Assembly (NCBI RefSeq): GCF_026151205.1
Contig: NC_087073.1
Coordinates: 7,337,001-7,401,000 of the forward strand
DNA from: Bolinopsis microptera
Taxonomy: Eukaryota > Ctenophora > Tentaculata > Lobata > Bolinopsidae
Direction: 5' to 3'
DNA: 64,000 nucleotides
The translations under genes and the position numbers were made by a program. This document shows positions 1 through 64,000 of the stretch, in pieces. The first letter of the stretch is position 1, and each line of letters starts with the position of its first letter. Under the pieces are notes generated by a model. The model was not told the origin of the DNA and did not search any database. It saw only the letters and a program-made list of their open reading frames with translations.

Positions 1-1064
1 GATGATTCTTGAATCAATGATTGTATGATTACAGAGTCAGAGGGATGCTGTAGTCGAGCAAGGACCAATCTTTTCTTCAGCTGTAGTTAATTCTACTAGA
101 CTACTAAAATTGGCATGATAGTAAATCGAACTATCAAACAATTTATGGCTAGTGACAAGATTAGATTACGATATTATCGTAGTACTGACGAACTCATAAG
201 CTCATTAGCATCTTGAAGACTGAAGAGTGAAGATAATACAACCAAGAATAGACCATACAATGAATTGTAAAATAATCTGCGAGACTTGCGAGTCTTTGTC
301 CCCAATGTAACAGGACTGTTGAAGGTATCACAGTAAGTTGGCATCATGACTGGATACCCCGTCGACCGTTGTGCTCCATTTTTAACACCTGAGAAGAGTG
401 CATTTTTATTGTTCTAGCTAAACATTGTGCCTTAAATTATGTACTCTGTAGTACTATTCTTCCTCGATTACAATATTATATATACTTTAGTTACCTCAAA
501 TTTAGATTTATTATTACCTTGTCGAGATGCATAGTCTAACTGAGTCCGTATCTGAACAAACCATACTTTGAAGAAGAGAAGAAACGAAATCAGAAGCTTA
601 CTGTTCTCAGCCCAGTACATTCTCGGATCGCGTCCGAACCCAACCTTAATATATTTATAGCTCAGTCGACAAGTCACAGTGCCACTGTTGTTATCACTAT
701 TCAAATGGTGAGATATCTTTGGTAAGGAGGGTCGTTCTGACCGAGGTAAAATTGTAATGTTTTATTTAATATGTCCGAGATAGGATACGGAGCACAACAT
801 GCGGATTACGGATTATTGTGATAACGACAAACATGCTAATCACATGCAGCCTAGCATAATAGCCGGGGGACACTGGACGCGGACGAATAATACGAGAATT
901 TATCGTAGCGCTTAATGCTGGCAATTAGTGGACCCAGCTCCAGTTTTAGCATGCGCTTAAACAATCTGTGACTGGAGAGTATGCACCTGATGTTTTACGT
1001 AGCCTTCTCGAAACGATAATGTTTTTTTACAGTAATATCATTAGCTTCCACATACACTACTTAC

Positions 1065-2589
1065 CGACTTCTATCTTGTTGGGATTAAAGATTTGAAAGC
1101 AGTTAGTTCCGCTGGCATCAAAGTCTTTAAATCCTATGTTTCGTATTGAGTTGACTCCACTCAAAACGTCAAAAGTGAAGCTGTACTCAATATCTCCTGG
1201 AGACACCACTGTCACTTTGCCTGTGTTATCCATCTTCAGTGTCCAAGTATTTCATCGTCTGGTAGCTCCTCTTCAACATCAAAATCATCCCAACCAAATG
1301 TCACAGTACGTGTAGTTGTGCTGGGCAGTCTTATTCCTCTGTAATGTTGTACTCCATCGGTGTAGTATATCAGGACTTGTGGGTTGTCATTAGAATTAGA
1401 GTCATACTTGGTGGGATCGTACGTGACCTGGAGCTGAACTTCACTGAAGTCCACGATCTTCAAACATTCCACCGCTATGCAATTTGTTAATACTTCTGTA
1501 TTTTCACAACCTGAGTGAGGTGTAAGCTTTTGTGACAATCTGGGTGCAAAGAATTATGTGTATAGGACGAAATTCGCTGCTCATAGACAAGAAACACATC
1601 ATAACAAACAGGGTCGGTCGGAATTTCTACTTAATTTGTAGATGTAAGTAGAATCTGTTTTTGCAGTACATCAACAGAATAAAATATGGTTGTACACTGT
1701 ATAACAGCTCACACTTACATTTCGTTATCATGTCTAGAAGTACTGTTAATTCTACCCAACCTTATTTATAAGAGACGAGGGTAGCCAAGTGGATATTTGT
1801 ATATATTTGGATAATGTCATCCACTTTTTTCGTGAATTATCCATTACAATAATCTACAAATATTTACATTTATCTACAAAAAATGTATATCTCAAATATG
1901 TGCCCAGAAATTCTACTGAATTTTTGGAGATAAATGTATAAATTTGTAGAATTTGTAGAATTTTCGTGAATTATCCATTGACAATAATCTACAAATATCT
2001 ACATTTATCTACAAAAAATGTAATCTCAAATATGTGCCCAGAAATTCTACTGAATTTTTGGAGATAAATGTATTTATACAAATTTATAAATTTGTAGAAT
2101 GTCATCCACTTTTTTCGTGGATTATCCATTCTACATTAATCTACAAATATCTACAAATATCCACTTGGCTCCCCCCCAGACGATTTTTTCATACATTTTG
2201 ACAATGCAAACGTATAGAATAAAATGTTAGTGAAGAAAGCTGTATAGTGTACAGAATAACGTTATTCAAGGGTAAAGTGGAGTTTCACGTACTCTTGGTA
2301 GTACAATATTGGAACTTTATCTGTCAGCGCTTGAAATACGAGTACAGTGTACAGTGTACATTTGTATTATAACTGCACTGTTTGAGTCACATCTTGATCT
2401 ATAAATCTATTTTCGTGGCGCCAAAACTCTAAAATATGGTGAATGTCCCATTCAGCCTACCCCGAATTCTTAAATTAATATAACCACTATACTAGTAAAT
2501 AAAGGTTTTTAAAAAAGTGTTAACTTACACGTTGTAGGCTTGACTGCCAACAGAAGTACTATCACCAATACTGCTTTGAACTTTTCCAT
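1065..2589 (-). pseudogene. Possible secreted protein gene, frame-disrupted remnant
   Basis: Exon 1 (2589-2529) starts with ATG and encodes a 20-residue hydrophobic stretch (MEKFKAVLVIVLLLAVKPTT) that looks like a signal peptide; it is followed by a good GTAAGT donor in phase 1. A second block (about 1540-1065) encodes a polar, beta-rich-looking stretch of about 100 residues ending DDEILG. It then continues in another frame (TLKMDNTGKV to FNPNKIEV) up to a GTAAGT donor at 1064. The two halves of this block need a one-base shift near 1242-1250 to join, and exon 1 does not join exon 2 cleanly in phase. I do not recognise the family. It may be a decayed gene, carry a sequencing error, or have a small intron I missed. 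A further possible exon lies at 520-685, minus strand. Confidence 0.35.
1779..2177. mobile_element. MITE with G/C-run termini and 6-bp target duplication
   Basis: The 399-bp element starts with GGG then TAGCCAAGTGGATATTTGTA, and ends with the complement TACAAATATCCACTTGGCT plus seven C. The flanking direct repeat AGACGA (1773-1778 and 2178-2183) is a clean target-site duplication. The interior is a diverged tandem duplication of about 125-130 bp (1840-1960 and 1970-2090) with the shared phrase TATGTGCCCAGAAATTCTAC. It has no coding capacity. It sits in the presumed intron of the secreted-protein remnant. The superfamily is not identified; the G-run ends and 6-bp duplication match the large element at 2621-5757. 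Confidence 0.75.
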
Positions 2590-4039
2590 ATTATCTAACA
2601 CTCTCGTTTCATTATATCTAGGGGGGGGGTCAACCTCATTTTACCTCATGAGGCCAGCCAAAAAAGGCAAAATTGGGATGAGGTAAAATGAGGTAAATAA
2701 ATCTAGTTTTCTAAGCCTTTTTTTAGAGACAAAAAAGGTTTATTGGAAGTCATTATACTATAATTCGAGGCTGTGCATGGTCTCCCATGATATTTAATGG
2801 TTTATTAGGTTTGATGTGGTCCCTGGGCCTGGAAAATTGAACATTTCAATTTCCATGATCCATTAGGAAATTGTTAATAGCACTTGCTAAGTTTTGTAAA
2901 GGAATTAGCAATAACTTTAGTGTCACTTTGGCAGTTGCCAATTTATTGGGATATTTCCGCATGACATGGACCATTTAAATAATATCTTAAATTGATATTG
3001 CGATTATCGAGTCACTCTGAAACAAATTGTGTCTAACTAGACCAAATGTAAACAACAGTTGTGCATGGAACTGGATTGGATATCTACATGAATTTAGTCG
3101 AAATTGCATAGTGAAAGGTCATTTCATAATAAATTTCTCATATAAACTCATACTTCATACAATTCTAAGTTCTTATGTACATGTTCAATGTTCATGATTC
3201 GCTGTAGAATATAGGGCGGTTCAAAAAACCACTTTTCGTTCAAATAATTAGATATCACCTCTAATTAGTTGCTCTATAGGGTCAGGAACATCTGGAACAA
3301 CCAAAAAAATTTTTGTGTCTTTACGGTTTCGTATAATACTGACTTGGGCCACGCCCATATTTTTCACCAATTTTTGAACAGGTAAAATTCTCTAAATCGT
3401 CAATTTAGTCACGAAGGAGTATGGGAGGAGATCTAAATGTGTGCTCCTCTAATATATACAGTAAGAAATGATTAACTTTAGTCGAGGTTTCAGGTCTCTA
3501 CAATGTCGGGAAGTTCCTGCAGGAATTTTCGCATTGCGCTGAAGCGCAAGATTCACTGCGCCAAAAGCGAAGGTCGTAGAGACATGAGACCTTGACTAAA
3601 GTTAACCATTTCATACCATTGCTATGAGAGTATGCCACTTTCAGAGTCCTGAACACACTCCCATATCTTTTAATCGTCAATTATATGAATTTTCCCTGAT
3701 AAAATATATCATCTTAAACTGATATCAATTTAGTTTAACACTGTTAGTTTTAAAACTTCACACCAAACTAACGCACAATATGGTAATATAAAAAAGGAAG
3801 GTTTTCCTTGGATTCCAAATTCAACTTTGATTATATCCTGGCACTGATTATCATTTCTCGATTGTTATCCATTTTCCAATGCAGTCAGCAAGTTCCAATT
3901 TAGGTAGACTAGGTTTTCGCATCTTCATATTATGTTCAGAAGCAGGCCAGAAGCGGTTGTTACCAGAGGAAAATCTTCTTGGAACAAGGGAATTAATGAG
4001 GTCTTCATTTATTTGGGAAGTTGGTCGTTTAGCTCCGGA

Positions 4040-4200
4040 CAGTCTATGCACGGTCCCTGCACGGTCCATGCAACAACAAGAGAACACTCCATGCACGGTC
4101 CCTGCACGGTTCCTGCACAATGAACACTTGATGCACGGTCCCTGCACGGTCAGTCCCTGCACACTCCCTGCACGGTCTATGCACGGTCCCTGCACAGTAA
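4040..4200. repeat. TGCACGGTCC minisatellite, left half of inverted pair
   Basis: Around a dozen irregular copies of TGCACGGTCCC/TGCACGGTCCA. The reverse complement array (GGACCGTGCAGGGACCGTGC) lies at about 4535-4650 in the same foldback element. ORFs through it only read the repeat. Confidence 0.75.
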
Positions 4201-4204
4201 CATA

Positions 4205-4530
4205 TGAACACCGGCTACTAGCCGGCTAGTAGCCACTTTTGTAATAACAGCTCCTCAACTTCACATTACCAAACCGGCTACTAACCGGCACTTAAAAAGT
4301 GGTCACTAGCCGGCTACTAACCGGCTACTAGCCGGCTAGTGATCACAAAGTGGCTACTAACCGGCTACTAGGCGGTCACTAGCCGGCGATTAGCTGAGCT
4401 CTAAAGCAGACCTACCGGCTACTAACCTACTAAGCAGACCTACTAAGTAGGTATGCTTTAGAGCCAAGCTAATAGCCGGCTAGTGACCGGTTAGTAGCCA
4501 CTTGGTGGCTACTAACCGGTTAGTAGCCGC
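4205..4530. repeat. CCGGCTACTAG/TAGCCGG palindromic cluster
   Basis: This is the core of the foldback element. Many short copies of CCGGCTACTAGCCGG and of GTGGCTACTAACCGG occur in both orientations, so the strand can fold on itself repeatedly. There is no coding potential. Confidence 0.75.
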
Positions 4531-5763
4531 AGGGAGTGTGCATAGACCGTGCAGGGAGTGTGTAGGGACTGACCGCGACCGTGCAGGGACCGTGCAGGGA
4601 GTGTTCTCTTGTTGTTGTATGGACCGTGCAGGGACCGTGCATAGACTGTCCGGAGCTAAACGACCAACTTGCCATTTATTTCTTCATAACTCGTCACTGA
4701 CAGTCCGGACAGGATGAGCATTGACGAGATCCACTGATTACTTCATAGCTCGTCATTGATAGGATCAGTATTAAATGAGGTCGAATGATTACTTCATAGC
4801 TCGTCACTAACTGGATCAGCATAACATGACTAACAACTAACGAGGTCCAGTGATCTTTTGCTGATACGTCAAGACAAGATCAGTAAATAGCTATAAATAT
4901 CGAAAAAAATTAGCTTAGAAATTACAGAGTACAAATGCCTTCTTTACAACTAACTCTTTGGCCTCATCTTTTTAAATCACTCATTCCCTCTGAAATAAGA
5001 TAATGCTTAGGACTAGGAGGAACTTAGTTAACTTTTTGTATGATTCAGTAAGAGGAAAATTCCTTAGTAAGCTAACATTCTTTTGTAGGATGTTACCACT
5101 TATCATATCTGTTATCCAGCATAATCCCACAACTAGACTCTCTTATTCTTGAGTCTTGACAATGACAGCAGCAATGTACACTATTTTGATGCTCGGTCCA
5201 GGTCTCCAAGAAAACCTTCCTTTTTATATTCTCATATTGTGTGTTAGTTTGGTGTGAAGTATTATTTTCTTTTTTTAAACTAACTGTGTTAAACTAAATT
5301 GATATCAGTTAAAGATGATATATTTTAAGAGGTAAAATTCTTATAATTGACGATTAAGAGATATGGGAGTGTGTTCAGGACTCTGAAAGTGGCATACTCT
5401 CATAGCAATGGTATGAAATGGTTAACTTTAGTCAAGGTCTCATGTCTCTACGACCTTCGCTTTTGGCGCTGTGAATCTTGCGCTTCAAGCGCAATGCGCA
5501 AATTCCTGCAGGAACTTCCCGACATTGTAGAGACCTGAGACCTCGAATAAAGTTAACCATTTCCTACTGTTTATATTAGAGGAGCACACATTTAGAACTC
5601 CTCCCATACTCCTTCGTGACTAAATTGACGATTTAGAGAATGTTACCTGTTAAAAATTTGTGCCGAGATTTACCTCATTTTACCTCATGAGGCCAGCCAA
5701 AAAAGGCAAAATTGGTATGAGGTAAAATGAGGTAAAATGAGGTTGACCCCCCCCCCCTATCTA

Positions 5764-7154
5764 CCTTAAAGAGGAAAATAGAATAGAACTAGAGAATAGT
5801 TAGGTTATTTGCTATTTATCAAAGAAATGAACGTACTTTAGCAATGTAACAAACATGGCCGAAGGGGTGATACTGTTACAATAACACAATTTGTTCTAAT
5901 TGAAAACCTTCGGCGCGGTAATGAACGCTCAATATTGATCGCCATCGTTGATGAAATTGGGGAAAAATGTTAGAAATTACAAAACAAATTAGCAATTTCA
6001 ACAAACATTCATAGACTTGATCATTGATCAGTGATGAAGTAAAGTGTCGCCTGCACTAAGTATAAGTAGTATATTAGTAAATACCGCGTAATGTTGGTAC
6101 AGATTTGGTACAAACCACATTGTTATAATAAAAAACCACAAGAATAACGGTATTTCATGCAAACTACTGCGTATCCTGCGTCACGAGGCTTGTACGAGGT
6201 TTGACATCCCCCCAGACCCACTACAATCGTAATTCAAGGTCATTAAACTAGTAGTTATAATAGCCATAACCTTTATATGGCTCGAGAGCAGTTCAAAGTA
6301 AGGGTTTGTAATTGTATCAATGATATTAATAAATTAAACCAACTGACCATTAAGTAATTCAGGGGGCTATTTATAAATATTGACAATATAAATAAAGATG
6401 GAAATTGTCCGCGCTTAACTTCTAAAGTTCTATAATTCTAAAATTTCACAAAATGATAACAATTAGAAAATAATTTATGTAGAAAATTTATGTCAAAATG
6501 AAGATAATTATTATAAACGAAAATTAACTTTTAAAAGTCTCAAAACAACGGTTGATAATTCCTCATCAGTAACCCAGGATCCTTAGGTCATTAGGCGTCG
6601 GTCATCTAGTCTAGGGAGTAGCTAAGGATCCATTTAATTGGATCTCTGCGATCTCCTCGGTCGACTCAACCGAATGATAGGAAACTTGATTGAGGGTAAA
6701 ATCTTTAAATGAGGGGGTACCTGTTAAAAGTTCAAAAACTTCGTAGGATACAATACCCCTTCAGTACATACTGTAAACACTAAACATAGCACCTTATTAA
6801 CTATTATTAATAACCGGAATAATCAAACTACGCTCATTACCAATTTTACTGAAGGGTACCTTGAAAAGCAGGAATTAATTCGTTCACTACAAAAACAGAG
6901 TCAAAGAGAACTATAAAACTTCAAATCACTGTTCACAGGGCTAATATAAACTATATTATAAGTTCTTCTATAAGTCTAAAGACTAATTAAGTTCTATAGA
7001 TATAATAGTATCAGTAACAGTTCGGTTTTACTAACCTCTAAGACTAAAGGACTAAGTTCCTCTTTGAACAAAAAAATTCCTCTTTCATCTATTTTTTCTT
7101 TGGTTTAGTTTTAGTAGGTTCTCTAAACAGTAGTATCATTTAGAAGGGTGCCAG
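5764..7154. other. Intergenic, no gene recognised
   Basis: AT-rich sequence with no convincing ORF, splice-bounded exon or RNA gene seen. It separates the foldback element from the next inverted-repeat element. Confidence 0.5.
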
Positions 7155-9110
7155 GGGACATGTTCAAACCTGATTGGTGGTTTTGTTACACTGCCAAAAT
7201 GGGCGATTTTCTCATTTTTACAATAACTCCATTAATAATTACTCGATGGTCTTGAAACTTTCAGAGATGATTATAATTGTGATAACAAATAGTCTCAGGT
7301 CATCGGCTATGAATAATATTGTAAAATGGCCCAGTCATATTGAAAAATGTAACATTTGGTTACACTTTTCAATGGCTCAGCCAATTATTAAATTCTAAAG
7401 ATTCTTGCTTCACAAAAATGTGCTTTAGGTATTTGCTTAGCTGCGGAATGAAAAAAGGCCCACTTGTGAGTTCATAAAAAGGCCCAAAATGGACATTTTG
7501 TAACATCTTGTTTTCATGATATCTTTATAGTTTGTTACAACCTCAGCTAGTGTAGGATATGTATTTAACTCTAAAACCAGGTTATTAGTGCAGCAATTCT
7601 TGTATAAAGGCATTACAACAATCTTGGTATATGGCTCATAATCAATAAAAGGCCCATTTCTTTGAATAACGTAACATGGTTACAAATGAGTAAGTTATAC
7701 AGAGTTGTTTGATCTAGTATTGGTTTTTAGTTGGTTGATGCATTAAAATAAAGACATGAAACAACTTAACAAATTTAAAAAATGATAATTGGGACCAAAT
7801 TATTGAATTTTGTAACAATTTAAATGTAATGTAATTTAAATTTACGACAGAACGCGGTAAATTTAATCAAATGAATATAGCTAATTAGATTAAAGGTTGG
7901 ATATTTAAAAACGTTTAATTTATATATCAAATTGTATAGAAAATAGAAATTGGGCCCTATATATTGAAATTTGTAACAATAAAATGTCAGGTCACGAGTT
8001 TATCCACTGAAGTGGCAGAGTGACAATTGACTCGTAATTTATACAAAATTTTACAATTTTGGTGTACAAAATGCTTGACCGGAACATTAAAACGTTACAA
8101 AATTCAATGTTTTGGGCCTAAGTACAAAATATGGTCAATAATATGGTTGATGGAACCCTTTATGACCTAGGCAAACTGGTCTGAACTTCAAAAACTATAA
8201 TATAGCTTGCCTAACACCCCTCACACTAGGATACATACTATATACTATACTCTATAAATTTACTTTCTAATGTTACATTATTCAAGTTCCGCAGCCATTT
8301 TATCAAATTATACGAATAAGGATTGCTTTACAATTCTGTATGAGAATCTAAAAACCATGTTACCAGTACAAGAATATATTGAACATTCCAAATATGAGCT
8401 TTGTAGTAAAAACATAAATATGTTACAAAATTCAATGTTTTGGGCCCAAGTACAAAATTTGGTCAAGAATATGGTTGATGGAACCCTTTGTGACCTGGAA
8501 AAACTGGTATGAACTTCAAAAACTATAATTAAGCTTACCTAACACCCCTCACACTAGGGTACATACTCTATACACTTAATTTCTAATGTTACATAATTCA
8601 AGTTCCGCAGCCATTTTATCAAATTATATGAATAAGGATTGCTTCAGAATTTTGTATGAGAATCTAAAAACCATGTTACCAATACAAAAATATATTGAAT
8701 ATTCCAGATATGACCTTGGCAGTGAAAACATAAATATGTTACAGAATTCAATGTTTTGGGCCCAAGTACAAAATTTGGTCAAGAATATGGTTGATGGAAC
8801 CCTTTGTGACCTAGAAAAACTGGTATGAACTTGAAAAACTATCAAGAAGCTTCTCTAAAAACTCATTGAAAAAGTGTAACATAGAAATGTGTTACAAAAT
8901 TCAATATCCAGGGCCCCCAACTAAACTGCTATATCTCAGGACCTGAATATGTTACAAAAATTCTGATTCAAGGGTGCCCTCAGTCAAAGGGTCTAGTTTT
9001 TGTCAGTAGTTTCAGTTTTTCTTAAAATGTTACAGATTTCAATCTGGGGGCCCAGAAGTAAAGAGTGGGAGAAATGTAACAAAACCACCAACCAGGTTTG
9101 AACACGTCCC
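7155..9110. mobile_element. About 2-kb inverted-repeat element
   Basis: The left end GGGACATGTTCAAACCTGAT, continuing into TGGTGGTTTTGTTACA, is mirrored at 9070-9110 (TGTAACAAAACCACCAACCA, then GGTTTGAACACGTCCC). The inverted repeats are about 35 bp with three or four mismatches. The interior is rich in the phrase TGTTACAAAATTCAATGTTT and contains the tandem duplication at 8264-8895. No target-site duplication could be called with certainty. No transposase is recognisable. Confidence 0.6.
8264..8895 (+). repeat. 316-bp tandem duplication, each copy with an 80-codon ORF
   Basis: Two head-to-tail copies (about 8264-8579 and 8580-8895) keep an 80-residue ORF each (8270-8512 and 8586-8828), and a shorter, older copy lies at about 8080-8260. 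The two predicted peptides differ at about ten positions. The peptide (start MLHYSSSAAILSNY, end GTLCDLEKLV) matches no family I know. The conserved frame may simply reflect recent duplication. Confidence 0.6.
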
Positions 9111-9346
9111 AGGAGACTGGAGACATGCGAATGATAAGGCTCTTATCTTTATCTATATATTTATTTTAGTATGGATTAATGGTATAATATAACAGACTAG
9201 TGGATAACAAATACTGTTAGGTTTATTATTTCAAATGACAGACTCGGCACAGAAAACCAGAAGACGCGGCCGGTATAAAAGAAATGTTGTTGTTACTATC
9301 TACTAAAAGAATTATTAATAAATTCCAAGTTGAGCACCTATTTCAG

Positions 9347-12300
9347 GAGACAGAAGACACTAAAAGTATCAGCAGCTATGTGTGGCAGACCCATCCTATC
9401 AACGTTACAACCAGAGTTTGAGCTGAGCAAGGACAGCAACCCTCTCTTAAACGAGCCGGCTAAAGCTCGTCCCGAGGAAAATGACAGGTTAGAACTTAGA
9501 GCAAGGCTACAGCTTACTGTAAAGTGAAATAGTCCAGTAAAAACTGACAAATTTTAAACTGGCGATCGTAGAAATTACAAATGATTTAAGGGACAAATCG
9601 AAAACTGCTGAAATATGGAATGATGGTGACAGTGAAGTGCTCAGAACTGATAAATAGTGAACTGCGATTGTAAAAATAACTGCTAACTTTACAGACAAAT
9701 TGAAAGCTTCTGAATCCTATTGAGTAAGGTTCATAATTGCAATTTGATTTGTCTTGATTTTTCCTAAAAGATTCCACTAATGAACGGCCCTTAGAGTTAA
9801 ACTTCATCATGTCATCTTACATTCGATATTTTTATTTTTATCCTACCACTTGCTCTATTCTACAAACGTTTGTTGTTAAAGCGCACACAGAATGCAAACA
9901 AAACAACCACGTCAAATTTACAGATTTCAAATCCTTTGATCTTTTAACATTAGAAATTAAAAATTCAATTTTAATTATTATATGAGAATAAAGCGTTGCA
10001 ATATAAGTTGCATATAAATTATACTGTGTAGCCACTTGCCGGATGAAAACTAAATAAACTGGAAAAATAAACTTGATTATGAAATAATAATTCCAATATG
10101 ATTATATAATTATGATAATCCCAATATTTAATTTGACCGAACCAACACATAGCAGGAGCCACATTAACGATAATAATGATCCAAGAAGACAATTTCATCT
10201 AACGCACTAAATTAAAGTCTGGCTCAAGAATGGTAACCACCCAGCACTTGTCGGCTAAAATAAGCTCCCCAACTGCTCTTTAGTCATTAAACTAGATTAA
10301 TTTGATTAAGAGTCTCGCTTATACTTTAAATAAAACTGATAAAGTTAGTGGCCCTAATGTTAGGGAGCTAGTGGTTGGTAGCACTATTGTGCTCAGACAT
10401 CACTCTGTAGTGCAAAAGACAGAGAGAGAAAAAAGGGGAAAAATCATCAAAGTTGTGGAGCATTGTACTCAAATGAGGTTCAATTTAATATGGGAGAACT
10501 AAAGAAATTATTTTCAGTTCGATATTTGACGCGTTCGATTACCACGAGGACAAAGGAGGAGAAAACGTCCGCAAACGGTCTTATCCAGCAGGTATGTGTC
10601 AATAATTGATAACTTATTTTACGTATTTGTGAAAGATGAGTGCTCAAACTATCCGGAAATGTCAGGTATTTGTTAAAATTCTGGTTCATGATCTGTGGTT
10701 GGTATGTTAGGATGGTTTGAATGGGAGCAGTAACAATTTTACAGCTTTGAAACAGCTATAAAATAATCTGGTACAAATACTGCAGATGCACAAAAAACGT
10801 ACCTTAAAAAGTGTCTTGGTGCGCATCATTTAGTGCATCACCGGCAATCTAATGCACAAATATGCACCATGTCACTACTTCTCGCGACTCTTATAGTTAT
10901 ATGTTAATATTGCCGCTCTTCTCCCAAACGGACGGGCTGCTCTTCTTTGTCATTGATAATCGATCAATTCAATTCCTCGCTCCCGATTGGTTGAAACCCC
11001 CAGACCGCCATTCCTACGTTATTAATCGTTTCTCCTCCCCGATAGAAATAACACTTATCACTAGCTGAAAACCGTACCCACAACAATCTTGTAAATTATA
11101 ACTCGTTACTATGGGCTAGACTATAGGCATAATAATAATAATATAGGGTTATAAAATAGTATTGGTAACTGAGTCACGGCAATTAAGTTTATTGGCGGCG
11201 AAAACTCTCTGAATCACGAGCTTATTAGTTATTGCTCCTTCAAATAAGTTATGATGATAACTTACATAATAATGAAATTATTAATGATAATTTCTAGCTG
11301 CTCGCTTTAGAATATGACAAAATACAATATGATTACCTCTTCATTGCCTGAGCAGCTCATCATTTCACGTGCTTCTCAAAAATAAATAGATAATTTATAT
11401 AACTAAAGTTATATAACTAAAGTTAACGAGTTAACTGTTGTTCCGCTTAAACAATTGCTCCGGGCATAATTATGAATTATATGATCATTTACCCTGTAAT
11501 AAAATAATAATACAAGTCAAAGACTCATCACCCAAAAGTTAAGACTAATCTACCAACCTGTCTCTACAATATAATATGATAAAAATGAAAGATGTTTATT
11601 TAGCGTTATCATAGTATCAGTCAACAGTAGTCAGTGAAAAGCTGATGAATGGAAATTAATGCTTTAGCCGTAAACTCACTTTGATTACCGGCCACTTTCC
11701 AAGAAGCAGCAATGATAGCACTTGTCTGGAAAGGTGAACAAAGGTAGCTCAAAAATTGGGATACAGTCCGTCTGCACATGTTATTAGCACCCAAGAGCAC
11801 TCAGTAGCACCCAAGAGTATTCGGTTGGTGCAGAAAACAATGCCTACTGTTCCGTGTCAGCGACAAAAATAGGCCGCCAGTTCTAGAATAGATTATTCAT
11901 GGAAGATTCTGGAAACCCTGTTAGAAAGTTAGAAAATACTCAAGATCTGCAACAATTTTTACCCGCCTCAAAACAATAACTACTCAGAAAGTGCACGAGA
12001 ATATTCTGAGATGAGAAAAGAGTTTTCCCATATTTAAGTGTTATCTCAGCAGTAATAGGTAATTAGGATGAGGTCTAAACTTCAAAACACTTTGCAACAA
12101 TATATAATATACTATTATATATATTATATATAATATATATAATATATATAATATACTATTATATATACTATAATAGTTATATGCTTCATTTATTGTCAAG
12201 TCTTGTCGGAAACTATTTGACATACAAGTCACAATATTTGGTTATAATATTGGAACGTAAGGTAATTGTACGTTAACGGTTAATAAGCTCTCCCAAAAGT

Positions 12301-15300
12301 TACAAAACGTCCCGGTGGCTAAAGTTGCTCCTTTTTCATACCTCTTAGTTTCATAGATAATTTCATAATTGGATCCTGTTTGTATGAAACAGGACAGAAT
12401 GGTAACTGTGTTGGTGCTGTTCAGAGCAGCTTTGAAGTTCCCGAAAGTTCTGTTTTGTAACAATTAGGGTGACCACGTGTTCATGTTTACTGTCATTTAC
12501 AGTTAACTTAATACCGTAATTTGCTTACTTAACAACCAAACCTACAATTGTAATGATAAACAATCAATTATGAGGGCATATTGATTGTGTTTAAAGTTCA
12601 CTGAAAGTGACCTACCGTAAAAACGTAGGACCGAGTTTGGAGCAACCATGAAAGGATATAATCAAATCTTATAATTGATGCCGTTAGAAAGGCACTTTTC
12701 ATATAAATATAAGATTATGGTTATGAGTTGTAATAGGTTATGATACCTGTTATGTTATACTTGCACGAAATAACGTATGCATTTGTGCTACAGGTGCAGG
12801 AAGACAACAAGTTAGCAAGAAAGCTACTCTGGGAAATGTCATGACAAACATGATGAGACACAAACGATTAGAAAACTTGGGAGCTAGACCTCAGGTTGGT
12901 TTTTAGAGTAGGTATATTATATACGGAATCTGAGATGTACCTCCACTGTCAGAAATTATAAAATGAATTTGTGAAGAAACTGTCATATTGTTGCATTTGG
13001 TCTGACAACAGTAATCAATAAGTACACTGACCGCAGATGATAAAGAACATTATGTCTTGTATTAAAATAGTAATATTTGACAAGTTAATTGCAGATGATA
13101 AAGAACAACATGTACGCGCAAGGTGTAGAGGGAGCTCCATTCCAGGGCCCCAGTATCCGCCACCCCAACAGAGGCTCCACTGTTCAGGACATCACCCAGA
13201 ATGTCATGGCTCAGAGCAGATCCATCAACGAGAGCATGGCCTCCCTGAACATGCCCGCTAGAAATAAGAACATGCCCATGACCACACCTCAACCTACCCC
13301 CCTGGGACAACCTCCTGCTCAGGTGGGTTTCACTGTAACGTGTTAGAAGAGAACCCCACCCCCACTGGTTTCTAGAACTATACTTCTACAAAATAGTACT
13401 GTTATAATACACCTACCCTTCTAAGGTACTACTCCTTACTAGGACATCAGTAACGACAGTCAAAATGGAGAAAAAAGTAGTTTTGCGCCCAGTTGTTTTA
13501 TTGGGGCGCGAACTGTATTCTTACAGAAGTATCCGCGCGAAATTAGCCGATTTTTACAAATAAATGTATATTTGGCCGATTTGCCGCCACGCGATACTCT
13601 ATAATCATCGCATCTTGAAGGGTGAACAATTATGCATGGTATCGGCTCATTCGAAATGGCCACTACTCAATAGCGGTATTTTTGAACCGAATGTTTTCCA
13701 GTTCCATCAATTTTTGTGTCGAAACTGTGTACATGTACTCTGAGTGATTATGATGTATAATAATATGTAGTAAGGGGAGGAGAAGTTTACTGGCGAAGTG
13801 GTGATGCTCAATGTATATCACTGTGCCAGTGAGACTATAACATCTTGGCCAAAATATCAGGGCAACAAGTAACAACTAATAAGTATAATCTTCGTACTGT
13901 CAGCGTTATAGTCATCAGGCTTGTTGTACACTGTGTAACGTTGCCTGTTGGCGCCCCCCCCCCCCCCCCCGCAGAAAATGCGCCCCCTCCCTGATTGTGC
14001 CCATCCCTAAAATTGAACAAATTAGGTGATTTTACGCCACTGTACACTATGACCTGGGGGTTTTTCTGCACAGGTTTTCTACATTGTTAGTGCCCACAGG
14101 AAGTATTTTCCGTTAAGAAATTTACTGCGGATTTGAGTTCGGTCAATTTTATTTGGTTTATTGTGCATTTTACAAAGAACTATTTGAGGACAGGGTTTAA
14201 AATATTCTAAGATTAATACATAGATTATATAAACTGCGGATGCAATTTTTTGAAGATGGATTTTAATTTTGTAGAGATTTTTCTCGAATGTGTCATTTAA
14301 ATTAACGTGATTCTGACTGAATTTCAGGGCGTAGACATTCCCAGATCCCCCAACATCTCCTCTCCAAGTGCAGTGTTCAACAACCCGTGAGTAAGGGTTT
14401 AACTGATTATTCTAGATACTTTCTGAGTTGACTCAATTCGTCTTTAAGGGCAACTGATTAATTGTTTTTCAAGTCTGAACAGTTATCAAACAGCATAATT
14501 CACAGCACGAATTCAACAAGCATAAATGGAGAAAGAAATATATATTATATATATCAAAACTTAGAGTCCTATTCTAAGACTTATAGTTGCGAAAGTTTAA
14601 ATTGTAACTTTATATACGGTTTTTACTATGAAGGCGGCCAAAAAGGCGACCTAAAGGATGCGTGAGCCTTTAGGCTATTGTCCAACTTTAAATATTACAC
14701 ATATTTTATACTTTTATACTTCAGGCCTTTGATGATAAGCACTGTTATTCAAACAATTATGACTAAAAATAGGACTAAATGTAGTAGAGCATAACCTCAC
14801 CACTTTTACTGTTACAACTTTGCGAAAAGAAGTGTCCAAATTGTGGACGGCTAGAGGTCAGCCTACAATCACATCCACTCTATGATAAGTAGACCTTTCT
14901 CCAGTCTTCTCACAACCACTTTCTAATTTTCAACTCTGCAGGTTAGGTGGGGTTGGACCGAGGATGGGACCTCCTCCCAACCAGACTATGTTGTCGAATA
15001 ACATGATGATGAGAGGAGTCATGAATCCTGAGCAGAGACCGATCCCCGGTCAGCCTGGCCACTACCCCATGCAATCTATGGGTAAGCTACTAATGGTTGC
15101 TGAATATGACTGTATTTAGGACTAACAATCATTGTTGTAGCACTGCTCAGCAAGTGAACATGTGATTAGTAACCTGCAGGCTGCAACTTATCTACACACT
15201 ATCGCTCAGGAGATCCTATAGCAATGCAGCAGCAACAGCAGCTGTATCAGAGGATGGCGGGCGGCATGTACAACGGCCCTCACGGCCTGACCCTGGTGCA

Positions 15301-16174
15301 GGGCAGTAACATGGGGCCCAGGATGGTCTATAACCCGGTCAGTGGACAGACCATCATGACAACCCAACACTCCGGAGGGATGATGAGTGCTGCTCAGGCC
15401 GGGGCCGGGAACAACGTCCTACCCTCACGATCGGGTGGGTGACAGGTTATCTTCTCACTTTCACTTCTGTGCCATTCCTGGAGAATTACTTTTTAATGTT
15501 TGAAAATGGTATTGGTGACAGTGTAACATTTGTTCGTTTCAGGAATGATAGGTCCTGGCAGCAGTATGATCCCTGGGATGGGGCCAGCTCCTCCAAACAT
15601 GTCTGCTGCTAACATGGTTCAGAATCAGAGCGCTATGAGCATGCCTCAGAAAATTATGGCAGATCAAATCATGGTTAGTCAAGCCATGCACGCTGGCGTC
15701 ATGCTGAATAACCAATCAGTGGTACCCAATCAGACTATCGGATCTGGAAACTTCCCTCCCCACCTACCCCCAAGTTCCATGGCCCACTCCGCCCTTTCCA
15801 GGGAGATGCAACTGAACCAGATGTCTAGAGACCTGCCACCAGGAGCCCTATCTCGCGGCCCAGGTACACCTAACATGATGTCTCCGGACAACAAGAACAA
15901 GCAGATGCTGAACAAGAACCCGACTGGCGGTGCTGGGGTTGGGGCGGCGGTGATGATGTCGGGTAACATGCCCCCTCCTATGTCCCCTGCCACAACCATG
16001 GTATCCCCTCCATCAGCCGGTACCCCTCAGATGGGAGGCAGCAGGACGCCCCAACAGAGAACCCCTCCTGCCAGTGACTCCCCTGGGACCACAGAGAATA
16101 GTCGGGACAACATCACTCTGAACACTGCTGTAGCTGAGCCTCTCCCAGGGGACGACGCTATGAACCCTACTTAG
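9347..16174 (+). CDS. Met/Pro/Gln-rich low-complexity protein, possible nuclear cofactor (unrecognised)
   Basis: Eight exons join in phase: 9347-9487, 10518-10591, 12794-12894, 13095-13322, 14328-14386, 14942-15081, 15210-15434 and 15543-16174 (stop TAG). The true 5' end is unknown; the first exon contains an in-frame ATG (MCGRPILSTLQPEFELSKDS) that could be the start. The N-terminal part is acidic then basic (DAFDYHEDKGG, then VRKRSYPAG), followed by a charged segment (TLGNVMTNMMRHKRLENLG). The remaining about 400 residues are rich in Met, Pro, Gly, Gln and Asn (for example AMQQQQQLYQRMAGGMYN) and end PLPGDDAMNPT. The basic patch could be a nuclear signal. Composition resembles transcription cofactors such as SSBP, BCL9 or Mastermind, but I see none of their signature domains, so no family is assigned. 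The 9487 donor (GTTAGA) is weak, so the first exon is the least certain. Confidence 0.6.
10592..12793 (+). other. Intron 2 of the Met/Pro-rich gene
   Basis: AT-rich intron sequence with no second gene seen. It holds an (AT)n-type microsatellite at 12105-12178 (ATATATTATATATAATATAT pattern) and a short local duplication of TATATAACTAAAGT at 11397-11425. Confidence 0.55.
13033..13110 (+). repeat. Duplicated 3' splice site, 58 bp apart
   Basis: GCAGATGATAAAGAACA occurs at 13033 and again at 13091. The downstream copy is the phase-correct acceptor (exon begins ATGATAAAG at 13095). Use of the upstream copy would add 58 nt and shift the frame. Confidence 0.6.
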
Positions 16175-16784
16175 GGTGCTACAGGTAACTGAGTTGTATC
16201 CCTTATTTTCCCTGGTAAATATTTTGTTCTGACCTTTCGGAACTGTGATGTAAACTGTTAAACTGTTGAATTGTCGAACTGTGAAGATGTGGAAATGTTG
16301 AACTGTAGCTTCCCCATTAAAGGCTGGATTTTTGTCTGAATTTTTAATGATGGCTTGGAAAGTGATTTCCCTAATCCATAAAATGTTTTTGAGCTGTTAT
16401 GAAAATCTGACTTTCGTATTAGAATATTGAAGGATCGATTATCTGTTCAGCTTAATTTTCATAATCTTAAAAATAATTGATTGTGCTGCATATCGTTATT
16501 TTTCTGCTAGATGCTGATTTATTTATTGTTACTTGGGTTGTTTTGCTCCAAATTTGAGGTACTTTGTATGCCAGTTTGCTTCTTTAAGGTACAGGGTTGT
16601 CCACAAATTGTATTTATTTGGCCGTATTGAATTGTCTTTAATAATTCATTCAGTTATTGATATCATTATTTGATTCATTATTTAAGATTTGACATCATTC
16701 ATTATATTATCAACTATCTTAAAGTTGAATCTACTGTATGGCAATGTTATTTCTTCGAAGCAAAATTAACTCATTCTACCTTAA

Positions 16785-16790
16785 AATAAA
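16785..16790 (+). terminator. Likely polyadenylation signal AATAAA
   Basis: AATAAA lies about 610 bp after the stop codon of the Met/Pro-rich gene and just upstream of the first BTB copy. It is the best candidate for the 3' end of that transcript, though signals closer to the stop (ATTAAA near 16316) are possible. Confidence 0.35.
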
Positions 16791-16871
16791 GTGTTATGTA
16801 TTTCAATGACGAATTGATATAACATCTCAAAATTTGATTTCTCTGTTTATCTAACCTAATTCTCGTCCAGC

Positions 16872-18618
16872 ATGGCAGTTTCTAAGATATCGTTACCAGC
16901 AGATTTTGGTATAGAGAACCTGGACTGTCCTGTACACGGGAACATAGAGATAAAGCTACAAGAGGACCAGAAGATGAGAGCTAACTCTATGATCCTATCC
17001 CTCCATAGTCCGGTGTTTCAGAACATGTTCTTTAAACTGGGCAGAACTTCTGTTGACTTCAAAATTTTCACCGCTGATGTTGTTGGACGATTTTAGGGCT
17101 GATGTTGTTGGACAGTTTCTAGCGGGTTTGTACGATGGTAAAGTAGAGGTTTACAGGGATAACTTTAGAGAGATGTACAAGATGGCTGCAGTTTTTAAGA
17201 TTGAGTGGTTGGGATTGAGATGTGAGCATGTTTTCTGTAAGATAATCAATGATCTTCTTGTGGAGTATAACATGAGATATACTATTGGTGGTGATCCTCT
17301 TGCTGATACATTGGGAAGAATGTTGTGGATTTTTGAGGAGGCAATATTTTCTTTGACAGCTTCTAAAAGTTCAGAATTGCTGAATATAACTGCTGATCTT
17401 TTCATTAAAAAGATAAGCTCACAAGGCATTACCCAATTTGTTCAATTCTACTTATCTGACTTTGCCAATCTCTCTGAGGAGAAGCTGGACATTGCGATAA
17501 AGATAACAGGAGAGAATGTAGTCGTCCTGTTGCAAACTGTGAGGGATAATATTTGTAATATTACTGAAACAGGATTGAGCAATAGTTGCAGGTTCTTGTT
17601 AAGGAACATCGACTTGGTGAAGTGTAGACAACAAGAACCTGAGTTATACGAGGAGATATTTGATATCTTGTTGGAAAACATGGACAAACTTTCTTCTTTG
17701 GATGCTAAAATGGTCGCTCAGCTGAACAGACAGACTCTGAAATCTCTCCTGAAATTTTCAAATCAGCAAATAATCGATGATCCAGACCCTGGTTCGGACA
17801 TATCATACGAAAATATTATCAACCTTTTCCATGGTAAAGTTGTCCTTGAAATTCGTGGAAGATGTGATAAATTAACGGAGTCAATAAAAATTCGCTCAAA
17901 GGTTGCAAGAAAAGTACAAGGCATTCATGCCTGGATCGATGTTATATCGCAAATGAAAGAGGTCAAGAATATGTACATGGTTTTTGAAGCTCTTTTTTAT
18001 CTTACAAGTTTCATTTATAAAGAATTTGATGACCAGGCATTAGAAAAGATGGTCGTGTTAAAAGATCGAAGGGGCTTTTCACGAGTGAATCCACAGTTTT
18101 TAATTGATCGCTGTCGTGAGTTACCAAGACTATTGAATTTATTATTAGCATGTCCGGAACTGGTTTCATGTTATGAATCGAGAAGGACCGTCTCAAAAAA
18201 GTGGGTTCCTCTTAATGATTTCCTTTTCAAAGAAACTGTTCTTCATTTTCGTTTTCCGCATCACCAACGAGAAACTGAGAATTGTTTTCTACCACATTGC
18301 TGTTTCATACTAAAAATAGCACCCGGAACTATCGAGAATCCGGAGAATTTTAATATACAGCTTCTAAAGGACACTTCCCAATCAAATTATTCGTGCTTAC
18401 GGCACTCAGAACTTATTTCGGCAAACAAAATTCATCTTGTTGCAGAGAGACATAAACAATATGTAAATAATCCCTCAGGTTTTTATTCAGTGTATCTTTC
18501 GTATTTTGGAAGACCTACAAGCTACGGAAAAACTTTGGAGTGGGGTAATATACGAAGTTCATTATCAGGAGATACCTGTGACAGTTTTATCAAACTGGTT
18601 GCATATGTTGATCTGTGA
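16872..18618 (+). pseudogene. BTB-BACK paralogue 1, disrupted by a chimeric 25-bp insertion
   Basis: The start MAVSKISLPADFGIENLDCP is shared with copies 2-5. After the BTB strand containing PVFQNMFFKLGRTSVDF, the frame runs into TAG at 17094-17096. Compared with copies 2-4, 25 extra bases follow GAC near 17055. They read TTCAAAATTTTCACCGCTGA, which is the copy-5 version of this site, and then the copy 2-4 version (TTGGACGATTTTAGGG) resumes. The rest (BACK and C-terminal region, ending KLVAYVDL at 18618) is fully open and about 95% like copy 4. One lesion therefore separates it from a 570-residue protein. It is probably a pseudogene made by unequal recombination or gene conversion. An expressed N-terminally truncated form cannot be excluded. 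Confidence 0.8.
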
Positions 18619-19102
18619 TCAATTCATAATTCAGAGCATATGACATTTTTGTGCTGGATTGAAATGTTTATGTATCTATTATTTATATAATATTTATATT
18701 TATACATACTTCATAATCAAAATATTCTGTTTTGTAGTGCCCCTTTGCCGACGCCCTGAAAATTAGTTAAAATTCAGTCAGTATATTTTTCACGGTTGCC
18801 TCCTTCATTGGATTATTGTTTTAAAATTGAATTTACCAATAGTTCATCAGCAACAAATTTAGAGTTTTTATTTTCAGACAAATCATGTTGAATGTCACTT
18901 TTACTTAACCGTGTCTTATATTGAGGTTGTTTTGTTATTTATGTTGTTGACGTAAGATTTTTCAGTCGGAGCGAGTTAGGTTTTCCTGATATCATTAATC
19001 ACTCTCTCCAAAACAACTAAGATTTACAATGGCCAACTGTTTTAACTTTTTAACCGTTGCTCGAACTGTGAGCGGGTAATCTAACATGTAAATATCCCCA
19101 GC
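18619..19102 (+). repeat. BTB array spacer, type shared with 25033-25450
   Basis: The spacers between copies 1-2 and 4-5 are homologous along most of their length. Both share TTCATAATTCAGAGCATATG after the stop and GTTAGGTTTTCCTGATATCA before the next gene. The spacer between copies 2-3 (20831-21067) keeps only the second half. The promoter or leader of copies 2, 3 and 5 should lie here. All of these spacers end in a polypyrimidine-AG directly before ATG. Confidence 0.75.
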
Positions 19103-20830
19103 ATGGCAGTGTCTAAGATATCGTTACCAGCAGATTTTGGTATAGAGAACCTGGACTGTCCGGTCCACGGGAACATAGAGATAAAGCTACAAGAGGATCA
19201 GAAGATGAGAGCTAACTCCATGATCCTATCCCTCCATAGTCCGGTGTTTCAGAACATGTTCTTTAACCTGGGCAGAACTTCTATAGACTTGGACGATTTT
19301 AGGGCTGATGTTGTTGGACAGTTTCTAGCGGGTTTGTACGATGGTAAAGTAGAGGTTTACAGGGAAAACTTTAGAGAGATGTACAAGATGGCTGCAGTTT
19401 TTAAGATTGAGTGGTTGATATTGAGATGTGAGCATGTTTTCTGTAAGATAATAAATGATCTTCTTGTGGAGTATAACATGAGGTATACTATTGGTGGTGA
19501 TCCTCTGGCTGATACATTGGGAAGAATGTTGTGGATTTTTGAGGAGGCAATATTTTCTTTGACAGCTTCTAAAAGTTCAGAATTGCTGAATATAACTGCT
19601 GATCTTTTCATTAAAAAGATAAGCTCACAAGGCATTACCCAATTTGTTCAATTCTACTTGTCTGACTTTACCAATCTCTCTGAGGAAAAGCTGGACATTG
19701 CGATAAAGATAACAGGAGAGAATGTAGTCGTCATGTTGCAAACTGTGAGAAATAATATTTGTAATATTACTGAAACAGGGTTGAGCAATAGTTGCAGGTT
19801 CTTGTTAAAGACCATGGACTTGGTGAAGTGTAGACAACAAGAACCTGAGTTATATGAGGAGATATTTGATATCTTGTTGGAAAACATGGACAAAATTTCT
19901 TCTTTGGATGCTAAAATGGTCGCTCAGCTGAACAGACAGACTCTGAAATCTCTCCTGAAATTATCAAATCAGCAAATAATCGATGATCCAGACCCTGGTT
20001 CAGACATATCATACGAAAATATTATCAACCTTTTCCATGGTAAATATTCCATTCAAATTCATGTAAGATGTGTGAAATTAACGGAGTCAATAAAAATTCA
20101 CTCAAAGGTTGCAAGAAAAGTACAAGGCATTCATGCCTGGATCGATGTTATATCGCAAATGAAAGAGGTCAAGAATATGTACATGGTTTTTGAATCTCTA
20201 TTTTATCTTAGCAATTTCATTTTAAAAGAATTTGATGACCAGACGTTAGAAAAATTGGTCTTGTTAAAAGATCGCAGGGGCTTTTCTCGAGTAAATCCAC
20301 AGTTTTTAAATGATCAATTTAGCTGTCATAAGTTACCAAGACTATTGAATTTATTATTAGCATGTCCGGAACTGGTTTCATGTTATGAATCGAGACGAAC
20401 CGTCTCAAAACAGTGGGTTCCTCTTGATGATTTCCTTTCCAAAGAAACTGTTCTTCATTTTCATTTTCCGCATCACCAACGAGAAACTGAGAATTGTTCT
20501 CTACCATCAGACTGCTGTTTCAAATTAAAAATAGCACCCGGAACTATCGAGAATCCGAAGAATTTTAATATACAGCTCATGAAGGACACTTCTCAATCAA
20601 ATCATTCTGAACTTATTTCGGGAAACAAAATTCATCTTGTTGCAGAGAGATATAAACGGTGTGGAAATGATCCCTCAGGTTTTTATCCACTAACTGTGCA
20701 TCTTTCGTATTTTGGAAGACCCTCTCTTACAAACTACGGAAAAACTTTGGCGTGGGGTGTTATAAGAAGTTCATTATCAGGAGATACCTGCGATAGTTTT
20801 GTCAGACTGGTTGCGTATGTTGATATGTGA
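19103..20830 (+). CDS. BTB-BACK domain protein, paralogue 2 (575 aa)
   Basis: A single uninterrupted coding exon. Residues about 20-115 form a BTB/POZ domain, recognisable from the order IEIKLQEDQKMRAN, SMILSLHSPVFQNMFF, a DLDDF strand, then FLAGLYDGKVEV and a terminal helix pair. BTB domains dimerise and often recruit cullin-3 ubiquitin ligases. Residues about 125-240 are helical and match a BACK-like linker. The C-terminal about 270 residues end in a beta-rich segment (VLHFHFPHHQRETENC to RLVAYVDM) for which I know no named domain; in Kelch-type proteins this position binds substrate. The ATG directly follows CCCCAGC, a good splice acceptor, so the 5' leader is probably spliced on. The absence of coding introns contrasts with the neighbouring genes and could reflect an old retrocopy. 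The function of this subfamily is not known to me. Confidence 0.85.
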   Translation: MAVSKISLPADFGIENLDCPVHGNIEIKLQEDQKMRANSMILSLHSPVFQNMFFNLGRTSIDLDDFRADVVGQFLAGLYDGKVEVYRENFREMYKMAAVFKIEWLILRCEHVFCKIINDLLVEYNMRYTIGGDPLADTLGRMLWIFEEAIFSLTASKSSELLNITADLFIKKISSQGITQFVQFYLSDFTNLSEEKLDIAIKITGENVVVMLQTVRNNICNITETGLSNSCRFLLKTMDLVKCRQQEPELYEEIFDILLENMDKISSLDAKMVAQLNRQTLKSLLKLSNQQIIDDPDPGSDISYENIINLFHGKYSIQIHVRCVKLTESIKIHSKVARKVQGIHAWIDVISQMKEVKNMYMVFESLFYLSNFILKEFDDQTLEKLVLLKDRRGFSRVNPQFLNDQFSCHKLPRLLNLLLACPELVSCYESRRTVSKQWVPLDDFLSKETVLHFHFPHHQRETENCSLPSDCCFKLKIAPGTIENPKNFNIQLMKDTSQSNHSELISGNKIHLVAERYKRCGNDPSGFYPLTVHLSYFGRPSLTNYGKTLAWGVIRSSLSGDTCDSFVRLVAYVDM

Positions 20831-21067
20831 TCAATTTCTATTTTCAGACCAATCATGTTGAATGTCACTTTTACTTATAATCTATTGAGTTTTGTTTTGT
20901 TATTTATGTTGTTGACGTAAGATTTTTAAGTCGGAGTTAGGTTTTCCTGATATCATTAATCATTCTCTCCAAAACATCAAAGATGTTCAATGTTAAGCCA
21001 ACTTTTAAAACTTTTTAACCGTTACTCGAACTGTGAACGGGTAATCTAAAATATAAATATCCCCAGC

Positions 21068-22789
21068 ATGGCAGTGTCTAAGATATCGTTACCAGCAGAT
21101 TTTGGTATAGAGAACCTGGACTGTCCTGTACACGGGAACATGGAGATAAAGTTACAAGAGGACCAGAAGATGAGAGCTAACTCCATGATCCTATCCCTCC
21201 ATAGTCCGGTGTTCCAGAACATGTTCTTCAAACTGGGCAGAACTTCTGTAGACTTGGACGATTTTAGGGCTGATGTTGTTGGACAGTTTCTAGCGGGTTT
21301 GTACGATGGTAAAGTAGATGTTTACAGGGACAACTTTAGAGAGATGTACAAGATGGCTACAGTTTTTAAGATTGAGTGGTTGATATTGAGATGTGAGCAT
21401 GTTTTCTGTAAGATAATCAATGATCTTCTTGTGGAATACAACATGAGGTATACTAATGGTGGTGATCCTCTGGCTGATACCCTGGGAAGAATGTCGTGGA
21501 TTTTTGAGGAGGCAATATTTTCTTTGACAGCTTCTAAAAGTTCAGAATTGCTGAATATAACTGCTGATCTTTTCATTAAAAAGATAAGCTCACAAGGCAT
21601 TACCCAATTTGTTCAATTCTACTTATCTGACTTTACCAATCTCTCTGAGGAGAAGCTGGAAATTGCGATAAAGATAACAGGAGAGAATGTAGTCGTCCTG
21701 TTGCAAACTGTGAGGGATAATATTTGTAATATTACTGAAACAGGATTGAGCAATAGTTGCAGGTTCTTGTTAAGGAACATGGACTTGGTGAAATGTAGAC
21801 AACAAGAACCTGAGTTGTATGAGGATATATTTGATATCTTGCTGGAAAACATGGACAACTTCACAGGATCAGATGCCAAAATGGTTGCCCAGCTTAATAG
21901 ACAGACTCTTAAATCTCTATTGGTATTTTCAAATCAGCAAACAGTTGACGATCCAGAAACTGGTTCAGACTTGACCCATGAGAATATTATCAACTTTTTT
22001 CGTAATGATATTGATGAAATCTGTTGTAATGTGATGGAACCGATGCAAATCACTAGGGAATCCAGTGTTGCAAGAAAGGAGGAAGGACTTTGCACGTGGA
22101 TCGATTTTATATCGCAAATGAAAGAGGTGAAGAACATGTACATGGTTTTTGAGGCTCTTTTCACCGTGGAATTTTACGTTTTACAAGAAATTGGCAGTAA
22201 GTCACTTGAAAAGTTGGTTATGCTGAAGGATCGTAGGGGCTTTTCGCGTGTAAATCCTCAATTTTTATTTGACCAATCAAAATTTTTTTATATGACGTCA
22301 CAAAAAGGATTGAACTTGTTGTTCCAATGCCAAGACCTTATCTCATGTCATGAATCGAGAAGAACTGTCGCTATCAAGACTGTACCTATTGGTGATTTTC
22401 TTTTCAAGGAGATTTTTTATCAATTTTCTTTTCCGCATCACCAACCAGAAACTGAAAATTGTGCCCAAACTCGTTGTTATTTTGAACTGAAGATAACTCC
22501 TGAAACTATGGAGAATCCAAATAATTTCAATATCCAACTAGTGGAACGGAATGTTCTGCCAAATCAACACTCTGAATTAGTATCTGCTGAAAAGATTCAT
22601 CTTGTCGTTGAGGTGCTTAACCCCACTTATAATAGTCCCGAAATTATGTACCCTTCATTTATTGGGAGACCCATTGCTGAGTTATATTATCAACATGGGC
22701 GATATTGGAGATGGGGTAATGATATTTATGATAATCGTAATTATGTCCGATTGGTCGCATATGTTGATCAATTTTTGCCAACTTCCTGA
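21068..22789 (+). CDS. BTB-BACK domain protein, paralogue 3 (573 aa)
   Basis: Same architecture as paralogue 2 and nearly identical to it through residue about 265. From about residue 270 the sequence diverges strongly (LTHENIINFFRNDIDEICCN instead of the ISYENIINLFHGK type). It stays alignable with islands such as SQMKEVKNMYMVFEALF and LKDRRGFSRVNPQFL. The C-terminus is distinct (IYDNRNYVRLVAYVDQFLPT) and slightly longer at the end. If the C-terminal half is the ligand- or substrate-binding part, this copy would have a different target with the same BTB module. Its 5' flank (20936-21067) is shared with paralogues 2 and 5, including the CCCCAG acceptor next to ATG. Confidence 0.85.
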   Translation: MAVSKISLPADFGIENLDCPVHGNMEIKLQEDQKMRANSMILSLHSPVFQNMFFKLGRTSVDLDDFRADVVGQFLAGLYDGKVDVYRDNFREMYKMATVFKIEWLILRCEHVFCKIINDLLVEYNMRYTNGGDPLADTLGRMSWIFEEAIFSLTASKSSELLNITADLFIKKISSQGITQFVQFYLSDFTNLSEEKLEIAIKITGENVVVLLQTVRDNICNITETGLSNSCRFLLRNMDLVKCRQQEPELYEDIFDILLENMDNFTGSDAKMVAQLNRQTLKSLLVFSNQQTVDDPETGSDLTHENIINFFRNDIDEICCNVMEPMQITRESSVARKEEGLCTWIDFISQMKEVKNMYMVFEALFTVEFYVLQEIGSKSLEKLVMLKDRRGFSRVNPQFLFDQSKFFYMTSQKGLNLLFQCQDLISCHESRRTVAIKTVPIGDFLFKEIFYQFSFPHHQPETENCAQTRCYFELKITPETMENPNNFNIQLVERNVLPNQHSELVSAEKIHLVVEVLNPTYNSPEIMYPSFIGRPIAELYYQHGRYWRWGNDIYDNRNYVRLVAYVDQFLPTS

Positions 22790-23310
22790 CAATTTGGCAT
22801 TGTGTGACTGTACAAATTGCTTATTTAATTGTTATGAAATTGCTTCATAATAATATAACAAATACTATACCCCGAAAAGCATATTTCAATTTTTAAAGAA
22901 TATTTTTCGCCTGTACTCGATGCGTTGGTATTTTTATTTTTATTTTAAATTAAATATCTGTAATTTTAAGGTATACAGCTTTTGGATCAGACATTGTGTA
23001 TTTTTACATCTTTTACATCCTTTTAAACTTTAAATTCATCCTTTTAGTATTAGTATATATAATAATATGTTTTATAACAGTACAAGTCGAGAGCTCTTTT
23101 TCTGAAATATTGATCCCTTTACCGAGGTTGGTACCGTGGGTGTGACTATATATCCATCTCTGTTACTAACATAGGTTAGCAGCCAAAATACTGCAATGCT
23201 GATTTTTGATACAAATTGTGATACAAATTGCACATGTAACATGCATTATACATATGACTGATTTTGCTGTTTTTTAAACTGTCCATGTAAAACATGTAAT
23301 TATCCTCAGC

Positions 23311-25032
23311 ATGGCAGTGTCTAAGATATCGTTACCAGCAGATTTTGGTATAGAGAACCTGGACTGTCCTGTACACGGGAACATAGAGATAAAGTTACAA
23401 GAGGACCAGAAGATGAGAGCTAACTCCATGATCCTATCCCTCCATAGTCCGGTGTTCCAGAACATGTTCTTTAACCTGGGTAGAACTTCTGTAGACTTGG
23501 ACGATTTTAGGGCTGATGTTGTTGGACAGTTTCTAGCGGGTTTGTACGATGGTAAAGTAGATGTTTACAGGGACAACTTTAGAGAGATGTACAAGATGGC
23601 TACAGTTTTTAAGATTGAGTGGTTGATATTGAGATGTGAGCATGTTTTCTGTAAGATAATCAATGATCTTCTTGTGGAATACAACATGAGGTATACTAAT
23701 GGTGGTGATCCTCTGGCTGATACCCTGGGAAGAATGTCGTGGATTTTTGAGGAGGCAATATTTTCTTTGACAGCTTCTAAAAGTTCAGAATTGCTGAATA
23801 TAACTGCTGATCTTTTCATTAAAAAGATAAGCTCACAAGGCATTACCCAATTTGTTCAATTCTACTTATCTGACTTTACCAATCTCTCTGAGGAGAAGCT
23901 GGAAATTGCGATAAAGATAACAGGAGAGAATGTAGTCGTCCTGTTGCAAACTGTGAGGGATAATATTTGTAATATTACTGAAACAGGATTGAGCAATAGT
24001 TGCAGGTTTTTGTTAAAGACCATGGACTTGGTGAAGTGTAGACAACAAGAACCTGAGTTATATGAGGAGATATTTGATATCTTGTTAGAAAACATGGACA
24101 AACTTTCTTCTTTGGATGCGAAGATGGTCGCTCAGCTGAATAGACAGACTCTGAAATCTCTCCTGAAGTTTTCAAATCATCAAATGATCGATGATCCAGA
24201 CCCTGGTTCAGACATATCATACGAAAATATTATCAACCTTTTCCATGGTAAAAATTCCCTTGACATTCATGCAAGATGTATGAAATTAACGGAGTCAATA
24301 AACATTCGCTCAAAGGTTGCAAGAAAAGTACAAGGCATTCATGCCTGGATCGATGTTATATCGCAAATGAATGAGGTCAAGAATATGTACATGGTTTTTG
24401 AAGCTCTTTCTTATCTTAGAAGTTTCATTTTTAAAGAATTTGATGACCAGGCATTAGAAAAGATGGTCGTGTTAAAAGATCGAAGGGGCTTTTCTCGAGT
24501 GAATCCACAGTTTTTGAATGATCGCTGTCGTGAGTTACCAAGACTATTGAATTTATTATTAGCATGTCCGGAACTGGTTTCATGTTATGAATCGAGAAGG
24601 ACCGTCTCAAGAAAGTGGGTTCCTCTTAATGATTTCCTTTTCAAAGAAACTGTTCTTCATTTTCGTTTTCCGCATTACCAACGAGAAACTGAGAATTGTT
24701 CTCTACCACATTGCTGTTTCATACTAAAAATAGCACCCGGAACTATCGAGAATCCGGAGAATTTTAATATACAGCTTCTGAAGGACACTTCTCAATCAAA
24801 TCATTCGTGCTTACGGCACTCAGAACTTATTTCGGCAAACAAAATTCATCTTGTTGCAGAGAAACATAAACAATGTTTAAATAATCCCTCAGGTTTTTAT
24901 TCAGTGTATCTTTCGTATCTTGGAAGACCTACAAGCTACGGAAAAACTTTGGAGTGGGGTAATATAAGAAGTTCATTATCAGGAGATACCTGTGACAGTT
25001 TTATTAAACTGGTTGCATATGTTGATCTGTGA
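23311..25032 (+). CDS. BTB-BACK domain protein, paralogue 4 (573 aa)
   Basis: Intact and closest to paralogue 1 in its C-terminal half and 3' flank. Within the first 240 residues it matches paralogue 3 instead, even at silent positions (for example the TNGGDPLADTLGRMSWIF stretch). It is therefore a mosaic: 5' half like copy 3, 3' half like copy 1. The 5' flank is not the shared block of copies 2, 3 and 5, but still ends TATCCTCAG directly before CATGG. BTB at about residues 20-115, BACK-like at about 125-240, and the C-terminal beta-rich region ends KLVAYVDL. Confidence 0.85.
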   Translation: MAVSKISLPADFGIENLDCPVHGNIEIKLQEDQKMRANSMILSLHSPVFQNMFFNLGRTSVDLDDFRADVVGQFLAGLYDGKVDVYRDNFREMYKMATVFKIEWLILRCEHVFCKIINDLLVEYNMRYTNGGDPLADTLGRMSWIFEEAIFSLTASKSSELLNITADLFIKKISSQGITQFVQFYLSDFTNLSEEKLEIAIKITGENVVVLLQTVRDNICNITETGLSNSCRFLLKTMDLVKCRQQEPELYEEIFDILLENMDKLSSLDAKMVAQLNRQTLKSLLKFSNHQMIDDPDPGSDISYENIINLFHGKNSLDIHARCMKLTESINIRSKVARKVQGIHAWIDVISQMNEVKNMYMVFEALSYLRSFIFKEFDDQALEKMVVLKDRRGFSRVNPQFLNDRCRELPRLLNLLLACPELVSCYESRRTVSRKWVPLNDFLFKETVLHFRFPHYQRETENCSLPHCCFILKIAPGTIENPENFNIQLLKDTSQSNHSCLRHSELISANKIHLVAEKHKQCLNNPSGFYSVYLSYLGRPTSYGKTLEWGNIRSSLSGDTCDSFIKLVAYVDL

Positions 25033-25450
25033 TCAATTCATAATTCAGAGCATATGACATTTTTGTGCTGGATTGAAATGTTTATATCTATTATTTATAT
25101 AATATTTATTATTTATACATACTTCATAATCAAAATTTTCTGTTTTGTAGTGCCCCTTTGCCGACGCCCTGAAAATTATTTAAAATTCAGTCAGTATATT
25201 TTTCACGGTTGCCTCCTTCATTGGGTTATTGTTTTAAAATTGAATTTACCAATAGTTCATCAGCAACATTTAGAGTTTTTATTTTTAGACAAATCATTTT
25301 TTCAAGATTTTTCATTCGGAGCGAGTTAGGTTTTCCTGATATCATTCATCACTCTCCAAAACAACTAAGATTTACAATGGCCAACTTTTTAAACTTTTCA
25401 ACCGTTGCTCGAACTGTGAACGGGTAATCTAACATGTAAATATCCCCAGC

Positions 25451-26275
25451 ATGGCAGTGTCTAAGATATCGTTACCAGCAGATTTTGGTATAGAGAACCT
25501 GGACTGTCCTGTACACGGGAACATAGAGATAAAGCTACAAGAGGACCAGAAGATGAGAGCTAACTCCATGATCCTATCCCTCCATAGTCCGGTGTTCCAG
25601 AACATGTTCTTCAAACTGGGCAGAACTTCTGTTGACTTTAAAATTTTCACCGCTGATGTTGTTCGACAGTTTTTTGCCGGTCTGTACAGCGGTAAAGTGG
25701 ACATCCAGAAAGGAAACTTCCGAGAGTTTCACAATTTAGCGGCTGTGTTCAAGATTGAGTGGCTTCAACTCAGGTGCCACCTTGCTTTCATGAAAATCAT
25801 CAAGAGTTTCCTGGTGAAGAACGCAGATAGGAATGAAGAGGACACCCTCTCCGACGAGATGGAGGAAATGAAGTGGATTCTTGATGAGGCTATATTTGCA
25901 AAGAAGGTTATGAAAATCTCGAAGCTGTTTGAGGTAACCTGTGATGTGTTCGTAGTTAAAGTTGTTGATAGAACACCATTTATCAAATACTACCTGTCTG
26001 ATTTTGCAAAAGTCTCCACTGACCAACTCGATATTTCGATCAAGATTGCTGGAGACAATGTTAAGGTTTTGATGGAGATATTGAAAGATAGCATGATTGA
26101 CGTGTCGATCAGTGGACTTGGCAAGAATTCAACATATCTTTTGGGAAATATCGATCTCGGTAAATGTAGGGAGCTTGAACCTGATCTTTATAAGCAAATA
26201 TTCAACAAACTCATGCAAAAAAAGGAAACGCTGGTATCGAAAACAGCGGAGCTGAAAACGGCACAGAGTGGTTAA
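25451..26275 (+). CDS. Short divergent BTB-BACK protein, paralogue 5 (274 aa)
   Basis: The first about 58 residues are identical or nearly so to the other copies. After SVDFKIFTADVV the protein diverges sharply (about 35-45% identity by eye) while keeping the BTB-BACK frame: FFAGLYSGKVDIQKGNF, then FKIEWLQLRCHLAFMKIIKS, then a BACK-like part with LSDFAKVSTDQLDISIKIAG. The protein stops at residue 274 (AELKTAQSG), so it lacks the C-terminal region of copies 1-4. The GC content of its divergent part is visibly higher. It probably keeps BTB self-association without the C-terminal region and could act as a competitor of the longer copies. That is inference. Confidence 0.8.
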   Translation: MAVSKISLPADFGIENLDCPVHGNIEIKLQEDQKMRANSMILSLHSPVFQNMFFKLGRTSVDFKIFTADVVRQFFAGLYSGKVDIQKGNFREFHNLAAVFKIEWLQLRCHLAFMKIIKSFLVKNADRNEEDTLSDEMEEMKWILDEAIFAKKVMKISKLFEVTCDVFVVKVVDRTPFIKYYLSDFAKVSTDQLDISIKIAGDNVKVLMEILKDSMIDVSISGLGKNSTYLLGNIDLGKCRELEPDLYKQIFNKLMQKKETLVSKTAELKTAQSG

Positions 26276-27146
26276 TTGTTTGGAATTTGTTTCGATTTAA
26301 GCTGCAAATCCCATTGACTAGAACAACTGGAGGGTTTGAGATTTTAGAAACCTTCATCAAGATTGTACTTTCTGTACATGATCTTAGGGTGTATATACAT
26401 TTATGGGATTTTGTACCATTTTATTAACAATTTATGTTTATTTTTTTCAAAACGATCGGTTTAGACTTCAATTTTCTTTGATGACTATAGAAAATACGAA
26501 AGAGATGTATATATGTTGATTCTGGCGGGGAGGCTTGGCATGTTTGTTTGAAACGTGACAGCAATAAACCAATCAGCTTCCACTATAGACCAATCAAGCT
26601 CTAGAATCACTGTCACGTGTCAAAAATATGCCTCACCTCCTCACCAGAGTCCAAATCTGTTAATATAATACTGAATATAATTTTGACTACTTATTATTTA
26701 TTTTTATTGGCTCTTATATTAATATTTTAAAGGTAATATGACTATATTTAAAATTTTTTGCTGAAGTTAATTTTATCTTAAAACGGGAAACGTGATATTT
26801 GAAAAGGAGAGACAACTTTTGCTATATTTTTGGCAGTGATAATATTTTGGTATTATTCATACAATCTTTATTACACTGGTTTTTGATATTTTATGACTGA
26901 TATTTAAGAATTATTTGATGTTATTGTTTTATATCTGTTTTGTAATAAAACATTCTCGATAATTGTCCGTAATACCTTGTCTTCTTAGCTTAAATTACAA
27001 CTACTGAAATCTGAATGATCTTAGTGTGTAGGTTTGTGTTTTGTTACAAGAAGATGTTTGGCCGTCTTATAAAATAATAAAATTGGTATAAATAGCGTAT
27101 AATTTATTATCATTAATTCAACTTGTTTTATCAGTTAGACACTAAT
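26276..27146. other. Intergenic region with an imperfect 120-bp palindrome
   Basis: The palindrome (about 26525-26645) pairs GGAGGCTTGGCATGTTTGTT with a similar inverted sequence ending ATATGCCTCACCTCC. It contains two ACCAATCA boxes and two GTGACAG/CTGTCAC halves. It may be a small foldback element or a divergent regulatory site. AATAAA at about 26946 is a possible 3' end signal for the BTB side. A TACTAATG/TTTACTAA short tandem repeat lies in FKBP6 intron 1 at about 27208-27245. Confidence 0.5.
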
Positions 27147-30100
27147 ATGGAAAATCAAGAAACTGCCACTTACAACCCTAACAACGATCAGGTGCGTTGC
27201 AAATGTACTAATTTACTAATGTACTAATTTACTAATGTACTAATGTTGTGACCAATAGTAAATATGTTTAACCACCCGGTAAATTCATTGTACTGTCAAT
27301 TCTTCTGTGAGTAATTCATTGACAGTCAATGTTTACCTAACTCACTAAAATTTACTTTCGTCCCAAATTTCTCAATCTAGCATTTTCCAGTTCTACAAGC
27401 AAGAAGTCCGGTTAGAAGAAGGGATAGACGTTGATAACCTCTTCTCTGGAAAAGGAACCACGTTTACAGTAAAGCAAGAAACCCCATTAAATGATTTTAA
27501 TGACTTCAAGAAACCGGAACTGTGGGACACAAATGAAATCTCCCCTATCGGGATTGATCCAAACGCTCATAAGGACGTATGTTATGTTTATATCTTTCAC
27601 GTTTCTAAGAAAAAATTCTAAGATGAAATACTCACATTTTATGACTTATCAGCGAACTTTTCACTCAAAACATCGAATGTTACATTACATGAATGAAATA
27701 GAACAATTTAAACGATACAATAAATTATTATTGAATCCCTCTATATCATTATCAGGGAGCGTTCAAGGGAATAGAGCATCTCTTCACTGAAAAGTTAACA
27801 GATGACGGGTTTATTATCAAACAAATGATAAAGCCTGGCTCCGGAGCTATCATACCATCCCGAGCATGGGTTCGAAGTAAGTTTGGGAGTTTTATAGATT
27901 GTATTATATCGACATTAAATTGCAAGGTTATGAGTTTGCAACGTGACACTGGTAATTCTGTAATCTGCTGTTACTAATAATATCTTTGTTGAATTCTCCT
28001 AAATACCCGTAGCAAAAAGTTAACTTCTACTTCACCCAGTTCACTACTCGATATACGCTGAAGGACACGACGAGCCCATCGACTCCACCAGACTGCGTTC
28101 CAGAACTCACGATTTTATCGTGGGGGACGGAGTCAACATTCCTGCTGTCGACATCTCCGTTAACAGTATGAAGAAGGGGGAGAAGGCTCGTTTTCTGGCG
28201 GAGTGCCTTTATTGCTATGGAGATATGGGTGTCCCACCTAGGATCCCCAAGAAAGCTAGATGTAAGTTTTATTAGTGCTTTAAAACGTTGAACCATATAA
28301 TTCTCAAAATCAGACACAGGAAATAACACCTTACTACGAATTTATTGTATTAGAACATTGTCATTATCATTCAATTTCTTCAACAATTTTGTTGAATTGG
28401 TCAGTCGATTTGTTTTCGATTATAATTGAGTTTTTTGCCCTTGTGAAGCTTATGGTTTGAAAAATTGCCGTGCGTTAATTGTTAAAAGCCAGGGCCAGTC
28501 TAAGAGTTGTAGATTGTAGATTATAAAAAATATAAAGAATAGTAAACATTTTACTAAAATCTTGGATTAATCTGGTAATATTTATCCGAGTCCAAAATTT
28601 CACTGTCCACTCCCTCGCTCCTTAATAACATGACATGATATCCGGAAATTTGTTTACATGACACAGTTTTTATCAAGTGCGGCTATTTGAGAAACAATCC
28701 AGGATCCACCCCCGGAACCTTTCCATCCTCCACAAGTACACGCAAGGATTGAGAGCAGCATTGACGGGGATAAGTACCCTGTATCCAAGCAAGATGAAAT
28801 ACCACACGAAGAAGGGACTCTGGGTGGCTCCAATTCCGAGAGACGGTATCCAGAGGAAGAATATGTTGTTCAAAATTTCAGCCAGAAAATGGGGCAAATT
28901 GCAGACAAGAAATACGGCTGTAAAGATTGTGATTGTGATGGAAGCTCTTCTGAAATCTTTGCCTCCAGGACTGGATCCCCTTGCCAGTGCCACGATACTC
29001 AAGATGAAGCACACAAATACGATCATAGAGATAAGGATCAGGTTGACAAGGTTGTTTATGACTAGGACTGTATATTTCCAATCAGCCGGATCCACGGAGT
29101 TGGTTTCAGTACAGGATGCAACTAAAGGGACGTACACAAACATGGTAGTTCCAGATCCCAAGGATAAAGTTTCCACAACGAGAATATACCCAGCATAAAC
29201 CAAACATGCCGCCAGAATTACTGATCTGTTAAATGTGCGAATCAGGCCGAGAATAGCAAGAGTCCTGGTGACACCCATAACCAGACCATGAACTGGGAGA
29301 AGCGCAGTGTAAAGTAGAAGGGAGCATACCACACCCCACACAGTGTGGAGTTTAGGAACATTCCTACTGACTTTCTACCGCTCATCAGGGAACAGCTGAC
29401 TGGAAGAGTCAGAGCGCAGGTGCAAGCATCCACAGCGCTGATTACTGTGTACAGAACATTCGGAAAACATTCTTTTGTCCTACTGCTGAAGAAAATAAGA
29501 GATGATATGTTACCAACAATTCCGACGAGCACGCAAAGAACCAGAACAGCCCCTATCACGTGGTCAGATGTTTTGTTAAAAGTGTGGCCTTCAAGTTGTG
29601 ACACGTGGAAACTGTCGTAGCTCCTGTTTGCCATCTTGCAAAGGCCTTTTTTTATTTAGAACGTCAAGAATGATTTACAACTTCGGAAATATTTCCAACG
29701 CCATTCTGGGAGAAATCTTGTTAATTGCTCTGAGATGATTCAACTATGTATATAATAATAATAATAGAATCTTACTATACATAAAGCAGGACGATATAAT
29801 ATGAACGTTGATATTAAGAATGATTAATGATTTTTCTGAACTAAACTACTGCTTGTCCTTGTGAAATAAACTGGAGCCTATCGTGTGATTTAAAACAAGC
29901 ATAGTAATCGTCTGCTTGTATATATAGAATGTATATATATATATATTTCATTGGCTGGACTTCTACACAATAAAAGAAAGCGGTTGTGATTAGATCTTCG
30001 TAAGTCTTTGCATCATTTATTTACATCAATTCTGAGAAATCATATCATTAAAGTAACTATGTCAAATACGAATCATATACAATTGAGATTAAATACAAAC

Positions 30101-33100
30101 TAAAAGCAGTGGGAAAATCTGATGAACGGAAATTTAAAAAAGAAACTGAAAGCCGTTAAAAATATACTCTTATCTTACCTCATATCTAAATACTGATAAC
30201 TGATTCTCGGAAAATCACTTAAAATCACAAAAAAAACCTGTAAAATTTATATTAAAGTAAAAAAAATTTTACGCACGTCTCTGGAATATTGGTATAACTA
30301 AGTAAAATCTACAAATACAAAAACTAAAACTAAGCTCCGGCAGACTTAAAAAGTATATGGTTAGTGGTTACTATCAAGGGTGTTCATACCCTCAAACCTT
30401 TCTAGGGTTTTCAATTGGGTTTGGTAGAACCCCTCTCTAGCTTCCATAGCCTTTTCTTTGTCTGATTTACTAACATTGGGCTTAAATACTAAAGAGCTAA
30501 AGCGTCTACTATAATGACAGAAAGGTGTTTACTAAGTGAGGAATTATAGGCGGCTATGGTACTAAAATCTAAACCATGATCAATATCTAAAAAATGATTA
30601 ACTAATTTACAACTTCATATACCTTTCTTTATGTATATAAATATAATAATATATATACAACTGGTTTTCTTCTCTTATATATATATATATATATATATAT
30701 GCTTGTATTACTATTATAATAGAATAACAATAATTCAGAGATCATCTGCCAAGCGGTTCAAGCACACCAAAATTTTATACTACGACCGACTGTAATTAAA
30801 TTGAAAAGTGAGATCAAAATATAAATCTATCTTAGTATGTAAGTTTGTTTTCTTGACGATATTACAGCAAGCTTTATTCAATTTAAATTCAACAAAGGGA
30901 TCTTAGAGAATAGAGCCTTGAGGAATACCATAATTGATCGTCTTGGGACTGGAATCAACCCCGTTGACATCAGTTCGTCACAGTCAACGGGGTTGATTCC
31001 AGTCCCAAGACGATCAATTATGGTATTCCTCAAGGCTCTATTCTGGGCCCCCTACTCTTCGTCATCTATATAAACGACCTCCCCGGAATCTCAGACCTGG
31101 CCAAGTTCATACTTTACGCCGATGATGCAAATATTATAGTCACGGGCCATAACGAGGAAGAAATTCAAAATAAGCTCTCCATGATTGCAACACTTCTAGT
31201 GAATTGGGTAAGTAGCAACGGGCTTTCTTTAAACCTGAAGAAGACCCACTATATGGTCTTCAGTAACCGTAAAGTAGATTATTCCAAAATAAGTCTCAAC
31301 ATATCTGGAACAAACATTGAACGGGTTACTGAGGCACGGTTTCTGGGTGTTATAATTGATGAGAAACTAACATGGTGTAAACATATCACAGCGGTAAGAT
31401 TAAAAATGAGTAGGTACATAGGCATCATGTTCAAATTAAAACGACATCTGCCCCTAAAAGTGCGACTACAACTCTACCATAGTTTTATTGAGGCACATGT
31501 TAACTACTGCTCGTTAGCCTGGGGATTCGCGGCAAAATGTCACATTGAGACATTATTCCGTAGACAAAAGCAAGGAATGCGGATGGTTATGCCAGGATAT
31601 GTAAATTACTTTTACAAAGACGGCAAATTGCCAGCTCACACCAGAGAAGCATTCTGCAAATTTGAGATTTTGACAATACACGGCATCATCGTAAAGAATG
31701 CGCTTACATTAATGCACCGCATGAAGCACTTTCCCAACACAGTACCTGTATCAATTAGAAATTTGTTTCCAGATAACATACCCACGCATGGTTCAAATCA
31801 TGAGAACAGTAGCGAATGGCTAGATACGTACAATAACCGATGTTTCAAAGCATCCATCTTTTTTAAAGGACCTTTACTAGCTCTAACAGACACCAACAAG
31901 AACATCACGTCCCTACCTAGCTTATTTTCAATAAATATTTACAAATCGAACGCAAAACGCGTGCTTCTTGAGCAACAGTCAACACTAGCTAACTCAGAGG
32001 ACAGCTGGCCAGCATTTCTGCTACACAACGTACCTGGTTTGAGGAAGTCCAATAGATGAGGGATGATTGAGTAATACAGCGACCAATAATCGCTAAATCA
32101 TGACATCATATCATAACATAACATAACATAGGACGACAGCAAACACACAATAAACGAGCAGTAATAAACAACGTTCGCTTAATGGACTGACATATTTCAG
32201 CATATTTTTCACTGCCAAAGCGCTGATAACAGCAAGCCTTACCCCACTCCGCGCGGATTTTTAATGCACTAAATCTTAAAGATAATTCTCGCGATAAAAA
32301 TTTTCATCGTCACGCTTGAAAATTTCTAGAAATTAGAATAGCCGTATATTATAACAAACTATAGCAAGCAGAATTAAAAGATAAAAGGTTCTGGGACTTG
32401 AGTGGTACAAATAAAATGAAAGGCATGCTAATCATGCTCACGTACTGTAATGTGTCGAGAGTTTTTTTAATTTTTACTATTTGACAAAATAATTGATCTT
32501 TTTAGTGTGAGTGTGATTTCAACTTTGAGTTTGAAAATATTTTGAAACGACTTTCGATATTATTGATTATTATATTTAATAAACTGTCTCAAAGCCCTTA
32601 GAGGTGGCTCTATACGGGTCTTTACAACATCTAGCGGCAGAGTAATGAACAGTACAGAACACGACAAATTACAAACCAACAAATGGTTCTACCCAATATT
32701 AAACTTAAGTGCAGTAGAAGTCACTGTTGAGGTAGAATCACATGATTGCATATATGATAAAGTAATAATGAAAGTAACCGAGGTTATGTGTCCAGGAAAT
32801 TAATAAGGAAATAACTCTGAATAGCAAAAAGTGTGCCGACATTGGCCATGTCTGAGCACAATATTATAAGATGACTAGATAATAGATTGAAACAATGAAA
32901 CATGGTCGGCACGGCACCGACGGCTACTTCATTAAAACACCACAAACAGTTGATCAGTTCTGCTGATACAAGCCTGTGATAGTCAATACATACCCAATCG
33001 AGTAATGAGTATGTTAGCACTTCAGTGGTTCATATAACTCAGTGCAGTTGTGCAACAGACTTATATTTACCCAGTTTGTTTCAGTACTGCTGGATATAGA

Positions 33101-35712
33101 AGTGGTTACTTACTACGACGATAACAAGCTCAATGAGTACGATGCCATGCCCATGGATGATAGACGAGACATTCCACTAGATGGAGTGCTGAAACTAGCT
33201 GCTATCTGCAGACAGGTGAGGGATTAAAAATAAAAGCAGACCTGTGAAATACAGTACATACTATGATACTATAGCATCTAGTCTCTAAAGTCTAACACCA
33301 CTGCTTTTTTTGAAACCTGACCGCACAAATCTGTCTATATTTTCACCAGACATCTGATAGACGCAACATTTGACAAAAAACACCGAATCCTCAGAAAGGG
33401 AACGAAACGTTCAAGAAGAACTCTCGGCAGGCTTACAACAGCTATCTGAAGGGTTACAGGATCCTAGACTCTCACTCTCCTTCTGACGAGGATGAGGAGT
33501 GGAAACTGCAGGAAGAGAAGGTAAGCCAAAGGGAAAGCCAACGAGAAATTAAACTAACTTACTTATTCGGTCATATCACGTGAGGGGAGCATTTTAACCC
33601 TATGTCATAAGGGGGGGGGGGGGGGTTTCATCCTTAAATCTTTAAATACTTTCATAGATCACCAGCTGTAAAAACCAAACAATAGAAAATATGTCACCTA
33701 CAATATTTTTCGAAAATTTGTTTGCCAGTGATCTGGATCTTATTGCATGAAATGATAAAATGTGATTCGGGAATACTTAATTCATCAAATTATATACAAC
33801 TTACAAAGCAATGTCGGCACTTAGTCTTAGATGATTATATTTTAAAATATTGGCAAGAATAGGTTACTTTGGCTTCACGCATGAGCAATTATACCAAATC
33901 TAGCAATTGGACCCCCCTCCCAGAATGTGTTGGAGTCTTCTATTGTAAAGTTAAAAAGTTATAATATTGAATGCTATTATTCTACTTCAATTATGCTCAT
34001 CACCAGCTCAAATAGCCCGAGCCATCCTGTCCATCTAATTGTAAAACCTTCTATGAGAATAATTCTATAAATACATCTTGCATTGTCAATACTCAAAGAC
34101 TTTGGCAAGCTTCAAGACATGTCTTGGAAACTTCCTAGACACCCTTCCAGAAAAGCCCTCTACTCCTGAATACAGTGCAGAAAACTCTAACTCGATAATA
34201 GACTGGTGCAGTCAAGGAGGTGGTCCGCAGATTGCGTGATGGCCGTGAAGTTGCCCACTTCTAAACCTCTCAATAGGTTCAATAGGTTCAATTGTCAGAA
34301 AACTCATTGTAAGACACTTTGTAAGTTAATTGTGATGTTAAACGCAGCGTGTAAGGTAACGTTATACTTAATATTATATACTATCCAGTTGAATAATCCA
34401 ACCTGAGAATACTTAAAGGCTGCAAATTTTGAGAATTACTCAGCTTAATTGCGGGTTTTTTGCCTCAAAAGTGTTTTGTCAAAAGCGGTTTTGAGCAGGT
34501 GCGGAATCGCACTATTTACAAAATATTACCGCGCCTATGTGTTGCCTCTGTATATTAGGACGCAATGAAACCACCGGACCACGATGTGTGGGGACTTGCC
34601 ACCCCATGGCAACATTAAAATATATCGACTCTGTTACATCGTTTCCTGTCAATATAAAACTCCGTTACAAAATGAACTGGGATCTGGCAATACTACACCT
34701 TAGTTCGATAAAATATGATAAAGTATTGTAAAACTAGACTTAAGTAAAAGTCTGAAAGAATATAGAAAACAAAATATATACTGCTTGAAAGCTAAATAAT
34801 AAACTGCGAACGAATAGTTAACGTGATATAAAACTGTTCCGGTACGATCGTATCGTATTCTTTAGTATGGTATTTGTGAGAGAAGGTATCAAGTAGATCT
34901 TAAACTCGGAATGTTACAAATTATGATACATCTCAATTCTCATGACAACCATGAAACAATTTTCAAATGACAAGTATCGTATCGTTTAAATACTAACGGT
35001 TTTTGAGAAGTGGTGGCATGTAGGTTTATAACCTACCGACCCGCGCGCCGAGCTGCGTCTGGTTGCCGTTGAAATATTTAAAGCAATAATTTTCGGGTAT
35101 CACCGGTTAAACTTAGAGTGATTAAATTTCCAGATACGGATCTCGCTGAACTTAGCTCAGGCGTGTTTGGAGCAAGGGAAAACGTTTGACTGTAGAAGAT
35201 ACGCTGGCGAGGCAGCTAAGTACTTACTGAATGAGAACTTAAAGAACCCAACAAAGCTAGCAAAGGTAATAATAATAACTAACCGACTCTAAGAAGGTAA
35301 GAAGGGTCAAGTGTCAACTTGGCCCAAAAAAGTGGGTTTTAATTTTGCGATTCGGGGAGTTACGAGGCAACTTATTACTGATTTAGTAAACTTTTAGAGC
35401 TGGTATAACTATAAACTATACAATATACATGTTTGCCAACTGTATGTTCATTCATGATTCAGTTTCACGAATGATATAGCAGCTTCAAGTTTATACTATT
35501 TTCAGGCGCACTACACCATATATAAAAGCTACATGAAGGAACAGAAACTGGGCGATGCTAAGAGGGAACTAGAGATAGCAGTAAAACACGCTCCCCACGA
35601 TAAAACTATCAGAGAAGCCTTCGTTAAGTTAGAGAAGGCTCAGGCCAGAGAAAATGAACTTGAAAAAGGTGCCATGTCTCATATGGGTGAGCTAATGGGT
35701 TGGAGGGGTTGA
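27147..35712 (+). CDS. FKBP6: FKBP6/Shutdown-like protein (FKBP-like domain plus TPRs), 389 aa
   Basis: Eight exons, all in phase: 27147-27191, 27391-27576, 27756-27876, 28040-28261, 33085-33215, 33395-33520, 35134-35265 and 35506-35712 (TGA). Residues about 95-205 form an FKBP-type fold: KPGSGAIIPSRAWVRIHYSI, then DEPIDSTRLRS, then MKKGEKARFLAECLYCYGDM, then VPPRIP and LLLDIEVV. Residues about 225-370 are helical with TPR spacing (ETFKKNSRQAYNSYLKGYRI, RISLNLAQACLEQGK, AHYTIYKSYMKEQKLGDAKR). This order and the N-terminal extension (DNLFSGKGTTF) match FKBP6 and Drosophila Shutdown, Hsp90 co-chaperones needed for loading piRNAs in the germ line. Residues that make FKBPs active are changed: the FD pair of FKBP12 reads ID and the pocket Trp is absent, so catalysis is unlikely. 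Intron 4 (4.8 kb) carries an antisense GPCR and a LINE. The ATG lies 13 bases after a TTTTATCAG acceptor. Confidence 0.85.
28673..29634 (-). pseudogene. Class A (rhodopsin-like) GPCR with one frameshift, nested in FKBP6 intron 4
   Basis: Two overlapping frames make one seven-helix receptor of about 320 residues. The first (29634-29242) has N-glycosylation sites near the start (NRS, NKT), TM1 with the conserved GN (VGIVGNISSLIFF), TM2 (VLYTVISAVDACTCALTLPV) and the TM3 cysteine (STLCGVWYAPF). The second (29341-28673) resumes in TM3 (LVMGVTRTLAILGL, where VTR takes the place of DRY) and includes TM4-TM6. It ends with the TM7 motif NPCVY and a short cytoplasmic helix. The cysteine-to-arginine spacing is as expected for TM3 if one base is gained or lost within 29260-29300. 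The gene has no introns and lies antisense in the host intron. The ligand class is not predictable. It may be a pseudogene, or intact with an assembly indel. Confidence 0.75.
30678..30702. repeat. (AT)n microsatellite
   Basis: Uninterrupted AT dinucleotide run of about 25 bases in FKBP6 intron 4. Smaller AT runs are at 29933-29946. Confidence 0.8.
30907..32130 (+). mobile_element. 5'-truncated and 5'-inverted LINE (reverse transcriptase fragment)
   Basis: The open frame runs from 30983 to the stop at 32057-32059. It holds RT motifs GIPQGSILGPLLFVIYINDL and the catalytic YADD (LYADDANIIVTG), then the thumb and C-terminal part (RFLGVIIDEKLTW, LYHSFIEAHVNYCSLAWG). This order is typical of non-LTR retrotransposons of the CR1/Jockey type. 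The endonuclease and the first half of RT are missing. The 5' end is a perfect 62-bp inverted repeat (30907-30968 and 30983-31044) around a 14-bp loop. The 3' end carries short CATAA repeats (about 32108-32130). It lies in FKBP6 intron 4 in the sense direction. Confidence 0.85.
33611..33626. repeat. G homopolymer tract
   Basis: About 16-17 G in FKBP6 intron 6 (AGGGG to GGTTTCATCC). Similar runs occur at 13956-13972 (C), 39449-39470 (G), 57700-57709 (C) and 60139-60154 (C). Lengths are unreliable in assemblies. Confidence 0.7.
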
Positions 35713-36537
35713 CATCTTGTTTCTGTGTTTTATGCTTAGTTTAATTTGTTAATTTGTTTTTTAAAGAGCATTAAAAGTGAAAAGGATTACGTCAAGTCAG
35801 CTGATGTGATTTTTACGGTTTTAGAAACATTATGATTAGGCGAGAGAATGACCAATCAATGGTTTATTGTAACAGACCTATCGAAGACAAACATGCGCTT
35901 TCACCACAAAGATCATTTAAGCGTTGCGCAATTTATATATTAAATTCGAGCACAGGGCCGTTGATTTGAGTTTTTATCATGACTATTTATCAATTCTCAG
36001 ATTATTCAGGGTAATTTTGATTTTTGCGTGATCGTGCTCGCCATCAGCCATATTAATACTAATAGTAATACCTCTTTTATCGTATCTTGTCTATTTTAAT
36101 CTCACTTTGTTTTAAATAGTTGAAATGTGATAATTTTCCCAATTTCATATCAATTTTTTTTTGTTGGGGACCGGCCCGAAGTACCAGCCAATGTTTACTC
36201 AAAAAATAATATATATAATAAGTGTTATCAATTCAAACTCAAAACTCGTACAAGATTAGATCTCATTAAAACGATTAAAATGTATATAATAGAGCTTGTC
36301 GAACAAAACATAGCTGAGCATATATAAAGTTGCCTTTAGTTGACATTATCATATTAATATGCTTTTTAGAGTTGTTAGAGTGGAAACAGGCGCATAGCTA
36401 CTGCTAGCTCGCTATTCCAAAATTTTTAAAATTTAACGACTGTTATCAGTCGCATAGCGTCATGCCGTTTTTGCTGGCGAATTGATGGCAGTGTAACTGA
36501 GATGGTATGCAGTGAAATTGATTCTGTGACGGCGTGC
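35713..36537. other. Downstream of FKBP6; no gene recognised
   Basis: AT-rich sequence with a possible FKBP6 3' UTR at its start (ATTAAA near 35771). Nothing else is supported. It ends at the 3' side of the minus-strand LINE. Confidence 0.5.
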
Positions 36538-37380
36538 TTATGGGACAGAGTTATTATTAGCATTACGGTTGATGTTGCGCTCTGATTTCCTTAGTCCCGT
36601 TATATTGTATAACATAAAGTTAGGCCATTCGTCTGCAATGCCCTCGTTTTGTTGATCAATGAGCATGTTTTTTATGCACCTTTTGTAGATGTTAAGGTTG
36701 AATAGACTTGGCAAGGAAGTTGCTGCGACACTATATCTGTTTATTGCTAATAGTGGACCTTTGTAGAATACTGAATTGTTGTAAGGGTGTTTACCGTATT
36801 CATCTGACCATAAAGTTGTAAGACTCGAATCCGGATCGGCGACGTTAAATATTGGTGCACTGTTAGGTATTGTTTTCTTTATAGAGGGAGGCACTAGACT
36901 TGGGAAGTTTTTCAGCTTATGTATAAAAACTAATGCGTTCTTTACGATGATACTATGAACTGTCAATATTTTGTGTACATAGAAACCAGACTTGGTACTT
37001 GCTGGTGGTGTACCATCTTTGTACCAGTAATTAACAAAACCTGGTAGTATTGCTCTAAGACCCATTTTCTGTTTAACAAATAGTGTTTCTATATGGGATT
37101 TGGCAGCAAAACCCCAGACGAGGGAGCAGTAATTAAGGTGAGACTGCACAAAGCTGTGATATATTTGTAAACGTGCTTCCAGAGGCAAATATTTTTTAAG
37201 TTTGTACATGACTCCAATGTATCTGGCCATTTTCATTTTCATGGCAGAAATATGTTGCGACCAGTTCAGTATGTTATCTATTATAACACCTAAGAAACGG
37301 GCTTCTGTTTTTCTTTCGATTGTGACACCAGAAATTACTACATCGCGATAAATGAGGTTTCTTTGTCGAGAAAAGATCAT
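36538..37380 (-). mobile_element. Second 5'-truncated LINE, minus strand
   Basis: A 280-residue open frame matches the C-terminal part of the LINE at 31181-32059: RFLGVIIDNILNWSQHISAM versus RFLGVIIDEKLTWCKHITAV, then HSFVQSHLNYCSLVWGFAAK and IIVKNALVFIHKLKNFP. YADD and everything 5' are absent, consistent with abortive reverse transcription. Identity to the first copy is about 55-60% by eye, so they are separate subfamilies rather than recent copies. The frame is still open, suggesting moderate age. A short duplication, AAAAGATCATATAAAC, lies at its 5' junction (37372-37407). Confidence 0.85.
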
Positions 37381-37419
37381 ATAAACTAAAAAAGATCATA
37401 TAAACAATATATATATTGA

Positions 37420-38110
37420 CGGGTGATACTCGTAAAATATCTGTTCCATATACAGGACCGTCGACGAGTCCAACTCGGCGCGCGTCCTGGTAGGTTGTAA
37501 ACCTACAATATATATATATATATTTTTTTGTAAACCTTGTATCAATCAGTTTCTGTTCGATTCCAATTCAACTGATCCTTTTTCTTGTGTAAATTGCTTG
37601 TTGCTGGTAGAATTTAAATTTACTGAGACTCTATTTTTAGTGTAAGTCTACCTGACAAGCCTATCTAATCATTGATTACAAAATATTGAGTATTTATCTA
37701 GTTTAACACGTTATCTAGAAGTAGAAAGCCCTAAGTGACTCTTGGGAACCTAACTCACTACTTTGACTCATAAAAGTAGTAAGTTAGGTTTCGAATGACT
37801 TAAACCCTAACCCAATTCTTAGCTGTACTGTAGCTGTAATACTTCATAGCATATGCTAAAATTGTTGGTTTATAACCTGTCAAGACGCGCGCCGAATTGA
37901 ACAATCGTCTTAAATATTAGAAACAAATATTTCAATAGTATCACCCGTTAAGCATAATTTTGCATGCTAGTCTATAAAGTAGACTAGTCCCTCACAGATA
38001 TGCTAACGGGTGATACTCGTAAAATATCTGTTCCATATCGTCGACGAGTCCAACTCGGCGCGCGCGTCCTGGTAGGTTGTAAACCAAACCTACAACGCGC
38101 GTCCTGGTTA
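37420..38110. repeat. Dispersed GC-rich repeat family, three copies here and one at 35005-35112
   Basis: Copies at 37420-37508 (+), 37865-37978 (-), 37998-38120 (+) and 35005-35112 (-). The shared order is AACGGGTGATACTCG, an AT-rich gap, CGACGAGTCCAACTCGGCGC, GCGTCCTGGTAGGTTGTAAA, CC. The two neighbouring copies at 37865-38120 face each other. Each copy ends in the palindrome GTAGGTTRTAAACCTAC. The CpG-rich core stands out from the AT-rich surroundings. The family is unknown; it is a possible short interspersed or foldback element. Confidence 0.65.
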
Positions 38111-38120
38111 ACCTACAAGT

Positions 38121-39857
38121 ACAACAGATATGTAAAAACTGAAAAGAGCGCCGCGCGCGCAGAAGAAAGCCGCGCCAGGCAATACAATACAAGAAAACAT
38201 TTAAAAATTTGTGAAATGAATCGAGCGCTACTTTAAAGATTCTATCATGATTCTAAACAGATAATGCAAATTTACATTTGCCTACATTATTTCTTGTTGA
38301 TGGCTTTCCGTTTTGTTCTAACGTCCCAGCTAAGCTAACATATTTGCATTCATACTAACCATGTTGGTATAATTTAACAGCTGAATCAAATAAAATCAAT
38401 GCATGATCAATGATGCATCATCAGCAAAGCTAGTGCCTTAACACTGACAATTATTTGTGGCTCGCTTACACTATATACAGTTAATTGAATCAACATGAAG
38501 CAAGTATATGATATGATATAGCATATTAAATTGTTATAGTCCAGTCACCTGAATAGGTTTAGGCACGGGCACTTCAACAATGAGCATATTTTCAGAAAGG
38601 GCCGACACATATTTTTTCCGTAATTATGAATAAGGGACCATAATTATTTCAATAATGTAGCTGTATAGATTTAGTATTGTTATATATTGTATATAATGTA
38701 ATACTTAATTGCAACGAAATAACGTAGAAATTAGGAATATCGTTTTTTGAATGGGGTGACGATTTAAACATTGATTTGATTTGATTCAATGATTCGATTT
38801 ATTTTGATCTTTCCCACTGCACAGTACAGTTTATGATGAAGTTTATCATGATCCTCCTTGGCCTAAATAGCAAAGCTTTGATGATAGATGATTCAGAAAA
38901 TGCTTTCAATGATGTGGACAATGATGAAAGAAGCTTTTTTCAAAGGGTGCCACTAATCTAGTTCTAGCGAAGCAGCTAATGTACTCATGACCCCAAATAT
39001 CTGAAATATTAAGCTGTGAGGTTTCAAAGTGTTGGTAGTCCAATGTTATCATCCAGTCCAATCTGTTCCACCACGACGGGGGCCGGGGGGTCTTCAACAA
39101 AATTCTCTTGAAATTGACTTTGTAGTTGTTTCTGATAAAGGGGAGTGATACATATCAGCTTTTTTTGGTCCCATGGAAAAATATTGTTCCTAGCCGAAAT
39201 TATTGCCGGTCAAAAGTCAGCTCTTATGTGTAATTGTATTGCGCGAGCGATTTTCAATCGCGCGCCCTGAAAATCGATTCTAAAAATCTGTCTTCTCCTA
39301 CATTTTTTGAGCAATCACCCTGAAACTTTCAGGATATGTTCTAAGGACCATTTAAAGGAGATTTTCGGGCCAGAAATTTGAGAGCTGTCATAAGATGATT
39401 GCCTAAGTGTTGTAACAAAGAGCCCCCCTAACCCAGTTGTGCGAGGGGGAGGGGGGGGGGGGGGGGGGGTTTGCGCCATCTTAGTTGTAAAGTAAAGTAA
39501 AGTAATTTTGAAAAACTTAACAACAGTACTATCAAAACTGTGTGTTCTGCTCTGATGAAACCTGAAAGATAACATTCTTAATCGCAGAACACACTCAAGA
39601 TTTCCAGATTCACCGGCTTACAAATTATGTTAAGTAAAATTTGGTAACTTGTTAAAACCTGAAGCATGGTCTATATATTTGGTCATGTCTGTGCCTATTA
39701 TGACTGAAATACGAAATTACTTATATTTCTCAAAGTAAGACTTGTTAAGATATTATATAATTAAACCTATAAACTCTTCTTCTACTCTATTCTAGAAATG
39801 ATATTTTTGCAATGTGACAATTCACCAGACTGCCTATCATAATGGCTGCATCATAAA
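38121..39857. other. Intergenic before FBXL20; no gene recognised
   Basis: AT-rich with a G homopolymer tract at 39443-39470 (read GAGGGGGAG then about 19 G). No exon could be supported. The promoter of the FBXL20-type gene should lie toward its right end, but I see no clear core element. Confidence 0.45.
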
Positions 39858-41161
39858 ATGGAATTAGTGTCGACTGGTAGGCAAGACAGCAATGGGATTG
39901 TAGTACAAAATGGGCAAAATCAAAGTGAGTAATGCTGTTAAAGTTTATTGCTTGTTGTTCTTAAGGTCCTGAAGATTGATCTAGACCCAGACTCATCATT
40001 TTCAAGTGAAAAATGTTTTTTTCTTGACAGAATGAGCTACTCAATGATTTTATCATTTTCAGGTAGTGTTGGTAACATAAAGAAACTTCAAAATGGGGTC
40101 TCAAAAAGATCACTCGTCCCAGAAAACTTCATACACACTCGACTTCCAGATGCTGTTATACTGAAGTAAGATAACTTTCCAGCCCACACCGATTCTATTT
40201 ATCCCCGACCTTAAAATCCACTCGAAAAGAGATGTTGAGGCAAATTGAAGAAATGAACCTATAAGGAATGCCTAGCAGTTTGAATATATAGAATGATACA
40301 TTTGTCACTTCGACAAACACCCACTGACTATATAATGCACTCATTATACTGTTCATTACTACTCCATTGTTCATACCAAACTTAATATTGCTACACTACT
40401 GTAACATAAACTGTTTTTCAGAATATTTTGGTATCTGGACATCATCTCCTTATGTCGGTGTGCTAAGGTCTCTCAGAAATGGAAAGCTTTGGCTTTGGAC
40501 GGCAGTAATTGGTCGCATGTCGACCTTTTTGAATTTCAGACAGACATCACCGTAAGCACAGTTACTGAGCAAATTATAATTAAGTTTATGTCAGACTGAT
40601 CCTGTATTTTAATAACATTTCAAATCATTTGACTTTAACTTTAAATAACTATAATGCTTGCTGGATTACCATAAATGTGAAATATTTGCAAATTTTTCAG
40701 CTACCAGTTGTCAGCAGTATAACCAGTAGATGTGGACCTTTTCTCAGAACGCTTAGTTTGAAGGGCTGCAAGAGTATAGAAGATAAAGCCATTTTGTAAG
40801 TTTTCCCATGTTCATTGTGAAGTAGCCGTAGTAATTACGGAGTAAATATATTATAATTTATGAATACAGTAAGTTATACTGTAAATGCAGTAAATGATAC
40901 TCATAATGAAATATTTGTATAATTTACATCAATAAAATGACCTGGGTACAGTGCAGACAGTCCTTGTTTTGTTAGGCCCCATGTAGCCGGTGGGCCCGAC
41001 ATGATACGACATATCTCGACACGTCGGGGTTTGTCGGGGTTTGTCAGGGTTTGTCGGGGTTTGTCGGGGTTTGTCGGGGTTTGTCAGGGTTTGTCGGATT
41101 CGTCAATAATGGATGAAAAGTGATTAGGCTCAGAGAGGCCGAGATGGCTCAGCTAGCTAAT

Positions 41162-41193
<32 letters not shown>

Positions 41194-44100
41194 TCTTTTT
41201 TTTCCTTTTTTTTGTTGTCGCGACACCCACTGAAGGCCTCATGAAGCCGGTGGGCCCGACATGATACAACATATCTCGACACGTCGGGGTTTGTCGGGGT
41301 TTGTCGAGCCTGGAGGCTACATGGGGCCTTTTTGTTATATTATACCAGAAAAATCCAGAGTAAGTTGTTCAAGAATAACATTGCATTAACTATCAAGGAT
41401 AAATATATTATATAAGTAAACGTTTACTGTATAATATTTAAAGTAAAAGATGTGCAACTTCACGGCTATTTATAGCCGTCGTTAGCAAAATTAAAAAGTT
41501 CATTAATTGTTCACTGAGTAACTAACATCAACGGAAGAATTATCAGAGCCTCGATTCTGTTTAACGTCATGGTTTTAATTTACATTCCAACCAACTCTCC
41601 GTTCAAATGACACGGAGATACTTCAAAACGCGGCATACCGTCACTGTGAGTGAGGGATATAGTTGCTATGGAGAATGAAATATGTCGTATCTGAGAGGTT
41701 CCAGTTATGTTCAGGCGGCACGAGTTGATGGAGCTGCCAAAGCTTGTCATAGTCCACGTTTCTAGTCCACGTTTCTAGTCCTCGTTTCTTGGCTGCCATG
41801 AAATACGGGTTTAGGAATATTTGTGGCCGCCAAGAGCAGGATTAAGTTATATAATAACTTTAAGAGCATGATTAAGTTATATAATAACTTTAAGTAACTA
41901 AATTCTCAGATTTTATTAAAATCACCCTTACAGTAATACGACTTTTCGCTGAATAGATTTGTAATACTTCCAAACTTTATTATCTAATAATGCTTACACT
42001 GTTATAACTGTCCACGTAGATAGAATATGACGCGGAGCTGATCTCAATGAATATGATATTAAACACTGTAAGACACTAGTTACATAAACACACATAATAT
42101 TTATTGTATTGATGTGGAACTCTTTACATTGCCAGGAGCCCCACCCTCATTTAATTAAGGTATAACGGACCTCATTGCAGTCTGCTGTTCCGCACTATCA
42201 TTATTACTCTACCTTTGATCAGCTAGTAATGGGAGCCGGTATTTCTAACTGTACTATGGTTCTTGTTTAGAACATGCCCGCCATGGGATGGGTTGAGTTT
42301 ATAAATTGCCAGTAACTATGTAAGTATCCTAAATATCCAAGTTCTACGTCTTAACCGAACAACAATATATAAGTCGGTAGAAAAGTAGGTTATTTTGGTT
42401 TCAATAACATCATACATATTGTTTTATAAAACCACAATTAAGTAACAAGCAATGAGTTGGCTAATATCTTTGAGTATTTTAACTAAGACGGTTAATGATG
42501 TAACACTAATACTAAGTGCTTAACAGTTAGTTTTAGATTTATGAGTGTTTCATCTCTCTCTTCTCTCTCTGTCTCTCTCTCACCAGCCACACCCAGCTGA
42601 TGTGGCTCCCTAACAGCCCCATGTGTTCAATGTTCATGTATCATGGATTGTATGTATGAGTAAAAGAAGCGGCTTCGTAGTTAGGTGGATTAGAAGGGAG
42701 AGGTCATTAGTTGGTAGAGAGATGGAAATGGCACGCAGCTACCTACTCTCTCTCTACCTGCTCAGCTACCTACACAACCTCCTCAACATGATAAGTATCT
42801 CGTCTATCTACCGGCTTTCTTCTTACTGTCTGAAACTAAGCAGGTTCAGTATTCAGGGTTCCCTCTTGTAATCATCATCTCATTATGGCTGTAGTGAGGC
42901 CGAGTAGCGAGGCGAGGCCGAGTGGTAAGGCTGTAGTGAGGCGAGGCCAAGTAGCGAGGCGAGGCCGAGTGGTAAGGCTGTAGTGAGGCGAGGCCGAGTG
43001 GTAAGGCTGTAGTGAGGCGAGGCCGAGTGGTCACGTGGTACTCTTTTTGATAAATTTATTATGTCTCCCGCAACAAGTACCTGTGTTAAAGTATTGAGAT
43101 ACTCGTCAACACACAGTATACATTAGAACATGAAATATAGCGTTATAATATACCGACAATAATTATCTGTGCAGTGTACACGTGTGCTACACTATTACAC
43201 AGGGCAACACATGTCATTATTAATGGTTGATAATACACCCATCACTTATAATAATTCCATATTATACACATGCATAATTAATACACTATAATGAGTTATT
43301 ACTAATAAGCGTCTCCATTGTTTCACGCCTTACCTGCTCTCTCTCTCTCTCTCTCTCTGTACCCTAATATGCATTTATGCTAATGAATATTGAGGCTAAT
43401 GAGTGACACAATATCTTACACTGGCCGGAAATGCGGTGAGTGGGTCGTGTTGAGCTGTAACAGTTCCAACTAGGTTGGCGGGTACTCCTAGCCAGCGTTC
43501 CTGGCTTCAGCAAGCCACAACTCCTGGCTTGCTGTCTGAGGCGGTTCGGATACATTTAAACTTTAATTACAGAGATTTGGCTCTTGTCTGGGATTTAATT
43601 GATGTTTTAATCAGTGAGCCATTAGTTCAGGTTTGGGTTGGCGTCACCAGGTCGAATAGATTTGTAGGTTTGTCATTCGGGAGATTCAGATTAAATGTCT
43701 TACAAAAAGCATTCAAGGATACTTCTTCGCTTACTGCAAAATATTATGTTACATAGCATTAATATTATAATATTTATGTATTGTACCCGTAAGAACGTCC
43801 AATAGTGCAGTGATAAACCATATCATAATTTGGAGATAAGTTAGTGCTGAAACGATAAGAACAATTAATTAATTAATTAATTGTTGAATTAAGTCGGGAA
43901 ACGCATATCCTCCTAAAATACTAGATCTAGTATAGGTGTTGATGATGCTATATCTTAGTACGGAAGTGTCAGACCGGATAAGAACAGAGAGGTTTTCTCC
44001 TTCTAGAACAATGTACTGTACAAATTATTTTGAACTGATGATCTATCACTAGAATAATGTCTCAAATTATTCAACAACGAAAAAAACGTACCGATAAGAT

Positions 44101-47100
44101 CATGGTAGATCTTTTATCGTTGACAAAAGAAACAGACAGATCAATTATAGATGGATGCATAATTTGTCTAACACCACCATATTACACTAACGTTATGTTT
44201 AATGATGTGTACAGTATTAATATAGACAGTATAATGTATGATTGTATAATATTGACTATTATATTGAATATATAAATGTATTTCTATTAATTTCAGAGCG
44301 TTTTCAACACATTGTCATTACATAGAGGTGCTCAACCTGAACGGATGCACCAATATCTCCCCAAGGTAGGGTTTACTTATTTATCGTAACAAATACCCCT
44401 CCGCAAGCAATGCAGTTAAAGTTTACTAAGGAGGTGCCCCTCCATAAAAGCAATGCAGTTACAGTTTACTAAGGAGGTACCCCTCCATAAAAGTAATGCA
44501 GTTAAAGTTTACTAAGGAGGTGCCCCTCCCCAATGCAATGCAGTGCAGTTAAAGTTTACTAAAGAGGTGTCCCTCCCCAATGCAATGCAGCGCAGTTAAA
44601 GTTTACTAAGGAGGTGCCCCTCCCCAATGCAATGCAGTGCAGTTAAAGTTTACTAAGGAGGTGCCCCTCCCCAATGCAATGCAGTGCAGTTAAAGTTTAC
44701 TAAGGAGGTGTCCCTCCCCAATGCAATGCAGTGCAGTTAAAGTTTACTAAGGAGGTGCCCCTCCCCAATACAATGCAGTGCAGTTAAAGTTTACTAAGGA
44801 GGTGCCCCTCCCCAATGCAATGCAGTGCAGTTAAAGTTTACTAAGGAGGTGTCCCTCCCCAATGCAATGCGGTGCAGTTAAAGTTTACTAAGGAGGTGCC
44901 CCTCCCCAATGCAATGCAGTGCAGTTAAAGTTTACTAAGGAGGTGCCCCTCCTTAATGCAATGCAGTGCAGTTAAAGTTTACTAAGGAGGTGTCCCTCCC
45001 CAATGCAATGCGGTGCAGTTAAAGTTTACTAAGGAGGTGCCCCTCCCCAATACAATGCAGTGCAGTTAAAGTTTACTAAGGAGGTGCCCCTGCCCAATAC
45101 AATGCAGTGCAGTTAAAGTTTACTAAGGAAGTGCCCCTCCCCAATGCAATGCAGTGCAGTTAAAGTTTACTAAGGAGGTGCACCTCCCCAATGCAATGCA
45201 GTGCAGTTAAAGTTTACTAAGGAGGTGCACCTCCCCAATGCAATGCAGTGCAGTTAAAGTTTACTAAGGAGGTGCCCCTCCCTAGTTCGTTGCAGTAAGG
45301 GTTGAAGTGCCAGCTATTAAACTCGACAAACTTGCACCTCAGTTAGCACAGTTGAGGTGTTAATAAGTCAACTATTTTTCCTTAGCAGTGAACTCTTTAA
45401 AAGTCATGGAACTATCAGACGAGTCATTACAAATTTTAGATTCAAATTTTTATTTTGGTGCACATTGCAGGATTTGGGGCTCAGATTCCAAATTTAGAAA
45501 ACATTAAAACACATCCTGATTGTTACGGTTGTTACCCTTGGTACTCACTTTTAAATTTCCTTTTAAGCTGAAAGCTGCGAGACACATTTCGAAGTGTTAA
45601 AATTACAGGGGTTAATTCTCCTGGCTGTGCTCAGATGAATGTGCAACATATTTATCATCAGGAATAACCAACCTTGTCATGTACTAAATTTGCGGGCCTG
45701 TAAATTTTGTCTCACCAATATGAAAGCTGCTGTAACAAATTTCTCAACTCTGTTTGAATCTCGTTTGCTCATCATCTCTGCAGATTAGTCGCATCCTAAT
45801 TTGCAGAATAGCTGCATCTCATCAGTCAAATTATCACCTTTTTGTACTGTGTACTAGTGTTATCAGACGATGTGCCGCACTTCAAATACCTCATTAAATT
45901 GGGCTGAATAAAAGTTGGGCGCTGTCCAAGCAGTCCGAGAAACTAAGGTATAATCGAGTACTGCCCAGCTCTACATAGCACTGACATGCTGGTCAATATG
46001 AGCTCTGTCATGACTGACGTTATGTCTCAATTTCTCTACATGTCCCATTCTAGCTCCTATTTATTCTTGATAGAAGTAGCTGCACTTCAAATTCTCCACT
46101 TTCCTTACGTGTTATTAAGAAATTTCTGCAATTTATCTCGGTGCACGAGACAATGATTATGTATATTAAAATTGTCGTTTCAACCCACTCTATTTTCAGA
46201 TGTGACCGCGCCTTTACCTCACATTTTACAAACCTGAAGTGGTTGGATCTATCTTCCTGTATTTTAGTGGACGACTCAGTCTGCAATGCCCTCAGGTAAA
46301 CATTGAACTGAAATGTCACGTGACTCCAGCTATTGTTACAGATAATAGGGGCAGTAAAGTAGTTTAACCGTAATAATGGCTGCTACTTTAATACTGGTTT
46401 TGGGGGAAATGCGGGATCTTTCTGTCTCAGGTAGATGTATCTGTCTCAGGTAGATATATCTGTCTCAGGTAGATATATCTGTCTCAGGAAGAGCCATGGC
46501 GACTGACATTCTAGCCCTTAGTTATCAGACTTGGTGAGATTATTCTAACCGTGTTCAAATGTGTCAACAACATAGCTCCAGACTACCTTAGTTCCCAAAA
46601 ATTTGTGTGCCATTATATTGAGCACAATTTATTTGAGCCCGAAAAATTTGGGCAGAAAATTTGAACTCATTTGGGCGACCGAAAATTTGGGCACAAATTC
46701 TTCGAAAAATGAACGATTTTCCACTAAAATTTCAGTTAGATATTTGCCTTAGTTCATTATTATTCCTTACTATTCCAGTCATTTTGCTTTAAATTTTAAG
46801 CATGTAGGTGGTAGTCTGAGTTGTTTCACATTATGAAATTTACGATCTGCCCAGTAACTACTAAAAAATACAGTGATGATGGCACAGTACAAAATGATAG
46901 ATATACAATAGTGATATTTAGTCTCTCAATCAGATAGTTTAGTCTACTTACACTCAGCATATCTTATCATACCCCTTTCACATACAATTATCATTATGAC
47001 GCCTCACCAGATGGTCGAAAGGTTTGTAAGAAAATTAGAAGGTTTACATCATGATCTATCAAACTAAGCGGCACATACGCTTAGCTTTGGGGGAAACAAA

Positions 47101-50100
47101 GGTGTACATAATTGTGTGTAGCGAACTACTGTAAACCCGGACCAAAGGTCAAGTCTAATTTTATTAACCAGACATTCATTTAAAATATAAGCCTTTTTAC
47201 TTGGTCAAGCCATGAATGACAGATTAGAAAACTAAAATTTGAAATATTATTTCACTTGGATTATATGAAGAAAAAGCCATCTTTCTATAGATTTCAGGGC
47301 CACAGGCCAAATGCCAAAAGTTTGGTTAGCAAAAAATTTAGCAGACGGAAAAGATTTATGCAATTAATTTGGTCTGCAAAAAATTTGGGCGAGAGGCCCG
47401 CTCAAATTTTTTGTCGCCCAAATTTTTGGGAATTAAGGTATATCACTAAATGCATGGACATTAGGAGTCAATCTGTATGAGCACTATGAACAGTTCACAA
47501 GATTAGTTCCTCCTCAATGTTCCTCATCTTTCAAATTATTGTAAGACTGAACAAAGGTTTAGTCACTGTGGACCCTCTCTTAATTATTATTATTATTCAT
47601 GACTGTCTAGAGACATTATCTTAACCTTTTATCTTAGATATTGTTGTCTGATTCAAGGAATGTGAGACATGCCATTATGTCTGGTAGCGGAATTACAAAT
47701 GTCCACTTTCTTCTCTGTATCGTGTTCAAATGTCGGGTTGTAGTGTTCAGTAGGGAGCATCGTGGCTCTTGACAGACAAAGTGAAACATTTACTGAAACA
47801 AGGCAAATGACTAGTGAAAACTAAATGAAGTAATCGACTTTTCGGTACTCATTGGCCTTTTACTAAGATTACAATGAGTGCCGAAACGTCGATTATTTCA
47901 TTAAGTTTTCACCAGTCATTTGCCTTTGTCTGTAGAGAACCGTGATGCTCCCTGCCGCACACTACGATGTTAAAAACTCACACTTACAAGATCTAAAAGA
48001 ATAGCCATAACCCGAAATTACCCGAAAGAGTGCCTAAAGTAAGAGATAGTGTATTTAAAGTGCCTAAAGTAAGAGATACTGAGAAAGTGTATTTCAGCGC
48101 GGGATGCCCACAACTCCAACACCTAGACCTGAGCTGGTGTGCCCTAGTCAGTAACAACGGTGCTGTGGCTCTAGCTAAAGGGTGTCTCAACCTCCAGCAC
48201 CTTCTTCTGCGATACTGTAAACTGGTGAGACTTACGCAATTTCTGTAAACATTTTACGACTTTTAAAAACGTTAGATTATGTAATATGTATCGGTGATAA
48301 GTTTGTAGAACTTCAGTAAATCTGTGTAACTCTGGTTAATTGAAGTTAATTTCGCGAAACTATGAGACTAACATGACTTTAAAAAGTTGTTATTAACTTT
48401 GGTAACTTTCCAGAAGAATACACAATCAGTAAGTTTCAGTTTCAGTTCCAGATTTCAGCAATTAACCGTTCTCACGTTAATTACCCAAAAAAGACCTCAC
48501 CTCTTCTTTTTTGCACTTGCCATTAACTTCAGCCCATGCGATTAGCCCTGATAAACTAGAAGAAGTATTAATTACCCCCTCCCCTGGAATGCTGGTTTAA
48601 GGTTTCACACTCTGTGATCTTAGTGAAGAGTTTGTTAAACTCCGTAACTTATAATATTATTATAACCTGACATAGTGTTACTCACATGCTTGTTGCGTCT
48701 CTCTTATTCACTCTCTGTCGCGTGATTACTGGAGATTGTGTGGACACTCCGTTACACATCACACTTCACAATATTCAGCTACATTACTCCTTCATAATAT
48801 AGATTGAGCTACATTACTCTGATTAACAGTTCATTTACCATCCTTGTCTCGTCATATTCTGTACTTGGATTATCGCTATAATATCTGGTAATGTGATCGG
48901 CAACATAGATTTAATGCTGTTGATATCAGTTGACATCAGGCATCAGCTACCTGCTCTAAAAGATGTTGCATTAATTCTGGCCCACCCCACACAAATTTAA
49001 TCTCACATTTGATGGTGTGTGTAAGACTGTAACGTGTGTTATTTTCAGATTGGTGATGCAGGAGTTAAAGCCCTCACACAGTGCAAGAAACTGTCCCTGC
49101 TTAGTCTAATGAACTGTGAGGTCAGTGGTTTATAACTCATATCTATACAGCTACTAAACTGAGATAACTGTATGTTATTTTATTTTATGCTATTATTTTA
49201 TTTTATGCTATTATTTTATTTTGGCTTTAAATCTGTTCGTACATGGTCGGTAAACGCTTCTTTTCGTCAATATTACATGTTTGATTTTACTCAGTAAGAA
49301 GGTACAGACTACGGCTGATTAGCTGATAATATGTCACATCTTTCTTGTTGTCGAATAAGAACATAATATTAATAAGTCCGAGCATTCATTTCTTCCTTTT
49401 GGTTTTGCTAATTTTATTGTGTACGTACGGGAACAGATTAAAACTGTTACTACTTGGTGATTGAGAAGGATCGGGGTTAAAAATGAACAATGAGGCATTA
49501 CACAATAAACTAACCGCATTGATATATTACCGAGTATCTAGCAACTCATCAAGATCTCTATTTTATTAGGTTGCATTATTACAACATAACCTAATTGTAC
49601 TGTTGAGTACAAAGTAGTCGGGATATCATCCACATAACAAAGTAGTCTACTGAAATTATGCAAATTATGCAAATATGCTTGGCATAGGTATTGTTTAAGC
49701 TCTCCAGAGGAACCAAGTATCGTGACTGAACCACGTGTGGTGTCGCATTTAACGTTACATATTATAAACAGGTTAACTTGGGCATAAGTTACTTTTTTAA
49801 GGGCGTATGTACTGTAATTGCTTTCTTTTCGTACGATCTCATCTTCTAGAATTTCAGACTAAAGTCTTATAAGTACTAAAGTTACAGTTACTTGAAGTAC
49901 TTTCTGACAATAACTCAGAGCGTCTTATAATCCACTTTATTTCATTGCAACATATTGTCGCAATGCGGGGAAGTTTCAAGCTTTCTTGGACTTTATTGGC
50001 ATTCTCCTTTGACAGTACAAATTCAAGTACCAATATGCGTATTACACTTCCCCGGGTGTCGCAACAGATTTTCCCACATATCCGACGTAATTCATGAGCT

Positions 50101-53100
50101 CAATCAACCCTGTCTCACTTCTTACTGTCACATTCTAAATTCTATGAAGAAAATATTTCCACTGTGTTTCACAAAAGCAGGCCAACAAAATCAGCTCATT
50201 TGTTTTTGGGGTCAAGCTGATCACATAACAAAACATTGCCTTGTGTTTTGTTAATACCAAGACAATGAGCTCACTCCCATGGGATTAGTCGGTTATTTCA
50301 TAAATTAGTTCATGATACAAAACCACAGAATATTTCCTTGTGTTCGACAATGACCTCACATATCTGTCAGGAAGTTACAGACTCCGGAATAGTTGCCCTG
50401 ACAAAAGGATGTAAGGAGTTACGATGTCTATCTGTCAGCGGCTGTACTCAATTAACAGACTTAACCTTAACGGAAATAGGAAACAACTGTCCCAGTTTAC
50501 GGTAAGAAATAACGCGTGTCTGGTCACGTGATGACGTGACAAATAAAGAATGTCACGTGACGTGCACTTGTCTGTCAGTTTTATGTTGTGTGCTAAGTTT
50601 GTCGCAAGACAGGTTGACGTATTTTTTGTGAGCGTATGTGATCGTTAATTTGGTTAAACTTGACGATTGCAATAACTGGTGTTATAATATGATCATGTTT
50701 TTGTGATCGTTTAACCACGCGATTCATTTCAAGTTCTTAAATACTTCAAATTAAGCTTCAGGTAAGTTATAGAAATTGAGTCTCGGCAACAAGTGTTTTG
50801 ATAAAAAATGTGACGATTATTTATATTTTCAGGACGCTGGAACTTGCTAAACTAATTTATTTATCAGACAGAGGATTTAAAAACTTAGTAAAGGTAATTA
50901 TGAATGTGGGAAGTTTAAATTTGTTACTGTAAATTATATAAATTAATGTCCTGTACACCTTTTTCATGATAATAAGGCCGTTATTTGGGTAATATTTGAT
51001 ATGCTGTATACGGGCATGTCATTACTGAAATCATTACAACCGTTAAATAGCGAGATATTACTAAGATTCACTGTGAACGGTAGGATATTAAAATCTATCT
51101 ATAGCCGACAGATTATAAACGAAGGAATTTAAACCGATACTCATTTAAAAAATGTCTTCCTTCAACCATTTAACCACTGGTTTTGACAGACAAAAATCCG
51201 ATCTATTACTCTATTAAATGATTCAAAGAACCTACTTACCACAAAATAAATATAAACGATTATAACTTTATAACGTAGGTATTACACATACAATTTAGTA
51301 CGACTTTCCATAAAATATTTTAAACGTGCTATCTAAGTTGTCTGCTTGATAAGACTCCGTACACATTATCTAAAATGCTGCGTTAGTGTAACACAGCTGT
51401 AGAGTGTAGATCTAGCCACATGGAGCAAGCGTGTCGTGTGAAGTCCATCTCTATCAGCTGACCAGATTCTTGAAGATTTCATGTAAATTCATACAGTCAC
51501 AATAGAGAAGATTTCATTAAGTTAGATATTGCTAACTTTCTCTCATCTATTCTAGATGCTTAGATGTAGAGGTAGCAGTTTGAGTAGATGTAATGTAGAT
51601 GTAAAATAGATTGTATAAGTAGAGGTGATAAGTGTACCGTGTCTACACTGTACAATAAGAATGCATTTACGTAGTACTATTGTGACGTTAATGACCATCG
51701 CACCTCATTGAGCTGTGACTAAATCCTGCACGTGACTATATCACCCACATTACCACACCTGCACGTGACTATATCACCCACAGTACCACACCTGCACATG
51801 ACTATATCACCCACAGTACCACACCTGCACGTGACTATATCACCACAGTACCACACCTGAACATGACTATATCACCCACAGTACCACACCTGTACGTGAC
51901 TATAATATCATCCACAGTACCACACCTGCACGTGACTATATCACCCACAGTAACACACCTGTACGTGACTATATCACCCACAGTACCACACCTGCACGCG
52001 ACTATATCACCCACGTCCCACAGTACCACACCTGCACATGACTATATCACCCACAGTAACACACCTGTACGTGACTATATCACCCACAGTACCACACCTG
52101 CACGCGACTATATCACCCACAGTAACACACCTGTACGTGACTATATCACCACAGTAACACACCTGTACGTGACTATATCACCCACGTCCCACAGTACCAC
52201 ACCTGTACGTGAATATATCACCCACAGTACCACACCTGCACGTGACTATATCACCCACAGTACCACACCTGCACAAATTCACGCACAGAAAAGCTGCTCG
52301 TACAACACTACAAATCTGTTACATTAATAGAGGAGGTTACAGAAGAAATTGATTTTACTCGTGGTGTTTCTCTTGTTTCACATGTAAGAAGTAAGAACAG
52401 TGCTATCAGGTTGTCTGCCGCCTCCCCTTTCTTCAAAACTCACACTCCTCTTTATACTCACTTTCATTCGAGACAAATGTGTAGTAGGAACACGTGTGTA
52501 GAAACACGTACAGTAATTCACATCACCTACAAAATTAGAACCTCGTAATTTGAACATTCAATACTCCTCCCTGCAATCTGTCTCTCTACTTTGACATCAC
52601 ATCTGCAAATAGAACGGAACGGTCTGAAGAGCCAACTTAACTGTTTCCTTGGAAACACCTACCTGTTTACTGTTTCCATGGAAACACCTCGTCAACCTCA
52701 AAACATTACGTTTTGTTAGAACAAATCTGCTTTACAAAAGTGTTCCCAAGACCAAAAAACAAAGTTACCCACGTTACACATGTTACCACATAATATGTCA
52801 CCACTGACCACACATGTGTCCACACATGTGACCACACATGTGACCTGTGACCACTGACCAGTGACCACACATGTGACCACACATGTGACCACACATGTCA
52901 ACCAACATTAAAAACTAAAAGTATTTATAGATAACGTTATGTTAGAAGGCGAAGCTGGTCAGCAACATGCGGCACAAACCTGTGCACTTATAACTTTAAT
53001 AACATATAATAACATAGTGTAATGTTACCTGATCGTAACTCAACCTCCTCATAAATATGTCAGTGATTCTGTTATGTGCGTTATAATGTTACAAGATGAT

Positions 53101-53117
53101 GAATAATTTACGTTAAT

Positions 53118-53150
<33 letters not shown>

Positions 53151-56100
53151 ATAGCACATCACATTATCCGTATTACATGTACACAAGTGTTGGTTACTGT
53201 GTGTAGTGAGGTGCCAGTAATTTAGTGCTGGACACAACAACAACAGATATTTCTGGCTCTGTGCCAAGGACAGCCCAGTTAAGGAAACCTGCTAAAGTTT
53301 TTAAAAGTTCAAGGAAACCCGATATTATGTCAGACGTCATAATGTAACCTCCTGTATTTCCTACAAAGTCAGACTGGAATGAGTTATCATATTATATTAT
53401 GTGTCCATAATTTTACTGTAATAAGATAAATTATAACTGGTAGTAGTTTGAGAAGCTTAACCTTTTATGATCTATTAGTTCCGAGGTACTTCCACTAAGA
53501 TAATGTCTGGAGACATTAAATAACTTATATCGGTTGACGGTTCCTTGCATGGTCTCTTTACTCTCTACTTGGGAGAGTCACCAGTACATTGTAGTCTCTT
53601 GGTTGAAGCTATCACGAGGCCTTTAACACAAATCAGAATAACAGATTTAAAGGCAATCCATTTACTTCTAATTGCTTTCATGGTAGTTCGCTTAATTCGT
53701 GACGTCAAATATTTAGCGTTTGAAGTCGGTTGAAGTGAAAATAAGTTAACCCTCATTACCCAAAATACTGCACCTTCAAATTCCAATTATATGGGTCAAA
53801 GAGCACGCTTTATTTCCTACAGCTCGGACAAATTACTGTAATTATCTGTGGACTGTGTCATGTCTGAGTTGATAACTATTTAATTGTCAGTGTCAATTAC
53901 CCTCTTTTATCCCGCAGGGGTGCAACAGTCTCGAGAAGATGGACCTTGAAGAGTGCCAATCGGTGAGTGTGTGTACCCATATCCAAAAACCCGCATTCTC
54001 GCATTCTAAGAATGTAGGAAATTTTTAAAAGTAGGAAATTTTTGACAAAAAGTAGGAAATTCGAGAGCCAACTCTGAGAATTTTCGATAATATTTCAGTA
54101 GGAATTTAAATGAAAGAGCAGACTAAAAGTTGCTGGACCGTTATAACCACTCTTTTCTAAAAACCACCCATGGGGGGATGGGGGCGGCTATAGAAAACTT
54201 CTGCAAATCCCAATATAGACTACCATTCCAGTTTTGATAATAGCATTATCAATCATGTAATGTTGTGAACGGTCATCAATGCAATTGTAATAACTTTATG
54301 TCAGGAGTTCAAAGAACATTATATAGTATTATGAGTTGATGTAATACGTCTAAACATGCATAATGCATAAGCATTCTTTGTTGCGTTTCCTATCTTATTC
54401 AAATAGTAAATACTAATAATCATTATTATATTTTTGGAAATTTTAAATTCCTTGTTTCTTGAATATTTGGTCTCATACTTGCTTCCTTCTCCAAATTCCC
54501 TTAACCCTGTATTAGTTTATAGCTTGAAAGCAGAATGTGATGGTAGTAGATGAGAAAACATTTTTGCCAAAATTATAAACTCTTGATACTTCATGCTGTC
54601 TCCTATTTTGTGCTTTAGTTAAGCCAAGTGTTTAGGGATTCTAGAATCCAGACAATTTATCCCAATAAAACTCATTACCCAAAATACTGCACCTTCAAAT
54701 TCCAATTATATGGGTCAAAGAGCACGCTTTATTTCCTACAGCTCGGACAAATTACTGTAATTATCTGTGGAAGTGTGGACTGTGTCATGTCTGAGTTGAT
54801 AACTATTTAATTGTCAGTGTCAATTACCCTCTTTTATCCCGCAGGGGTGCAACAGTCTCGAGAAGATGGACCTTGAAGAGTGCCAATCGGTGAGTGTGTG
54901 TAGTCTCTTTTAGTGGGCATGTTGGGGCAGGTTACTCGTATCAAATGTCATGTGTCAGGTGTGATGTAATTTATCCCTCAACAGCCAAGGTGCTCTGGCT
55001 GGGAAAGTATTGAGAAATGGGGTAAAATAGTGTATTATATAAGTATATATATAATGATCAGGAGAAATGGAGCTCTAAAATAATGATTATCCCATACTTT
55101 GATATCTATCACCCTGCATTAAGGAGATGGGGATATATTCTCTGAATCAACCCTCCGATCTTGTAAAATTTAATTAGTGATTGTATAGGTTTCACTGAGC
55201 GGGAGGGGGAATAATGGCTACTAGTGTTAATATAAATGACAATTTAGTTATATTATAATATATTAAATAATATTACAGTTATTGTAGTTATTTATCCTCC
55301 GGAGCACATGATACTTACAACTGTCATAATAAGACACACCCCTATGAGCTATAGTGCATATTTTACGATACCCTACAACTTTGCAATGGTCCCTAACATA
55401 GTACAACAGCGCTTCTATCAATATACAGTATACACCAACGTGCATTTCAACCACGCCATATTTAGATACACGTGAACCATTAAAAATATGGCATTCCAAT
55501 GAACTTCCTTACAATTAAATACGCGTTACTACGTGGGAGGCGGTACTTTTGAAAATGAAATGGGATCTTACTTGCTTGCTCCCATTTTCCAATGAGTTAC
55601 ATGTCGGGGGTTGTACAGAATCATTACCGCGGCAAATGCAACACTAAACAGTTATATGTTGTATACTATACTAGTTCTTCTTCTGATTGGTCGGCGTACA
55701 CTGTAAGCCTTCCTTACGGTGGCTTTCACAACGCGTCCTTATTTCCCCAACTCCTGCTGCTGGAGAGAGAGATTATATACTCCCAAATTATATACCATAA
55801 ATATATTACACATAGATACGTGGGGCTACTATACTAGTTACTATATACTATTCATAACGGTGTACCTGTCAAGTAAGACTCGTTAACTAATGTGTTTCAG
55901 ATAACAGATAATTCCCTAATACAGATATCTCTACACTGCCCTTATCTTCAATCTTTGGTAAGTATTTTGTATATCTATTCTATTTAAAAAAACTTTAAAT
56001 TACCGTTTTTACGTATCTGTCAAGCGTATTATTTGCCAAACCGTTCTCATTCTTTTCTGTGTTTACACTTTACATTGTCTCCTTCAGTTGTCTCCTTCAG

Positions 56101-59100
56101 TTGTCTCCTTCAGTTGTCTCCTTCATTTGTCTCCTTCAGTTGTCTCCTTCAGTTGTCTCCTTCAGTTGTCTCCTTTACTTATATTGTAATACTATCAACA
56201 CTTATTATAGTTAATACATATAAAAAATGATATGTGGTAGGTTTACATTAATTTAGAACTACATTTGTATTAACTTAACCTAAACTTCTTAATCCACACA
56301 TTACTCAATCGATTGAATAAACTTTGGATGGGCTATTTTGGTGATAGTGAGTGATCTCCAGGGTTAAATTTACAGATTAACAACTTTGCAGCTATTCCAA
56401 ACCGATCAAGTGGTCATGTTTGTCCGTTACGTTCTTCCGGTCATTTTCTAACGGTTTGCTCACACCCTGATTCCAAACAGGAAGGATTAAAACGCAAGTT
56501 AAGGCCAGAGGGGGGGGGGGGGGTAAAAATTGTTTTTACAGTTTTCACATATTTGATCAGAGCTGCTGGAGATGAACAAGTAGAAAAAAACTGCATGAAA
56601 ATCTGACCTTGCGTTGCTGAGATATTGCGTGCCAAAATTTGAGGTTTACCTTGAAATATGAGGTTAACTTTAATTTGAGGTTAAGTTAACCTCATATTTC
56701 AAGAACAGAGGCAAATATCAAAATTCAGGTCCTGAGTGTGGCCAGTCTTTTCCAAAAGTTGAGCTCTATCTGGAAAAAAGATATTAAGAGTCAAAGACAA
56801 AGTTTTAATTACAAGTAAACCTCAAATTTTGGCGCGCAATATCTCAGCAACGCAAGGTCAGATTTTTATGCGTTTTTTTTTCTACTTGTTCATCTCCAGC
56901 AGCTCGATCACATATGTGAAAACTGGAAAATGATAATTTACCCCCCCCCCCCCCCCTCTGTCCTTAATCAAAGAGCGAGTCTTTGAATTCCGATGTGTCA
57001 TCGGTTATCTAGACTTAAATAAAATGTCATTTAAAAAAGCTAGGCAGGTTAAACTCCTGTCTGGTCCTTGGCATGTTAAAACATTCCGTTACTTAACCTG
57101 TGTGCGTTTTAAATCGGATGTTCTAAAATAGGAATTATGACGTGGGCGTGGCTGTTCGAAGGAGAGAGATCTCAAAGTAAGTGCCGAAAAACAAAAAGAA
57201 AGATATAATAGCACTCATCACAGTTTAAATGATAAAGGTGAACTAGATAATACAGTTTTGAGTTACATTGTGCTGGAACACATTTCTGTTCTGAAGCCAA
57301 TTTTCTCTCTTTGATGGACACATTGAGTTTAGATCTTTGAAGATTTAGTTAGAGCTGCTTATTGAAGTAAGTGATGACAAATGATGATTGGTGAGTGCCG
57401 TTCAGTTAGAGCCAACGGATTGAGTATGTGGTATCCAGCAACTAAAAACATTGGAATGCTACTTCTCGCAATATCATGAGGCCTAGGTGTTCAGGTATTG
57501 TCTTTATAGCCATGTTTCAGCATACTTTTGGCACAGGAATTCATCTAAATGCCAACATTTATCCACACGTACAGCTTTTTTCGGGGCTTTGCTAAGTATT
57601 ACAGAAAGATGTCCGCAGATAATGCAGTGCTGTCTGTATTGATGATCATGTTTTTAGGTTCATTGTTTCTTCCTGTCTCATTCTATCGCTATGGTCACCC
57701 CCCCCCCCTGAACGTAGTGTTTCTTATAGGTCGTGTTGTGCAGACAATTGTATCTGGTTTTTCCTCCTACATAACATGTAGTATATAATATCATGTACTA
57801 GTTCAAAATTCAGAGAAAAGAAAATGTCCGGGCCGACTTATAGTAACACGGAAATTATGAGAAATGTTGAAGTTTAAACATCACAACAATGCGACTCATA
57901 ATGATGTTCCTATCCGGATATTACACTAAATCCATCGACAAGTTACATTATCTAGATCTGACGGCATTATTTGATCACTACGGTGGCATTATATCTGCAT
58001 TTTATCGCACATGTATTGTGGCAGGAGTTAAATTTAATTTAGTGTCGAGATAGTCCCTGTAATATTGATGCAATAAAGTTAAATGTCATCCGTTGTAGAT
58101 TCGAATGCTAGCTCGACGCTATCTTTTGTTAAGTTATATAAATATAATATCGGTGTAATAAAATATAAAATTTGGTAAGTTATATAATATCACTGTAATA
58201 AAACATAACCTTCATGTTGTGTTATAGTACACCACTGTTAGTACTGCTCAGTACGTGTGTAATCATCCATGTATGGCAAGACTTTATTTTAATCTCAGAA
58301 GTGAGCAAGCAGATAGTTCTCTGTGTATGTGACACGTGTTTAGCACGTGTGAGCCACGTGTTTAACACGTGTTTAGCACGTGACACGTGGTACGTGTTAG
58401 CTGTTACTGGGCTACATGAGGATTTTATTTTGAAGGGTGTGGTCATATGTCCTCTGGTTATTTGTTTGATTGTATCACGGACAAACTTTAAGTTGATGAT
58501 TCAGGGTGTAGACTTTCTTAGCAGCCTGATGAGTTGGTGCGTGTGCGAGGTAATGTTGTTTCGTAATAATATCACGATTAAACTTACGATATCGACTAAG
58601 TCCCTGCCTCTACCATGTTGCCAAATACCACTAAATGTTATTACCACTGTGATTAATGATTAAATAAATTACCTTTATTTACACTACAATAAATAATGAA
58701 AAGCTCGCCTGCAGACGTTAAGTAACTGTGAACGGATCAGTGACGAGGGACTGCGGTATCTGTGCGGCAGTTACGCGGGACAGACACAACTACGGGAACT
58801 GGAACTGGACAACTGTAAGCTGATAACGGACGCTACCATCGACCATCTTGTGTGAGTACATTCCTCTTCAACTGTGTGTTAGTCATTGTGCAGTTTCTAA
58901 TACTTCACAGTTCACAGTTCTGTCAGTTACTGTGTAGTTTCTAATACTTCACAGCTCCCGTTTAAATACCTTGCACTAGATCTGACATGATAGTAGATAG
59001 TTAACGTGTCACAACTGTTCAAGTTAATCATTGAACATGTCTCTCACAGTTCTCATGTCTGTTCTCTTGCCTCTCTTTATTAAATCAAACTCCCGAATAT

Positions 59101-60711
59101 CATGCATAATATCTCCGCTATCTCAATATGACATGAATCTGTAAGATACACCTGTTCAATACTACATTTTACTCTATTAAAACAAGTTTACTCTATCATA
59201 TGCAACACAGAGTACACTGTACCGTATTACTATCAGAAGCATAATTCATTTTGGCACAAGGTGGCCGGGATATGAGCTGTTTAGAACTAATCTAAGATTG
59301 TTCTTGTGTTTTGATCACGTGTGTAAAGTCAACTTGTATTATCACAGTGTGTGTACTGTGTGTGTGTACTGTGTGTGTAGTACATTCGGGGGATTAATAA
59401 GGTTATTGATGTCTCGAAGTATACATTTGATGAAATACTCTTGAGGCTAACTATAAATGTAATCTAACTGACCTTGATATATTTAATGGAACAGCTAACT
59501 AAATCTCTACGAATGTAATCCTCTGTTCGCGGTACCATGTGTATTATAATACTATAATACCTCCGCCACTGAGTGCTGCGCGATATAATTCCCGACAGCT
59601 TGCTGGAGGGAATTTGCGGGCACGAAGTTGCGGAGGTATTATATTTTATAATACGTTCCGGTTCCGATTGCAGAAGGGGTGTAATCCGATACGTGCGCAT
59701 CATACAATATAGTGTCTAATATATAGAACGCCAGTGTTATTTGTTTTGAAACTTGCCGCCAGCCAGTCTGAGTCTGGGCTGATAATACCCTCGCTTCTCT
59801 TGCGGGAAAAATGAGCAAATTATCAGCCCTCGGTGTCCCCGAGTTTTAGTGGATATAATTCCCGGAAGGTATTATAATCGAAAAGTTAGAGTGGGTTAAT
59901 TTCGTGCAAATAAACTGGGTTTATTGAACGAAGCCGTCCAATTTCACCTAGATTAACACTAATTATTGGGACCAAGTCCCTTCATTTGGCCCGACTGCAG
60001 GATCCAGCAGCATCTTTGAGATATTGACCTTTATTAACATGTCCAGTCTAGCCACTGCTCACTTTAAAGCTATATAGTATTCAGCTTAGTAGTGCAGATT
60101 GTTTGTCACTACATATTATTTGTGTAGAGCTCCCTTCTTCCCCCCCCCCCCCCCACCTGTTGTAGTTTATTGTTATTACTGGCCCTCAATATTACCCCTC
60201 TTGTCTGATCAACATTACAGTGTACAGTGTGCAGTGTGCAGTTTGTGCTAGTTTTTAAGTTATGTCGGTATGGTCTATTAAAGGATAATTTACTCTTACC
60301 CAAGTTAATTGAACGGGTTCACAGTTCTGATAAAATAAATAATATCAGATATTCGTAAAGAGGCTGTAACAAGGCTGTATTTCTTCTCTAACTAAGAGAA
60401 TCAACGAATCTTAATACATAACCAAGGAATCTCCGAAGGATCTTTAAAATTGGACTTTCTTCATGGATTTCTAAAAGCCCTCAAGTTAAGAACATTCCTC
60501 ACATCTCATTAACACCCCCCTCAGGCAATGCAGAGGGCTCCAGAGGGTAGACCTGTACGACTGTCTCCGGATCTCGCGCGGCGGGATTAAGCACCTCAAG
60601 TCACGGCGTCCCAACCTCACGGTGCACGTGTACTTCCCCCCAGACACGCCGCCCGTCATGCAGCACGATCCCGTCCATAACCGGGTGTGTAGATGTTGTG
60701 TGGTCTTGTGA
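39858..60711 (+). CDS. FBXL20: F-box/leucine-rich repeat protein, FBXL2/FBXL20 type, 458 aa
   Basis: Fourteen exons join in phase: 39858-39924, 40063-40165, 40422-40551, 40701-40795, 44297-44365, 46200-46295, 48098-48224, 49049-49120, 50371-50501, 50833-50893, 53918-53962 (or its duplicate 54845-54889), 55901-55957, 58715-58851 and 60525-60711. Residues about 45-95 form the F-box (IHTRLPDAVILKIFWYLDII, then SLCRCAKVSQKWKALALDGS), which binds Skp1 in an SCF ubiquitin ligase. Residues about 105-425 are cysteine-type LRRs (HYIEVLNLNGCTNIS, LQHLDLSWCALVS, LRELELDNCKLITD) that select substrates. The protein ends CRCCVVL; the last four residues, CVVL, form a CaaX box whose Leu favours geranylgeranylation, as known for FBXL2 (CVIL), implying membrane attachment. 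Length is close to vertebrate FBXL20 (436). The N-terminal exon (MELVSTGRQDSNG) is the least conserved and least certain. FBXL2 and FBXL20 cannot be told apart here. Confidence 0.9.
40974..41329. mobile_element. 356-bp MITE in FBXL20 intron 4
   Basis: The termini AGGCCCCATGTAGCC and GGCTACATGGGGCCT are perfect 15-bp inverted repeats. TTTTGTT flanks both sides (40967-40973 and 41330-41336) as a 7-bp target duplication. The interior has two direct copies of AGCCGGTGGGCCCGACATGA, then TCGACACGTC, each followed by TCGGGGTTTG repeats (about eight units on the left, two on the right). A long T tract (41167-41194) separates the two copies. Length and ends suggest a hAT-like non-autonomous element. 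Confidence 0.8.
41330..44296 (+). other. Rest of FBXL20 intron 4
   Basis: No second gene is seen. It contains CT-rich tracts (42556-42580, 43338-43358), a 29-bp GAGGCGAGGCCGAGTGGTAA minisatellite at 42893-43033 and an AATT run at 43866-43882. A 93-codon ORF at 43475-43756 has no recognisable domain. Confidence 0.5.
42893..43033. repeat. Minisatellite, GAGGCGAGGCCGAGTGGTAAG unit
   Basis: About five to six imperfect units of about 29 bp (GGCTGTAGTGAGGCGAGGCC, then GAGTGGTAA), with some units shortened. It is GC-rich compared with the surrounding intron. Confidence 0.75.
44391..45285. repeat. 47-bp minisatellite, about 19 copies, in FBXL20 intron 5
   Basis: The unit is CCAATGCAATGCAGTGCAGT, then TAAAGTTTACTAAGGAGGTG, then CCCCTCC. 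The first units are shorter (lacking one GCAGT) and the internal ones are nearly identical, so the array has been homogenised recently. Single-base variants (GTGTCCC, GCACCT, GCGGTG) recur in several units, giving an apparent higher-order pattern. Confidence 0.9.
45286..46199 (+). other. Remainder of FBXL20 intron 5
   Basis: No gene or repeat recognised apart from ordinary AT-rich sequence, ending in the TATTTTCAG acceptor of exon 6. Confidence 0.5.
46425..46485. repeat. CTGTCTCAGGTAGATATAT short tandem repeat
   Basis: About four units of 19 bp in FBXL20 intron 6. Confidence 0.8.
46520..47480 (+). mobile_element. LINE C-terminal fragment split by a MITE
   Basis: The left part encodes ILTVFKCVNNIAPDY and the right part ITKCMDIRSQSV. 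Together they resemble the conserved C-terminus of non-LTR reverse transcriptases (the FK-LN-LAPxYL...RSQ signature). The reading frame is restored exactly if the inserted element and one TA are removed. It is a degraded remnant; the catalytic part is absent. Confidence 0.55.
46586..47438. mobile_element. 853-bp MITE with TA target duplication
   Basis: The inverted termini CCTTAGTTCCCAAAAATTTG and CAAATTTTTGGGAATTAAGG (one mismatch) are bounded by TA on both sides (46584-46585 and 47439-47440), as in Tc1/mariner-type elements. Subterminal copies of AAATTTGGGC occur in both orientations. No transposase is seen. It sits inside the LINE fragment. Confidence 0.75.
47740..47965. repeat. 226-bp near-perfect palindrome
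   Basis: The left arm starts GTAGTGTTCAGTAGGGAGCA and the right arm is its complement ending TGCTCCCTGCCGCACACTAC, with a centre near 47852. Inside, GGCAAATGACTAGTGAAAAC pairs with GTTTTCACCAGTCATTTGCC, and CGACTTTTCGG with CCGAAACGTCG. It is a foldback element or MITE without coding capacity, in FBXL20 intron 6. As single-strand DNA or RNA it would form one long hairpin. Confidence 0.75.
48020..48085. repeat. Short direct duplication just before FBXL20 exon 7
   Basis: AGTGCCTAAAGTAAGAGATA occurs twice (about 48020 and 48059) immediately upstream of the exon 7 acceptor at 48097. It may affect the branch-point region of this intron. Confidence 0.7.
49121..50370 (+). other. FBXL20 intron 8
   Basis: Includes a TTATTTTATTTTATGCTA repeat at 49174-49215. 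A 99-codon ORF at 49955-50254 shows no recognisable domain. No gene seen. Confidence 0.45.
51731..52275. repeat. 33-bp minisatellite with an E-box in many units
   Basis: About 17 copies of CACCTGCACGTGACTATATC, then ACCCACAGTACCA; some units carry a 10-bp insert (CGTCCCACAG) or lack two bases. Most units contain CACGTG or the near-palindrome ACGTGA. ORFs through the array in both directions (51835-52029, 51863-52327) are repeat read-through because the unit is a multiple of three. Confidence 0.9.
52797..52900. repeat. ACACATGTGACC minisatellite
   Basis: Around eight units of 12 to 13 bp (CACACATGTGACCACACATG). Each unit is itself palindromic at ACATGT. In FBXL20 intron 10. Confidence 0.85.
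53125..53150. repeat. (TG)n microsatellite
   Basis: Thirteen consecutive TG dinucleotides within FBXL20 intron 10. Confidence 0.9.
53752..53975 (+). repeat. Exon-containing segmental duplication, copy 1
   Basis: This 224-bp block contains 166 bp of intron, the 45-nt FBXL20 exon 11 (53918-53962, GCNSLEKMDLEECQS) and the donor GTGAGTGTGTGTA. It is identical to 54671-54902 except for an 8-bp insertion (AAGTGTGG-type) in the second copy. Sequence on either side differs between the copies. Confidence 0.9.
54671..54902 (+). repeat. Exon-containing segmental duplication, copy 2
   Basis: The second copy (232 bp) has an intact acceptor (ATCCCGCAG), the same 45-nt exon (54845-54889) and the same donor. 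Both exons are phase 0-0 and could be spliced alternatively; including both would add 15 residues to one LRR. Confidence 0.9.
56079..56175. repeat. TTGTCTCCTTCAG tandem repeat
   Basis: About eight units of 13 bp (GTTGTCTCCTTCA), nearly perfect, pyrimidine-rich, within FBXL20 intron 12. Confidence 0.9.
56503..56963. mobile_element. 461-bp inverted-repeat element flanked by TTAA
   Basis: The left end GGCCAGAG plus a run of 14 G and the right end of about 16 C plus TCTGTCC are inverted repeats. They continue inward for about 145 bp (TGCTGGAGATGAACAAGTAG pairs with CTACTTGTTCATCTCCAGCA). TTAA lies at both borders (56499-56502 and 56964-56967), the target-site signature of piggyBac-type elements. 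A second inner inverted pair (AAATATGAGGTTAACTT and its complement) occupies the middle. There is no coding capacity. Assignment to piggyBac rests only on TTAA. Confidence 0.7.
58332..58400. repeat. Cluster of CACGTG sites
   Basis: About seven ACACGTG or CACGTG motifs in 70 bp (GACACGTGTTTAGCACGTGT and neighbours), an irregular repeat. CACGTG is the E-box core bound by bHLH-Zip factors, but a simple repeat origin is equally possible. Confidence 0.6.
58852..60524 (+). other. FBXL20 intron 13
   Basis: Contains an inverted pair at 59541-59655 (ATAATACCTCCGC and GCGGAGGTATTAT) around a GC-richer core, with a related phrase near 59850-59880. This is probably a small degraded foldback element. A C run of about 15 lies at 60139-60154. 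No gene seen. Confidence 0.45.
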
Positions 60712-62246
60712 TCTCACATCCTCACACGTGACCAACACGTGGTCTATCTGTCCTGTCACGTGATAGCAGGAGAGATATCATGACACACCCAATCCCCCCT
60801 TCCTCCCGCTTCAGTCGTCGAACTGGAAAGTTTCAAGCAGCAGACTGCAGCTACACGCGACTCTAAAAACACGGCTGCAGAATGACTAAATTAAACGAGA
60901 GATAATTGAGAGATAATTGAGTAATTATGTAATTATAGGAGGCGGGACCCTCATTAGTTTAATATGGCGTGGCTGGGTTTACTAAACGAAAAATAGACTG
61001 ATTGATGCATCATCAATTTTGATATTAGTTTCGTTAAAATATTTGTTTATTACGAAAATTAGATTATTTATTATTGGAGGGGTATGCTGATCATTTAATA
61101 AAATTCTTTCGAAACCGCCGAGAAAATATTTATTTGACCGTAAATTCTGATAGGTGAGCCTTTTGCCTTTTGGTTACGGTTTCGAGATGCTAAACAAAAA
61201 AAAGAGCAAATCTGTGCAAATTTGTGGCGTGTTTTATCTGTGTGGCGCATTTGATTAAATGCTGTGCCCTGACCGCAACTCGAAAAGAAATGTAAACTGC
61301 AGGCACGCACCTGAACTAACTTGTATTTTTCACTTATTATTAATTTAACCAAATTTTATAGATTTGTGTATACTTTCTTAGTTGATTTTGAGTAACGTGT
61401 TGCGTACGGTATATAGAGTTTCATTCTCCTTGAGAAGCCATCTTCGAGATTAAAGGAACTGTTTTGCGTTAAACGTCGAAGACGATCGATCACGAGGTGA
61501 ACCGAAATCATCTCACTTTATGGAACGCGCGAGCAATATTTCAAAATAAAAAGTATTAAGTCTCTATTGCCATATTATGGTCCGGTTGCGCGCATGCACG
61601 CGAGTACATACGTATGTGTTTTTAGTGTTGTTATGTATTAATCGTACATGTACTTGCAAGGTGATAATTATAAAGCTGCAAACTCAATTTCTAGACAATT
61701 AAGGTGGACTGTACTAGCCTAATACAAGCACTCATATTGGTCACAACAGTTGGCTAATCAGTAAAAAGGTGCGTAACATATCATTAATTAAATAAAATTA
61801 CTTACTTAAGGTTACTTTATTAAACATAACTAAAGTACGATTCAACTAGAAATTTGTACATCATTTACAAAACGTGGTGTTAGGAGAAGGTGAATGAGAG
61901 AGAGGCAGATAAGATCAAATCTTGTGATAACGATCAGTTCATAGACTTATGTGTTCTCAATTTCATTTTCTCCAAAAATAAGGCGGACGGCACCAGCATT
62001 TAAAGCACTCACATTGGTCAGAACATGTAGAGTTCTGACATGTTCAGTAAACATGTAGGTGTGAAATACTTAACATAACATTAACATTAACTAAAGAATA
62101 GCAAATTTCACTAAATTACGACTCATAAAATATAAATTTAAATACACAGCTCATTTCGACAAGCTGTCTATCACTGGGAAATGAAAATGTTATATGATTT
62201 CAATCGACCAAATATTGGCCGGTAATACTTATCAATAAAAATTCCA
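60712..62246. other. Convergent intergenic region between FBXL20 and the channel gene
   Basis: It follows the FBXL20 stop with three further CACGTG sites (60735-60765). AATAAA at 61547 is a candidate FBXL20 poly(A) signal but is distant. Two diverged direct copies of a segment with AAGCACTCAYATTGGTCA lie at about 61700-61800 and 61978-62095. No gene recognised. Confidence 0.45.
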
Positions 62247-63929
62247 TCATAAACGTGTATTGTCCATTTGCATATCATCTGATGTATTTATAGTCCTTCT
62301 CGGAGTTAATTTACGTGCAGTTTTTGTAAAAATCCACTCTATAAATTGATAGCATGTGAAAAATGAGAGCCCGATAAATAGATCTGTTAATCCTCCTAAT
62401 TCGGCTGAAATATTGAGTGGTTAAAAATAACAAATATGGCACCTAAAAAGATGTTAGCAGAATTGTGCTTGTTCAAAGAAATCAGCTAAATTCTAAAACC
62501 AACCTTAGGCTTAGGCCAGCAGACTACAGAGTAAGTCAATATTTATTAATCACTTGTAACTATTTGTGATGCTAAAACCATACATCTTTTCAGCCAGATA
62601 AGATTGCATTTTAATGTTGGACCTTTTCTGATTCTTGAACAGTTAAGGGTAAATGAGAAATGCTAACAATCGTGTAACTTCATGATTTTACTTACCTATA
62701 AAGCTGGCTATCTCGTAGCTAGCTGTTTGTACTACCTCTATTTTCGTCATCTGGTCCGTATAAAACACTAACTTTACCAAGTTTTTCTTAGCGTCTTCGA
62801 AATTATCGTATCTTGACTTAACCTAAAGTAAATAATAGTTTCAGACACTGTCAACATAACGTTACTTGATGAAAAGCACCAACTGCAACATTAGACGAGA
62901 AAAAAGCATTATTGCTGACATGGTTAATGAATATAGATTAAAGACGATAGTAGTAATAGTCAGCATTATACAGTCAAACGTTAACAAGGCATATCTGTGA
63001 AAGTAATGAAGTGTAAATGTTTACTGAATCCAGTTGACTGAGATAGGTTTCCCAGTATCTCTTAGCGGGATATTCACTGAACGAGAAATCGTATTCGTAT
63101 TGTCTGTAGTTACAGGGTTCATGGCATGTGGGAGGAGATGTAGACTTCTCAGTAGTGCTTTCTTTATCGTCCGTGCTATTCATCAAGACATCTGTGAGGA
63201 AATAATATGGGATCCATTACAAAATGTAGTCATTCTAGTCTACAAACTTTATCTTGTATACTTTATTTAAAGGAGAATGGAAGATCCCAATTAATTTGCA
63301 ATTCAGTAATTCTTTTACAAGTTTTTAGAATTCAACTTACTCGTTATTTTATTCTGACAGGAAGTCTCGGCTGAGATAGTGCATTCCTCCATTTCCAAGC
63401 ACTTTACACTACCCCACTGTAAACCTTTCCAATCGACACCGTTTTCTATTTCTTCTATTGCTGCTGTTTTCTTGTACAGCCAGCATTCGTTTTCACTCAT
63501 GATATCTGAAAACAAAATATTTTTTCACAATTAAAGAAACTCCTGGGTTCTATAGTCTGGTATTCTTTACCAATTCGTATAAATCGGTTGTCAGTGGGTG
63601 GAGCTTTTTTAAGCTTCTTATATTTCACGAGGCAGCAAGCCAGATGTATATGAAGTAAGTATATATGCAAGCTATGTATGAAGTATATGTATTATTTAAT
63701 TCAAATTCATAACCGCTCGTCTTTGTTTTGTTTAATTCTGAAAATATCAGTGATTATACAGTGTATATACAGTTACACTGACCGTTAGTCAGACCACTGT
63801 ACTGGAAATATAGACAGTCCACAGTATTGTCGCACAGATCCGCACAATCCTTTACTGACTTCAGATCTGTATTGGTGGAGATCCGATCAGTCGTCACGTT
63901 GTAACCTGTATCCTCGTAGTAACATGTCT
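62247..63929 (-). CDS. DEG/ENaC/ASIC-family sodium channel with a PAN/apple-like extracellular domain (3' part)
   Basis: Five phase-matched exons (63929-63783, 63505-63341, 63191-63025, 62822-62696, 62404-62247) encode the last about 254 residues; the 5' part lies beyond the window. The first two exons form a PAN/apple-like module: TCYYEDTGYNV, SVKDCADLCDNTVDCLYFQY, ENECWLYKKTA, LQWGSVKC. Then comes the DEG/ENaC signature CHEPCNYRQYEYDFSFSEYP, the beta strand before TM2 (NLVKLVFYTDQ), YEIASFIAELGG and TM2 (LTDLFIGLSFFTCYQFIEWI). Within TM2, GLS matches the G/S-X-S selectivity filter. The cytoplasmic tail is short and basic (KTARKLTPRR) and ends MDNTRL with TGA. Family members are trimeric, amiloride-sensitive cation channels gated by acid, peptides or force. 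A PAN module in the extracellular domain is not part of the usual architecture. It is convergent with FBXL20. Confidence 0.88.
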
Positions 63930-64000
63930 CTGAAGAAAACACATGATATTAGAGGACATTCTCTCATGTCACAGTTTTATAAAGAAGACAAAGTAAGTGC

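Follow-up and report, generated by a model that had tools for sequence, protein, structure and literature searches.

Ctenophore DEG/ENaC channels predicted to carry a PAN/apple module in the thumb domain

Judged from its sequence, the genome of the ctenophore Bolinopsis microptera almost certainly encodes a small DEG/ENaC subfamily in which a PAN/apple module is inserted in the α4–α5 loop of the thumb. Four PAN-bearing channel genes were found, one of them frame-broken (L009), together with one degenerate copy (L024). The gene that is described most fully here lies at the right end of the stretch of DNA that was analyzed, a window of 64,000 nucleotides (G000:C2:7337001-7401000), and the assembly searched for relatives comprises 264.65 Mb in 232 contigs. 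A glutamate receptor encoded in this assembly (L018) has Mnemiopsis ML032222a as its best PDB match (E = 6.8e-122), with 77 identities among the 103 residues of the first aligned block, which makes Mnemiopsis leidyi an improbable source. An initial annotation of the window had proposed a DEG/ENaC channel with a PAN/apple-like domain in its extracellular region, and this reading holds as far as sequence can test it. PAN/apple modules in other settings bind proteins or glycans. The best explanation overall, in which we place slightly more belief than doubt, is that the thumb-inserted apple module binds an extracellular partner and controls the channel.

The joined model of the window gene comprises 12 exons on the minus strand that encode 596 residues in one frame (Table 1), with AG before every exon and GT after each of the first 11. 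The five exons that had been assigned within the window join in phase, with positions right to the base, GT...AG introns and an open frame, and the claimed order of apple-type cysteines, CxxPC motif (CHEPC), pre-TM2 strand, TM2 with GLS and short tail is present in full. The gene runs beyond the right edge of the window. Extension of the contig past position 64000, which had been put forward as a check, added seven more exons, including TM1 and a short piece before TM1; the exons downstream of the TM1 exon that lie beyond the window edge encode extracellular domain. The extension locus (L001, G000:C2:7398501-7408500) is letter-for-letter identical to the window over 61501-64000. The in-frame donor that joins exon 7 to exon 8 was located by comparison with the PAN-bearing paralogue L004 and checked in the joined model, and continuation of exon 7 in its own frame was ruled out because it meets a stop. 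The channel body from TM1 to TM2 is complete in this model, which lacks only the exon with the start codon; this 5′ exon was not found.

Table 1. Features of the PAN-bearing channel gene. Positions are those of the window; those above 64000 are extended coordinates past its right edge.
Feature	Position	Strand	Evidence
Exon 1: short pre-TM1 piece	66187-66122 (extended)	-	L001 joined model
Exon 2: TM1	66013-65874 (extended)	-	L001 joined model
Exon 3	65722-65628 (extended)	-	L001 joined model
Exon 4	65317-65154 (extended)	-	L001 joined model
Exon 5	65060-64772 (extended)	-	L001 joined model
Exon 6	64522-64424 (extended)	-	L001 joined model
Exon 7	64216-64042 (extended)	-	L001 joined model
Part of intron 7/8	63930-64000	-	L001 joined model
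Exon 8: predicted PAN/apple first half (Cys 1-4, C-x25-C-x3-C-x5-C-LYFQY)	63783-63929	-	In-frame AG/GT exon with flanking phase-1 introns; Cys spacing; PAN profile
Exon 9: predicted PAN/apple second half (Cys 5, 6), then thumb helix α5 segment (ECTISAETSCQNKIT)	63341-63505	-	In-frame AG/GT exon with flanking phase-1 introns; PAN profile; boundaries matched in L025
Exon 10: thumb end, CHEPC (family CxxPC), next palm strand	63025-63191	-	In-frame AG/GT exon; phase-1 intron at entry
Exon 11: palm strand/wrist before TM2 (VKSRYDNFEDAKKNLVKLVFYTDQ...)	62696-62822	-	In-frame AG/GT exon; alignable to paralogues
Exon 12: pre-TM2 end, TM2 with G-L-S filter (FIGLSFFT), short cytoplasmic tail, stop codon	62247-62404	-	AG acceptor, joined model; ASC match

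Elsewhere in the window, inspection by eye revealed a tandem array of large BTB-like open frames of about 540-585 residues, the last of them shorter (16993-26272, plus strand), LINE-type reverse-transcriptase-like open frames (30968-32056, plus strand, and 36541-37395, minus strand) and leucine-rich-repeat exons that resemble the F-box proteins FBXL2/FBXL20 and end in CVVL (58700-60711, plus strand). The FBXL-like gene is positioned tail to tail with the channel gene.

Membership of the window gene in the DEG/ENaC family is supported by the Pfam ASC profile (PF00858), which matches the joined protein with E = 1.3e-46 and 160 bits against a cut-off of 23.6. Two membrane helices, TM1 and TM2, surround a large extracellular domain in one frame (the helices were placed by alignment, without a topology program), and the CxxPC motif (CHEPC) and the GxS filter (FIGLSFFT) are both present, with CxEPC common to all five paralogues aligned. 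A His-Gly pair N-terminal to TM1 is common in ASIC and ENaC and is not taken here as defining for the whole DEG/ENaC family. In this respect the window gene differs from ASIC1, since it lacks the pair and carries FKDISNNYLAEV at that place before TM1. The pair is absent also from two PAN-bearing paralogues (L025 and L004) and from the ordinary paralogues L003, L007, L013, L022, and L029, and it is retained before TM1 in L005, L011, L014, and L023. Because ordinary ctenophore paralogues likewise lack His-Gly, we read its absence as a lineage feature and not as grounds for exclusion from the family.

The insert between CGCYPWY and CHEPC contains eight cysteines that are invariant in all four copies (L009 being read across its frame break), of which six stand in PAN order and two belong to the thumb helix α5 region. 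The apple pattern is C1..C2-x3-C3-x5-C4..C5..C6, and it is present in every insert, save that in L025 x6 replaces x5 before Cys 4. Spacing was measured in three of the four copies and is 25-3-5-17-27 in the window gene. An N-glycosylation sequon occurs shortly before Cys 1 in all four copies; in the window gene it is NQT, directly before Cys 1, and is completed across the exon 7/8 junction.

Note that single-sequence Pfam scores for the insert are borderline. With PAN_1 (cut-off 21.4 bits), the window insert alone scores 23.0 bits (E = 7.3e-5), over the cut-off, and the whole window protein 21.0 bits (E = 3e-4), just below it. Thus, of the profile searches of the joined protein that had been suggested as a check, ASC succeeded and PAN_1 did so only when the insert was scanned by itself. 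The inserts of L025 (21.3), L004 (19.7), and L009 (18.6) and the whole L004 protein (14.7) all remain below the PAN_1 cut-off, and just one insert in four clears it in a scan by itself. PAN_4 (cut-off 27 bits) was under its cut-off wherever it matched, and no match was listed for L025.

Profiles built from the inserts themselves gave clearer results. A search of 177,635 distinct PDB sequences with the four-insert profile returned 16 matches at E <= 10, all of them PAN/apple chains, with a best E of 9.5e-9, and the three-insert profile likewise found 16 distinct sequences up to E = 10, with a best E of 1.4e-8. The proteins matched are factor XI, plasma kallikrein, microneme proteins 4, 5, and L2, and a Kelch-annotated protein; the three rows named 'Kelch domain-containing protein' among the 16 are presumed by us to be PAN-bearing. 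Two column-shuffled insert profiles, one with the invariant Cys columns fixed, yielded zero PDB matches up to E = 10, which rules out a chance cysteine pattern. In a single profile-profile comparison, the insert matched PAN repeats of the same genome with 74.8% probability (E = 2.6e-5, 13% identity, 48 columns). At the level of sequence we consider it confirmed that the insert of the window gene is a six-cysteine PAN/apple domain encoded by exons 8 and 9. Factor XI, plasma kallikrein, and coccidian microneme proteins share the profile match and the six-cysteine pattern with the insert; however, they are secreted or adhesive proteins, whereas the module described here lies within a single domain of a channel protein.

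PAN sequences are plentiful elsewhere in the genome, with at least 150 matches scored per search (PAN_1; PAN_4). One open frame of 5,916 residues (G000:C9:1857479-1875013, minus strand) carries dozens of tandem PAN_1 matches among the matches listed. At G000:C1:17906358-17922499 (minus strand), 31 PAN_4 matches among the matches listed have near-equal scores and lie mostly about 465 bases apart; as far as these profile matches can tell, this series consists of near-identical PAN exons arrayed in tandem. The PAN exon pair of the window gene and that of L025 have phase-1 introns on both borders, and of four other PAN exon loci in the genome, two (L032 and L034) have phase-1 borders on both sides at motif level and two (L031 and L033) could not be resolved. 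With no transcripts and two of the four loci resolved, these borders are suggestive only of an origin of the module by exon shuffling.

A genome search with the thumb segment of the window gene gave 13 matches, 11 of which fall in the four insert-bearing loci (the window gene counted); the other two are weak (E = 0.15 and 5.3) and outside the PAN part. A search with L004 as the query added the degenerate copy L024. L004 (C7:19287501-19291000) encodes TM1, PAN, CxEPC, and TM2 within one uninterrupted frame of 595 residues, the first Met of which falls within TM1; the 5′ exon of L004 is therefore missing as well. L025 (C8:3072501-3079500) is represented by a 13-exon model in which the PAN exons have the three phase-1 boundaries of the window gene, and L009 (C2:13404501-13408800) is a PAN channel relative with its frame break within the PAN segment. 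L024 (C7:20044701-20047500) shares 87.5% DNA identity with L004 in an alignment that has 97 gap openings, and it contains many stops; its sequence suggests a duplicate of that gene that has either degenerated or been poorly assembled. The four main copies are not haplotype duplicates of one gene, a possibility ruled out by their low pairwise identity: the window gene is 44-78% identical to L025 per tblastn piece and 37% identical to L004 overall, and L004 and L009 share 54-60% in their three longest pieces.

When the inserted loop was excised, a tree of 16 proteins and 418 columns placed the four PAN channels apart from the twelve others with support of 98.2/95. This topology fits a single PAN insertion in a common ancestor of the four copies, as inferred from a tree in which four of the 16 sequences had been pieced together from more than one frame and which did not include L005, L006, L008, L011, L012, and L014, loci that were retrieved but not assembled. 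The Pfam search of the genome gave 47 DEG/ENaC matches, a lower bound given that it missed the L025 gene. We also observed DEG/ENaC pairs near the end of contig C7 (G000:C7:18874184-18875587, minus strand; 19996200-19997603, 19287980-19289764, and 20045228-20046964, plus strand), of which two copies have nearly equal ASC scores and the other two are an intact gene and its degenerate partner, an arrangement that suggests unmerged haplotypes or recent duplication with poor sequence.

The position of the insert within the channel was determined by comparison with ASIC1. A profile of six ctenophore channels, with the window gene first, matched ASIC1 (PDB 6ave and relatives) with E = 1.1e-44, covering TM1, the palm and β-ball strands, the end of α4, α5, CxxPC, and TM2 with its GxS filter. 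L004 alone produced a looser form of the gap described below (295 to 343). With the six-channel profile, the match ends at ASIC1 residue 324 (CNC after helix α4) and restarts at 336 (before α5), where α4 and α5 are the names that we take to apply to these thumb positions. As judged from these alignments, the apple insert takes the place of the short α4–α5 loop of the thumb: ASIC1 has an 11-residue loop there (325-335), whereas the window gene has about 130 residues including the apple module.

FaNaC structures (PDB 7yvb and 8on7) represent the same family body with a GxS filter, and the filter of FaNaC1 is GIS (PMC11026163), as it is in paralogue L004. The same source places the peptide pocket of FaNaC1 in the finger region, in contrast to the predicted location of the ctenophore apple module in the thumb. 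Ordinary ctenophore DEG/ENaC paralogues (such as L002, L003, L022, L028, L029, and L030) resemble the PAN channels in having a long thumb loop, which spans 65-212 residues between CxC and CxxPC in 11 of the 12 tree members without PAN (the second motif of L023 was not detected by the script). However, these loops are mostly low-complexity linkers instead of an apple module, several of them acidic or basic, and no PAN match up to E = 10 was found in the four non-PAN paralogues scanned (L002, L003, L022, and the main open frame of L013). Among the thumb loops of L002, L003, L022, and L030 (CxC to CxEPC), several contain basic clusters (such as RRRRD and RQKRE) reminiscent of protease sites, which might be the thumb equivalent of the cleavage that activates ENaC.

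It could be argued that the PAN exons are part of a different gene or that the insert is merely an ordinary cysteine-rich thumb, outcomes that the initial annotation had named as grounds for its refutation. The near-cut-off PAN_1 score of the whole protein (21.0 versus 21.4 bits) and the lack of transcripts leave some room for this argument. Nevertheless, the whole order of L004 lies in one frame, where the fusion of PAN module and channel cannot be a product of splicing, and L025 repeats the exon structure; together these two genes rule out a splicing artefact and make it unlikely, even without transcripts, that the PAN exons come from elsewhere. Neither is the region an ordinary thumb, since it scores as PAN (with insert profiles that match only PAN/apple chains and shuffles that match nothing) and is extra sequence for which ASIC1 has no counterpart. 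The argument is largely refuted, and we regard it as highly improbable.

An extracellular binding role for the apple module is likely, although this is an inference made without ligand data. Direct control of gating through the thumb is likewise inferred, with no current data, and here we find belief and doubt evenly balanced. We propose that a PAN channel would assemble as a trimer in which each of the three thumbs bears an apple module on its outer side, that each module would bind an extracellular protein or glycan, and that occupancy of the module, or pull on its partner, would shift α5 and the thumb such that the pore opens, closes, or is biased. In one report (PMC11026163), α5 of FaNaC1 moves about 3 Å inward and 2 Å upward on ligand binding, and ASIC1 gating is described as drawing the thumb toward the finger. 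Because the module is attached just before this moving helix, it could pass ligand binding or pull to the gate. We count a role for the module as supported by the retention of six PAN cysteines in all four copies and by the sequon near Cys 1. Against it count the frame break in the PAN segment of L009 together with the degenerate L024, and the fact that only one insert in four, and not the whole window protein, clears the PAN_1 cut-off. In addition, conservation between the window gene and L025 is near its lowest in the PAN exons (47% and 44% identity by tblastn, versus 46-78% for other pieces), which would also fit weakly constrained decoration, and the thumb loop is generally permissive in this lineage.

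Such decoration would be structural or would serve trafficking: a disulfide-stapled, glycosylated insert in a tolerant loop, passive, binding no ligand and taking no direct part in gating. The poor conservation of the insert and the long, in several cases low-complexity, thumb loops of other ctenophore channels both lend themselves to this account, which we consider unlikely without dismissing it, because the six PAN cysteines persist in every copy and in two lineages (the two spliced genes and the L004/L009 pair), the sequon stays beside Cys 1, and the neighboring α5 cysteines are retained as well. Apple modules can also pair, as in the factor XI dimer. PAN channels might accordingly serve in regulation and not in ligand sensing, as subunits whose apple-apple contacts bring about assembly or clustering with other DEG/ENaC subunits or secreted PAN proteins, and a genome rich in PAN matches, with its 5,916-residue frame containing dozens, would offer partners. 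However, no such contact has been shown, TM2 and the GxS filter are present, and no feature that we saw marks a non-conducting subunit, so that this arrangement seems quite improbable to us.

Returning to the favored explanation of a partner-binding, channel-controlling module, the many PAN matches and the 5,916-residue frame make PAN-PAN contact one inferred option for the channel partner. In a more specific form, which we offer only tentatively, the thumb apple would dock on a secreted partner (perhaps one of the giant PAN-repeat proteins of this animal) or on a glycan, and binding or pull would gate the channel directly. If true, this would be an ion channel with an extracellular tether built into its own chain. 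The idea that an extracellular matrix link gates the channel is shared with MEC-4-type degenerins and N-glycan-tethered ENaC; in those models (PMC10148893, PMC7958617), the link is proposed to be a matrix protein distinct from the channel or an N-glycan, whereas here a folded module would lie in the channel chain.

No description of a DEG/ENaC channel with a PAN/apple domain was found in the open-access literature searched, which does not show its absence from print; a paper on plasminogen that did match looks unrelated. Two phylogenetic studies that include ctenophore channels make no mention of a PAN/apple domain in the portions that were available: the word 'apple' does not occur in the main text of the second, and 'pan' in the first is apparently 'panel'. 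The channel and the apple module are each known, and it is their union in the thumb that appears not to have been described.

Extracellular tethers of DEG/ENaC mechanosensors have long been proposed and are poorly known in molecular terms, according to a published account (PMC7958617). A known protein- or glycan-binding module in the channel's own thumb would open the tether idea to simple deletion and swap tests. That the thumb loop beside the gating helix can take up a whole domain, as predicted here, bears on how ligand sensing has evolved in the DEG/ENaC family. PAN channels also bear on the sensory repertoire of ctenophores, and the PAN family suggests that these animals may possess channels whose opening, tuning, or anchoring depends on an unidentified extracellular factor.
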